Of a stretch of 64,000 bases of DNA, positions 1 to 64,000 are shown piece after piece (position 1 is the stretch's first letter; each line of letters begins with the position of its first letter). Made by a program: the position numbers and the translations under genes. Below the pieces are notes generated by a model. The model was given only the letters and a program-made list of their open reading frames with translations. It was not told the origin of the DNA and searched no databases. Origin of the DNA: Paulownia fortunei (Eukaryota > Streptophyta > Magnoliopsida > Lamiales > Paulowniaceae); the NCBI GenBank assembly GCA_019321725.1, contig CM033121.1, positions 6,758,001 to 6,822,000 of the forward strand. The letters run 5' to 3'.

Positions 1-2
1 TG

Positions 3-475
3 GAGGGGTTCTCCAAGATTGCTATGCCATTGACACAATTAACCAAAAAAGGAGTGATGTTTAGATGGACGGATATGTGTGAGCGAAGTTTCCAGGAGCT
101 GAAAAAGAGGTTGATTCAGCACCTATTCTCTTAATTCCATCAGGTACTGGAGGATTCGTAATTTATAGTGACGCGTCGAAGAATGGATTAGGATGTGTAC
201 TGATGCAGAATGGCAAAGTAATTGTGTATGCGTCCAGACAACTTAAAGAGTACGAAAAGAATTACCCCACGCATGACTTGGAACTTACTACTGTAGTATT
301 TGAGCTTAAAATATGGAGGCACTATTTATATGGTGAATGGTGCGAGATCTATACTGATCACAAGTATGCGGCAGCGGAGATAGCTGAAACTGGTAAAAGA
401 TTATGATTGTGTGATCAATTACCACCCCGTTAAAACCAATATTGTAGCTGATGCATTGAGCCAAAAATCCACATA
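3..475 (+). pseudogene. RT connection and RNase H remnant of the chromovirus
   Basis: Codons from base 3 read [17 protein letters not shown], the region between RT and RNase H in Ty3/gypsy pol. A frameshift near base 119 and a TAA at 132 end this frame. The next frame carries RNase H, with [20 protein letters not shown] (the first catalytic Asp is in YSDAS), [20 protein letters not shown] (catalytic Glu and following His region) and ending IYTDHK. Directly after TDHK the usual dozen or so residues are missing, and the frame resumes in another phase as [12 protein letters not shown] and VADALSQKS. So this block has a small deletion plus frameshifts on top of stops. It sits just upstream of the integrase remnant. 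Confidence 0.9.
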
Positions 476-626
476 AAGTACAATAGCTATGGCTTTAATT
501 CAGAAATCGAAACTGAATGAGTTGTAGAAAATGAATATAGAGATTTTACAAACAAGAGTAATAGAGGCAAAGTTGGCAGGCTTGATGCTTCAGCCTATGC
601 TAATTGATAAGATCAAACAGGGATAG

Positions 627-1583
627 CGAGATGATGAATATCTTATCAATATGAGAAAATATGTTGCTGCAGGAAAGTCTCCTGAATTTAAGATGACTCA
701 GAATGATATTTTACAATTTAGAGGATGGTTTTGTGAGCTAAATATTGATAACATTCGGGAAGACATTTTAAAAAAGGCACATTCAATCTCTTATTCAGTA
801 CATCCAGGGGCTACCAAGATGTATAGAGACTTGAAAATACATTATTGGCGATCGGGTATGAAAAATGACATCGCCCGGCATGTGGAGCAATGTCTAACAT
901 GTCAGCAGATAAAGGCCGAACTTCAAAGGCCCGCAGGAACTTTGCAACCTCTACTTATTCCAGAATGAAAATAGGAAATGATCACCATGGGTTTCGTAAC
1001 TGGTTTGCCAAAGACTACTAAGGGTCATGATGCTATTTGGGTTATCGTTGACAGATTGACCAAGTCTGCTCATTTTCTTCCCATATGTTCTACATATTCC
1101 ATGGATCACTATGCCTAATTATACGTTCAGGAGATTGTCAGACTTCATAGAGTGCCATTGTCTATAGTTTCTGATAGATATTCAAGATTTTTGTCTGCTT
1201 TTTGGAGGAGTTTACACAAAGATTTGGGAACAGAGTTATCATTCAGTACAACATATCATCCTCAGATGGATGGGCAATCGAAACGAACAATACAAACATT
1301 GGAGGATATGTTCAGAGCCTGTGTATTAGACTTCCAAGGTCAGTGGAGTAAATTCCTAGCTTTGGTGGAGTTTGCATACAACAACAACTATCAGACTAGT
1401 ATTGGAATGACTCCCTATGAAGCATTGTATGGCAAAAAGTGTAGGTCTCCGATACATTGGGATGAAGTTGGTGAGAAGAAACTTTTAGGCCCAAATATGA
1501 TTCGAGAGATGACAGAAGTCGTGTTACAGATTCGACAAAGAATGCAAACTGTCCAAAATCAACAGAAAAGTTATGCAGATTGA
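627..1583 (+). pseudogene. Integrase remnant (HHCC zinc finger and DDE core)
   Basis: This integrase would have inserted element cDNA into host DNA. The zinc-binding part shows HPGATKMYRDLKIHYWRSGM and CLTCQQIKAE, with His and Cys ligands in place. The core shows IVDRLTKSAHFLP (first Asp) and SIVSDRYSRF (second Asp), then HPQMDGQSKRTIQTLEDM. In this family the last motif is normally GQSER, so the catalytic Glu reads Lys here (AAA at 1281-1283). Stops at about 966 and 1117 also break the frame, and TGA at 1581 ends the core before its C-terminal part. The long open stretch 1152-1583 is the best-preserved piece of pol in the window. Confidence 0.9.
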
Positions 1584-1625
1584 CGAAGAAGGGCATTGGA
1601 GTTTACGATAGGAGATTAGATATTT

Positions 1626-2035
1626 TTGAAAGTAGCACCAATGAAGGGCATCATGCGGTTTAGGAAGAAAGGAAAATTGAGTCCTAAATACATTGGCCTA
1701 TTCTCGGTGATTGAAAGAATTGGTGATGTTTGTTACAGACTGAATTTGCCAACATCTATGTCCCAAATACACAATATATTTTATGTGTCTATGTTGAGGA
1801 AATATATTGCTAATCCCTCTCACATTCTAAAGAATGAACTAGTGGAATTAAAGGCAGATTTGAGCTACGAAAAAAAGCCTGTACAAATTTTATTACGAGA
1901 AGTGAAGCGGCTAAGAAATAAATAGATTTCATTGGTTAAAGTGTTATGGAGAAACTAATTGATAGAAAGGCAACTTGGGAAAGGAGGACGAAATGAGAAC
2001 TAAGTATCCTGAACTTTTTCGATAAGTGAAATTTT
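1626..2035 (+). pseudogene. Integrase C-terminus with chromodomain-like tail
   Basis: The open stretch 1626-1925 contains KGIMRFRKKGKLSPKYIGLF and YRLNLPTSMSQIHNIFYVSM, the GPY/F-type C-terminal module of chromoviral integrases in which K(L)SP(K/R)YIGPF and LP....IHNVFHVS are usual. It continues as LRKYIANPSHILKNE and, beyond a TAG at 1923, into SLVKVLWRN. In a shifted frame it then reads EDEMRTKYPEL, the end of a chromodomain of the kind that steers insertion to heterochromatin. The tail is broken by that TAG and one or two frameshifts. Its 3' edge abuts the purine tract. Confidence 0.85.
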
Positions 2036-2053
2036 GGTAACGAAATTTTTATA

Positions 2054-2065
2054 AGAAGAGGAGGA
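2054..2065 (+). other. Polypurine tract
   Basis: The run AAGAAGAGGAGGA is immediately followed by TGTGATACCC. This is the position and composition of the plus-strand primer site that directly precedes the 3' LTR in Ty3/gypsy elements. Confidence 0.75.
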
Positions 2066-4641
2066 TGTGATACCCGAGCCTCTTACTACTCACATGGTCA
2101 AATATGATTTATGCATTACATGTTAATTGCGTTCTATTTGCATTGATATGAAATTATATAATTTATTTTATTTTATACGGCGTTCTTAATCATTAAACTT
2201 AATTTTAAAGCTCTCGCACAGTATTGATTATCGAATCCCCTAACCTAAGTGGTTGATTTTGTATTGAGATAAGAATAAATTTATGTATCATTATAGTGAA
2301 TAGTGCTAGGTTACATGTGGTAACCTTAGGAGTTTGAAATGTGTCACCTAAAAGTTTATAGAAAGTGAGTCGGTTCGATCATAAATTTTAATATTATATA
2401 TATATTTAAATCATACACTTGGGACAACTAAACATACAATACTATAATTTAAGTGTTATATAACTAGGTTCATAGATTTATAACACTATCGGTGCACAAA
2501 CTTATCAATCGGGCAAGAATCGATGATTTTTTGGATGAAGAACCTAATTAACGGACAGAGGAATTAGCTACGGGAATGAATGGTGATAAAGATAGGTTGC
2601 AACTAAATAAGAATATGTGAGACACACAAGATTAGGGCTGCAAGATAAGGGAGAAAATCAGATTATACCATTACATGCCACATCATACTTAGACTTATCA
2701 AGCCAGCACCTCAACCTATTCTTCACTCTTAAGCTAACAGCCACGACTTGAACCTTCTTCTGAACCATTTCAGCTTCTAAATACATGGAAAAGGCTCTCT
2801 AAATAGGTCCTAAGTGATTCCAACCGAAAAAAAGAGGCAAAACAAGCAAAGGGAAGGAGAAATAACCAAGTTCAAGTAGAAAACTGTGCAAGGTGAGCTT
2901 AACCTACGGGTTTGGCATGCCTTTCAGATTTATTTTGAGTTTTATTGGCTTATTAAGCTTTTAATATTATTTATAAATGTGTTATAATGTTATTAGATAG
3001 GCTTTGATGCATAAATAAAGGGTTTGTGGTTGGAAATATTTGATAGAAAACACTTATGCTAGAAATTGTCACCTTGTTATATTGAATAAAACCTATAATT
3101 ATCATCATATACATGTTTATATATGAATTAAGAGTATTGGAATGAATTTTGATCGGTTAGAAATTGAAATAGAGAATGATATTGGAGAGACACTCAAACT
3201 GCCAAAGTAGGAACAATCTGTTTCAGTATGCTGTGAAGGAAGTTGAACTTGGGAAGCTATATCCGTGAGTTTTAGCCATTATATAACATGGTTACATTAT
3301 TTTTTATATTAGCTAAGTGTGATTAAAATTGGGGAGTGAATGAATATGTCTAAGGGTGTCAAAATCATCATGCAAATTAATGTGGCAGCAAGAAAATGTG
3401 AAGTGGTGAATTGCCCCATTTGGTTCATTAACATGTTCCAGTATATATGTGGTGTATTTGATCCCTAACATTTAGAAAAATGTTATAAGAGTTATAATAC
3501 ATCAATTAAGTGAGGTTAGTATACATTTAAGATGTGGAACAAAGGTACGTAGAAGGTTGTATTCGGTTATAGTTTCTAAATGGTAAGGTTGTTTAGTTAA
3601 ATTAACATTCAAGACCTTTATACTACATTAGGTATAATGAACTTGTTAATTGAGGATGGTGATTGATATCTTGTATTTTTACAGATTGCTTCACATATAG
3701 GGTTGAGGAGTAATACTTAAGAAACCTAGAAGTAACACACAACCGATTAAAGGTAAGTAAAAATCCATTTGCAACTACAATGCATAGATATAGTAAATTT
3801 GTGAATTATATGTAATATCATAAATCATATGTGCATAGTAGAGGGATCTCCATTGAGCATACATATATGGGCATTGTCATTGGCACGTGCATGCATCATA
3901 TACGAACATTGTGATAAATCTTGCATTGCACGACATGATTCTGAGAAAGAAAAATATTTTGCTGACCACTACTAGTGCACCGAAGCATGCATGGATTTGC
4001 AGGTTCGCGTTCATGGATTTGCAGGTTCGCATGTATGGATTTGCATGTGTATGAGTATGCATGGATTTTCATGCTTATATGATTATTGGCCATTGGATTA
4101 TGGCGGTGTACAGAGCTCTTTTCCGGTGTATGGGATAGTAGCGTTGGTCAGGGGCCCAAGAAGAAAATAATTTTGAGAGAAATATTTTGATGCATAAAAT
4201 TGCATTGTGGGCATAGTATTTTGAGATGCATGACTTGATATTGTGGATTATTCTTTGACATGCATAATCATTACTTGCTAAGCGTTAGCTCATATAGTTT
4301 ATGCATTGTAGGTGAGTACGATGATGCTTGAAGCATCTTTTACTGGTTGGACAGTTGTTGGAGCTACTGCAGGTGTCTGAGGGAGTGTGTACATGAATGA
4401 CGACCTGTTGAGCTATTTTGTTGGTTATTATATTTTGAGTATGTTGTATTATATTTTTAGACTGATACTATATTTCGTTTTTAAAATTTTACTATAAATA
4501 AGTATGTAAATATTGTGGTCGTTATGGGTGTTGTGCTTTTATATAAATACTGATCCTACTATATACATGACATGTGAGAGAAAATACTTTGAAGAGGGTT
4601 GTGCATGTAAGAAGTGATTTATCTTTTCTTAAAGTGTTACA
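2066..4641 (+). repeat. 3' LTR of the chromovirus
   Basis: It begins TGTGATACCC directly after the polypurine tract, and the proposed end is AAGTGTTACA at 4632-4641, giving TG...CA ends and a weak terminal inverted match (TGTGATAC versus GTGTTACA). The length of about 2.58 kb is long but known for this clade. It contains a segment around 4279-4330 (GCTAAGCGTTAGCTCATA then GTAGGTGAGTACGATG) that is typical of plant gypsy LTRs near the transcript end. No protein-coding content was seen. The right edge rests only on the terminal match because the 5' LTR is not in the window. Confidence 0.65.
3986..4075. repeat. Short tandem repeat inside the LTR (about 22 bp, 4 units)
   Basis: ATGGATTT recurs at 3991, 4013, 4034 and 4061. 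The first two units read ATGGATTTGCAGGTTCGC almost identically; the last two are diverged and differ in length. Confidence 0.8.
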
Positions 4642-5015
4642 ATTTTTTTTTCCATGCATGCACACAGGTTCTATCATGTCATATTATATTATATTATATA
4701 TTTCTTTATTATGTTTAAAAATATTTTAAAAATTTATTTTTTATCCTAATTGTATATTTTCAACAAAATTATTTTTTATGTATATTATTTAATTTACTAT
4801 CAATTATAATATATCAATAAAATATATTATTAAATTAACTAAACATAAAATATAAATTGAATATGTAATTGTATTAATATGTTAATAGATATTTGATATA
4901 ATAAAATAGTTATTATAAATGAAATAATAAGGAACTTTTAAAGTAAAATTTGAATTAGATGAATTAGATGAATTGAGAATGAATTTTCAATTTAGTGGAG
5001 AAACTGTACCATTTT
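4642..5015. other. AT-rich spacer, nothing recognised
   Basis: A run of T, (ATATT)n-like motifs and long A/T stretches follow the LTR. No coding frame, RNA gene or element end was seen. Confidence 0.6.
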
Positions 5016-5185
5016 AGTATAAAAATTGCGTTAAAATAGAGTTTTGGGTTCAAACCCGAAAATTGAAATCTTTATCACACCGGATATTCTTGTTGATGTA
5101 GGTACTAAAATTGCGTTAAAATAGAGTTTTGGGTTCAATCCCGAAAATTGAAATCTTTATCACACCGGATATTCTTGTTGATGCA
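5016..5185. repeat. Tandem duplication, 2 x 85 bp, nearly identical
   Basis: The unit beginning AAAATTGCGTTAAAATAGAG at 5022 recurs at 5107. The copies share the same order through CACACCGGATATTCTTGTTG, with only about two substitutions (CAAACCC to CAATCCC, GTA to GCA). Such similarity beside heavily decayed DNA points to a recent duplication. Confidence 0.95.
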
Positions 5186-5636
5186 GACATAAATCTCATT
5201 GCTTCTTCTCTTGCACTCTTGATAAAACTCTCATAAACAACACTACTTTGATAAACTTGATTAGTCTGTCTACAGCTGGAAAATGATGACTGGAAAGGTT
5301 GTGGCAAGAAGAAGAAGAAAGAAGGATGAGGAAAGAAGAAATGAAAAACCTTTTCTGAGTCAGTATTTTCTGATATTATTTGTGGGGTTGGGTGGTGTGA
5401 CACGTGTGGGCATGCGCACTTGTCATAAAACCAAGGTTGCTGCGTGTGGTACATGAAGTCTGGCCAAGTAATAAACGAACAACCTTTTTCGAATACTTTC
5501 AAGGGCATTCAATGCTGCCAAGTAATATAAAAAGTCAGATATTTAGCCTTGTTGTCTGCAGCATATAGGTCAGCTTAATTAGCCCCGAAGCTCTCTCCTC
5601 TGGTATACCAACATTTAAAGAGCAGTAAATATGTAA

Positions 5637-5804
5637 AGATTTAGAACGTGTATCAAAAGGGGTGGAGGAAAAGAGAAGTTTCTGGAGGGTTCTGTGCAAG
5701 TTTCTTGGTCTGCTTGTGGAAAGGGAGATGCTGTTGAACTCATTCGAAGCTGCCCATATGCAGAAAGAAGGCTTCTAAAACTCTCATTTTCTGTAAGTAA
5801 CTGA
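5637..5804 (+). other. Unrecognised exon-like open frame
   Basis: A frame of 55 codons lies between stops and includes VQVSWSACGKGDAVELIRSC followed by PYAERRLLKLSFS. TCT|GTAAGT at 5793 would be a good splice donor, and TTTAG or TTAG just upstream of 5645 could be an acceptor. The composition is less biased than in neighbouring low-complexity frames. I do not recognise the family, and there is no ATG in a good position, so it may be a captured exon, part of an unannotated gene, or chance. Confidence 0.2.
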
Positions 5805-6096
5805 TTCGAAGCTCCATTTTATTTTTCTTGTGTATTGCGCCATTGAGACATGCAAAGTGATTCATTCTCCTTTATGAGTTTTGTATTTCTCTTCGTTTTT
5901 ACCTTGATAGATTTAGTTGGTGTGTGTGTGTGTTAAATTTGGAACTAGGAAGTGAAGTCTTGAAACATACAACAAGGGAAGAAATACAGAAAAATCTCAA
6001 ATTTGTTGGGCGGCTGAATTAATTTCCTTTGAATTCTTTTTTAAATTACATCTCCTACACGAAAGTCCGAATTCAAGATCCATCGCTAGCTAAATG

Positions 6097-6206
6097 GATA
6101 TATACATATACATATACATATATAATATAATATAATATTATACATATATTATATATATATAATATAATATATATAATATATTATATATATATAATATAAT
6201 ATATAG
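6097..6206. repeat. AT-rich microsatellite
   Basis: About 110 bp of ATATAC, TATAATA and (TA)n blocks. Several parts are self-complementary. Confidence 0.9.
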
Positions 6207-6310
6207 AATTGGGAGCTCATATTTCAATGTATCGGCATTAGGCGGTGTATTGTAAAAGCTAGATTACAAAGAATTAGGAGCTCATATTTCAATACAGCGG
6301 TGTATTGGCA
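6207..6310. repeat. Imperfect local duplication
   Basis: GAATTGGGAGCTCATATTTC at about 6206 and GAATTAGGAGCTCATATTTC at 6271 both lead into a GCGGTGTATTG block. The second copy lacks about 10 bp. A looser repeat follows at 6458-6615 (GGCTGCTGATCC... then TTCTTGAATAAAAAATGG versus TTCTTGAATCGAAAATGG). Confidence 0.7.
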
Positions 6311-6387
6311 GGATCTGGCCCCTTCAATTCCAGTACAGAATAGTGAATATTGCTCCTGAGAAATTACTCGAGGGTGCCTGTGATCGT

Positions 6388-6388
6388 T

Positions 6389-6423
<35 letters not shown>

Positions 6424-6454
6424 AACACACACAAACTGTGTTTGTGTGTGTGTT
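6388..6454. repeat. Compound microsatellite (TC)n(AC)n then (GT)n
   Basis: TC repeats pass directly into AC repeats, then AAACTGTGTTT, then GT repeats. The AC and GT arms are complementary, so the tract can fold on itself. Minus-strand reading frames over it are artefacts of the repeat. Confidence 0.95.
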
Positions 6455-7393
6455 GGTTTGGCTGCTGATCCACGATCTTTTCTTGAATAAAAAATGGCCA
6501 CCTCCCACCAATATAATACCTTCTTCCTCGGTGAGTTGACTGTATTGTGTGTATCTGTTTCTTGTTTTGGCTGCTGCTGATATGGGGCACTCGTGGTTTC
6601 TTGAATCGAAAATGGTGTACTCTTCCACGCCTTGCGCTTCTTCCTTTGTAACATTCCCTCCAAATGTGAGATTCTAGTTTAACATGTGGACAAAGGCCTG
6701 TGAGGTCATGCATCTGCAACTTCAACCATTTGTGGGGCCCCTTGAAAATTAATAATTTGTGTTGGAGTGGTACTTTCTTCTTTCCCTTGGTTTTCTGGGA
6801 GTGGCTTCAATGTGGGGGAAAAAGATGGTTCTGCCGAGGATTAAATCTTGGTTTTCCCACAGGCAGAAAAGGGAACATATTTCAAAATTTCATGTTACAG
6901 AAGAAACCGACTAAATGAACCAAAATTGGGGCACAGGGTGGGGAGAGGTTAGAATTTCTTCCCCACCACCCACTTTAACAAACCAATCTGAATGAGGAAA
7001 ACAACTGGTGAAAGGAAAAGAAATACATCAATGGTCTCGGCTACTTCTGGCCCATGCTTGCAGCAATTGACAAGCCATTAATTAACTTTTGACTAATTTT
7101 TACGAATATTAAAATTCCTCGGGCTTTTTTTTCCCCCTAGAGATAGCATAATTTTGCTTAACAAAACTCCTCTGAGTGATGCATACATTATTGATTCTCT
7201 CCATGTGGTGTTGCCATTTAGTAGTTTGATGAAATATTGTGGAATTAGCTGAAAAATGGAAGAGACTTCTATTTTTCTTTCACCATAATAGTTTTTGGAT
7301 TGGAGCGCATTTTGCTTTTCATGCCTGAGATTAGTAAAAAAATTAAGTTGAAAGGTTTGGGCCTACATCACTCAAGTGTGCTCCAACAACTTA
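6455..7393. other. No gene recognised
   Basis: Unique-looking DNA between the microsatellite and the Tat element. No splice-linked frames, RNA genes or element ends could be supported. Confidence 0.5.
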
Positions 7394-7817
7394 TGTGATC
7401 TAGGAATTAGTAATACGTTTAGGGGTTGTGTTGGAGTTACCTCTATTGATGGGTACAATTTGTATTTGGGTAGACACTTATAATAAAACACACATTAACT
7501 TCGTTGGGATAACTGATTAAAATCCTTATATGCTTAAGTCAATAATAAATCCATGAAGTTACTTTTATAAAAGCAAGTTAGAAACACCCTTTAACTTATG
7601 ACAAGTTGATACGAGACTATTTTATAGAAGACTATTTATGCGGGTTGCTATCATCCAAGGTGTTCATCAACAAAATGATCAAAGTGGTCATTTCGGGTTG
7701 AACCTGACCATGATTTTGGTCTTTATAGAGAATCTAAAGGGCAAATCTAGAAAAATGCTTAAACCTATTTCATAACTTCCCCTATTTTGAGGGTATTTAA
7801 TGGTCTCGAAAACTGTA
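7394..7817 (-). repeat. 3' LTR of the Tat element (left copy)
   Basis: It aligns by eye with 16890-17363 through shared blocks in the same order: GGAATTAGTAATAC, GGAGTTACCTC, GATGGGTACAATT, TGCTTAAGTCAAT, AAAGCAAGTTA, AGACTATT, CATCAACAAAATGAT and GTAGAGAA-like. Intervening sequence has diverged heavily. The left edge is set at TGTGATCTAGG, matching TGTTACAATTTAGG in the other copy; the right edge near AAACTGTA is approximate. Confidence 0.65.
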
Positions 7818-9270
7818 TCTTGGTTTATCTTCACCATTGGATGGTGATGGATGGTCTTCTCTTTAGTCTGTACGAAGGATGAATGTTAACATCAAAACAA
7901 TTTTTGCCATTTATTTTTACTCCCCAAGCGGTAGAGGTAGACTTTGTAAGATAAGATCGAATTGACCCTTTTTTACATTGAGCCTCATTTACTTAATGCT
8001 TTTTTCATGATTGAAAACTCAATGTAGAGTTCCCTTATCTTTTCATTCTTCAAATCTTTTATAGTTTATATATGTATTCATCAAATACCATGTCTTCGTG
8101 AAGCGAACCCACGAATCGAACTCAAAGTTTGTTTAGGTCCCATGTAGATGTGAGTTTTGAGACTTCCTCGAGCTCCAGCTCTTTCAATACAGGTGCCATT
8201 GGTCCTTTCTTACTTAAGTTGGTGCTATGGTAATCATCCAATCCCTACTACCAAGACAATTAAAGGCCCCGACGAGATCGACAATATAGAATAATGAGGC
8301 TTTTGAAATAAGGCGTAGTTTTTATATCCAAACGACTATAGAATCATTATCCTAGTCCCGTGACCTCTCTAGTAATTGTGGGACCTTCCATATTGCAATT
8401 CTAGAGGCAGTTCTTAGGTTTTCCCATTATGAAATATTTAATCATTTAATTTTGAGGATGGGGATATGTTTAGACCCACTTGTTCCAAATCTATCCATCA
8501 CATCATATGTTTTTATCTTAATAAGGCACTTTAGGGTAAAGCTTTCATTTGAATATATTTAAGCTTTATATTATTTATCACCTCCATTAAGACGGATGAG
8601 AGGGGTTTTTTCTACCCTCGTTCTTAGTTCTTCGAATGAGAGGTTTATCTACGTAGAATCTTATGCGAACTGATCTTGGCATTCTAAGAGATTGGTGAGA
8701 GACCAAACCTAAACCTTAAATTAATTTACTTCTATTTTTTAACTAATTTTGATCATACTTGCTATCTTTTCTAGATATGACTATTAGGTCTTTTTGTGAG
8801 AAGCTGAAAGAGTAAAAGAAGTTCATGGCCCTAGCCAAATCATTTGGCTCTCAAATCCTTTATCTCCTATACAATATTATATCACCCCTATCTTAGTCCA
8901 TAGATAAACTAATCGATGAGGTTGCCTGCAAACCTGTTCAAATGGACCAATGAAACAACTAGGACCAATGAACCAACTAATGATAGAGGTCTTCAGTGAA
9001 CCTTTTCTATCGTAACCCTATGTGAGATAAAGTTGGTAAGTTGGTACCTCCGGCCTAGGGAAAACAACAAATCCAAGAATAGAAAAACAAAAGTAATAAT
9101 AAATATAAGAGTAAGAGTAAAGAGTAGGGGTCCATAGCACCTCAATCTAAAAAATGAGCCTATATAGAGGAATCCACAGATAACCAAATTGATCATAGGG
9201 ATCAAAGAAAGAGAGAAGTGTCTAACTAAGGCTCAAGATTAACTCCAAGCTCGGAGCTCCCATCTACCCA
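7818..9270. other. 3' untranslated region of the Tat element, no gene recognised
   Basis: Lies between the antisense frame and the 3' LTR. It may include more of the antisense reading frame, since 8777-8850 on the + strand has FCEKLKE-like pieces after a TTTTCTAG, but stops are frequent and nothing is recognisable. Confidence 0.45.
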
Positions 9271-9302
9271 AGTAATGGAATAAGACTAGGGTTCGTTCAT
9301 TG

Positions 9303-9853
9303 ATGGAAGATTTCCCTAAGAGCTTAGTGATGAAGACCAACGCCAGGGAGAGCAAAGCTAGGGAGGATTCTTTGGAACTCTATAAAAGCTTGCTTGCTTC
9401 CCATTGATCTTGTTTTTTCTCTTACGGCCCACTCGAAGGTGGATGAGATGATCGCTCACAAACTAATGCTGGTAACTATCTAGATTTTTTTTCTCTTTTA
9501 CCTATTAATTTTTTATGAATTAATCACTTTGAAGAATTTTTAGTCTTCTACTATTGCTCACCAACTGATGCTCCAATATACTTATTGAACATAAATGGAG
9601 TGAGATTAGGGATAAGATTAAACAACTAGAAAACGAAAGAAAGGTCGAGGTTAAAGTAAAGAAGAGTATGAATTTTGCCTTATTGAGAGGGCTATTAAGT
9701 CTATATATGTTTGCTTGCATAGCAGGGTCTAAGAAGGCATTAGCCAAATTTAAATATGAGAAAGACAATTTGCGATCTTTCTTGCAACAAGAGTGTGTCA
9801 GATCTTTTAGTGCTAATCAAGAATGCCTAAAAATAAGAATTTTTGACCTTTAA
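9303..9853 (+). pseudogene. Coiled-coil reading frame antisense to the Tat element
   Basis: Two plus-strand blocks can be read. Block one (9303-9407) starts MEDFPKSLVMKTNARESKAR and continues to ELYKSLLASH. Block two (open from 9569 to TAA at 9851) contains HKWSEIRDKIKQLENERKVE, LLRGLLSLYMFACIAGSKKA and LAKFKYEKDNLRSFLQQECV. The charged, heptad-like middle suggests a coiled coil. It lies between the element's integrase and 3' LTR and runs opposite to pol, which is where Tat-lineage elements are known to carry additional antisense ORFs. I do not recognise the protein family and give no function. The stops between the blocks show the frame is broken. Confidence 0.5.
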
Positions 9854-10984
9854 AGAGCATAAAGCATTAATTCATCGGGCGGGCTAAGGATGGATGGAAC
9901 TCAAGACTTTAAAAGTCTCCTATCATTGACATCGCCTAGCTAAGAAGGTTGTAGGATTCAAGTTCGTTGGCTTTATGAAATGTTAGATCAGACCTTCAAG
10001 CTTAATGTGTTTAATTGGCGAGTTCTATTAGTCCTAAGTGAACATGAAAGGAGACAGGATTTCAAAACTTTTTCTAAAAACTTTACAACTTTTTTTGAAT
10101 GTCATTTTTTAACTTTCCTTTCTTTGGAAACACAAGTACTTGGATTGGTTCAATGAGATAAACTAAGTTGCTCACTTAGATATTTCTGTAAGAACTTCAG
10201 AGTTATGCAACGAAAGTAATATTAATCACTTAAGTGCACATAGGTCATTTTGTATGCAATACTATGTAGTATGAATGATATAAATAATCAATAAAGAATA
10301 CTATAATTTATAGTGGTTCAAAGGTGGCGTAATCTTTGTGTTCTACTCTACCTTATTATATATAGGGAGGGATACACAAGAACAAATTAGTACTTGTAAC
10401 CAAGTTATCAAAATAAGAATTATAATAAAGTCATTTCTAATAAAAATACTTACTTCTCAAAATTAAGTTGTTAATTTCCTCAATCTTTTTTTCCTCAAAC
10501 TTTGTTGATCAGTCTTTCTACACAGACCCCCAAACTGTCCACGTATGTTCGATTGCCAATTCAGATTTTTTATTTTTTCCCACAAAAGTTTGAGATTAAA
10601 CTTCTCCCACACACGTTTGAGTTCTAAACTTTTTTCACACAAGTCAAATTCGATAGCTTTTAATGATAGTAATAAGTGTATTACACACATGAGGATCTAC
10701 ACATGAAGTTTTGCTGAGTGCTTTCTATTTCACAGATTGCTTAATGCCTCTTTATGTGTGTAACACTTAGAAAGATAAAGATGTTGAGCTTTTTTTTTTG
10801 AAAGTCTAATGTTCATTTAACATAAGTCTGCTTTTTTTATATGGCATTTTTTTTGCCATTGCACCTACTTTTCTCGTATTACTGGTGCAATTATTTTGTC
10901 ACACTGTTTACACTCACACTCTTTGCACACTCTTTGCAATGTGTTGTTACTTCATCAAGTTGTGCATATTCTAATGTTGAGTGA
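9854..10984. other. Non-coding interior of the Tat element
   Basis: Falls between the end of integrase and the antisense frame. No domain was recognised on either strand. Confidence 0.45.
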
Positions 10985-11965
10985 GTTCCTTTCCATTGCA
11001 ACTTGTATGTTCCTTGCTTTGATATCTTAATGACCTTAAACAGTTATCCTTCCCAACTGGAATCCAACTTATCTACATGTCTGGATACTTCAACCTTCTT
11101 TAAGACCTCGACTTTGAGACTTGGTCCCCTTTTGAAAATTGGGACCTTGAAAATTTGTGCCTTTCCTTTTCTTGGCTTACATAATTTGGACATAAGCATC
11201 AGATCTAAGTCCCAGATCTTTGTTCTTTTTAATTATGTAATTTTTGACTCTTTGAATCATTTTTCTTTTCTCTGTTGGGATCATTGCTTTCGACCCACAA
11301 ACCAAGCATAATAGGGTCTCACTGATCAAGGTCCTTGAGGTTGTTCGATACACCCACAAAACTCGAGGTATTACCTATGACTAAAAAGTTTTTGATGTTC
11401 TAACTGCATTTTTTCAAGTGTTGGAGGATGATCCTGTTCCACTAGCTGGATTGCTAATCTAGATTTTCATATTTTTGCATGACTAAATCACATTCCTATC
11501 TTAAGACTTGGAATTGAGTTTCATTATCTAAATCAGGACTCATGGGATTCCGAACCTAGATATCCACTAGCTGGATTGCTAATCTAGATTTTCATATTTT
11601 TGCATGACTAAATCACATTCCTATCTTAAGACTTGGAATTGAGTTTCATTATCTAAATCAGGACTCATGGGATTCCGAACCTAGATACTATGTTTTTCTA
11701 TAAAAAGCTCATCACTCTAGTCTCTATAATGTTGTAATATGAAGTACTCCACAACCACAATAACAAACATCTTTTGTGCCTTGGCTATTTGAAAAGGTCA
11801 TAAGATGTTAATCCTTACTGTCGAAAGGGCAAGTAATGGTGGATTGATTCTATTGGTGTTGCAGGTTGATGAATCAGATTAGAATGTATTAGACATCTCA
11901 TTTTTTTGCAAAATTCTCGGCATCTTTGGCTAAGGTCAACCAAAAGTAAGGATTCTTTGGGCTAG
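10985..11965 (-). pseudogene. Integrase remnant of the Tat element
   Basis: Read on the minus strand. Near 11953-11901 the frame gives YFWLTLAKDAENFAKK, which corresponds to the YYWP...KDA..FV..C zinc-binding end. QPATPIESI and pieces of the LGP core start follow in shifted frames. Near 11680-11640 it gives FGIP followed by DNETQF, the second catalytic Asp motif (family usual: FGIP....SDNGTQF). Near 11359-11270 it gives VLWVYRTTSRTLISET and GSKAMIPTE, very close to the family VLWAYRTTPRT..GETPF.L..G.EA.IP.E. The C-terminal GPY/F-type module reads KLDSSWEG and ISKQGTYKL near 11060-11010. Numerous stops and frameshifts and the exact 125-bp duplication inactivate it. Confidence 0.85.
11438..11687. 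repeat. Perfect tandem duplication, 2 x 125 bp
   Basis: TCCACTAGCTGGATTGCTAA begins at 11438 and again at 11563. I see no difference between the two 125-bp copies. The unit spans the second catalytic Asp motif of the integrase remnant, so that motif appears twice. The copies are far more alike than the element's own LTRs, so the duplication is recent, or it is an assembly artefact. Confidence 0.95.
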
Positions 11966-12409
11966 AGACCGTCAACTTAAATGGTTTCCACGACTCATTT
12001 CATGGATTTTCTATATTATATACAATGCTAAATTTCCTATCCTACATTATATATAATGCCAGATTGGGGTTAAACATTTAAACCATCTACTCACCTTTCT
12101 TAAAGTTTGCCCTCCATAATAAATTGAAATGTTCTGACCCTCCACAGGATCACATTGGAGGTCTCAATTTAGTAAATATCCCTTAATGCCATCCATCCAG
12201 TTCAGGGCAAATTAGGTCTGTAGAATAAGTCTTTCCTTTGGGTAGAGATCAATTGGTCGTTTTCATTGGATCTTGGGTTGCTTTAGTACCCACTCAAATA
12301 GGATCTCTTTGAATTTTGGGTTCCTCTGCTACACATTCAACGCAAGGATGGCAATAGGTTAGTTTTGCCAAAACTGAGACTCACCCCACTAAGGTTTTTA
12401 AGGACCCAA

Positions 12410-12600
12410 GACCCACCTGCCCCGACCCGCTAGATCCTCTAGACACTTTATAATTTAAAAATAATACAAAATATAATTTTTGAAAAATAACACCATTAAA
12501 CTTTTTTAAATATAAACTTACATAAATACATATATATTAAAATAAAAAATAAATAAAAAAATTAAGCGGGATGGGTTTGGGGTGGGGCGGGTTGGGATAT
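12410..12600. other. G/C-skewed low-complexity patch within the Tat element
   Basis: GACCCACCTGCCCCGACCCGC at about 12409 and a complementary GGGATGGGTTTGGGGTGGGGCGGGTTGGG near 12568-12597 flank an AT-rich spacer of about 140 bp. The two arms are roughly inverted, as in a small inverted-repeat or MITE-like insertion; ends were not resolved. Confidence 0.4.
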
Positions 12601-12964
12601 GGACCCACCCAATTTCCATCCCTAATTCGACGGCTGTTAATTCCAGATATTGTGTTTGCAAATTTAACTATTGTGTTTGCTCATTCATTTCAAACTAAGG
12701 AACTTGTTGCAATTGAAAATGTTTGAATTGTGTGACCAAGCCTTGCCAAATATTCCATCATTAATTTTTCTTTGGCTTTATGTCTTCTCAACCTATATTC
12801 CTCAATTTATATTACCCTTAACTCCTCAATCTATATTACCATTAACTAGGAATCTGTATAAGTAACCATTTTTTTTTTTGCTTGATAGTTTAGGGCCAAC
12901 CTCGTACCACCAATTCATGCTTTATGTTTTGCCTTATTTTTCTCTTCAAACTCCTGTGTGAGCT

Positions 12965-13600
12965 CGAGCTAAAGCTCTAGATTATTTATCCCATGTAATA
13001 ATACCCCACCACCCCCTATTTGGATTATGGCTAACACATCCATACGAAGCATCCATGTTATATGGCAGGTCCCGTAAGTTGGGTTAGCCATCTCAATTAA
13101 GACAACACTAGTAGCACCTGGGGATTTGCTTTTGTGTTTTATATCAATTCCCCAATTCGACCAACCACTTACCAGTTGACCCGACAACTCGGCTAAGATC
13201 TATTTAAGTGGCTATTTGTTTAAGATTATGATTTCATGTGACTCGAAGTATGATCTTCACTTTCTAGCGGATACCTTTCCTTAAGTCATTGTAGCATTCT
13301 ACTGACATAATACATTGCTAACTTCTCAATCTCTAAATACCTTTCCTTAAGTCATTGTAGCATTCTACTGACATAATACACTAGATTATGTACATTTTTC
13401 TTCTCTTTAATCAAAATTGAGGTGACAACATGAGTGGACATTATTAAATATAGGTATAACAGTTTGCTAACAGTGGTGGTGATGAAAAATAATGATTGAG
13501 GTCTTGGAATTTTAAAGTTTTTCGTTACACAAAATAGCAAAAAATAGTGAATTTTTGTCTGCTGACCTTGAAATGAATATGTCGAAACATGGTATTCTAC
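12965..13600 (-). pseudogene. RNase H plus second (archaeal-type) RNase H-like segment
   Basis: On the minus strand, 13460-13357 reads LYLYLIMSTHVVTSILIKE and VYYVSRMLQ, matching the start of the Tat RNase H (LYLYLAVS..AVSSVLIRE...PVYYVSR.L.GAE). After a gap, about 13190-13080 reads ELSGQLVSGWSNWGIDIKHK, the family L(S/P)GR.VKW..EL.E(Y/F)DI.Y segment with a one-base shift. Next comes WMLRMDVLAIIQIGGGGVLL near 13065-13000, in the place of W.L.VDG.S...G.GAGVVL, the opening of the extra RNase H domain characteristic of Tat elements. Stops and frameshifts lie throughout, and the second domain is cut short. Confidence 0.7.
13271..13385. repeat. Short perfect tandem duplication (period 66 bp)
   Basis: ATACCTTTCCTTAAGTCATT at 13271 recurs at 13337, and 45 bp match exactly through CTACTGACATAATACA. 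It disrupts the RNase H remnant, where the second copy sits exactly at the end of the recognisable frame. Confidence 0.95.
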
Positions 13601-13939
13601 AATTAATTTGTCCATTCGACTATTGTTGAGTAGTTTTTGGAAATCAAATAAACCTCCCCAGAAGGTAATTTTAATGTGGCCGATTTTTTATCTTTTGCAA
13701 TTAGTTTCACTATAGTACTCGTTGTCTAACTAATTGTCAAATTTTTCCAAGTGTGGTTTCTATGTTATAAACCGTCGTGCTTAATAGTTGAAGTAGATTC
13801 TATTTTTTGATTAATCAGAACCCTTTCCTAAACTGTACAACCTTTGGAAATTACCTGAATATAGATGATGATATCTATATAGATGGATCTTATATAATAT
13901 CGTACAACGAAGTACCACATAGGTGGATATTATATGAAT

Positions 13940-14710
13940 CCAAATCTATGGAACCATCATGGTATGATTTTCTACATTCCAGGTCTCGTTTTGCCATAAT
14001 ATTTGCACATTTTTTGTTGACCTTGGAGAGATAGTCTCGAGCATTGCATTTCTCTTTCTAAAATTAGCCTCCGTTCCCTTATGTTCTCCATAAAACCTAT
14101 AAATTTCCCACAGTTCACCCTAAAAGTCCATTTTGTAGATTTTGACTTTATTTGGAACTTCCTCATAATCATGAAAGACTATTCTAAATATACTAAAGGA
14201 TCATTTTCTTTGATGCTCTTCACCAACATATCATCAACATATATTTTCATTATTTTTTTGATCAGGTTTTGAACATCTGGTTTACCAACCTTTGGTATGT
14301 TGCTCTAGCATTTTAATAAAGTGGCATCATGGTGTAACAATAAATTCCATTTCTTATCACTAACTTTTTTTGCCATAAAGATATGATGATATCCTCGATG
14401 TATATTTATCATGTTCAACAACAAACACATAAGATAGAGTTAATCAATAGATTGGGGTTATGGATTATTTGGGCACACCTAGCAGTGCACATCCTCTATT
14501 TCCCAAAAGTCTTGGAAACTACGATCACATTTGATACCAGTATGTAAATTAGATCTCGACTATATATCTAGCCTCAAGGAGCTTATTAACTTCTTCCTAT
14601 ATTGTTTTATTTTTTCCCTAAGTTTCTTGTTTTTTGCTTTACAAGCTTTGTTGAGGGGTCGACATTAAGCCGATGTATGATGACTTTTAGGTTGATGCCT
14701 TTAAAATCAG
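13940..14710 (-). pseudogene. Reverse transcriptase remnant of the Tat element
   Basis: The minus-strand N-terminal part near 14700-14610 reads KGINLKVIIHRLNVDPSTKL and VKQKTRNL, matching G(I/V)(D/S)P.VI.H.LNV.P..KPVKQK of Tat and Ogre RTs. The finger segment NVIVVSKTFGK follows in the place of NVV.V.K..GKWRMCVD. The palm motif appears as TYQRLVNQMF near 14310-14280, and the catalytic YVDD is intact at 14241-14230. The C-terminal block near 14130-14080 reads TFRVNCGKFIGFM, as in the family CTFGV.SGKFLGFMV. Several stops and frameshifts separate these blocks. Confidence 0.9.
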
Positions 14711-14989
14711 CTGGCTTCCACATAAAGTGATTAGAGTTTTTTTCTTGTAAACTTAATAGTCATAATTTCTAAAATCGTATGCATTTATAACCTGATGCAT
14801 GTGAAATTTTGGGGATTCCTGACTTGCAGCTCGACAACCTTATACTCTTTAAAGGGTTCGATCTGAAATTCATTCGTCTCTTCTCAACTTCTTATTGTGA
14901 GTTCATTCTTTGATCTCTTGAAAATTATATTTGTTCATTGTCGTAAGTTTAGCTTGAGTTTTCTATTTCTCCCCTTTTTGAGAGAAATT

Positions 14990-15335
14990 ATAGCATTCCC
15001 TAGCACTGATCACATTTGACTCTCTAATTCACCATTTGGTAGAAAATTTCACTTTTAAATGATATGGATACTATCTCTTTGAATCAACCTTGGCATAGCC
15101 AAAATTACATGCTAGGCAAAGGGGTATCTACCATCAGATATTTCACCATTATTGTTTTCTTGCAAGGTTCTTCCCAAAGTCTGCAAAGAAACCACTTTGC
15201 TTTCTTTAGGTCAATAATGGAGTATGCACTGGATTTAACTAACATAATATCTAATTATATTTTTTTAAATATGTAGGAAGATCATATTAGTTAACTCCTA
15301 TTGTCTACCAACACCATTTGGACAACAAATTTTGC
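14990..15335 (-). pseudogene. Aspartic protease remnant of the Tat element
   Basis: Minus-strand frames include VLVDNRS near 15325-15305, in the place of the VDNGSSAD active-site motif. Downstream, IMVKYLMVDTPLPSM is followed by SFKSEIFYQMVN and RVKCDQC, matching the family T(V)MV.FLVVD.PSAYN...GRP.L......ST.HL.MKFPT..G.GEV.GDQ..AREC. The order and spacing fit a protease just ahead of RT. Stops break the frame in several places. Confidence 0.65.
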
Positions 15336-15399
15336 TATGTCCATGATGATCATCATGGGGTCGTCTTGGCTTGGGATAATGAATGCTATTAAGGTCACG

Positions 15400-16889
15400 T
15401 TCATCATAGGCGATGGTTAGATAAGCATATATATTATAACATTATGGTATCATTATTTTGCTTTAGTCATTTCGGTCTTAGCATAATTTTTTCTCTCGTT
15501 GTCATTGTTGGAATCTCTAGTGTTAGGACTTTATGCGATCGTCTGAATAACTCATCTCTTTTTCTAGGAAGGTTGTCTCCCATTTGGTCCTCTTTAGGAA
15601 AGGGATATTCTTTAAGTCTCTTGCCTTTATCTTGATTTTGTCTCTTGCCAATTTTAGCTTGAACGCACTATAAAAATTTTCAAACATCTTTAGCCTTTCA
15701 ATCTCATCTTTTGCTTGTAATATTCTTGGTGTTATAGCCATGATCCAAATGGAAATGGCCAAGTTTTGTGGAGTTGTTTTTGTTCGGAGTTGATCTCATC
15801 TTTTTGGGACATTGAGTGGTGTACAGTTATTGGATCTCTCTGTATGTGATCTGTTAAGCTCCTTCTCATGGTTCAGTTTGCTACTTATGCACATGGGTGG
15901 AGATCCCCTAAAAGATCCCCTTAAAGCATCGTCTTCAAAGTCCTTATCATCACTCTCTCTTCTTAGGCGGGGATAAGTTGAAAGACTGAGCTCAGGAATC
16001 GGTGGATTAGACTAAAAAAATTGAACAATCGTGAGCACTTTCTTCTAGCTACCATACTTGAATTACCAAGTGAAAATGAATGCTCAGACCCTTCTCATTC
16101 TTCTTCTCTTGATCTTTTAAATTGAGAATGGTACTCCTCATTAGGAACTTCCTCATTTCATCTATTCCCTATGTTCGTTGCCTATTCTTGATCTTCCAGT
16201 GCGTTCATCTCATATGTGTATGTTAAATTGAGCTATTTCCATAAGGTGTTTAACGTATTTGGTGGCTCACTGGGTACAATAGAAGTAAAAGGTATTTTCT
16301 TCAAATCAGGATACTGATAATGTTGACCCTTAGATCTTGCATTTTGTAGGGATTCACATCCTCTTGTCTGATGCTAAACAAATAGGTTGTTGACCTTTTT
16401 GCTTTTTTTTTTACTACAAAATAAAGGAGAAATTTTCCAGCGAGTTGTTATAAGAGATCACAGTACCTATTGGTAGACTCGTGAACCATTCTTGAGCTTA
16501 ACATAAGTGCCTCATTTGAGTCCTGATTTCTTAAAAGGATCTTTTTCTCTCACCCCACATAGGGTGGTTCTGATTTGCTGGCAACTCATTTAGATTATTC
16601 CTTGTCTTCAAGCCAAAGATGCTTAGTACGACACTCGAGGGGGTTCGCATCTTTTTCCATAGGTGATTCCAGGTGTTGGAAATGTGGCCCATGCGATGCC
16701 CCAACTTTCTTCTTGTGTTCACAAAGAATGCTTATATTTTATTTTAAAGTTTCAAGTCTTGCCTTCTCATTTGAACTGTTTGGTTTGGGTTTTCTTAAAG
16801 TGCATTATCAAATTTGGAGTGAGTGAAGTTGAAGGAACATGTAGAGGGATTCTAATAGTTTTCCTAGGTGTTTTTGACATTTTATTTAA
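15400..16889 (-). other. Position of gag and leader in the Tat element, not recognisable
   Basis: Between the protease remnant and the 5' LTR one expects gag on the minus strand. The longest pieces are a Lys/Glu-rich frame at 15762-15523 (LQAKDEIERLKMFENFYSAF) and one at 16722-16531 (HISNTWNHLWKKMRTPSSVV). Neither shows a zinc knuckle or a clear gag motif. No standard primer-binding site was recognised next to 16890. Confidence 0.4.
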
Positions 16890-17363
16890 TGTTACAATTT
16901 AGGAACCAGTATTACTTTAGACCACTCTGGGGTTTGGTCGGAGTTACCTCGATCCGATGGGTACAATTTAAGTCCAACAACAGACTTATAACAAAATTAC
17001 ACCGTTAGGCCTACTGGAGTGGGTCCACAATGAATGCTTAAGTCAATGTTCAAGATCCTACAATACTTAAGTTAGTAATAAATAATAGGTTGCAAAGAAG
17101 ATGTTTGAAAAGCAAGTTAAAAATAGTAATATAACAAGTTGGCATGAAACCAATTGTAAAAGACTATTGATTTAGGTGGCATATGATTGGGATAGGTGGC
17201 ACCATAAGTTACATCAACAAAATGATTGACTGTGGTGGTAAAAATATGCAGATACTGTTTGGTTTTGTAGAGAAAATTAGATAGTAAATATGGAAAAATA
17301 GGTAAACCCATATTAGTAGGAGAGTTTTATTTTATTAAGTCCTAAAAAATCTTAAACTGTGCA
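16890..17363 (-). repeat. 5' LTR of the Tat element (right copy)
   Basis: It shares ordered blocks with the left copy (see the entry at 7394) and begins TGTTACAATTTAGG. Relative to the left copy it has an extra block, AGACCACTCT, before GGGGTT. The right edge near CTTAAACTGTGCA is set by loss of similarity and is approximate. Confidence 0.65.
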
Positions 17364-18312
17364 TTAAAAATGGGTAAGTCATGCTTCAAAGATTCATAAG
17401 AATTTTGTACTCATGGTCTTTTTTTTTTTGTTCGAAATTCTATTCTTGGTGGGGAGAAAAGAGATGCTAGAATGGGCAGAAGAGATAAGATGGAGGAATG
17501 TGTTGCTAATGATTGTTGGTGATAACTGATGGTGATTTTGGATTTTGGAAAAGAAAAAGCAAGAAGACGGAGAGCGTAGAAGTGTAAAAGGTGAAATGTG
17601 TAACAATGAGTTTCTGTGTTTATTTTTCTAATTATCTTAAACTTTCCCTTTCATCCAACTTGAACATTTTCAAAGCCCACTCAAAAAATAATTTTTAAGG
17701 CTAACAAAAAAAAAAGGACCATTTAAAATTTAACTTAACTTGGACTAGTCGCTCTATTCCCTTTGCCTTTTAGGAGTAGGAGCTGCATTGCTTGGCTTTT
17801 GTTGTTGGGAAGTCCATATTCATTTAACTTAGCATCCAATTTAGATTGAACTACGTGTCCTGTATCCATATAGAGACGAATCTGTGTCTGTGTAATATAG
17901 TTAACTTTATCTTTTTTATATCTACATATATTATATCTATATATGTATAAAGATGTCTATTTGCATACAAGATGCTATTAACAAATGAGGGCTAGTGCTA
18001 GTGTAATTCCTAGAGTTAAGTAAAACTTTTCTATAAAATGGGAAAGAATACATTAAATAGAAACATAATACCCATCTAATTCTTTTAATATATCATTTAT
18101 GGGTTCAATGGAATTTATAGGTATAGGAGAATAAGATAAATAGAAATATAGTTTAGAGTGTGATCAGACGCAAAAGTCCACGTAAGAGTAATAAATGATA
18201 AGAGGTTAGGTAGGTTGGGTAAAATGGTAATGGGTAAATGATGCTTCATGGCTAAATACATTTATCTATTAGAAACCTGAATAAGTGTAGGCAACCAAAT
18301 CCAACAGAGAAT
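17364..18312. other. No gene recognised
   Basis: AT-rich DNA with a run of T near 17420 and A-rich patches. The minus-strand frame at 17606-17394 is Ser/Leu-rich low-complexity sequence with no recognisable domain. Confidence 0.5.
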
Positions 18313-18315
18313 CTG

Positions 18316-18560
18316 ATGTCACACCCCAAAAATTTGACGCAACACGGCTACACCATCGCTCCTACCGAAGCTTTCAAAAATCGAATAATTTATAAAAACC
18401 TATGTCGAAGCGTAAAATTTTCAATAAATTCATTAATACAAAATAGAGAGCATCTAAAATTCCATGACAAGCACTCAATATTCAATCCCAATCCCACCCC
18501 CAACCTCCCCCCGCCACCCCCCCCTCCCAAAACAAAAAAAAAGAAAGATCTACATTGAAT
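18316..18560 (-). repeat. Possible LTR end of a chromovirus
   Basis: TGTCACACCCCAAAAATTTG reads on the minus strand as a terminal GGGGTGTGACA, a common end of Tekay-type LTRs. The next 100 bp (ATTTGACGCAACACGGCTAC and onward) resemble the U5 part of such LTRs. A C-rich low-complexity block and poly-A follow from about 18480. No partner LTR or internal region is seen, so this would be a fragment. Confidence 0.3.
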
Positions 18561-18880
18561 AAGTTTACATAAGCAAATCCCAAAACCTCCTAAATTAATC
18601 TATAGAAACAAATAACCTCTAAGTCAAAAAAACTAAGGCAACGATTAGATTGACACATTGTTTTTAAGAATTGAGAAAAAATAAGAATTGTTTTTTCATA
18701 AGAAATGAGAAGTAAATTGAGATGTGTTTAGATTGGTTTTGTCTTGAAGAAAAAGTGTAATGATAATATGTGTTTGTTTGGATTGTTGTTTTATGAAAAA
18801 AATTATGAAAACAGTTTGGTTACTAATTTTTAGATAGTTTTCATCACCACATGGCATTACATCGTTCGATCGAAGTTGTT

Positions 18881-18910
18881 TGCATATATATATATATATA
18901 TATACATGCA
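18881..18910. repeat. (TA)n microsatellite
   Basis: TGCATATATA...TATACATGCA is a perfect or near-perfect palindrome of about 30 bp. AT-rich TACATA-type sequence continues to about 19150. Confidence 0.85.
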
Positions 18911-19726
18911 TATTATTTCATATTTTTAAGAAACATACTCATATCTTGTGTACTATAACTAATATACATATGTTGATATATACTTATTTAAAATATACAT
19001 ACGAATATATATGTAATTATTTTACTTGTTTAATGAGTACACATACATAACTATACATATATAAAGATTTGTATTGTAACATTTTGTTACAAATTTGTGT
19101 GAAGTACCAAAGTTTTAAGTTGTTATATGTACGTATACATTGATGTGCATATTAGAATAAATGTATCGCTTGCCTGCTTTACTCATGCTAATTTTTTTTA
19201 TTTACACGTATACTTAGTTTTGTTATGTGAATAACTATAATTTATTGTAGTAAATTAATTTTGAGAAGGAGCAATTTTTATTTTAGTTGAGTAATTTAAG
19301 AATAAAATAATTTATAATTGGTTAAAATTATGTCATTATTGCAAATTGCATATTTAATAGCTTTTAGTAGTTTTTTCATGTAAGACACGCAAAATTTAAA
19401 CTCAGAGAAATAGTGACAATTTTAATAGTAGTACTACAAACGGGCAAATTTTCTTCATAATACATTTTCTTAACTAGTAAAAGATTAATTTATTCTAATA
19501 AATAATAAATAATAATTTACTACTTAAGTAACTAATTTTGATTTAGCAAATTGATTTTTATACTCCTTTTTCTTTTTTGTCTCAATCCCATTTTTTCTTC
19601 TCTTTTTTCTTATTTTCTTTCTTTCTTTTGCTATGTCTTGTTCTTCGTATCCTTTTCAAATTCTTGTTTCCTTCATTGCCATGTTGTCACCTCCAACACC
19701 ACTACTCCAGTCAATACAACACATCG
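18911..19726. other. AT-rich DNA, no gene recognised
   Basis: TACATA-rich sequence, then a T/C-rich tract at 19550-19640. Phe-rich frames over the tract are composition artefacts. Confidence 0.5.
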
Positions 19727-19916
19727 ACACAATAGAATTTGAAGAAAAAATACGTATTCTCATGATTTGCATCCATAAGTCACTTATAAATTGCAAAGTT
19801 GGATTACAAAATTGCAAAGGAACACAATAGAATTTGAAAAAAAAAATACGCATTCTCGTGATTTGTATCCATGAGTAACTTATAAATTGCAAAGTTGGAT
19901 TATGAAATTGCGGAGG
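19727..19916. repeat. Tandem duplication, 2 x 95 bp
   Basis: ACACAATAGAATTTGAA starts both copies (AATAG at 19731 and 19826). They share CTTATAAATTGCAAAGTTGG and differ by scattered substitutions, mostly transitions. Confidence 0.9.
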
Positions 19917-21539
19917 AATTTTCTACACCCCTTTCTTATGTCGGAAGAGTAATGATTTTTTATCCAAGGAACCCCAAAATATTGGCAAAACTACAATTAG
20001 CATTAAGAAATGACAAAGGTTCGTGGTAAAGGCAAGATATAGTTGGGCCAGAAAAAGCGATCACCCTAATTCACCCTAAATTTTCAAAATTTCAACCTCT
20101 TTACTTGCACAACCACAACACAATTTTCTCTCCTTTTTCTCTATTTTGTGGTTTTTTGAGATTTAGGGAATTGGTAGTGAAATGGGTGAACCATGTTGGA
20201 GTTTTTATATTCATGGTTGATTATGGGGTTATTGTGCAAGAAATGAGAAATTGCACAGGCTAAAAGTCAAAATTTCAAACCCTAGAAATTGGTAGAACAT
20301 AGGCAAAATGGGTGTTATTTTTCACCTTAAGCTATGTAAGAGTGAAAGGGAAGTGACCAATGTAACGTTGGAGCTTGAAGTTTTGGCTAAAATTCCCACG
20401 GTGTGCATTGGATTTTTCGCAAAGTACTTAGGGTGTGCTTTTGTGCTTGTGTTGTGAAGCCTTTAATTTTAAAATTTAATATGTAGATTAATTTCCTTGT
20501 CTAATAAGAAATAGTGTAAGCTATTATAGGCACTAATTTTTCTCCTATCTCCTATTGTCCAACAAAAATCTCACAATTGAGATTTTTTCTCTTACAACAC
20601 CAACCAAAGTGTTTCCGTATTAGCCTTCTTATGACTTCTATTGAAGATAATTTTTTTGAAAGAAAATATGTGAGAAATAATAACCAAATGCATTTTTGGT
20701 AAAATTATATTTAAAGATCCATCACAGTCTAAGAAAGAGTTAAATAAAAATGTTCTATCAAACTTCCTTGGCTAGCTCCAAAGGTTGATCTGAAAAAATA
20801 AAATGAGCAATGAGCTGCATACTCTATAAGTAACTCATAACATTCTCTATTAAATCACGCTGAATTCAAAAACTAGTATAAAAGTACATGCAATATCAAA
20901 ATAAATACAAATACAGTGATAAGAGATTATCACACATGGAATTCAATAATTTTTCTTTGTCCTACTCGAAGAAACAAATAATTTATTTAGCTTAGATGCG
21001 CTAGGACCACTATCACATTCCCATAGAAAGGAGGTAGGTTAAATGGATATTAATAGTCAATCAATATATATTTCAGCTACATTCTCGTTAGCGGCTAATA
21101 CAAGTCACAATGAGTTCTTACGCCAACACTCCTTCGAAAAGGAGCAAACAAATCATAAGCAGTTAATAAAAAAAAAAGTAGAGCATATGATTCCATGTAA
21201 TCACATAGTTGACTAAAAAAGAAAAATTTTCACACTTACTCATAGGTAATTCTTTAACATGCTTGACCCTATTTTCCCAAAAAAATAATTGTTAAAAACA
21301 AAACAGGATTTTATCCAAAACAGTAGATTCAATGACAATGAATTAGCATGTTAAAAATCTTAAAATAATTTATAGGATATATGCAGAGAGTGCCAAGATT
21401 CAATTTACCTCAATTTACACAAATCTTATAATATCTCAGAACTTCTAGAGTTTTACCTCAAATGATCTCAATACAATTTAAGATAATGGGATTAATTGAC
21501 TATGTAAGTTTCTATATTATACGATTACACTACATTAGC
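19917..21539. other. No gene recognised
   Basis: No coding frame, splice-linked exons or element ends could be supported. The stretch lies between the 95-bp duplication and module A. Confidence 0.5.
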
Positions 21540-22173
21540 ATTATAAAACCTCAACTTCCTTGCATATGTTACCAGTACAGAAAAACTAAGTTTTACTACT
21601 CCTAAGTTCATATGCTATCAGACTTAATCCTACCATCTCCTCAAGATCACACTTCTAATTATATGATTGAGACCTAGATCAATTAAATTGCATTTGATAA
21701 CCAAGATATATGCAACGTTGAACCATTATATAAATAAATCCCCAACAAAGACAAAATAAAAAAGGTTTAACAATGTGAATTGATGTTGCCATTTGTATTA
21801 GTAGATGAAATCATGGACGAAAGACTGCACAAGTTCACAGTTTAATGTTTGCTATTGAATCAACAATTGCTTCCCTCCTATTTATATGTTGAAATGGTCC
21901 AATTCCAAGCAAGAAGAGACAAAGTGTAGGACCATTAATTAAAAATTACTTTTTTTCACTTTCAATTATGTGAAGAAAAACTCCCTCATAGTTGATGAGT
22001 TCTATAAAAAATTCACTTTCTACCACTAACAATATTTTATTAAGACATATACACACACACACACCTAGCAATAAAACCCGTTAAACTCAACAATTAGTAT
22101 TATGTTAAAAAGTTTCAATATCGACACTGACCTTAGCACAATTAGATTTTCCCATAATTCTCAAATTGTCACA

Positions 22174-24175
22174 TGGTCAGTTGTCGTAGGCCTACCAAAT
22201 TTAAACCTTACTCTTCAATAAATTTTTAATGAGTATAATATGAGTAAGAGTCGATCCCACAAGAATAAAAAATAATTGATTTACTATCGACTCAACTAAC
22301 TAAGAATTTTAACTTCAAAATTACTAACCTAAAACTAAGATTTCAACAAACAAACTCTAAAAATAAACAACAAACATTTGGAGGGGGGGGGGGGATTGAG
22401 TTGATTAACTAAGTTGCAGAAACTAAAACTAATTAAAATTCAAAGCACTGAAAATTAAATCAATAAGCAACAAGTGATTAAAGTAGATTGAGGTTTCATT
22501 CGCCGCCACTAGACAATGGGTTCTAATTTCATATCAATATTATGAACAATTTGCCAATAAAATTATCAACCGTAAGTAATAACAAGCTCAAGTACCCCAA
22601 TCTTTCCTTAGTTTCTCGTTAGATAGAACAAGCGCTCTATCTAATTCTCTACCCACCAAACAACCTAGAACAAGCTCTCTAGATTTAATCCAATGGATGC
22701 ATTAAAACAATAAAGATAGATTGATCTAAGCAACAACCACACAAGCTTGTGTCATTTAATTTAGGTTATGTTTTTCATTACAATTAAAAAAAATACCCCA
22801 ATAATCATTAATCATAATTTACTACATATGATTAGAAATTCAAGACAATTACGGATCTAAAATCTCTAATCTAGTTGTAGGGAGTTCTCAAACCCGATTT
22901 GGTTGCACACCCAAGCAAAGCAAAAAAATACCCATAAGACATTAAGTATAGAAAAACATAAACAACTTCAATTGGGAGATTGATCAATAATATTAAACAT
23001 TCAATTACAAGAACTCATGTCTAGGTTTTTGAAATCAACTTCAACCAATGAGGAAGTTTAGCTTAACATAATAAGAAATGACAAGAGAATAAAAATTAGC
23101 AACATTGGGAATCAAAAAAACTTATTGGATGAAGAAGATAATTGAGGTTGATGGTAGATTATGGATGTCTCATTCTCCAAGCCTCTTCCACCTTTTCTTT
23201 CTTGAAGCTCCAAAACCCCAAGATTGCTTTCAAAGTTGAATGAATGTAGAGAGTGAGTGAATCTGAAAATTCCTGTTTGTGTTGAGATGATAGTCTTCTT
23301 TTATAAAGTGTGAGATGGTGATGTGATTTGGTGTAAAGTGTGTAAGGTGTGTTGTGCATTTGGGGTAAAGAGTGTAAGGTGTGTTGTGCATTTGGTGTAA
23401 AGTGAGTAATGTGTGTGTTATGATATATGTATCTAGTGTATACATATCACAAACATGTGCCAAAAGGTGTAAATGATTGCCACTTGCCACCACTCCAACC
23501 AAAAGCATCAGTTTTGTCACATGGATAGCGCCTAGGCACCAGATTTCTCGAAGAGGGTAGTAAGCACGGCGCTTAGGCGTTGAAACAGGGCGCTTAGGCG
23601 CCGTTGCTACTGTTTTCTTCTTCTACAAAATGGCTGTCTGACACTGTTTATCCCCTTTTAACTGATTTTTGACCTCTTTCTAGGATGAATTGACCTTTGG
23701 TGTCTTCATAACAATTGTAGCCCTATCTGTTAGGTTTCTATAGCCACTTGAATCAGATCAATATCACATTGTTGGAGAGAGTTATGCCGAATATACAAAG
23801 ACTGTCATATTTGAAAGTTTCAGTGCATGTTTGACTCTTTATCCGAATTTTACTCTTTGAAATCAATTGAATTGGGAAAAGTTTCCAACATGAAAGTTGT
23901 AGATACATCTCTTATCTTTCCAATAAGCCAATAATCAGGTCAATAGAGCTTTGGATCAGACATTTATGCCCAAAATACAAACACTGCCGCAGTGGAACCA
24001 TGTTAAGTTGGCCCAAGAATGCTTTTTTCAACTTCGTTTTGGCTCATTTTCGATATTTTCATTCTCAAACTCCTATCACACACAAAACATTAATAAAAAA
24101 CTATTATTAACAAGAACAAAGCAAAGAAGACATAGAAGAATTGATACAAATAAATATAAAAATATGCACTTATCA
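22174..24175 (-). mobile_element. Solo LTR, about 2.0 kb, with target-site duplication
   Basis: This block is present in module A and absent at the same point of A' (about 26154), giving a filled and an empty site. Its ends are TGGTCAGTTG...GCACTTATCA (TG...CA), flanked by TCACA on the left and CCACA on the right; the empty site reads CCATA. The minus strand begins TGATAAGTGCATATTTTTAT. No pol or gag motif is inside, so an LTR left by recombination is the simplest reading. It includes a 12-bp G run near 22383, a GTCGATCCCACAAGAA motif, three GCGC(C/T)TAGGC motifs and a 32-bp triplet repeat. Orientation is inferred only from resemblance of the start. Confidence 0.7.
23331..23425. repeat. Tandem repeat, 3 x 32 bp, in the solo LTR
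   Basis: GTAAAG recurs at 23333, 23365 and 23397. The first two units share GTGTAAGGTGTGTTGTGCAT; the third is diverged. Confidence 0.85.
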
Positions 24176-25479
24176 CCACATCATTATTCTAGTGGAGTAA
24201 AACGAAATCCTAATCAACTTAAGTGAGCTATTTATATCTTAGGTCAAGCTTGTGGCTAAGCTATTAGAGTCCTATTTTATTATGGCCATGAATTATTTTT
24301 AAAGTCCTAATCACCAAGGAATTGTAATAATTTAAAACCCATTAACACTTAAAAATAAAATTTTAATGTCCTTAATAAAATAAATTTACATTACTATAAC
24401 CTTATTATTGAAAATTGGCACTCTTCATAACAAAATCGAGGCATTACACACGAACTTCCCAATCATTTTGTCCAAATCCGATTACCTTGGATTAGAACCC
24501 AAAAACCTTGATACAAACTCTCAATCCTAGGCGATGCAACCAAAAATGCTGCTTTGAAGATATTGAAAATCTAGTAGTTGAAAAGATTACTAGCTGGTCC
24601 TCATCCCCATAGAAAGAGTGATGTAAATTTCTTATGATTTTTTTGTCCATCAATGAGAAAGCTTTTAATTAAAGAAGCAAGCAAACTAGGAATTTCTTTA
24701 GAAGTTAATTCTCGGAGTCGAGACAATGTTTGCAAAAACTTTTACCAACTTTTAAAAAAAGTGAAAAATAATTGAAAAGTAAAAGTTGCGAGTATTGGAA
24801 AACTGCTGCTAAGAAGTAGGAATGAGTTGAATGGAGTATTTGGTAAATAAGTTGCAATAGTAGAGTAGATCTAAGTTGCCTTTTTTGTGTGTGTGTGTGT
24901 GGAGAAGTCTAAATTTTCCTTCGACTTGGAATAATGATCTATTTTATGGAGTTTGATCAAATAAACTAAAGTAAATTATTTTTTCGTATTATAAATAAAA
25001 TCTTTAAATGTTACAATTTATATATCTAAGTAAGTGATCAATTTAATCATAAATTATTTTAAAAAACCATCAATAAATAATTACACTTACATATAAAAAT
25101 TCATAGGAGTATTTAATTATAAATGAATATTTGCATTTATACATACACGTGTATATAAGCATCTTATTGGGTATAATAACATTTATCGATGTATTTGTGT
25201 ATATAAACAAATACATATGTGTATGTATATTAAATATACAATACTATACAAATAAACATATATAGATATGATTTTTTTTACGTATATGAGTATGTCTATT
25301 CATAATTTTTTTTTATGTATTTGAGTATATTTATTGATATATGTGTGTGTGTATGTATGTATAGTTGGAATACATTCATATACATTATCAGATCTAAGTT
25401 ACAATAGCATTACTAGATTATCAAGGACCTCTAATGCATACATATATAATGAATTCTTTATACCATAGTTCATTTGCTA

Positions 25480-27330
25480 ATATAAAACCTCAACTTCCTT
25501 GCATTCGGTTATGAGTACAAAAATAAAACTAAGCTTTACTACTCCTAAGTTCATATACTATCAGACTTTAGTCCTACCACATTGTCCAAGATCACACTTC
25601 TAAATACATGATTGAGACCTAGATCAATCAAATTGCATTAAATAACCAAGATATATGCTGTTGCGACGTTGGAACATTGCATAAATAAATCCCCAACATA
25701 GACAAAATAAAAAGGTTTAACAATGTGAATTGATGTTGCCATTTCTATTAGCCGATGAAATCAGGGACGAAAGACTGCACAATTTCACGGTTTAAAGTTT
25801 GCTATTGAATCTACAATTGCTTCCCTCCTATTTAGATATTGAAATGGTCTAATTCCAAGAAAGAAGAGAAACAACGCATGACCATTAATTAAAAAATTAC
25901 TTTTTCCACTTTCAGTTTTGTGAAGAAAAACTCCCTCATAGATAATGAGTTCTATAAAAAATTCATTTCCTGCTACTAACAATATTTTATTAAGACATAT
26001 ATATACACACACCTACCAATAAAACCTATTATTGTAAATAGTAACATAAAATTGCCTCATTAAGCAACAAGTAGTATGTTCAAAAGTTTCAATACCGGCA
26101 CTAACCTTAGCACAATTAGATTTTTGCCGTAATTCTCAAGTTGCCATATCACTATTCTAGCGATGGAGTTAAATGAATTCCTAATCAATTTAAGTGAACT
26201 ATTTATGTCTTAGGTCAAGCTTGTGGCTAAGCTATTAGAGTCCTATTTTACTATGACAATGAATTTTTTTCAAAGTCCTAGTGACCCAAGAATTGTAATA
26301 GTTTAAAATACCCATTAAAACTTAAAAATAAAATTCTAATATTCTTAAAAAAAATTAATTTACTTAATATAACCATATTATTGAAAATCAGCATTCTTCA
26401 TAAAAATCGAGGCATTACACCTGAACTTTACAATCATTTTGTCCAAGTCCGGTCAGCTTGGATTGGAACCCGAAAACCTTGATACTAACTCTCAGCCTTA
26501 GGCGATGCTGCCAAAATGCTGCATTGAAGTACTAGCTTATCCTCGTCCCCATAGAAAGAGTGATGTATCTTACTTACGATTTTTTTGTCCATCAATGAGA
26601 AAGCCTTAAATTAAAGGAGCAAGCAAACAAGGAATTTCTTTAGAAGTTAATGCTCAGAATCAAGATAATGTTTGCAAAAACTTCTACCAACTTTTAGAAA
26701 ATTTAAAAAGTGATTGAAAAATAAAAGTTGTGAGAATTGGCAAAGTGTTGCTAAGAAATAGGAAAGAGAATTTGTAAATAAGCTGCAATAGTAGAGTTGA
26801 TCTAACAATTTTTTTTTTTTTTTTTTTTTTGTGTTTGTGGAGAGTCTAAATTGCCATTGGACTTGGAATAATGATTTATTTTATGGAGTTTGATCAAAGA
26901 AATTAAAATAAATATTTTTTTCATATTATAAATGAAATCTTTAAATGTTACATTTTTTATATCTAAGTAAGTGATGAATTTAATCATGAATTATTTAAAA
27001 TAAATCACTAATTAATAAATACACTACATATAGAAATTATAGTAGTATTTAATTATAAATGAATATTTACAGTTATACATACGAGTGTATATAAGCATCT
27101 TATTAGGTATAATAACATTTATTGATGTATTGTTTATACATATGTATAGTTTATACATGTATATGTATATTAATATACAATACTATACAAATAAATATAT
27201 AGTTGTTTCACATACACTTATATATAGATATGATTTTTATGTATACGAGTATATCTATTTATATTTTTTTAATGTGTTTGAGTATATTTATTGATGTATG
27301 TGTGTATATATACATGTATTTACATCAAGA
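25480..27330. repeat. Segmental duplication, module A' (uninterrupted)
   Basis: Continuous counterpart of module A without the solo LTR. It runs into module B at about 27330. It contains a long T run (about 26809-26830) where A has a shorter T/(GT)n tract, and AT-rich TATATA-type sequence from about 27060 onward. No gene was recognised in it. Confidence 0.9.
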
Positions 27331-29190
27331 AGGCTCTGTTCTTGACCTTCTCTTGTGACACATGACGGAAAGTACTAGAAAGTCTCTAAGCAATATCTTG
27401 CCACCCTTTTCCAAAGAAGTAGGAGCATGTTGTGTTCTATCTTATGCATTGATGTCAAAGGCCAAGTCTTGTCTTGCTCTGAAATTTCAACTTTATTTTC
27501 ATTGGAGAGGCTTTATGGCATAAAGCACAAGGTTTTACATGCAGGGCCAACTGCTTTCTTTTTCTCTCATGCTGTCTGGTCAACCCTAGAACGCATTGCT
27601 TGAAGCTGATTTTCTAACCAACAACTGAATTATGGATCCATCATGGAAATTAAAGGACCTAAACTGGTGTAGGTAGAAGCATTCTTTCTCCAGTAGTGAA
27701 TTAATAATTGAAGCACATCAAGAAGGCTCTGTTGTTGACTTGATTATAAAATGTTGAATGCTGGTAGCTTGTTTACTTAATGCATTAACTTATGTAGCAG
27801 TCATTGGTTCTGGTATTTTAGTTTTTCAGCATAACTCCAAGTAGAATTTCAAGGAGCTGAAACCAATCATTAGAGTGAAACAAAATATCGTACTTAAGCT
27901 TTACAGTAGGCTCAGTCCAAGGGAGAGGGACCCTATCTCTTGAAGAAGTTAGGACAGCCAAAGACCAAATATAATGGCTCTGTATTAAGCAAAGAAAACC
28001 CTGTAGGCAGAACCTGAAGAACAACCTACACATTCTTATCCTCTTCATTTTATTTCATCTTACATTGTTTCCCCCTAAACTTCATCTGTACAAGGAAAAC
28101 GTGAGTTATTTTTTTTTTTTTGCCTCGCTTCTTTTATTGTCTTCCGTGGTAAAGGGATTCTGCATTTTGACTTCAATTTCATGTTCCATTCACCATCCTT
28201 GGAAATTTTTAAGTTCCTTCCAGTAAAAAATGCACGAGGAAAATCTGTGTTCATCTATGTTCCTTTTTTTCTTTTGTAATGCTCATCAAAATCCAAAATT
28301 GAGGGAAGCCTAATTGTTTTTACATGAAGGCAATATTTGGAGTTGACTTCCAGAAGGCTCATGGATCAATTATTTCGACTTTTTGTTGTATAAAAATAAA
28401 TATGGTGTAGGCAAAAGTAAGCCTTTTTGTAGACACATAGGATACACCTTCAAATATGAGCCGTTCCGGGCAACAATTTACACTTAATTAGAAGAAACTT
28501 AGATATATCATGCATTAATAGAGCAGTGATACAAAAGCTAGAATACAGTGAAGAGGGCTTAAGCAGCTTATACCATGCATGCAGCAAGGGCCTCCGTCAT
28601 ATTACAGAGGTAGGTATTGTGCTGGAAATTTTTTGTAAGTTTCCTCAGGCTGAGTTGTTACAATGCTGTTGATATTACATATCTGAAAAGTCCTCAGCAA
28701 GTCGAGCAATATATGCTACGGTTCTGTCATTTGGCCGTCAGCAAGGACGTTGAGATCCAGTATCACCTTATTCATCCTCCCATTGGTCTTACGTCTAGTA
28801 ATCTGTAAGTGCAATGTCAAATAATAGAGATAAGCAATTGTGCAACTTTAATCAACTTTTTGTAAGATACTGATTCAGTAATTATAGGTTTATAGACGGG
28901 GTTTCTTCAACTTGGATTACCTTTTCCCCCAGACGCCATTTCCTTCTGCCAGCACTTTTCCTGTTCACAAAGGCATCATGTAAGTTGCTATTGCTACCTT
29001 GGAAGCTAACTTCCTATTCTACATAATTTTTTTTGTCTGTGATAGTATGCCCTCTGTAATCTTTCATTTCAGTACTTTTTATCACATGAAAACTTACGCA
29101 TAAAGAAACACATTAATCATAGGACGAGAAGGGATTTTATCTTTTATCTTGTTTCACATTCTATCCTTCATCTTTTATTAGATGATAAAA
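27330..29190. repeat. Segmental duplication, module B (with MADS pseudo-exons)
   Basis: Matches module B' (32263-33560) in order. Shared blocks are GATGTCAAAGGCCAAGTCTT, CCAACTGCTTTCTTTTTCTC, GTTGACTTGA, AGCAGTGATACAAAAGCTAG, GAAACTTAGATATATCATGC and the exon 6-7 region of the MADS gene. It carries a duplicated 3' end of the FLC-like gene plus its downstream flank. Similarity fades near 29190. Confidence 0.9.
28716..28960 (-). pseudogene. Duplicated 3' end (exons 6-7) of the FLC-like MADS-box gene
   Basis: Read on the minus strand. Exon 6 counterpart is 28960-28921, after AACAG and before GTAATC. It is 40 bp, whereas the intact copy and the MIKC standard are 42 bp; two single-base deletions shift the frame. 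Exon 7 counterpart is 28802-28716, after CTTACAG, still 87 bp and ending in TAG. In the intact copy's frame it would read RKTNGRMNKVILDLNVLADG. The exon 7 copies differ at about 10 of 87 positions, and most changes alter the residue, so no protein constraint is visible. Exons 1-5 are not found nearby. This is a non-functional partial duplicate. Confidence 0.75.
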
Positions 29191-29379
29191 TAGCAAAATA
29201 GTAACTCTTGATTCTGAAAGCAAGTTTTGCATTAGTAAAACATTATTAGAGGAAAAACTGGCCCAAAAAAATAACAAGAAAAACTAACAAATCGACTTTC
29301 TTAGGTTCATGGACGTTGTACCTAAACCTCTTATCTTGTTTCACATTCTATCCTTCATCTTTTATTAGATGATAAAATA
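29144..29379. repeat. Exact 48-bp direct repeat, 187 bp apart
   Basis: TTATCTTGTTTCACATTCTA and onward through TTAGATGATAAAATA occurs at about 29145 and 29331 with no difference seen. Module B' has one related copy near 33530, so the second here arose after the B/B' split. Confidence 0.85.
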
Positions 29380-29784
29380 ACCACAAGGAAAATTTGAAAA
29401 TGTATTAGGCGAAAACCTTTAAAACGATTAAATTTATGGAGAATTTGAAAATAAAAGTACAAAAGGGATCAATGGCTATTTTATTGCGCATGTTTCATGC
29501 AAGTAACTAAGAAACTCAGATAGCTAATGAAAATGGATAGTAAGGAAAACTAAGAGAAAATTATACAAAGGAAAAAAATAAAAAAAATGCAAACAAATTA
29601 GAGGACAAAACAAATTTCAAAAAGTAGTGGAGGATATTAGAAATGAGAATCCATCAATAAAAAGTTGAAGCATACCAAGACTTCAAAGATAAAACAGAAA
29701 TTGAAAATCTATAGGCAAAATCCTTAATGGCTATGATATTGCAACAAACCGTTATGTGCTTCCAATTGATAAAATTAACATATG
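29380..29784. other. A-rich DNA, no gene recognised
   Basis: Purine-rich sequence upstream of the plastid-derived fragment. It has no plastid similarity that I recognise. Confidence 0.5.
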
Positions 29785-30113
29785 CATAAGGCTATGAACT
29801 TAGAAATGGAGAGCAATTTGAAGAAATGACCTTAAATCTTTGTGTACTGACCCCTAATCGAATTGTTTTGGATTCAGAAATGAAATGAATCATTTTATCT
29901 ACAAATAGTGGTCAAATTGGCGTATTACCAAATCATGCTCCTATTGCTACAACTATAGATATATGGTTTCTGAGAATACACCTTAAGGACCAATGGTTAA
30001 CGATGGCTTTGATGGGTGGTTTTGCTAGAATAGGCAATAATGAGATCATTGTTTTAGTAAATGATGCGGAAAAGGGTAGTGATATTGATCCACAAGAAGC
30101 TCAACAAACTCTT
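29785..30113 (+). pseudogene. atpE: Nuclear copy of plastid atpB 3' end and atpE (NUPT)
   Basis: The first bases encode KAMNLEMESNLKK and a stop, the conserved C-terminus of plastid ATP synthase beta (atpB). The ATG at 29826 overlaps this stop (AAATGA), exactly as atpE overlaps atpB in angiosperm plastids. From 29826 the frame reads MTLNLCVLTPNRIVLDSEMK, then TGA where a Glu codon is expected, then [15 protein letters not shown] and [15 protein letters not shown], ending at [11 protein letters not shown] about base 30113. The natural protein is about 133 residues and its C-terminal helical part is missing. An in-frame stop and truncation show a non-functional transferred copy. The rest of the frame to 30188 is unrelated sequence. 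Confidence 0.95.
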
Positions 30114-30462
30114 GATCATCATGCATTAGAGAAAAAGAAAAGTAATAATAATAGAGATATCATGATAAAAAAATTGAACTATATATGAACTTAATGGTGA
30201 TGCTATAATGTGCACCTAGTAGAAAGTAAGTGGATAAAAATTTGAATCATACAATTTTGGGCAAAAAGTAGCCACGAGGTCTCTAATGCATACCAAAAGG
30301 AAAGTAAAGTAGTATAATTGAAGAGTTACTTGTTCTAATTTGGCCTGTAGGATGTAAAAAGCCATAAGGTGTGAAGGAAATGAAGAGAGTGAGAATGTTG
30401 TAGGGCTTGAAAAGTGGAGGATTTTCAGATGGAGGGGTGTAGAGAAAATCAAGAAGACATCC
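30114..30462. other. No gene recognised
   Basis: Between the plastid fragment and module A''. Two overlapping minus-strand frames (30473-30216 and 30477-30283) show no recognisable domain. Confidence 0.5.
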
Positions 30463-31270
30463 TGGCGATGCAACCAAAATGCTGCAGTGAAGATATTGAA
30501 AACCTGGCAGCTTAAAAGATTACTAGCTTACTCTCATCCTCATAGAAAGAGCAACATATCTTCCTTACCATTTTGTTGTCCATCTATGAGAAAACTTTGA
30601 ACCTACGAAGCAAGCAGACTAGGAATTTCATTACAATTTGAAGAATGCTGTGCGTTAGCAAAAACTTCTATGTTTAAAGATGTAGTAACTTTTAAAAAGC
30701 GAAAAAAAATGGTTGGAAAGTAAAAGTTGTGACTGTTTGCAAAGTGTTGCTGAAAATCAGAAATAAGTTGAAGAACCAATAAGTAGTAGATTCAACATGC
30801 TCTTTTTGTTTGAAACTCCAAATTACCCTTAAATTTGAAATAATCATTCATTTTATGAAGTTTAATTAAATAAATTAAACTAAATTAATTTGTATGTATT
30901 ATATACATAAAAATGATAATTATAATAATAAAAATAATATTTACATGTAATAGTTCATATAGCTAAGTAAATGATCAATTCAGTAGTAAGCTATTTAAAA
31001 TAAATAACCAAATAGGTACACTTAACTATAAAAATTCATAGTATTATTTATATATATATATAAATATTTGCAAATGCTTGCACGTTAAATAGGCATTTAT
31101 TGGGTATGATATTGATGTATTTGTGGATATAAACAAATATATATATATATGTATAATTATGTAATACATAAATAGTTAAATATACAATATTATATGGATA
31201 AGTATACAGCTGTTTTAATATATATATATATATATATATATTTCACGTATTTGAGTAGATCTAATGATAT
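30463..31270. repeat. Segmental duplication, module A'' (partial, diverged)
   Basis: Starts GGCGATGCAACCAAAATGCT, matching 24522 in A and 26502 in A'. It keeps AGATTACTAGCTTA, CATAGAAAGAG, TTGTCCATC.ATGAGAAA and the AT-rich tail. Only the right-hand part of the module is present, and it is more diverged than A is from A'. The left edge is sharp. Confidence 0.85.
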
Positions 31271-31800
31271 ACGTGTGTAATATACATGCATAGTATAGAT
31301 ATGCACATGTGTGATTTTTTATATTTATACACAGAATAGTACATTATACAATATAAATACATTATATATGTATAAAATAATAATGATATGATAAGCATAA
31401 TAAATACCTTTAAGTGAGTATATATTATGTACATATAAAATAAGAATAATATTTATATAGATATACATAATGTATTAAATATTTTAGTATATTTATAAAT
31501 ATATGTGCATTTATGTGTACATATATGTATAAATATACTTTTTTATAGATGTTTTGTATTTAATTTATTTATAAATAATAAAATATATATACACATATAT
31601 ATTGTATGGGCATACATATACTCGTGTGTGTATATATATATATATAAATATAAATATATTCTTGTTGTAAAAATACAGATATATATTTATTATAAACATA
31701 AAATACATATACGTAATCAACACAATTGTATATGCCTATGTAAAATAACTATAATAACAACAACAACAACAACAATATTATTATTATTATTATTATTATC
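31130..31800. repeat. AT-rich microsatellite tract with (CAA)n(TTA)n
   Basis: Long (TA)n and TACATA runs, then ATAACAACAACAACAACAAC followed by (TTA)n to 31799. Frames over this tract are composition artefacts. Confidence 0.9.
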
Positions 31801-32262
31801 AAAGAAATGAAAAAGTCAAATCAGATTACAAGTGAAGGGGCAACCCAAACAAACTCATTCTCATTCTCACAAAACACATCCAAACACATATCACGTTCTC
31901 CAATACATTTTTCTCCAATACATTCCATTTCCCAATAAATTCGTTTTCTATTCATTCTCCCAAAACGCCCAAAACACATCCAAACATTCCCTTTTATAAG
32001 AAAAACCAAAAGAGAAGCACCCCCTTGCCAACTCCAAGCTTCTAGCCTTTTGAAGCATGAATTAACATAAAGCTAGAAAGTCAAATACTCCAAATTAGCT
32101 CAGCAAAAACATTTATATAGAGTTTGTAAACACTCCCTAAGTTATGAACAAATGGTGAGAGTGGCTTGAGGAAGCATTCTTCTTTAGGCTTAGCTTAATG
32201 AATGCTGAGCTTGTCTGCATTGTGCAAAGACATTCTCTCTTTCCGCCTTTGTAGTCTTTGGT
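31801..32262. other. No gene recognised
   Basis: C-poor/T-poor CAAACAC-rich sequence to about 32000, then unique DNA with no coding signal. The first half looks like a low-complexity or MITE-derived insertion without clear ends. Confidence 0.4.
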
Positions 32263-33093
32263 AGTCTTTAACCTTCTCTTATGGTCAAATGACGGATAGG
32301 ACCAACAAGGTCTCCTAGCAATTTCTTACTACCCTAATAACCTTAGGGTTCTCTCTTATCCATTGATGTCAAAGGCCAAGTCTTGTCTTGCTCTAAATTT
32401 CAACTTTATTTTTACAGGAGAGGCCATAAAGCACGAGTTTTACATTCAGGTCCAACTGCTTTCTTTTTCTCTCTTGGTGTCAGGTCTTACCAACTGGATT
32501 ATGGACCCATTATGGAACTAGGAAAGACCCAAACTCGTGTAGGTAGAAGCCTTCTCACCATTAGTTAATTATAGTAATTGAAGCACATAAAGAAGGCACT
32601 GTTGTTGACTTGACTACAAAATGTTGAATGCAGGTAGCTTGTTTACTTGATGCATAACTCATGTAGCAGTCCCTGATTTGGTATTTTAGTTTTTGTCAGC
32701 ATAACTCCCAAGTCGATTTTCATGGAGCTGAAACTAATCAGTGAAGAAATGATAACCCTTGGGTTATAAACACAGTTTAAGAGAGTGGGCGAAAGTAAAT
32801 ATGATGTGGGCGAAAGTAAGCCTTTTTTGTATACACATAATGGGCTGTTCTGAGCAATACTTTACACTTAAAGGTAGAAGAAACTTAGATATATCATGCA
32901 ATAATAGAACAGTGATACAAAAGCTAGAATACATGAGAGGGCTTAAGCAACTTATACCATGCAGCAGGGCCCGAGTCATATTACAGAGGTAGGTATTGCG
33001 CTAGCAATTTTTTGTAAATTTCCTCCAGCTGAGTTGTTACAATGCTGTTATATTACATATCTGAAAAGTCTTGAGCAAGTCAAGCAATATATG

Positions 33094-33180
33094 CTACTGT
33101 TCTATCATTTGGTCATCAGCAAGGACGTTGAGATCCATTATCACCTTATTCGTCCTCCCATTGGTCTTTCTTCCAGCAAT
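33094..33180 (-). CDS. FLC-like: FLC-like gene, exon 7 and stop
   Basis: Acceptor CACTTACAG, then 86 bases and codons ending in TAG at 33096-33094. It encodes RKTNGRTNKVIMDLNVLADD and MIEQ. The VIMDLNVLAD stretch sits where MIKC proteins carry their short hydrophobic C-terminal motif. Confidence 0.75.
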   Translation of the reverse strand: MAGRKTNGRTNKVIMDLNVLADDQMIEQ

Positions 33181-36100
33181 CTGTAAGTGCATGACGAACA
33201 ATAGAGATAAACAATTGTGCGACTTTATTCAACATTTTGAAAGAAACTGATTCAGTAATTATATGTTTATAGATAGGGTTTCTTCAACTTGGACCACCTT
33301 CTCCTCCAGACACCTTTTTTCTTCTGCCAGCATCTTTTCCTGTTCACAAAGGCATCATGTAAGTTGCTCCAGCTACACTGAAAGCTTACAATCCTATTCT
33401 ACAAGAACAATTTATCTGTGATCGTATGCCTAGTGTACATTTCAATATCTTTTATCACATGAAAATTTATTCATAAAGAAACACATTAATCATAGGATGA
33501 GAGGGGACATGGCATCTAAATTCTAAACCTTTTATTTTGTTTCACATTTCTATCCTTTTATCTTTTATTATATCAAAGCAATTGTGTTCCCTTTGAAATT
33601 TTTGTTCTCTTTCTCCTAGTTATTGGAGTACTTGATAGGTTAAGCATTTTGGTATGAGAGAAGAGATTCCAAACTCCAGATCATCGTTTGAGGCACTGTG
33701 GCTTGTCTCATCTTCTTTCCTTTTAAAATCATTTGAAATCAGGACAGAGCCAACGAACTGGAATGACATGATTATAAAGTGGCTTAAGATTGTATTCATC
33801 GAAAGATCTTGAGTTTAATCCAGATTAAGCAACCTATAATGACATTTAGATAGGAGTCTCATGATGTCTACTTCTTGTCTGGAAGTGGCTTGAGATTGTA
33901 ATCATCCAAAGATCCTGAGTTCAATCCAGATTAAGCCAACCTAGATGTACAGCAGGACAGTAGGTTACGATGACATTTAGATAGGAGTTTCATGACGTCA
34001 ACTTCTTGTCCAGAATGTTGGTTGCAGTATAATATTTTTTTAATATCTGAAACTATCACTTGAAAGCCGCACTAATCAACCCATATTTAGGTTCATAGTT
34101 GATATACCAAAGATGTTACAAATATGACTCACCCAGACACGTTCAAGTCAGAAGAGTTATACTTAAAAAGAGAAGCGAAACCCATACAACGTAGAAGTCT
34201 AGATCTAGGAGAACTGGGTAGAGTTAAGATCTAGGAGAACTTGATAGAGTTAGATCTGCTTTCAGAAACTGTGAAGCTACAATGACTTCTAAGCCAGCCT
34301 CATGATCCCTTACCTAGTTTATAGTTCCACTCCTGTAGGCATTTAAGGTAAATATTATGAGACAATCAGGACAAGCTATATATTTTCCCAGAAGCTACAA
34401 GTTTGAGGTTGGGAGCCATCAAGTTGAGGTCCTATCTCAACCTAATTATACCACTCTCTTAGACCTTTAGTACTCTAAAGCAGAGTACCATTTGTTGCAA
34501 TGGCTCTCAGTAATGGAAAATACAGAAAATGCATACCTTTTCGTGAAGGCTTGATATAGAATCCAGCAGCAAATGTGTCTGCATGAATTGAAGTAATTAA
34601 TTCTCAACCTAAGGAATGATGTATATGCAAAAGACAAAAAAATTAATCATTTAGCCACAGGATTATGATGATTGCAAATTTTCTCAAGCTTATTCTGTAT
34701 GTTTACAGGTTGACAGAAAATGTAAAGAAGGAACCTAACTCAGGGTTCTAAAATTCTTGCTAATGAGGCTAAGCTCAACAAAAGGTAAACTACATTACTA
34801 TATTAATTTAAGTTCCCTGGTTCATGAAATTGCCAATTTTTTCTCATGTAAGCCACAGACACCCTGTCAATCACTGGAATTCACACAATATATGAGAACA
34901 CATAAGCTAACAAGAATTCAAAGTTTTTAAGTCACAAATGCATCATATTTGCTTGGCCGAAATAACATGAAAATCAATATATGGAGGTCGGTTGGCAGAA
35001 CCAATGAATGAGAATTATATCTTTACGGAAGAAAAATTGATTTTCACCCTGCTCTCTCAACAGGCTATCATGTGGGACCTACTTTAGCACATGAAAACAG
35101 AAAATTCGAGCTTTTCCAACCATTTTTCTTCTTTAATACCCTGAGGAAAAGGGGAATCATGTTTATTATTCATATGCATCAGCAGGGGGATCATATCAAG
35201 CCTCAAATTTCAAAATCGTCTCTCACAATTCTTCTTCCTCGCTCTTTTGCCATGATAGTGGGGTCCAAATTCTGTCCCATGGAGCAGCTAATGTTTATCC
35301 TTGAATTTACTGTCCTCTGGAGCTGCTAATTTTTATCCTTGAATTTACAGAGTCTATGATTATACTGTGATAATGGACTACATATATTTGATACTAACCT
35401 TCATGTACAAGGTGTTTTGCAACAAAGACAGAATTCTTCAAACGCAACAAATCTTCGGATCACATTATTCTCCATTTCTCCACACCCACTTGTCAAGGTA
35501 AGTCTCTGTTCATTCAGTACGTGACATTCTAAACCCACAAGTATGTTGCTCAATTAGCGCAGTCAAGAGTATGACAAATAGTTGCACCTTTACATGGCTA
35601 ATTGTTCATTTAACATACCATACGTATCAGTTGTTTAAATCCGCTCTATCTAAACGCCAAAACCATTACTTGCTGGCTGTACTGGTAGATGAATGGTAAT
35701 CTATTTATTAGTCAACCCGAGGAAGCTTCATGAAACTTTCTCATACTTCTCTTTGACAGAAATTCTTACTTCCTCCACATTCTCTATTATCTGTCGTCTT
35801 TTATAGAAATCTAAACTAACTTTTGTTTTTAATTGCAAATGTTTAAGTACTGGATTCAGACAAAAATTCAAGAAAATCTATATGAGAGGATTTCAAGAAT
35901 TTCATAGCAGAAAGAGTAAAATATATAAAGCTAAAAAATATAAGAAAGATGAAAGAAGAAAACATAGAATGGAAAGATGAAACTGCAAAACGATTTATTT
36001 AATCGAGGGAACAGTAAACCTTCACTGATCTTGTTTGTATTAGTGCATCCTCAAGTTGTTTCTCCAGATGTACAAGGTCTGTCACACTGAGCTGGTCAAC

Positions 36101-37235
36101 ACTTGGCTCCCCAAGTTCCCTAGGAAAAGAGATTTAATTTATAAATAAACCAAGACTGAGAGCTCAATAACAAATTCGAGAAAGTTTTATAGATGGATAA
36201 AGTTGTTACCTTTCGACAATTTGGAGGAGCTCCCTGCTTGTGAGCAGACCCGCATATTTAGAGTACTGTTCCTGCCATGCAAACAGGCCAACAATCATTG
36301 TGTGAGACAGTTATCCCAAACAGGCTTGATTGTGTCATGAGACTACAGAGGGATCAATCATATTCAAATATCAACATAATTATCCCAAATTTACAGAGCC
36401 CATGTTTTAAATTTCTTAGAAGTCAGAGGAAAGTCATTTATCTAGTTGTGAAATCAACTCACACATTTGTTAATGAAATAACATTAGTATTAAAATTCGA
36501 TTCAAACCAACAGCAACGATAGTTGGAATATTAGTAGTTATAGAACTCATAAACTTCAAGAATAAGTATATTTTAATCATTTTATATTGATTACTAGAAC
36601 AATACTATCGATTAAATGATTTAAAACAAATTTCAAATTTATGCAGTATGTTCACCAAGTCATACTAGAGCATAGGGACAGATAGTGAAACCTCCCCCAC
36701 TCTGCTCTAAATGTAAGGACAGACTCATAATAACACCTAGGCTGTTTTCTATCATGACTTTTACTGAAAAAGATGGCAGAGGCTGATTGAGTGATACCAA
36801 ATGTGTACATAAAAGATGGAACATTTGAATTTGAGTTAGTAAATTGTAATAATATGTAGTCATACAGATGAATTGTTAAATGGGGCAAAGAATCCCTGGA
36901 GACAATATTCTGCATTACCAACTATCTGGAAAAAGTCAACACATATTCTAGTACGAGTAATATCCCATTTTTAAAACCTTCCAACAAGAAATCTTATGTT
37001 AGACAAATATTCAATCATTTGAAGAGATTCTCCCAAACAGGCTGCTGCACAAATGAACATAATACATAATGAGATCATGTTTTGAGTTAATCACCCAGGC
37101 TCAAACCCACACAATAAGGATTGAAGTCCACTTTAAGCCCGAAAAGTAAATCTTACCTGTGTCTCACAAACTCCCGTCGAGCCACCCTGTTCTATTTCAA
37201 CATGACTTTGATATTGTTGCAGGAGCCCGGTCAGG
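33094..37235 (-). CDS. FLC-like: FLC-like MIKC-type MADS-box gene, exons 2-7
   Basis: Six exons on the minus strand are joined by GT..AG introns: 37235-37157 (79 bp), 36271-36210 (62), 36119-36020 (100), 34578-34537 (42), 33339-33298 (42) and 33180-33094 (87, TAG). These sizes and phases are the conserved MIKC pattern, and the frame stays open throughout. The K-domain shows KYAGLLTSRELLQIVER, GEPSVDQLSVTDLVHLEKQL, SISSLHEK and EKMLAEEKRCLEEK, with hydrophobic heptads; wording is closest to the FLOWERING LOCUS C / MAF clade. Family members are transcription factors that repress flowering. With a usual 185-bp exon 1 the protein would be 198 residues, close to FLC. Exon 1 was not found, so the 5' end is open. 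SOC1-like is the alternative but less likely. Confidence 0.8.
33298..33339 (-). CDS. FLC-like: FLC-like gene, exon 6
   Basis: Acceptor GTGAACAG, donor GAGAAG|GTGGTC (GT kept but a weak donor), 42 bp in phase 0. It encodes EKMLAEEKRCLEEK, in the position of EKML.EEN..L in FLC. Confidence 0.8.
33561..33773. other. Intron 5 of the FLC-like gene, part without features
   Basis: Intronic sequence beyond the end of module B'. Nothing recognised. Confidence 0.5.
33774..34010. repeat. Tandem duplication in intron 5 (106-125 bp units)
   Basis: GTGGCTT.AGATTGTA.TCATC at 33779 and 33885 starts two copies sharing TAATCCAGATTAAGC-like and GACATTTAGATAGGAG. The second copy has about 20 extra bases (GTACAGCAGGACAGTAGGTT). 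The core GAGTTCAATCC resembles a tRNA B-box, but there is no A-box or cloverleaf to support a SINE. Confidence 0.85.
34201..34256. repeat. Tandem repeat in intron 5 or flank (26 bp, 2 copies)
   Basis: AGATCTAGGAGAACT at 34201 and 34227, each followed by a GATAGAGTTA-like end. Confidence 0.85.
34537..34578 (-). CDS. FLC-like: FLC-like gene, exon 5
   Basis: Acceptor TCATGCAG, donor GAAAAG|GTATGC, 42 bp in phase 0. It encodes THLLLDSISSLHEK, in the position of the TELML..VE.LKEK segment of FLC. Confidence 0.85.
35273..35349. repeat. Tandem repeat in intron 4 (38 bp, 2 copies)
   Basis: TGGAGC.GCTAAT.TTTATCCTTGAATTTAC occurs at 35280 and 35318. Confidence 0.85.
36020..36119 (-). CDS. FLC-like: FLC-like gene, exon 4 (K-domain core)
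   Basis: Acceptor TTCCTAG, donor GTGAAG|GTTTAC, exactly 100 bp. It encodes ELGEPSVDQLSVTDLVHLEK and QLEDALIQTRSVK, the K-domain helix that ends in (S)(V)TR(A/S).K in FLC and MAF proteins. Confidence 0.9.
36210..36271 (-). CDS. FLC-like: FLC-like gene, exon 3 (start of K-domain)
   Basis: Acceptor TGGCAG, donor GAAAG|GTAACA, 62 bp. It encodes EQYSKYAGLLTSRELLQIVE. The YELLE(L/I)V-type motif is a hallmark of the FLC clade. Confidence 0.85.
37157..37235 (-). CDS. FLC-like: FLC-like gene, exon 2 (I-domain)
   Basis: Acceptor TTATCCAG, donor ACACAG|GTAAGA. The 79 bp begin in phase 2 and encode SLTGLLQQYQSHVEIEQGGS followed by TGVCETQ. This corresponds to the L..(I/L)L.RYQ.H segment that follows the MADS domain. 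Confidence 0.8.
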
Positions 37236-40200
37236 CTGGATAATGATAAACGTGAGTGAGGTGATGCTCATGTAAAGGAAATAATCATGAGGGGCGCGAC
37301 AAAATTTTCAATGATGGCAATCAGAAATTCAGGATATACACAGATAATAAGACCACGAAACAACAAGAAGACCGCAAATAGATTTTTGTTCTGTTCCATT
37401 ATAGGATTGGATCAGGACTACAAGCTGAAGTATACCTATGGCGATGAAAAAAATAAATTAAAAACTCAACAAAATTGGGACATGTTTGTAAATAAAACCA
37501 AAATCGTTTTTTTCACTTATGAGCACCTAGATGATGCTATCAACTTACAAACAATAATACATTGAAGATCGATATTAGAGAGTTAAAAAGAGAAAAATGA
37601 AAAAGAAAACTTTAGCTGGTTAGCACCACTCTATGGAAGGGTGTTAAGAATATGATTGTAATTTCATGATAACAGTTTGATTATCATTAATTTTCCTCAT
37701 CAGAAACACTTCAGCTAGAATATTTTCCAAGAAGTCATTACCCAACTTTGTGACCTAGTCCGGAACAGGAAATTCACCCTTAGGCTATGTTTGGTTGCGA
37801 TCCAGGAAAATGTTCTCTTTCCCCCGAAATAAGATCATGTTTGTTTCTCCATTCCCCTAAAACAAATTCATTCTTCCCCAAAATAAAATAGGGCCCACTA
37901 TATATCAACATCATTACATTATTCATTTATTATATTACTATATACATATATATCATCTTTTCTACATTCAAAAATACAATATATATAACATTAAAAAAGA
38001 CTGATATGAGACCACTTATCCAACACAATATTATTACAGTACAAATTGTCCCCTTCCAAAACATAAACAAACATTATTTTCACACCTAAATCTCTCCCAA
38101 AACACCTTCCCCAATCCCCCAGAACACCCAGAACATAACAAAACGTATAGCATTTCTCAACAAAAATACGACAAAGCAAACACAAAGCACAAATAAAATG
38201 GAGAAAAAGAAGAAATATGGAAAAAGTATCAAATGCAACATTAGGAAATATTCTATAGATATCTTGGAACCAAGTCATGGACAAGTTATACAAATAGGAG
38301 TGCAGAAAGTTCGGAAATGCTGGAGGTTAAGAAATGAGCTAAACAATATTAGAGAAACCCCTTTCAAATGGTCAAATAGGAGTAAAGGGGAACTTATGAT
38401 GGAAACATATCATGCAAAATATTAGATTTCAGTAACTAAAGCATAGCAGAGATGAGATTGTGTATAACTCCAATATTACATTATACTTAAATAATATGAA
38501 TGTGACTATAATTCATTATGGAGTCATTCCTCCCATGGATAATAATTCCTGGACAAAGTTACAATCTCAATTGCCATGTATATAATTATAAATATGGTTT
38601 TAAAGTGGATAGGTATGAGGTTAAATGTACTAGTCAGCCCATGTCTCACAAGTCTTAAAAAAAAAACACTTGCCAAGGCTGGGTAATGACCTGTGTGGTT
38701 TTGCTCCTGGAAATGTACTGAAAGAAATTATTGTGTCGAGGCTCAATTCAATACTACGGATCTCATCTCACCAATAAACATGTGGTTTGCTTTCTATCAG
38801 CCATAAAGTATACAAAATTCGAGCAAGTCAAATGCATCACACAATCCTAGCTAAAGTTCCAGATGTAAATCGAATCATAGGTGTATAGTGCAGTCATTGA
38901 TAAGTAAAGGAAAAGAAATATGTTTCAAATACTAGCTTGCTGAACTACACAAGAAGAGATAAAGAGGGATGATTCCCTCCATTCAAGTTTTGTATGCATC
39001 CTGATCGTGTCAGAGCTTAAAGCACTTAAGCACGCTCCATTAATAGTGGACTCAATTAACATCAAGAAACATGTCCAAATATGTACACCTTAACAACGTA
39101 CAGCGTAAAAGAGACACGATCTTGCAATATGACATGTAGGAATGAATGTCATAAACTATATAGAAATATATACACCTTAAGAACGTACAGTGTAAAAGGG
39201 ACATGATCTTGCAATATGACATGTAGGAAAGAATGTCACAAACTATATAGATGTATTGCTTCCGCAGGGAAAGAACTTTTTTCATAGAAAAAAACTTTAT
39301 CCGCCCTAGAAACAAAATAAGTCATAGCATATCAACAAAGAATATGAGAATGCAGAAAGCACACATGTTGAACATTTATGCAATTAGAAAATACATTCCT
39401 TACAAACAGGAAATGTGTTCCTCATCACTAGTACAAAAAGATGGTGGGACAACTGGAACTGATTCAAACAAGAGACAGAATAATTGACCATCTGATACAT
39501 ATATATCTACTTTTATGCAACTTAAGACCTCAACGAAACAATTTTTTCTGCATACATTAATATATAAGGCAAAATACATCAAAATGCTAGTGGTCAATAT
39601 GGTTCTTTTCTGGGCTTGCACATGCCACTGTTTCAACGTGTCCCCAATGTGTTCCCCTATTGAACTTCCTAGTGATCATACCATATACCTATTTACTAAA
39701 ACCTACCACTGAAATTGTTCATCAAGGTAAAAAGCCTTGTGGATCCACAACCAAAAAGAAAATGTTTAGTTACTTCTAGGTATCACAAAGTATGCACTTT
39801 AGTAAAAAACCAAAGAGACATTTTTCATGCAAATTAATGTCATATAGAAGTTAAGAGTCTGAAAATTCTCTGTTGTTTTAGAACTAATGTATTCATGTCA
39901 AAAAAAGGATTGATAACAGAATCTGAAGAAACCAATGGCAAAATACAAAACTAAAAGCATAAGCAACAAAATGGTTGAAGAATAATCTTATACTTTTCCT
40001 TAGTGTGTTAATTAAGCTTGAAGAAGTTCAAAGTAGTGATTACTATTCTTTGATACCAAAGGGAAGACACTCTGTGCTTAAAAGGGACTTGAGACTGTAC
40101 ATCCACACTATAATAACTTGAGATAATCTAAGTTGACAGAAACTTGCGCAACAATTTTTTTTTATAAAACTTTAGACGAAGAGATTTCTCAAAATGGATT

Positions 40201-41449
40201 TACAGAAAAGTGGTATAGTTAGACATATATATTGTGTATCCTATTTCATGCTAGCACGAGGGAACTTGTTTCTCAATGCACATTCAACATGCTAAGGTAC
40301 AAGTAGCAGAATAAAAATGCAATATATTTCCCTTATGATAGACTTAGAAAGGAACATATAGTGATACTGAACAAAAGGTTTCTCAAAGAAAGCTCTTCAT
40401 AATCAACACTAGGACTCAAGTCTAGTTGTCTAAGACCTATTCGTCTGGCCTTGAAGTGCCGACTCCTTCAACACTAAATGAGACATATAGTGTATTTTTC
40501 TTGCAATTTTTTCTTTGTTGCAATTTAGTTAGTGTGTATCGACGTAAGTCAACTACTAAGACTATGTGTGAGTTTAAATTATAGTAACATTCTCTATTTT
40601 GTAAATTCTAGGATTTCTTTTCTTGATTTACAAACTTGACAACCAAATAACAGTCGAGATTTTGTTGACAATTGATGAAATACACATTTTTTATTTTCTC
40701 TGTGCTTTCCATTTCTTAAAGTTGAAAGATTAAAGTTAAAACATGTTTAGAGTATTAGAGAAGTCTTAGTTTTTTACAATAATTCATTTTTCCCACAAAA
40801 TTAATGCTAAAATAACTTTTTTTTTCTAGGTTATGTGTCATAATTTAACTTTTCAATATCCAAAAGGAGAACTTATAGAGGCAAATGTGAGATTTTTAAT
40901 TGTTAAATAAATATCAACGCCTTTTTTCCTTTTAAATGAAAATCAACTCCAAGTTTAGGTAGCTATCTCAAAGTAATTCCACTTACCAATAAACCAGATA
41001 GCAATATGGAAGTCGTAGAGCTCGTAAAGAAATTTCAGTCCACAATGCTTAAAAGAAGCTTTAGAGGTCAAATAGAATAAATATGCACACACTAAAGTTT
41101 ATCACTCTATTTGGTTTTTGCTTTTCACATGGGAGGTTGCCACCATGAGCTTAAAAGGACCATTAGTGGCTACAAGACCTTAAAAGGCAAACAATTGCAT
41201 ATTATGCATGGGCAATAACTTCCAACACATTATTGCCTCAAATTCTCATGAATATCACTAGAGCTCATAAAATATTTAAAGCGCTAAAAATGAATGTTTA
41301 ATATATGTTCCAATTTCACATTTTTGAATCAATATTGTTTTCAAATTGTTTTACCAATATTTCACATGATAAACTAAGCCACTTTTCTATTTATCTTCCT
41401 AAAGTTTATTATATCTATGTAGCTTCTCCAATACAAATGACTTATTAAA
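37236..41449. other. Presumed intron 1 and/or 5' flank of the FLC-like gene
   Basis: No MADS-domain exon was recognised in a reading of the minus strand. FLC genes have long first introns, so the sequence directly above 37235 is probably intronic. An AT-rich insertion-like patch (about 37785-38125, starting GGCTATGTTTGGTTGCGATC) and a tandem duplication (39080-39253) are the only structures noted. Confidence 0.45.
39080..39253. repeat. Tandem duplication, 2 x 87 bp
   Basis: TACACCTTAA.AACGTACAG at 39084 and 39171 begins both copies. They share CTTGCAATATGACATGTAGG and differ by a handful of substitutions. Confidence 0.95.
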
Positions 41450-41451
41450 TA

Positions 41452-41695
41452 CTCTCTCCGTCCCAAGTTAAACGTCTAGTTCAACCCATCACGACGTCTT
41501 AAAATCAGAGTTAAAAAAGTGTAAGTTTGTCTACTCTTATACTATCACCTTTAAAAGTGTGGCTGGAATTTAGAGGTATCATATTAGTACTTCAACTAAG
41601 AAGGGTGTTTTGGAAGAAAAAAAAATTAGAAAATGAAGTTTTATTTTGGATAGTCCCAAAAAAGGAAATAATAGCAATAACTTTGGGACAGTGAG
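41452..41695. mobile_element. Stowaway-like MITE
   Basis: Left end TA|CTCTCTCCGTCCCAAG and right end CTTTGGGACAGTGAG|TA are inverted matches of the Tc1/mariner-Stowaway signature CTCCCTCCGTCCC, with TA on both sides as target duplication. Length is 244 bp with no coding content. Presumed non-autonomous. Confidence 0.75.
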
Positions 41696-41697
41696 TA

Positions 41698-43740
41698 GAA
41701 GTCCTCTTTAGGAATGATTTATTCACAAATCTACACTAAACATAAAGCCTGTTATATTTTATATTTCCAAGGAGATGGAAATTATAAATGTAAAGTGTAT
41801 GAAGTACCTCACTATAGAGGTTAAACTTAAGGAGGAGCAACATGTGAATAATTAGCTCAATGATATGTAGGATTGAGGGATCTAGGATGGAAAAATAAGG
41901 TGCAAGATGGAAAGATGCAATATGCAAACAAGTAAGTGAAAAACTACTTTAGAACTGAAGCTTCTAAAGTTCACATTAGATTTTAAAGGAAAAATCTTTC
42001 AATATTGGAATGGGTTTGAATGACCCCATAGACTACTCATGTTTTGCATACACTTCTCCTGAAAGGTTTGAGCTCGATAGATCATTTTTATTTTAAGAAA
42101 AATTGTTCTTCACTTCTTTGGTTATACGCAAAAATTAATTTAGTTAATTCAATTTCTTTTCTTGAATCATAGTTCCCTCATTTGGTTTCTTTAATTTCAT
42201 AATTAAATTTATAGTTGTAAAAGTCAATGTCGAGTACATATTCCAAAATTGTGAGGATCATTTAGCCACCAAATTCAAGATGTCCTCTATAACATTTCCC
42301 AAGAACTTAGGTTGGATAAACACAACTTCAAAATCTATAGGTGTCATTCACATGTGGGCCTAAGTATATGTGCATAATAGATTGAATGATAGACAAGAAA
42401 GATCAAAACTTTAATGACAAGCCTAAGAATAGTGTAAGATTATATTTGGATTCCATATGGACTCATCCACAAATCTATTTAATATAAAATCTTAAGCAAC
42501 AGGTCCATTCTAAAAAAGCTTAATCAACTTGTGCATCAAACAAGGCAAGCTTTTGTTGCACTTGGAAAACTTCATAACCTAGATTGTGTAAAGCTTAATT
42601 TATTAGAAAGAACTTCCCAATTTAACTTTTACATGAGTGATTGAAAGATCGGAACATCTACTCATTAATTGTCAAAAACATTAAACAAATAATATAAACA
42701 TAAGCAAAGGTTCTTTGGTTTTATTTGTAAAGAATTTGATTGTTGATGAAAGAATAGTATGCCTTTAATCAGAGTAAGGGATGTGGAATACAATGAAATC
42801 ATTTTAGTGTAATATGCCTAGTTAAATTGTTGTATGCCTCAAAAAACCTCAATCAAAATTGACTAATTATGCGATTGTGTGTATTCTTAATTTTAAAATA
42901 TAAGATGTTGAGCACAAACAATTCAAAATCTCAACCATTGTTATGCCTTCAATCTTAAGATCCAAATATAATGACACTTGGTCGCATATTTCCTTCATAA
43001 ATTAACGTGGCCATCTCAGTCAATAAAAAAACTGAAAATTTTAAAAAATTATGATAATGGTATTTTGGAACAATAATCAATGGGGAATTATTATCTAGAA
43101 AAAACTATCCCTCACTCTTGCATGCCATCTCAATCTTAACTGTTATAGTGACATAAGAATCAACCTTCAAGAATTCCATTTTGTTACATATTGGTCTACA
43201 CAATCATATCTACAAGTGATCATAAAGGAAATATTTAATACATTTGATAACTAAAAGGCAAATGATAGCTATCATAATTGCGGATATGTGTTTCCCCAAT
43301 AGGGTATGTTGTTGGTATCCTTCTTTATTTGTAATGTTATCCAATTACACTCAAAATTGGTAATTCTGCAGGTGCTTCTACATGATGTAAGTCACAGCTC
43401 TCACGCTATCAACCAGAGTAGAATAAATTCAACACATGAAAAATAAGCCTAAATGAAGTGTTGGTGTAAATCAATTGTTGAAGCATCCCCTTCACGAAAA
43501 TGTTGAAACAACTACCAAAGTGTTAGAACCACTTCAAGGATAGAGGAAAATAAGAATGTTCCAACCTAAAAGGTTCAACCAAAATTTATCCAAGCAACAA
43601 AGAAACATGTCAATGACAACAAAAGGTGAAAGTGAACTACATTATGCGCTGCAAAATTTGCTAGACAAATAACGATCATGTGAGAGAGACAAAACTAACT
43701 AGTAAAAAGAAAATGAAATTGAATCAAACTTATTATAAAT
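41698..43740. other. No gene recognised
   Basis: AT-rich sequence between the MITE and a tandem repeat. No splice-linked frames or element ends. Confidence 0.5.
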
Positions 43741-43945
43741 GCCAAGACATATCTAACTTCATACGCAAAACAAATGCAAATATAGAGAACACTGTATACC
43801 AAAAGAAGCAACGTTTCACGAACAAACCAAAGAGGAAACCTGCTATAAATCCTAAGAAATATCTAGCTTCCTAAGTAGAACAAATGCAAATATAGAGAAT
43901 GCCTTGTACCCAAAGAAACAACATTTCACGGACAAAGCAAAGAAA
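43741..43945. repeat. Tandem duplication (about 110 bp, 2 copies)
   Basis: CAAATGCAAATATAGAGAA at 43771 and 43881 marks two copies that also share ATATCTA.CTTC and CATTTCACG-like blocks. The small plus-strand frame over it follows the repeat and is not a gene. Confidence 0.85.
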
Positions 43946-44439
43946 AAAACGTCTAGAACTTGAAAACTAATAAAGCGATCTCCAAACTGGGAAGAATGAC
44001 AAACAAGGGCGGGTCCAACATTGCATATTTGAGGCGTTGGATTTACTTTAAAAACTTTAGCAAGGAAAAGTAGATTTAGGAATTATGAGATGCAAAAGAC
44101 TCAAAGCCTAATATGAAAAATAATAATCTATAAATAGAGATGGCATCATTTGAGGAACTAAAGTAAAGTTATGAAATTTATGTGTAGATCATCATGAACT
44201 AAATATAATGAAGATACATTAAGATAATAGTATAAAAGTATACTAAATATACAAATGTTTAATTTATTTATTTAACACTTAATTTTGATTCTCAACTATC
44301 TTACAAATGCAAACCAAATATATTGGACAATTAACAAATAATTAAACATATTCACAATTTAAACAATAAAATATATTCGTGGTTGGCAAAATGGATCTTA
44401 GCGAAGCTATCCACGCATGTTTTAACCACTACCTTTTAA

Positions 44440-44507
44440 CTTTTTCAATTCTCACTGAAAAGTTCACGCCAAGTCAAATGGGAGTCCGATAGTTGCGGCG
44501 GAGGGAG
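44440..44507. mobile_element. Terminal fragment of a Stowaway/mariner-type MITE
   Basis: The end GCGGCGGAGGGAG|TA reads on the other strand as CTCCCTCCGCCGC. It is followed inward by TTTGACTTGGCGTGAACTTT, close to the common eudicot Stowaway subterminal sequence. The partner end was not found. Confidence 0.6.
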
Positions 44508-44509
44508 TA

Positions 44510-47500
44510 TTAAATTAGAAACAATGAGAAATGAGTGTCATTTAATGGTGTAAAATCTAAAGTAATAAGGATTTCTACAATACTATTATTCAAGAGGATT
44601 ATTTTTGGACTATTTCTTCTTAAGCATCTCCACTCATTTGATAGAGTGAATGCAGAGTGAGTGCATAATCAACATTTACCTACTATTTGGTTCCACAGTA
44701 AATAGCAGAAAGAAAAATAAATAGGGAAAATAAAATTTTAAACTGGTTTCAAGAAAATCTAAGAAAATATAGAAAAGTTCATAGGATCTTTATGTTTTAG
44801 AAGGCCACATATTTCCCTACCGCTAGTGCAAATTATGCTCGCATTATTTTTTCTACTTTTTCCCCATTTCTTCAACGTAACAAGATAATCTTATATTATT
44901 TTGTTTTGATTTTCTTTCTCTTAATGAATTCCTATTACATCCTCATGTACGTGATTGTAAATTCTCTTAGTATTGCAATCGTGATCGATAAAGATATAAC
45001 GACTCAACACCATAAGGATTTAAAAAAGTACCATTTCTTTTTTGTTTTGTTTTTTGTTTTTTAATTTTGATGTTGATCTTTTGAATATATCCATTTAAAA
45101 ATTAGGATATAATGGCTTTGTATTTTGTAAGTGAACATAGAAGAATTATGGAGCTGATAAAAGAACTTTAGAAAGTTTTAGTAGTTTTGATATCCTAATT
45201 GCTTTAAAAATATGTGAAAATTTGGCACCAAAAAATTTAGCACCGACATATGGAAAATACAAATTCTCTTCCTAATAAGATGATCCCTCACCTTAGTTAT
45301 TTCTTTTTCCCTCATTTTTGTGAAATCAAAGAGGGCTTTAGGCATCATATGGCATATCATTTTTTATATCTTGTTTGGTTGAGAAATACTAATTTGCTAA
45401 AATTTTGAGACAAATACAATTCTATATCAGACCAAATTGATCCATTACTCATGCTAAAGAGAATGATGATCAACTTCCTCGTGTGATGAGATTGAAGCAT
45501 ATATATGGTTCCATGGGAACTTGTGATGACATTCATGGCTCGTAATGATTCTCTACCTTAAGGGAGAAGCTAGGACTAGTTTAGAAACAAAAAGAACAAA
45601 AATCACAATGCTTAAAAGTAATTTTTCTATTATTCAAGTCGAAAAATGAAAGTACAAGGTAAAGGATTGAGGAAAGCTTGGACAAAGGATTGGATAATCA
45701 TAGTTGAGTTTGGAGATAAAGCTTTAGTTTCCTTGAATTTTTGACATTAGTTCAATGCCAATTAACGAGATGAAGTCAAACACATATAATTAGTACAAGA
45801 AAAAATAGCCACGATGATTCAAAATCCAAATGGATGACATTTTTTTAAGCCCCTCATTTTAGTAATTATTGAATTAAGAATGATTTATGCATAAATAGTA
45901 AATGGTCAGCTCATTAACTAAGAACTCCTAAGATGTAATAATGTTTTACTTTACGGACATGATACAACATGGTGGGATTAGACTTGGACTTATCAAATAT
46001 CTTTTATGTCAGCATTTACCAACTCGAGCCTAGTCACACCTTAATAAATCTGAATTAATAGAGCTTTGAGACTAATTCTATGTAACAAATGCCTCCTTAA
46101 TTGTGTTTTGACAACGACGACACATTATTGGATGTCGTTTTTTATATGGTTTGATAAAACAAAACATATAGCACCATACTTAGATCTAGTGGAACGTGAG
46201 TTGGAAATATAGGTCAAGACGACACAACTAAAAGAGAGCATGGTGTTTAGGGTTTGAATATCATATAGTATGGTAATTCAATCCAAAATTTGCACCGAAT
46301 TTGTAGATAGATTAGTTTATGATTAGATTACTGTATCTTTCATTTTGAACTTCTATAATGAACATGCTTGTGATTTTGTATTTTTTCCATCACGTGTAGG
46401 AGATTGCTTAATTTCTCTAAGCAAATCTCTTCAATATCTTAACGATTAATCTACGCAAAACTCTCTAAAATCTATTGTTATGTAAAATTAATTTTCACAT
46501 AAAGACTAGTTATTTATTCCATTTCATGTGCTTAAAACACTATCTTTACTCTAGAAACAAACGAAGAAACCATTTTCACATAGAGACTAGTTATTTACTC
46601 TAGAAACAAAAAGTTCTAGCTCCAGTGGAGAAAAATTAAGATGTGCAACCAAATTTGTGTTAAATAATATTATTATTCATATTAAAATTTCATAAATTCC
46701 TTACAACCACCTTAAAAGGTCGAGACTTCTTTGAAGCTTATGCTTCGGAGATATGGAGAATTATCAATTAAAACTTCAAATTGTTATAAGAGAAACATAT
46801 TCTTCCACATCAACATCAGCTACGACGATATATGTAATAACAAAATTAGTTAAATTCCACATTGGTGATGCACGTGATCATACAATTATTTTAAAGAGGT
46901 TAGCAATGTTGTTGAAATGAGTTGATGATTTTAAAATGGGCAGAATTGTTATTGTATAGAGCAATTTCATGTACATATAATTGTAATGTTATCACTTCTC
47001 AGTGCTTTAACATTTTATATATGCTTGTTGACAAGTATAGCCTCATGTCCAAGCTCAAAGCTCTCATGATGACTTCTTCTCATGCATGAACTGAAGAAAG
47101 GAAAGTGAAATTTGAAATATCCCAAACAGAAACAAATCAGGTAGAGGAGAGGCGAGGAGAATGTTATTGTGGGAAAAAGAGGGTTTGGACATAATATTAA
47201 CAAAGTAAAAAGGCAAAAAAGTAAAAGGAAAAGAGTTAAGAGCTTAGAGCTGGATAATAATGTTAGGTAGTTTAGTTGGAAAGGGATTACTGTCACAATT
47301 AAGCTATAAAGTTTCAAAACAAGAACAAACTAGTTCTTGAAACTTCGTAAGTGACCTCAACCAAACCAAAATTTTACAAGCTTAAATAGATTTTGATCTG
47401 GTTACACTTATTTCACATGGATTATTGAAAAAGTAGTGTTGTGAGTATTACTTTTTGGTATTCTGTAATTTTCCTTTTCATTTTGGTTTTTCTTTTCCTT

Positions 47501-49321
47501 TCTATTCAATGATACTGTTTTCTTTTCCCGAATTCACTAAAGTATCATGATTGTTTTCTATAATCCATGCATCTTGTCATATGTTTGACATGAGTGAAAA
47601 GTGGCATAATGTAGAATGGGCAGCTTTCTACAAACTTCTACAACGCACTTGACTTCCTTACATTCGTATAGTATCAATAGGAAAAAAATGCTAACATATC
47701 AAGCTCAAATAACACGACGAATCAAAGAATAATGAACTGTGCAAACAAATTTATCATTTACAATTTTTCATGTGATCTTTGTGATATATAAATCTATAAT
47801 AAATAGTTCGAAGAAAGCATAAATCATTCACAAAGTTAATTTTCAGACTACACAAGGAAACTTAAATTTTTATGAAATGCTAAATGAGAATAAAAAAATG
47901 ATACTTTTAGTTCCACATAAGGATTCGCTTAGTGTAAAGTTTATGCAGAATGTAGTTTAGGTAGGTAAACTATATGAATTTTAAAGACTTAAAAATTTGA
48001 TTTGAATATAGAAAGCACTATTTTACCCAATTTTTTGGTGTAAACAAAATCAATCCCAACTTCCAATGTTAAGATGCATATGGATTCTTTATTACCATGT
48101 AAAATCTAGTTAGTTGTGATCCTTGTACACAAGGAATTTTAATAAAAGTTTTTTTCATAAATAAAGTTAGCAGCTTGTTTAATAATGACATAGTGTTAAT
48201 TCCTCCGAAGGTTCTATTATTATATTATATCTAATCTTGCTAATAGTAATAAAGAAATATTACTTTAGTCAAGAAGATAATCTAAATGGTAGAATTGCTA
48301 GTTTAACAAGAAAAGTTGAGGCCATGGAACTTAAAAAAGTAAAGAAAATCAGATCTACATGCAGCTTTATAGAAGCGATTAACATAGTATAAGTTTGCTT
48401 GTTAAACTTAAATTTAGTTATAGTTATTATCTTGAACTTGTTTTGTACCTAGATGTTGTTTAAACACGTTAATTTAGCATTAGTTCATCTATTAATGCTT
48501 ATTTAAAAATAAGACAACCATAACTATGATCTTGAATGTCTATATCTATAGTTTTAATTTTTAATTGATTTACCCATTAATCCTACTTACAAAAACAGGA
48601 TTACTGAAATAAGAAACTACGAATATCTTATAGTCAATTCGTCCACATAAATATGGAGTCGGTGATGGACTCGAAGACAATATTTGTGTCTCCAACAAGA
48701 GCAAAACCATATATATTATGGTCTATTGTTCAATCATTATTGTTATAATGAGTTGATATTCGTACGCTACATCAACTAGCACACATGGATTTTTAGAAAG
48801 TTGAGACGTAATATCAATTTGTAGTTACATACAACTTTGGGTTTATATTAATACAACGTCAATTAACTAACACAAGGAATTTTAGAAAGTTGAGGATGTA
48901 GAAATACGAGTAATATCAATTTTGTTGATACACACAAGGAGTTCCCACGTTGTTGCTCTGTGGGTGGTTGCAATGGTAAGTTGTGATGATCAGGAAATAA
49001 GGCTACAATTGAAATTGCACATAAGGATTACTTTCTTCTAAATCTTTCATCTTCCCATCTTTTTCATCATTTGAACTGTCACCATTATTTTTTGAACCAA
49101 CAAATGAGTTAAATGGTGAAAATCAATTCAAATCTAAACAAACAAACCCACCCTCCGTACGTATATTAACAAGGAGAGAGACCATATCTCAACCAATATA
49201 AGCCTTTAAGTCAGAAGGTAAGGTAAGGAAGTTTCTAACCCTGATGCTTATGAATGATGTATTTCAGTTAACGAGGAAGTTTCTAACCTTAAGGTTCATG
49301 AAGGAGATATTTCAGCCGACA
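44510..49321. other. No gene recognised
   Basis: Long AT-rich stretch. The minus-strand frame at 47317-47015 was examined for a MADS domain and rejected. A partial direct repeat (CACATA.AGACTAGTTATTTA near 46497 and 46576) is the only structure noted. The lower part may still include FLC-like intron 1. Confidence 0.45.
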
Positions 49322-50771
49322 AGGATTATGATCTTCCCATTGCAATTAGAAAATGAGTGAGGAAATGCACTAGCACTCAACGCTCAGTATACTTGCTATC
49401 CCATTATGTCTCCTATTAGAATTTATCACCTATCTAAACACTGTCACTGTTCCAAAGACTGTCATAGTGAGATTAAACATAAAGAGTGGAAAAAAGCTGA
49501 AAAGGATTAAGACATGAGAATTAGTAGAACTACCAAAATGAAAGATGCTGGCAAGGTGCAAGCAGGTATGCACTATAAAACACAAGGCAAACGGATCACT
49601 TGAGAGTTACAGGCAACGCTGGTTGTTAAAGAATATACTCATATGGAATAGATTACCTTAAGGCATTTGCTCCGTTGCTAAGATGAATACAATATGGAAT
49701 TTGTTGTCTAGCGGACTAAAGGTGGAGATTATAGTAATTTGATGCCAAAAATGCCTTTCTACATGGTGACCTTGATGAGGAAATTAATATATAGACACCT
49801 TATTGAGAAAACTTGCTAGAATCAAGGAACTCACACATTGTTCATCAAACATTCCACTTTAGAAGTTACTACTTTAATAGTCAATGTTGACGTATATAAG
49901 TAGCAAGACCTTATAAAGGTACAGTAGTAATAAGACACGATAAAGGTACAGAAAATTTGATGGGGTGTTTAATACGAGAATTCGAGATCAAGGAACTTAG
50001 CAAATTAAAGTACTTCCTTGAAATCAAAGGTGCTCACTTTCAGCATGGATTTTTCATCTCTCAACAAGGTATTTGCTAGATTTGTTGCTAGACTACAAAT
50101 CAATAGTGTAAATCTATGGAGAAAATAATTGAGCAAGATCATCGGCGCTGCGAAGCTCTTAAAGATTCAATAGCTAATAGGGAACACTTGTAGGCAAACT
50201 AATCTGTTTGGTACAAGACTAGACAATACTTGTGATGTTAGGGCAGTTTACACATAATCTAAAGGAAGTACATCTTTGAGCTGGCCATCGCATTTTATTG
50301 TATTTGAGACACTCCAAGAGAAGAGATTTAATATTCAAGAGGGGTGAGAAACTCAAACTGGAGGCTTATATAGATGTTGATTATGCTAGGTCAATAAATG
50401 ATTGGAGGTTACGTCATTTGTAGCTTTCTTGGTAGAAAACATATAACTTGGGGAAGCAGAAGTAAAATTTAAAGTAATGGCATTGGGTGTACGTGAACTT
50501 TTATGGTTTGAAGTAAAATCTCAACAATAAATATTGCCCACAATCCAATTCAAAATGATCGAACCAAACATGTATAGGTTGACAAGTTTACAGACACTTC
50601 ATAAATGAAAAAATAGACGTTAGCTGATATGTACTCCTTTTGTGTCCATAGAAAAAAAACATTTGGCTAATGTGTCAACTAAGGGATTAAGTGGTACAAC
50701 AATTCAATCGATTACGTGGACATAATGATCAAGTTGGGATTGGAAAATATTCAACAACTTGAGTAGGGCAG
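49322..50771 (+). pseudogene. Ty1/copia reverse transcriptase-RNase H remnant
   Basis: Plus-strand frames with many stops show, in order: DYDLPIAIRK (linker before RT); LVVKEYTH; FDAKNAFLHGDLDEEINI, a near-perfect copy of the copia RT palm motif (FD.KNAFLHGDL.EE); HTLFIKHST and LIVNVD where YVDD is expected (second Asp lost); EIKELSKLKYFLEIKGAHFQ and HGFFISQQ; then the RNase H block AYIDVDYARSINDWR followed by TWGSRS-like and ALGVRELLW-like pieces. It is clearly the C-terminal half of copia pol. No gag or intact integrase was seen upstream, so the copy is truncated. Confidence 0.9.
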
Positions 50772-50999
50772 TGTCAGATTTATAGAGATTACAGGGATTT
50801 TATAGTTGGTTATACATGGCATAGTTAGATAAAGAATATTTGTATTTAAATGCAAATATTGGGTAGTTATAGAGTAGTTTATCAAATTACCATATTATCA
50901 GGGATCACAGCACCTGATTCTTTAGGAATAGGATCATATTTTTCGAGGAATGTTTTGTTCTTCCAATTTTTGTACAAATTTTATATCAATTTTCTGCTA
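50772..50999 (+). repeat. Presumed start of the copia 3' LTR
   Basis: A purine-rich GAGTAGGGCAG is followed by TGTCAGATTTATAG, the expected arrangement of polypurine tract and LTR start just after copia RNase H. The right end could not be located. Confidence 0.45.
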
Positions 51000-51660
51000 G
51001 TCTCTTTATGCGTGTTACTCTTCATATAGGCTATAAGCTCCATGACTTCTAGTCTTGCTTCTTACCCTTCGGGTTGGGAATTTGTATTGTCTTGATCATC
51101 TATACTGGATTTCATTGGCTTAACACTGTTGCCAACCTTCTCTGTATGGTTTTTTGGAGCTTTCTCCAATGCTAGGACTTTCTTGATAGCTTCACACTCC
51201 TTTTCCTTGTCCATCACTTTCGTTACTCTTTTTCTAGGTCGGTAGTGGGTGTAGGGGCGCAGCTGCTGTGAGCTTCCATGCCTTGGCTATTATCGCCAAC
51301 TTGTTTCTTTCAAACTACGCCTCATCGCTGGCAGTCTTTTGGGAGGTAGCCTCCTTTGAAATGGAGTAATCTCCATTATGATATTGATGCGTATTCAAAT
51401 TTCATCTTTTTGGCTTGAAGACTCTAATTGCATTGACTTTTTAGCCTAGGGATTGCAATGGTTGTTCCTACCTGGGTGTTGTAGGCTTGATTACCTTCTC
51501 CTTCAAAGGTTATTCAAGGAGTCTCAGTCTTACTTCCTCCATCTTTACTGTTTTTGGCTTCGGCAATGCCTCTTTTGCGTCGAGGGAATGCACAACCTTT
51601 TCTTCGCCTCTACTTGGGGACGATTTGTTGGCTTGTGAGACTCCATCGAGTGAATGAAAA
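51000..51660 (-). pseudogene. Unrecognised broken reading frames, minus strand
   Basis: The minus strand contains charged pieces such as KVVHSLDAKEALPKPKTVKM, FERNKLAIIAKAWKLTAA and KVMDKEKECEAIKKVLALEK. They lie in different frames with stops between them. Base composition here is noticeably less AT-rich than around it. This could be a captured host gene fragment or the extra ORF of a retroelement. I do not recognise the family. A plus-strand frame at 51453-51638 overlaps it and looks like its shadow. Confidence 0.25.
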
Positions 51661-52011
51661 ATTAATGAATAAAGTAAGCCACTTAAATAAATGATTGATT
51701 ATGGAATGTTGAGAATGTGAATAGTCACAAATCTCACATTAGAAGAGTGGAACAACTTTGCCTTACATATATAGAATCTCATTTTAGTAAGGAGTAATCA
51801 AATGGAGCTCTTTTATGGTGCACTCTAATGGTCTTTTGGGTAGCTTTAGCTAGCTCAAGGAGCTACGAGGATGGTGCATAGCACCATCCGAACCCGAACC
51901 TGCACCCGCATGTCACAAAGGCCGAATTGGGCGCTTTAGAGGCGCACTTTGCACTTAGCGAGGAGCTGAAGGGCCTTATATTTTTCAAAAATTGAACCAA
52001 GATGGCTCAAA

Positions 52012-52126
52012 CAATTATCCCATATTCTTTTGAATCCATTTTCGAGGAATGTTTTGTTCTTCCAATTTTTGTACATTTTATATCAATTTTCTAATCAATT
52101 ATCCCAGATTCTTTTGAATCCATTTC
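52012..52126. repeat. 30-bp direct repeat flanking a copy of 50940-50996
   Basis: CAATTATCCCATATTCTTTT at 52012 and CAATTATCCCAGATTCTTTT at about 52096 flank a 54-bp segment (CGAGGAATGTTTTGTTCTTC and onward) that also occurs at 50944. It reads like a templated insertion with duplication of the target. Confidence 0.8.
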
Positions 52127-52686
52127 ATTGTCACGCAAAGTGATAATAAGAAACAAAGAGAGATGGAGGTTTTAGAAGTGAAATCCTTGAATTTAATAGT
52201 GGAACTTAAGCAGAGGAGTTTTTTGATTGATTAGACGTAGTTGAGAGACTCTTGATTTTAGATAAGTTGAGAGATTCTTGATTTTAAATAAGTACAAGAA
52301 CACGGAGGGATCGAGTTGTTTTATTTAGAAGAAGAAAAGAAGCCCCAAGAATTTTCAGCCTCTTGAACTCATCAAACTAACCTATTTTCAATTATGAAAA
52401 GTTGCAAAGCCTTCATCAAGGTAATCGTATTATCAACTTGCATATGATAGAGTTTTATGTGACGGTGATGAGCAAAGACTTTTAAAAGCGATGAACACTT
52501 GTTGTAAGATATATCAGAGGACTTGGGCAATCCGATGCACTTGGGCTTCACGATATTTTTATTGTTCTAGGAGCATTGTAATGTACATTAATTAAACAAC
52601 ATATTAAAGGGAATATCAAGACTTAGAAATAGTCTGATTTCATGTCCAGAAATACAATAAGGTCGAATGGTTTTCAAATGTAGGAA

Positions 52687-52783
52687 CTAAGGAGTTACTC
52701 AGCCAATTGAGAAGATTGGCCAAATAATGTCACACTAAGGAATTACTCAGCTAATTGAGCAAATTGGCCAAATCATGTCGCAC
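52687..52783. repeat. Tandem duplication, 2 x 48 bp
   Basis: CTAAGGAGTTACTCAGCCAA at 52687 and CTAAGGAATTACTCAGCTAA at 52735. Both copies end in ATTGGCCAAAT.ATGTC.CAC. Confidence 0.9.
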
Positions 52784-53019
52784 CAACTCCCAGAAATGGT
52801 GGTGGTAGATCAAAAAATCATTATTACAAGTGTGAGATCCTTATAAAGACATTACATGTAGAAGAAAAGTCATGTAGAAAAAACATCATATGAAACAAAG
52901 AAATAACATACTTTTATGATGATTTTTGAGAATGAAATTGGCTTTATAGGTGATTTTGGTGAGTCTATAGTGATGCGAAAAAAGTACTCCAAAGTAAAAT
53001 TAGGAGCAACACTCATGGA

Positions 53020-53290
53020 CTAATGGTTGCCACCAACATATTTCAGAATATTTGCATAATTGGTGGAAAGGTTTGCAAGCTAATCATTAATAGTAGAAGC
53101 TCGAGATATCATCTTAAACAAGTTTGTTCTTACAAAATGGAGCAAAAACCTCTAACATTGAAGTTAGCTTGGTCTAAGAAAGAAAATGGGTTCAAAATCA
53201 TCTATTGGTGTGCGGTCTAGTCTCCTTTTCAAGAATAAAGTATATGACAAGATGTTTGTGATGTTGCTGTGACCTTTATCACATTATATA
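53020..53290 (+). pseudogene. Ty3/gypsy protease-region remnant
   Basis: The frame from 53023 includes NIFQNICIIGGKVCKLIINS and RSS, in the place of (N/Q)IF.(T)RC...GKVC.LIIDGGS, the aspartic protease start of gypsy elements whose gag-pol begins this way; the active-site DGGS reads NSRSS. PLTLKLAWSKKENGFKI follows, in the place of HP.PYKL.WL..G.EVKV. The catalytic Asp is lost, and stops follow at 53218. Upstream 52790-53000 may be gag tail but no zinc knuckle was recognised. Confidence 0.7.
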
Positions 53291-53994
53291 ATAGCAACAA
53301 AATAGGGATTTGTAAATAATTTGTCCGCTCTTAAAATTGTAATTCAAATATTATTTGGGATACTCTAGAAAAAATTCAACAAATCTCATTTACATAATAA
53401 AAATTATGTCTAAATTTGCGCCTAACGGGTATTATATCGATACGAAGTACCTAATTATTTAATAAAAATAAGGCAATTGTGTCTGGAAAATATTAAATAA
53501 AAATTATATTATTAGTTAAAAAAATATCAACATGCTGAAAAGTAGAAAAACAAGTTAGTATAATGTAATTTTAATAAAATACAAATAAAGTTCAGGGATA
53601 AGTCTCTGTATTAATGAAAAATACGAGAAATTTCTACGAAATTTGCTTTTTCACTAGTTCGAATTGCACTTAGTTTCGAGGATTTATCATCACCTACTAA
53701 TATATCATAAGAAGTGCAGCCATTTCTCATTTAATTCAACGATATACAGTCCTCCAAAATGAGATATGTTGCAATACATTGATTTCATGACCGATTCAAG
53801 TTTACATAATAAAGCTCAACACCTATTTGTTCACAAAGAGAAATATTAATGCTTAATGTATTGAGGACAAGCCAAATAGCAAAATAAATTAACTAGCGGA
53901 TGTAAGGGACCAAAAGAGTTTTTAACATAGAACTACCCTAATATAAGACATCAAAAACTGTCATTCTTCAAAATTGAGGCATTGACTGCACTAC
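53291..53994. other. No gene recognised
   Basis: AT-rich DNA between the protease remnant and the tandem duplications. Confidence 0.5.
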
Positions 53995-54189
53995 CCCACT
54001 CGACAAGACTTTATCCTACATTCTAAGCGTGAAGCGAAGCTTTATGTATCTTAATTTACAATAAAGCTCGAATCTAACACAAGCCACTACCGCACTCGAC
54101 AAAACTTGATCCTGCAATTTGAGCGTGAAACGAAGCTTTAGGTGACTTAATTTCTAATATATTTGAATTTAACACATGCCAAATACACT
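53995..54189. repeat. Tandem duplication, 2 x 96 bp
   Basis: CACTCGACAA.ACTT.ATCCT at 53997 and 54093, with the shared core GAGCGTGAA.CGAAGCTTTA and many transition differences. Confidence 0.85.
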
Positions 54190-54245
54190 TAGTCCCTGCA
54201 AAGGTTTACTTTTACTTAACGAAATATAAAGTTGTAGTTTGTAAA

Positions 54246-54690
54246 GGTATTATTGGTATTTCAAGTAGACGGCCTTCTTTATATCAACCACGTAAGTGCA
54301 TGGTATTTGATATGATATACCTTTAAAGTCTATATCATGATGAATGTGTATTTGAGGACTATCTTCAAAGAAGTCCTACAGGAGCATGTAAGACTTTATC
54401 TTACATGATGAATTTCTCTTCAAATATATTAGATTGCGCATTGAGAAGCTGGAGTTTTTAATGGTAATATTAGTATTTCAAGTAAGCGGCCTTCTATATA
54501 TCAACCACATAGGTGCAAGTTGTGGTATTTGATAAGATATACCATCAAAGTCTAACATGATCTCTATCATGATGAATGTATATTTGGCAACTATCTCCAA
54601 AGAAGTCCAACAAGGAGCACGTAAGACTTAATCTTACATGATGGATTTTTCTTAAAATATATTAGATTGTGCATTGACAAGGCATGGAGA
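54246..54690. repeat. Tandem duplication, about 217-225 bp, 2 copies
   Basis: GGTA.TATT.GTATTTCAAGTA at 54246 and 54463 begins both copies. They share GGCCTTCT.TATATCAACCAC, AAAGAAGTCC and ATATATTAGATTG.GCATTGA. The second copy stops about 60 bp before the rRNA pseudogene. Confidence 0.9.
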
Positions 54691-54752
54691 TTCTTGAAAC
54701 TCCCTGGCTATAAAATTGACGTTGGTGTTGCTAGATATACTTAAATGATTAC

Positions 54753-56535
54753 AGATGCTAACCGAAAGTTGGGTATCGGTCTAACTACACGATAATCTAG
54801 ATCTCACAAAGGGTATTGGTTAATTAAGATAGCATGATAGTGGTAATGGAAATCAAAATCCGCTAAGGAGTGTGTAACTCCTCACTTGTCGGATCAACTA
54901 GCCCTAAAAATAGATACGGTGAAGCGCACGACCTGTACTCAGCCGTCAAGGCAAGAGATAGGCCTCGAGCAGTGTCAATACAAAACCTTAGGCAGAGCAT
55001 GGTAGAGCGTTGCCGCTAGTAGCAAACATTCAAACGAGAACTTTGAAGCCCAAAAAAGAAAAAGATTTGTGAACGGGATGTGCACAAGGGCCGATCAATC
55101 CTAAAGTTCAATGGAAGCCTGACAGATAATGCGTTCAATGCATGCTCCGAAAGTGAATCACGTTTAAAATTCCTGAATTAGGCGGGGCAATGTTAGGGAG
55201 TCCAGTGACGTCAGCAGGGCCTTAGGAAGAGTTATCTTTTCTATTTAACCTCCTAACCACCTACCCACAATAGCTTAGTTTGAGATAGAGTCAAAATGGC
55301 TAAAAGAGCACAACACGTTGCGTGGTATCCCGTAGGTCCCTAAAGGCCCTTGAAAATCCCAAGGATCGAGTGTCATTTGCGGCCAAGTGAACAATCTTTG
55401 GTTGATAGAATAATGTAGGCAAGGGAAGTTGCAAAATGGACATATAACCTCAATAAAAATTTTGGCTCTAAGGGCCTGGGCATGAGGTCCCAGTTCCAAA
55501 CCCATTGGTGTTAGTGAGCTGCTCCCGCCCTCATCGTGCCCCATTGGGGACGAATTGCCAATGGCAAGGGGGGCTTTCTTGAGCATCAAATAGTTGACTA
55601 TACAAACAAGTGGAATTGTGGAATATAATGTTCCAATTAAAAACAAAACAATACGATGGTCCCTGTAGATGCTCATATAATGATATTTTCCCGTTCAAGT
55701 AAAGCATTGGGTAAAGAGCAAGAGTGACTATAACTGTCTTAAGGTAGTTAAATGCTTCGTCGTCTAATTAGTGACACCCATGGATGAATTAACGAGATTC
55801 CCTTATCTCTCACAATCCAGCGAACTCATAACCAAATGAAAAGGCTTTGTAGAAGGGGAAAGAAGCCCTACTAAGCGAGGCAGTCGAAAGTTAAATGTGA
55901 AACATCACTACTTTTAATGTTATTTTACTTATTTCTTGAATCGGAGAAGATGAACTACCCTCTTTTCGAAACCAAGACATCTCGTCCGGAGGCATTATCA
56001 AGTAGGGAATTTGGTTGGGGCATCATTGTTGAAAGATAATGCATGTATCCTACGACAGCTCAACGAGAACAAAAATCTCATGTGAAACAAAAGGGTAAAA
56101 GGTCAATTAAGTCTAATTTTCAATACAAATACGGATCTTGAAAGTATCGCCTGTGATCATTTACGGAATTTCAAGCTATAGCTGTCAAAAAAGTTACCAT
56201 AGGGATAATTGGATTGTAGTAGCCATCATTTACAGTGTCACTAGTTTTTTATCCTTCAATGTCGGCTCCTCCTATCATTACGAAGCATATTTCACCAAGT
56301 GTTGAATTGTTTATCCACAAGCGAACATGAGTTGGGTTCAAACTATTATCGGACATGTTAATCTTACCCTAGTAACAATAGTGTCACAATAATGACTGAA
56401 CCAGTACGAGAGCAACAACTAATTCTCATCTCGCTAAGTTGAAAAAGGTAGTGGCAAGAAGCTACCATGCACTGGATTATGACTGAATGCCTAGAATCCG
56501 AACTACAAGCGATGCATACGGCCGCTATCTACTTC
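54753..56535 (+). pseudogene. 25S rRNA pseudogene fragment (nuclear large-subunit rRNA)
   Basis: About 1.8 kb collinear with the 3' half of plant nuclear 25S rRNA. Anchors in order include CACAAAGGGTATTGGTTAAT (54817), ATCCGCTAAGGAGTGTGTAA (54859), GTTAGGGAGTCCAGTGACGT, GAAGAGTTATCTTTTCT, CCTTGAAAATCC, AATGTAGGCAAGGGAAG, ACGATGGTCCCTGTAGATGC, CTAATTAGTGAC, CATCACTACTTTTAATGTTA, AAGTTACCATAGGGATAA, CCAGTACGAGAGCAACAACT (sarcin-ricin loop, one base changed) and CACTGGATTATGACTGAATG. Most differences from a functional 25S are C to T or G to A, as expected from decay of methylated DNA, and there are deletions. It lacks the 5' half, the last roughly 200 bases and any neighbouring 18S or spacer. 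Reading frames over it are meaningless. Confidence 0.97.
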
Positions 56536-59500
56536 CGTGTTCAATACATACTTTAGCATAAAGAAATATTAGCATGGGATTGTTCCTCAAGCTTCCTCGA
56601 ATAAACAAGGCATTTATAATTAGAGAAACTCAAATATTATGCATTTCATAATTCGTTGGAACATACCATGAATGCTTCTATACTGGTAACTTGTTTGAAA
56701 GAGATTTCTTTTGCATAGGACATCTAAATCTATAACTTCTGATACAGATGGCATTTTTGTTAGCCATTTTTGAAAAATTTACAGGAAAAAAGTTGAAGAC
56801 AAGTCTAAAATTTCAATTTTGCTGCCAAATATAAAGAAAAATAATTCCAATTCATTATATAGTCAAACCACACATCCTTATTCTATAATATTAACTAGAT
56901 CAACTTTTCAGAGCATTTTTCCTAAACGAAATTACTAAATAATGTGTAAACAAATTTTCAACCATTTTTTTCTTATGTATACAAGTTGCTCATTTGCAAT
57001 AGTAAAATGTCTTTTTGTAGGAATTCAGTCAATGCGCATGGTTTCCTAACACCCTTAACATTCAGGACTCGTATACCTGAATAGTTAAAAAAAAACTATT
57101 AATAGAACATAATCCGTAATTGTGCATCCACCATTTCTCACCATTTCTAAAGAATTGATTTAGTCATCCTCCTTTTCACAATGTTCTTTAGTTAGATTTA
57201 AGAAAATTGATCAAAATAATCAATTATTTTGGGAATTACTAGAAAATTGATTACAAGTTAGGGGTAAAAGAATCAGAAATTCATTAAAACATGATTTAAG
57301 TAAGTCAAATTATAGTCACACAATATAAGATCAATTTCATGAAAAAATATTTTGGGTACGCTTGAATTAATTTTTTAGAAATATTTACATATATTCAATT
57401 TGAAAACATGTTTATCTTTCTACTGTTTTTTTTTATTAAGACAGGGTAAATTACATTCCCACCTTGAGGTTAAGGACCACATAAGAATGTCCCGTATTGT
57501 TTGACAAATTATATTGGCCGCCCCTATCACAACAAACATTAAAAGATTTGGTTTTCATCCCAGCGAACTATTTTCAAAATTTCACTATTTAGACTTTTTC
57601 ACCAAAAATGGCCCTATTCCCACTTAAATTGCCCAACCGAAAACAAAGCCCACCCCTATTACACCATTTTTCAAAGCTATACTCCACACCTAGTGTGGGT
57701 AGTGTCTACCAACATAGCCCAAGTCTCAATCAACAAAGCCTATGCCCAATGAAAGGAAACTTGCTTCAAAAATCATCTCATCTGCACACTAAAACCAAAA
57801 ACCAAAAGAGTGGGGCCCACTTTAGACACAAATATGATAACACCCCATCAAAGTAGGACCAAACCGTGACAATTCAAGTGAATTAATTCCATTTCATCAC
57901 CACAATTGAATAAAAAACTAATGCACTAAAAAAATTATAATATTTTATATGTATGCAATGGAAATGATGTTATTCAAAGTATAAAACCAACCAAAGTTTC
58001 TATTCTATCACGTTTTTCTACATAAATTCCCTAAAAATAACATAAATTAAATAAAATCTAATTTTCAATCATTTTCAATTGAAAAATCTAAACCAAACAC
58101 ATTTTCAGTTTTCACATTGAAACCAAAATCCCATTGAAAATGCTGGAAATGACAATCTCACCAAAAAAAAAAAAAAAAATCAAACGAGGCCTTAATATCT
58201 CTGTTAAAATAACATACTTAACACATTATTTTGTAATATGTAAATAGCAAAAGGGTATTATTGTTAGTATAAAAGATGCATATGTAATATCATTAGTTCA
58301 CATGCTAATATGACGATTTATTTTCCAATACCATTAACGAAAAGTTTTGTTACATTGAATGTAGGAATTAGAAGAAATATCTAGTGATTTAGTTCCAAAA
58401 AATAAAAATAAAATTTGTTGTAAGCAAATTCATATATATACATATTTATGTATACATACATTTCTACTTAAATATTTAGGTTTGATATTAACCCCATAAG
58501 CTTCATTTGCTCCACAAAAAAAGGGAGCATATAAAACGAAAGAAAGAGTTTTAGTTCTTTGCAAGCGATGAAGTTCTAAAAAAATGATAAAATGTTTTAA
58601 AAAATATATATAAATAATCTTAAATTCTTATAAAACAAAATATATTTCCCAACAAAACCTCAAATTGATGATTAATCAAAAAATTTCCATTACCATTGTC
58701 ATTATACAACTTTAATAATCTACTAGTTATAATTTCGACCCACTTTTTACAAAAATAAAAATAAAAAAATTAAAGGAAAATTTAAATTAAAATGCACAAA
58801 AATTTATCCCCCATTTCATTCAAAAAAATTGCATGGCTATAGAATCTAGACATCACTTTGATGAATATTTGAATTGGCATTCAAATATAATGTGAAGAAT
58901 AGTCAAAACTCTCTAAAAATTAACTAAATAAATAGATGGGAAGGTAAAGTTAAAGCTTGAATGAAAGACAACTAATGAAACTCAAAATACCAATTTAGGA
59001 TAAATTACACTCACACCACTAAGATTAAATTCGACTACAAAACATCATTTGAAGCGAGCAATTCACCACAACTAAAGGGCAAATTTTAACATCCAATTGT
59101 ATTTTCACATACATAAGCTTAACCCCATAACAATAAGCACTATAAGGGGTATCTATAATCTGTCTTTGGCATCGATTTTTCAATGTGATAATGCGTTTCC
59201 TTAGTTAATTACAAAAGTAGTTAGGAGTTTTGTAATTAAAAGATATTTTTGACTAAGGATGCAATGGAGCTATCAAAAAGCTGTTGGACATCATGAATAT
59301 CTTTGCCATTGCAACAGTTATTCCACAAATTTCGTCAAGATAAACAAGATGTATTTACCCAAAATTATTTTCAAAAGCACTTTTTCCAAAGTTATGCTTC
59401 ATTTTTCGAAACAAAAATCTATTTTCAGAAAATACCCTTTACAACATATTTGAAAACAAATAATTTAAACATGTCTTCTCAAAATAAAAGTCAAATAAAC

Positions 59501-59869
59501 AATTAATTGGTCAAATCTGGTAATTACTAGTCATTGCACAAATACATACAATTTTTTTTAAAAATACTCACATTTCTTAAGAACAAACTAGAAATTAAAT
59601 CCAATTAATACCTTCAGTTTTCAAATTGTTAAGCGAAAAAATGTGGTGAAAAAAGATTGTTAATACTGAATTCAATATTTTATTTTCATTCTTTTCTTCG
59701 AATAGTCATACTAAGAAAAATAAACTAAACAAATGATAACCTAAATTTCATTCATGTTGACACTCAATCTGCAATTGAGCCAACCGCATACCTTGTTCCT
59801 GAATCAATATGACAAAACATGATGACACTAAGCTTGCAATTGACACAAATTCTACCATTTTCCTCAAAC
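56536..59869. other. No gene recognised
   Basis: AT-rich sequence with a 17-18 A run near 58163. GGGTAAATTACATTCCCACC near 57444 and AGGATAAATTACACTCACAC near 58996 resemble a dispersed non-coding repeat start; no matching ends were resolved. The small frame at 57608-57856 (His/Pro/Lys-rich) has no recognisable domain. Confidence 0.5.
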
Positions 59870-60905
59870 AAAGAGGATAGCAATAGCTCACACCCATAAC
59901 TAGACCACGATAGTAGACCTATTTACACTTTCCAAAAGCAACAAACACGATTTCTAACCATGAACCTTTTTCTAGAATCTGCTTACCAACTTCCATGTAG
60001 TACTTCAAACTTAATTTGTCTCTGTGAACTTTTTCGCCCCTAATGTCCACTAAACAAGTTTAATACCTCATAACTAGCCTGTGCTACTAAAATATTAACT
60101 AACTAACTAATCGAAAGCCTAGCCGACTCACTTTTAACCGCTTGAAAGTCCAATTAACCGAAGACCAACATCGTCCCCATGGTTACTACAACGATTTTCC
60201 ACCGACTAAGTCGCTAATGTAATAGAAATAAAAGATACACTAATGACGTCATGGTAATGTGATAAGCACCAAAAGGCATACAATAACAGAGATTATGGTA
60301 ATGTGGTGGGCTAGAAAAGGTAAGCAATATGAAGTTAAGTGGACTCGAGAAAAGGTCAAAAGACTATAGATAACTCGAGCACTATGGCAACGTGATGATG
60401 GTTGGAAACGATAACCACCACCACCAACTAATCCACAATAGTAGACTTGTTTATGCTTCCCATGTGGTTTCTCTCCATGGACTTTCTTAGAAATGCTTAC
60501 AAACTTACATAATAGGAATTCAAACTCCATTTCTCAATATAACTTTTTTTACCCCACTTTTTACTTAATAATTCTAATATCTTATCTAACTAGCCCAGAT
60601 TAACCACTAGCCAATGGAAGAGCATCATCACCACAATGATTCCACATCCAACTAGTTGAAAGTCTAGCCAATGGAAGAGCAACATATTACCCCCATAATC
60701 ATGGTGGTAACCATTTCTATTTTGTGATGAAGTTGTTGATGTAACAGTATTGGAAGACAAGTTAGTGATGTTAAATTAATTTTTGGGACTAAAAAGGCAA
60801 CCAGTAATAGGGATTATATGAAACTAGAATAAAGTCAAAGGATTACGGACAACTTGAGCTTCGTTGAAAGAACATGATTATGGTTTGAAAAGATAACCAC
60901 AAGGT
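59870..60905. repeat. Diverged tandem duplication, about 520 bp, 2 copies
   Basis: ACCACGATAGTAGACCTATT at 59906 corresponds to TCCACAATAGTAGACTTGTT at 60430. The copies then share, in order, CTTACCAACTT/CTTACAAACTT, TTCAAACT, CTAGCC, AAAAGGCA, AACAGAGATTATGG/AATAGGGATTATAT, GTCAAA and GATAACCAC. Divergence and indels are considerable. No coding content was seen. Confidence 0.75.
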
Positions 60906-61094
60906 ATCGATAACTTATGGAACCTAGCGAGTAAAAATAGTGAGGATCATTGATTACAAAGAGGAAAAAAGGCCACCAATTTAATAGTTACATATAAGAG
61001 ATAGGATTTTCTTCAAGAGCATGGAAAAGCTATCAACAAAGACCAAACCAATAATGACAATGTTGATAGAACGAGTATTGGCAAAGGGAAAAAT

Positions 61095-61406
61095 GAGCAC
61101 TCTCACATGACTTCAAGTCGGTTAACAACGATGGGTAATGGTTTCAAGATGGTTTCTAGATGAGAGTTTGCAATGTTGGTACTGGAAAATAACGATTGAT
61201 TACTTTCACACGACTTCAAGTCGGTTAACAACGATGGGTAAATGGTTTCAAGATGGTTTCTAGATGAGAGTTTGCAATGTTGGTACTGGCAAATAATGGT
61301 TGACTACTCTCACATAACTTCAAGTCGGTTAACAGTGATATGTAAACGGTTTCAACATGGTTTCTAGATGAGAGTTTGCAATGTTGGTACTGGCAAATAA
61401 CGGTTG
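61095..61406. repeat. Tandem repeat, 3 x about 104 bp
   Basis: CTTCAAGTCGGTTAACA recurs at 61111, 61214 and 61318, each followed by TGGTTTCTAGATGAGAGTTT and GCAATGTTGGTACTGG. Copies 1 and 2 are nearly identical. Confidence 0.95.
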
Positions 61407-61920
61407 ATATGTTGATAGTTGTAGTTTCTAAAGATCAATTTAAAGTTTGATAACAATGAATCTTACAACAATATTATCTACATTCTTCAAAATATTTTGA
61501 AATTTCACATCCAATAATATACTTTGGGGTACTTTAGGTTCAATATTGCATAAGAATGTTTATTTAGTTTCTTGGTTGGCATTATTGTGTGTATATGTGT
61601 TTATAATTACAGAAAGTTCATAAAAATGAAATTCCATTACGGGATAGTTTAAGGTTACTTTCATGGTACGAACCATTCAAAATCATTTTGGTTATAGTTT
61701 GATAATAGAATATACTTTATCGAGAAAAATGGTCAATTATGACTACTAAATGAATTAGTAACTAGTGTTGGATTCAAATGTTAAATTTTTCACTCATAAA
61801 CCTTAAATAAACAAACAGTGTATTTTCAACATGTAGTTTCCACTTTTCCAACCCATTCCAACTCTCTACCCCAAAGGTTTTCCCAGTTGGGAATTTTATG
61901 TTTTTCACTCTTTCTTTATT
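61407..61920. other. No gene recognised
   Basis: AT-rich DNA between the 104-bp array and the MITE-like element. Confidence 0.5.
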
Positions 61921-62159
61921 ATTAGGGTAAATCAACTACCCTTGAGATTTGACCTATTCACAAAATATCCTCTTTATATTTCAAAATTACAAATATCCCC
62001 CTGAGGTATTACAAATACTCCCATGAGGTTTGTCTTTATCATACAAATACGCCCTTCAGTAGATATAGTTTGCAAAATTGAATCAGTAATTTATAAAATT
62101 AGAGTGTTTTTTCTGAAAATAGTAGAAACCTCAAGATTATTTTCATCATTTACCCTAAT
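61921..62159. mobile_element. MITE-like element with 12-bp terminal inverted repeats
   Basis: ATTAGGGTAAAT at 61921 is inverted exactly as ATTTACCCTAAT at 62148. The interior is 'ACCCTTGAGATTTGACC...TCCCCCTGAGGTATTAC...CCCATGAGGTTTGTC', a repeated phrase common to a plant dispersed repeat. Length is 239 bp. The superfamily and target duplication are unclear because the flanks are also ATT-rich. Confidence 0.55.
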
Positions 62160-63963
62160 TATTAATTATGTATCATTTCGTAATCGGTACTTCCACAACT
62201 TTATTCCATACCTACAAAATCAAAAGTATCTCCATTCTTTCCCACTTCAAGCAAAATAATATTTAACGATAATGAGATAGCTCTTGAGCCGTTCATTATT
62301 TTTTGGATCAGTAATGATATAATTCTATACCTTAGATAAAAAGAGTAAAATACTATCAAGATAATGAAGCATTGCCCTTACTAAGATTATTTAAATATCT
62401 AGAGATAACAAAAGTGCATGATCGGCATTATTACTTATCTTAAAAGGTATCAAGCACCTCATCCTAGTTTAAGAGCTAAGACTCGCCACTTAACTTCTTT
62501 CGTATTTTTGACAAGAAGCGAACGAATGAATACTATAGATAAAAGCCTTAAACCTTAAGTGGCATATGCAACATTTACAAAAAATAGAAAAGAATCACTT
62601 TATATTTCTCCTTGTAGTCAACTTATAGAAAGCTAAACAACAAATCTTTTGTTGTTTATTTTCAAGTAAAAGATATTGAATGTACATTTCTCTTATTTTG
62701 TCACCAATTTGTACTTTCCACCTTTACAAATTAACTATATATCTTCATCTTAATGATTTTTGGCAAGACTGATGATGATGAGTAAGATTCTCTTCTCCAT
62801 GAAGGTTGATGATAAAAGGACCTTAACTCTTATTTTATTGCTGTCGATAAATGATATCTTCAACCATCAACTTATCATTCATACTACAGAGCTCCAAAAC
62901 TAAAATTCTGAAGGAGATGGGCTGATTTGCAACTAAAGAGTGTTACCTATGACTGCACATCAATTACAATAACCAATACATGAGAGAAAAGAAGAAAAAG
63001 CTATACTACATTATTATAGCCCTTGGGAAACAAAATGTTGCAATTCAGAGTCATGAGACTTTAAACACAACATAAAATATAACAATAAGCAACCAATGTC
63101 AAAAACAACAATCATATACAGTCATTTGAACATATATTATTATATTATCAATCTAATTATTTTTAAGCATCGTCGTGTAGGATAACTAAATGATGATTAA
63201 CTTGACACGAGCATATAAGATTACTTTATTTCAATAGTGTTTGACTAAGTAGTGAGCACATATACTAATCAAATTGTGCTCTACGTAACCAAAGCATGCA
63301 AGCAAAAAACAACACGTCTCTAAGCACTCCAGCAAAGTTATTTATTGACAGAAAAACAAATTAGCTAAAATGATCTCAAAATAACATTTCTTTCTTTTTA
63401 TTAAGACCATTTTCTCCTTCAGTATGATTTTGAGTGTTTTGGGAAAACTAGGGAGTTGTATCAAGGAACGAGTGGAGAATGAAATTATGTTTGTTTTTTA
63501 TTTGAAAATAGTTGATGTGATATATTTTCGAGGAAAGTTGCAATTATTTTCATTTTTGAGAGCACATTTTTTACCATAGATGTCATATTATGTAAGTGTT
63601 GGAAAAATATGAATTTATTTTTTTAGAAGTATTCAAAGTGTGCTTTATTAGAGGTGTATATCGTTGATTTTCGAGGATTTTGTTTCCTTTAGTCTCCTGA
63701 TTTATAGGAGATTTGTTTTTTTTAGCTCCCGGTTTGAGGTGATTTTCTTTCCTTTTTTTTCCTCTTGTTTACTCTTGTAAAAGGCCTCTTTAGGCCCATC
63801 TAATACATACAATTCTCTTCTCAAATTATTATGGTGAACTATGAAACTAAAGATCTTGACACCATCCTTGAGCCTTCGAGCTAACAACCAAAAGGACAAA
63901 CAGCCTTTTGAGGCATTTCCCCTAGGTGACGGCGTCGATGAGGTCACAGAATGGCTGCTAACT
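62160..63963. other. No gene recognised
   Basis: The minus-strand frame at 63980-63702 lies next to the primer-binding-site-like motif and may be leader or gag sequence of an element that starts outside the window; it has no recognisable domain. Confidence 0.4.
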
Positions 63964-63975
63964 GCTCTGACACCA
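63964..63975 (-). other. Possible tRNA-Met primer-binding site
   Basis: On the minus strand this reads TGGTGTCAGAGC, one base from the plant retrotransposon primer site TGGTATCAGAGC that pairs with initiator tRNA-Met. An LTR would be expected at higher coordinates, beyond the window. Confidence 0.35.
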
Positions 63976-64000
63976 TTCATTACATTGCCCCATCACTAAA

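What the first reader, a model, noticed from the sequence alone, without database searches (positions are those of the whole stretch)
33094..37235. FLC-like MADS-box gene assembled from six exons that ORF calling misses
Seen: six exons of 79, 62, 100, 42, 42 and 87 bp with GT..AG borders and one continuous open frame. Known: these sizes are the conserved MIKC pattern, and the K-domain wording fits the FLC/MAF clade of floral repressors. Inference: a functional or recently functional flowering-time gene in a region otherwise made of dead elements. The exon 6 donor (GTGGTC) is weak, which could cause retention of the 117-bp intron 6 or alternative C-termini.
Basis: partly seen in the sequence, partly recalled or inferred. 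Interest (0 to 1): 0.75.

Follow-up and report, generated by a model that had tools for sequence, protein, structure and literature searches.

The report
Split FLC-like MADS gene in Paulownia
The six exons are real and belong to an apparently intact gene of the flowering-time (FLC) family in the tree Paulownia, whose first exon lies 36 kb away behind a giant intron, so that public annotation has cut it into two hypothetical genes.

Summary
In detail: minus-strand exons of 79, 62, 100, 42, 42 and 87 bp in one open frame. The MADS exon (185 bp) lies outside the window behind a 36,312-bp intron 1, so window 37,236-64,000 is intron of this gene. Public annotation splits it into consecutive models: Pfo_024391 (MADS exon read into the intron) and Pfo_024390 (K-box, 'partial').

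FLC membership rests on a tree (34-row clade, 100/100), the exon pattern and an SBP-SEP3-FLC cluster present on C17 and C7. The C7 paralogue has the same exon pattern and a 37,137-bp intron 1; dN/dS between them is 0.33 (0.21-0.52). The gene looks functional, but no RNA was available.

The weak exon-6 donor is shared with the paralogue. A predicted sesame isoform skips exon 6, which suggests a switch in tetramer formation more than intron retention. Verdict: a new member of a known family, wrongly split in annotation.

The parts
37157..37235 (-). exon 2 (79 bp, I domain)
   Evidence: CAG|GTAAGA donor..ATCCAG acceptor; C7 paralogue exon 2 is also 79 bp
36210..36271 (-). exon 3 (62 bp, start of K domain)
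36020..36119 (-). exon 4 (100 bp, K domain)
   Evidence: best-scoring piece in the genome search with the exon 2-7 product
34537..34578 (-). exon 5 (42 bp, K3 micro-exon)
33298..33339 (-). exon 6 (42 bp, K3 micro-exon) with weak donor AAG|GTGGTC
   Evidence: the C7 paralogue has AAG|GTGATC; predicted sesame isoform P0015 lacks 14 residues here
33181..33297 (-). intron 6 (117 bp); retention would add VVQVEETLSINI and stop
   Evidence: 92 of 117 aligned bases identical to C7 intron 6
33094..33180 (-). exon 7 (87 bp, C domain, ends ..IMDLNVLADDQMIEQ*)
   Evidence: C7 exon 7 is 72 bp, in frame, with DLNVIP
37236..64000 (-). 3' part (74%) of intron 1, which is 36,312 bp in all and would run on to window coordinate 73547; exon 1 lies outside the window at 73732-73548
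   Evidence: block 38665-39721 matches the genome only here and, in part, in intron 1 of the C7 paralogue
28716..28960 (-). decaying tail duplicate: exon 6' (40 bp, frame broken) from 28960, intron 6', exon 7' (87 bp, open) at 28802-28716
   Evidence: part of a copy of window 32501-33573 in three pieces (82, 85 and 88% identical) within 27632-29370; exon 7 v 7': 10 of 87 nt and 7 of 28 aa differ, dN 0.132, dS 0.120

Best explanation
A single intact seven-exon MIKCc MADS-box gene of the FLC subfamily (exons 185/79/62/100/42/42/87 bp, 198 aa, 40.6 kb from ATG to stop) in Paulownia fortunei, on C17, in the SBP-SEP3-FLC cluster. Shown by sequence: the structure, the frame, the clade, the cluster, the paralogue on C7 and the split in the public gene models. 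Inferred: the primary transcript crosses a 36-kb intron; the protein binds CArG boxes as a dimer through its MADS and I domains, forms tetramers with other MADS proteins through its K domain, and so tunes seasonal flowering or bud dormancy; the weak exon 6 donor lets some transcripts skip a 14-residue K3 micro-exon, giving a form weak in tetramer formation, as for the SEP3 splice variant lacking residues 161-174 (PMC6639411, passages read).
For: Exons and frame. MADS exon of fitting phase 36 kb upstream on the same strand. In the 134 kb fetched, exons 2-6 have no rival match: the best other hit is exon 4 to the SEP3-like gene, E 0.088. Public models Pfo_024391 and Pfo_024390 bear consecutive tags on a contig of 17,753,237 bases, the length of C17; Pfo_024391 equals exon 1 for 61 residues, then reads into intron 1. 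Full-length relatives join the same exons (P0001, 78% over the whole query). C7 paralogue: 185/79/62/100/42/42/72 and intron 1 of 37,137 bp. Intron 1 homology: 16 plus- against 2 minus-strand hits; without a repeat block, 11 of 15 plus hits form one chain whose score 0 of 20,000 random placements reach; one block matches only its C7 counterpart. Tree: 34-row FLC clade 100/100 with A. lyrata FLC, Arabis PEP1 and A. lyrata AGL27; C17's end branch 0.059 against a median of 0.21. dN/dS 0.33, bootstrap 0.21-0.52. SBP at C17:6881633 and C7:302809, SEP3-like at C17:6855557 and C7:324047, same order and strand as FLC.
Against: No RNA from Paulownia was available. dN/dS is a pairwise figure and does not by itself assign constraint to the C17 copy. 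The exon 6 donor is weak. Exon 3 is 62 bp where the inferred ancestral FLC has 68, exon 7 87 against 105 (PMC4852290, section 12 read). The strongest intron-1 match (517 bp, 77%) proved to be a high-copy repeat and was dropped; the remaining matches are 57-67% identical, and the pairing near the 5' end differs between the chains with and without the repeat. No paired RY motif like that of Arabidopsis FLC (recalled) was seen near the 5' end of intron 1. The published census counts four FLC/FLM genes (PMC10048600); I found two and cannot reconcile this. FLC-like genes differ in the direction of their effect on flowering.
Confidence: 0.9

Rival explanations
1. Two separate units, as annotated: a MADS-only gene (Pfo_024391) and a K-box-only gene or fragment (Pfo_024390), the ancestral gene having been broken by insertions in intron 1.
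For: Public models are separate; the intron is huge and holds at least one high-copy repeat.
Against: Splice phases fit; Pfo_024391 reads straight through a GT donor; the paralogue has an intron 1 of the same size with collinear DNA, so the length seems to predate the duplication; both halves remain conserved (dN/dS figures by part: exon 1 0.097/0.529, exon 2 0.247/0.501, exons 3-6 0.098/0.218, exon 7 0.118/0.360).
Confidence: 0.05
2. A young pseudogene: open frame but no longer transcribed or constrained.
For: No transcript data; weak donor; a decaying tail copy 4.4 kb downstream shows local turnover.
Against: Seven exons without a stop or frameshift, short end branch, dN/dS 0.33, and members of the C17-type lineage also in Sesamum, Andrographis, Salvia and Erythranthe.
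Confidence: 0.05
3. The tail duplicate at 28.7-29.0 kb serves as an alternative terminal exon, giving two C-termini.
For: Exon 7' is open over 28 codons and follows an AG acceptor; MAF1 of the FLC clade uses mutually exclusive exons (PMC3266260, passages read).
Against: Exon 6' has lost frame (40 bp); exon 7 v 7' shows dN about equal to dS (0.132, 0.120), on only 10 changes.
Confidence: 0.05

Closest known systems
FLC-like genes of core Lamiales, C17 lineage (Sesamum P0001/P0002, named 'MADS-box protein EJ2' and 'MADS-box transcription factor 7-like isoform X2'; Andrographis P0003)
   Same: 78%, 77% and 75% identity over the whole length; same C-terminal I.DLNV.A pattern; same lineage (97/91, 83/94, the latter not starred)
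   Different: These are full-length public models, though named after other MADS genes; Paulownia's is split
C7 paralogue of the same genome (Pfo_009243, partial)
   Same: Exon pattern, intron 1 of 37 kb, weak exon 6 donor, SBP-SEP3-FLC cluster
   Different: 43 of 193 aligned residues differ; DLNVIP in place of DLNVLA; GC donor after exon 3
FLC / PEP1 / AGL27 of Brassicaceae
   Same: Same 34-row clade at 100/100; seven exons; exon 6 skipping known for Arabidopsis FLC (PMC3266260, passages read)
   Different: Long branch between them (0.96); LMLKL (LxLxL) at residue 138 of A. lyrata FLC and PEP1 is absent here; Brassicaceae lost the SBP-SEP3-FLC collinearity (PMC9779283, section 5 read)
CsFLC1-3 of tea
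   Same: Woody asterid FLC-like genes; SBP-SEP3-FLC setting (PMC9779283)
   Different: Tea is said to hold one member of each of three core-eudicot FLC clades; here two copies of one lineage were found with my queries

Membership tests
MIKCc MADS-box | MADS domain | tested here: met
   PF00319 hit at C17:6831562-6831705, 87.7 bits, joined as exon 1
MIKCc MADS-box | K-box | tested here: met
   PF01486, E 1.3e-14
FLC subfamily | Place in the FLC clade of a tree with SEP, AP1, AGL6, SOC1, SVP and AG | tested here: met
FLC subfamily | Seven exons of 185, 79, 68, 100, 42, 42, 105 bp (inferred ancestor, PMC4852290) | tested here: met
   185/79/62/100/42/42/87; exons 1, 4, 5 and 6, said to be conserved, agree; 3 and 7 differ in length
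FLC subfamily | SBP-SEP3-FLC cluster (PMC9779283) | tested here: met
   SBP, SEP3-like and FLC-like in the same order and strand on C17 and C7; genes between them were not looked for
FLC subfamily | Cold-induced Polycomb silencing from an RY nucleation site at the start of intron 1 (Brassicaceae; paired RY recalled) | tested here: inconclusive
   One CATGCA at 293 (C17) and one TGCATG at 451 (C7) in the first 500 bp of intron 1, no pair; at the motif's density over the introns 0.3-0.4 are expected per 500 bp
FLC subfamily | Repression of flowering | not testable with these tools
   Needs plants

The most novel reading that the evidence does not exclude
After a duplication shared by core Lamiales the two FLC lineages parted at the C-terminus: the C7 type carries DLNxxP, an EAR motif that can recruit TOPLESS, and the window's C17 type carries DLN without the P (mostly DLNxxA); neither Paulownia protein keeps the LMLKL motif of Brassicaceae FLC. 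The pair would then be a recruiting repressor and a non-recruiting partner or competitor, with exon 6 skipping as a further switch. Basis: with exon 7 left out of the tree, DLNxxP is in 13 of 14 rows of the C7 lineage and 0 of 13 of the C17 lineage, which has DLNxxA in 12 and DLNxxT in 1. Which state came first is open: outgroup tails read by eye vary (DLDALS, DFNNLA, DLSVLP).
Probability: 0.3. Interest if true: 0.6.

Novelty: new member of a known kind. Interest (0 to 1): 0.42.

Why it matters
FLC-like genes outside Brassicaceae diverge fast and are easily misnamed or truncated. Here the published gene models split one of them, so a census built on proteins with a MADS domain (PMC10048600: 89 genes, 4 in FLC/FLM) may hold it as a MADS-only protein or lose it. 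A correct model gives Paulownia, a perennial tree, a testable pair of FLC duplicates with different C-terminal motifs, and a case of a 36-kb intron 1 in a gene family whose first exon and intron 1 junction is regulatory in Arabidopsis (PMC7783157, passages read).

Tried and rejected
Rejected: (a) a MADS exon within the window: two typed MADS queries gave only chance hits, best E 0.047. (b) The 517-bp, 77% identical block in both introns as a conserved regulatory element: 40 scored matches in the genome, 4063 first-look candidates; taken out before the final collinearity count. The earlier count with it gave 9 of 16 plus hits in the chain; of 20,000 random placements 6 reached its score and 38 its number of hits. 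Cruder controls gave chain scores of 95 (reverse complement), 0 (reversed) and 835, 898 and 1106 (three block permutations) against 1230; the permuted scores come close, so that control does not separate well. (c) Exon 7' as a used alternative end. (e) A first exon 3 border for C7 was off by one base, which spoiled the whole-gene dN/dS; corrected. (f) A typed SBP domain found nothing in the fetched DNA, because the SBP genes lie beyond it. (g) In one search the label 'A' means DLN without P; Petunia bears it because of a DLN at residue 116 outside exon 7; P0026 reads NLNVIP; Torenia, Penstemon and Primulina were placed in neither lineage; 8 of the 14 DLNxxP rows are Salvia. The 14 DLNxxP rows as one side of a branch have support of only 50/35; the two lineages have 83/94 and 93/93, not starred. 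(h) Paper searches: Lamiales FLC and EAR terms, 12 listed of 86, none on the subject by title; DLNxxP, EAR, MADS, TOPLESS, FLC, 12 listed of 24, none on Lamiales FLC by title; Paulownia, FLC, flowering, 15 listed of 24, one Paulownia MADS study. That is not proof of absence. (i) A check of block 39982-41364 for repeats did not complete.
Full report
Observation. The product carries a K-box (PF01486, E 1.3e-14). The window has no ORF of 150 aa or more with an ATG/GTG/TTG start, so ORF calling does miss it.

Source. The window is C17:6758001-6822000 of a 509-Mb genome. C17 is 17,753,237 bases long and C7 24,734,851. The protein search returned Pfo_024390 and Pfo_009243 of Paulownia fortunei on contigs of exactly these lengths, the first 100% identical to the window's product. 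I take the source to be P. fortunei (Lamiales, Paulowniaceae); this is inferred from these matches, not stated by the genome tool.

The missing exon. Two typed MADS queries found nothing beyond chance in the window. In the flanking DNA a MADS exon lies at C17:6831732-6831548, same strand, 185 bp, ending AACAG|GTTAGC; joined to exon 2 it gives a 198-residue protein. Intron 1 is 36,312 bp. Window 37,236-64,000 is therefore 74% of intron 1, its 3' part.

The public split. Pfo_024390 (120 aa, 'partial') starts within exon 2 and ends at the same stop. Pfo_024391 (137 aa) equals exon 1 for 61 residues and then reads into intron 1. Their locus tags are consecutive. Pfo_009243 (143 aa, partial) is the K-box half of the C7 paralogue; no Paulownia model of the C7 MADS exon was among the 120 listed of 1413 hits. 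The MADS census of P. fortunei lists 89 genes, all with an SRF-TF domain, four in FLC/FLM (PMC10048600, passages and section 15 read); which genes those four are I could not see, as supplements were not available. My own queries found two.

Paralogue and constraint. On C7 the same gene has exons of 185/79/62/100/42/42/72 bp and an intron 1 of 37,137 bp; its exon 3 donor is GC. Of 193 aligned residues 150 are identical; dN 0.119, dS 0.358, ratio 0.33 with bootstrap limits 0.21-0.52 (500 resamplings). With the 61-residue MADS query the two FLC-like exons score 120 and 98 bits, the next of 106 matches 81.5.

Intron 1 is old. Comparing the two introns gave 16 plus-strand and 2 minus-strand hits. 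The strongest hit (517 bp, 77%) is a high-copy repeat and was removed; of the other 15 plus hits 11 form one collinear chain, a score that 0 of 20,000 random placements reached. These hits are 57-67% identical and the introns are AT-rich (GC 0.31-0.32), which random placement does not control for; the pairing near the 5' end is not the same as in the chain built with the repeat. The block at window 38665-39721 matches the genome only here and, in part (156 bp, 71%), in intron 1 of the C7 gene. The block at 42655-43229 has no other match at that tool's sensitivity, not even its C7 counterpart; a search with 39982-41364 did not complete.

Cluster. Upstream lies a SEP3-like gene with eight exons (185/79/68/100/42/42/134/76) whose product ends SGWLP and groups with recalled AtSEP3 at 96/81. 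SBP domains lie at C17:6881633-6881773 (minus) and C7:302809-302952 (plus), in line with the SEP3-like and FLC-like genes on both. Tea authors describe this SBP-SEP3-FLC cluster as the ancestral setting (PMC9779283, section 5 read).

Tree. The FLC clade holds 34 rows at 100/100, among them A. lyrata FLC, Arabis PEP1, A. lyrata AGL27 and an unnamed A. thaliana protein that I labelled MAF. C17 falls with Sesamum, Andrographis, one Salvia and Erythranthe (7 rows, 97/91); C7 with Sesamum AGL27, Perilla, another Salvia and Torenia (5 rows, 95/87). Sesamum and Salvia thus hold both types, which points to a duplication shared by core Lamiales. C17 and C7 have short end branches (0.059 each; median 0.21).

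Splicing. The exon 6 donor is the weak AAG|GTGGTC in C17 and AAG|GTGATC in C7. The predicted sesame isoform P0015 lacks the 14 residues of exon 6, while P0002 has them. Of the 120 listed hits, 9 have a gap of 10 or more residues in this part: one is this exon 6 skip, five lack 14 residues at exon 5, three are otherwise short. Arabidopsis FLC has an exon 6 skipping form, and a Brassica rapa variant at the intron 6 donor gives skipping (PMC3266260, passages read). K3 micro-exons encode the multimer-forming part (PMC7714060, passages), and SEP3 lacking residues 161-174 loses tetramer formation (PMC6639411, passages). Hence the expected effect of the weak donor is a share of transcripts without exon 6; this is inference. 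Retention of intron 6 would add VVQVEETLSINI and stop.

Tail duplicate. Window 32501-33573, the part of the query that matched, has a copy in three pieces (82, 85 and 88% identical) within 27632-29370; how far it runs beyond 32501 was not examined. Its exon 6' is 40 bp and out of frame; exon 7' is open but dN and dS to exon 7 are about equal (0.132, 0.120; 10 of 87 bases differ), and intron 6 is as similar as exon 7 (0.88 and 0.885). I read it as a decaying copy.

C-terminal motif. C7 ends ..IIDLNVIPDGQMIE, a DLNxxP EAR motif as defined in PMC6283911 and PMC9956375 (abstracts seen in the listing); C17 ends ..IMDLNVLADDQMIEQ. Of the 120 listed hits, 18 have DLNxxP and 36 have DLN in the last 40 residues without the P (35 DLNxxA, 1 DLNxxT); of the 120 listed hits none has DLNxxP. 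On a tree of 39 rows without exon 7 (2 own, 37 picked of the 120 hits), DLNxxP is in 13 of 14 rows of the C7 lineage (93/93) and none of 13 of the C17 lineage (83/94); the 14 DLNxxP rows, Torenia included, need two changes against a shuffled mean of 11.7. LMLKL is in A. lyrata FLC and PEP1 and in neither Paulownia protein. Arabidopsis FLC tethered to DNA triggers PRC2 and deacetylase activity and is said to contain an EAR domain (PMC8408475, passages read). Whether DLNVIP recruits a corepressor here is untested.

Verdict. An ordinary but well-kept FLC-like gene, wrongly split in public annotation across a giant first intron, with a duplicate whose C-terminus differs in a way that could matter.

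Noticed in passing
window 27632-29370: Copy (82-88% in three pieces) of the 3' end of the gene and its downstream DNA, 4.4 kb downstream in the same orientation
   Followed up: yes
window 29889-30188 (+): ORF reading like a chloroplast ATP synthase epsilon (atpE) fragment, probably plastid DNA in the nucleus; identified by eye from the ORF list, not searched
   Followed up: no
window 83-1925 (+): Four open pieces that read by eye like RNase H and integrase parts of a Ty3/gypsy-type retroelement pol, in broken frames; not searched
   Followed up: no
C7:384822-384883: The C7 paralogue's exon 3 is followed by GCAGCC, so intron 3 would be GC-AG
   Followed up: partly
C17:6822629-6823145: 517-bp repeat, 40 scored matches (39 others at 81-84%) and 4063 first-look candidates
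   Followed up: partly
C17:6860900-6858030 and C7:395086-392233: 2.9-kb stretch, 89% identical in opposite orientation, beside both clusters; likely a mobile element
   Followed up: no
C17:6588150-6588290 and C7:455078-455218: A second pair of SBP domains on the same two chromosomes, on the far side of the FLC-like genes
   Followed up: no
protein hits P0038-P0111: Many FLC-like proteins of Erythranthe with close locus tags on chromosome 11 (0724-0744 hundreds), a sign of local expansion there; the seven sampled rows fall in the C17 lineage
   Followed up: no
protein hits P0001-P0003, P0031: FLC-clade proteins of Lamiales carry names such as EJ2, transcription factor 7-like or RIN-like, which I recall as belonging to SEP-type genes
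   Followed up: partly
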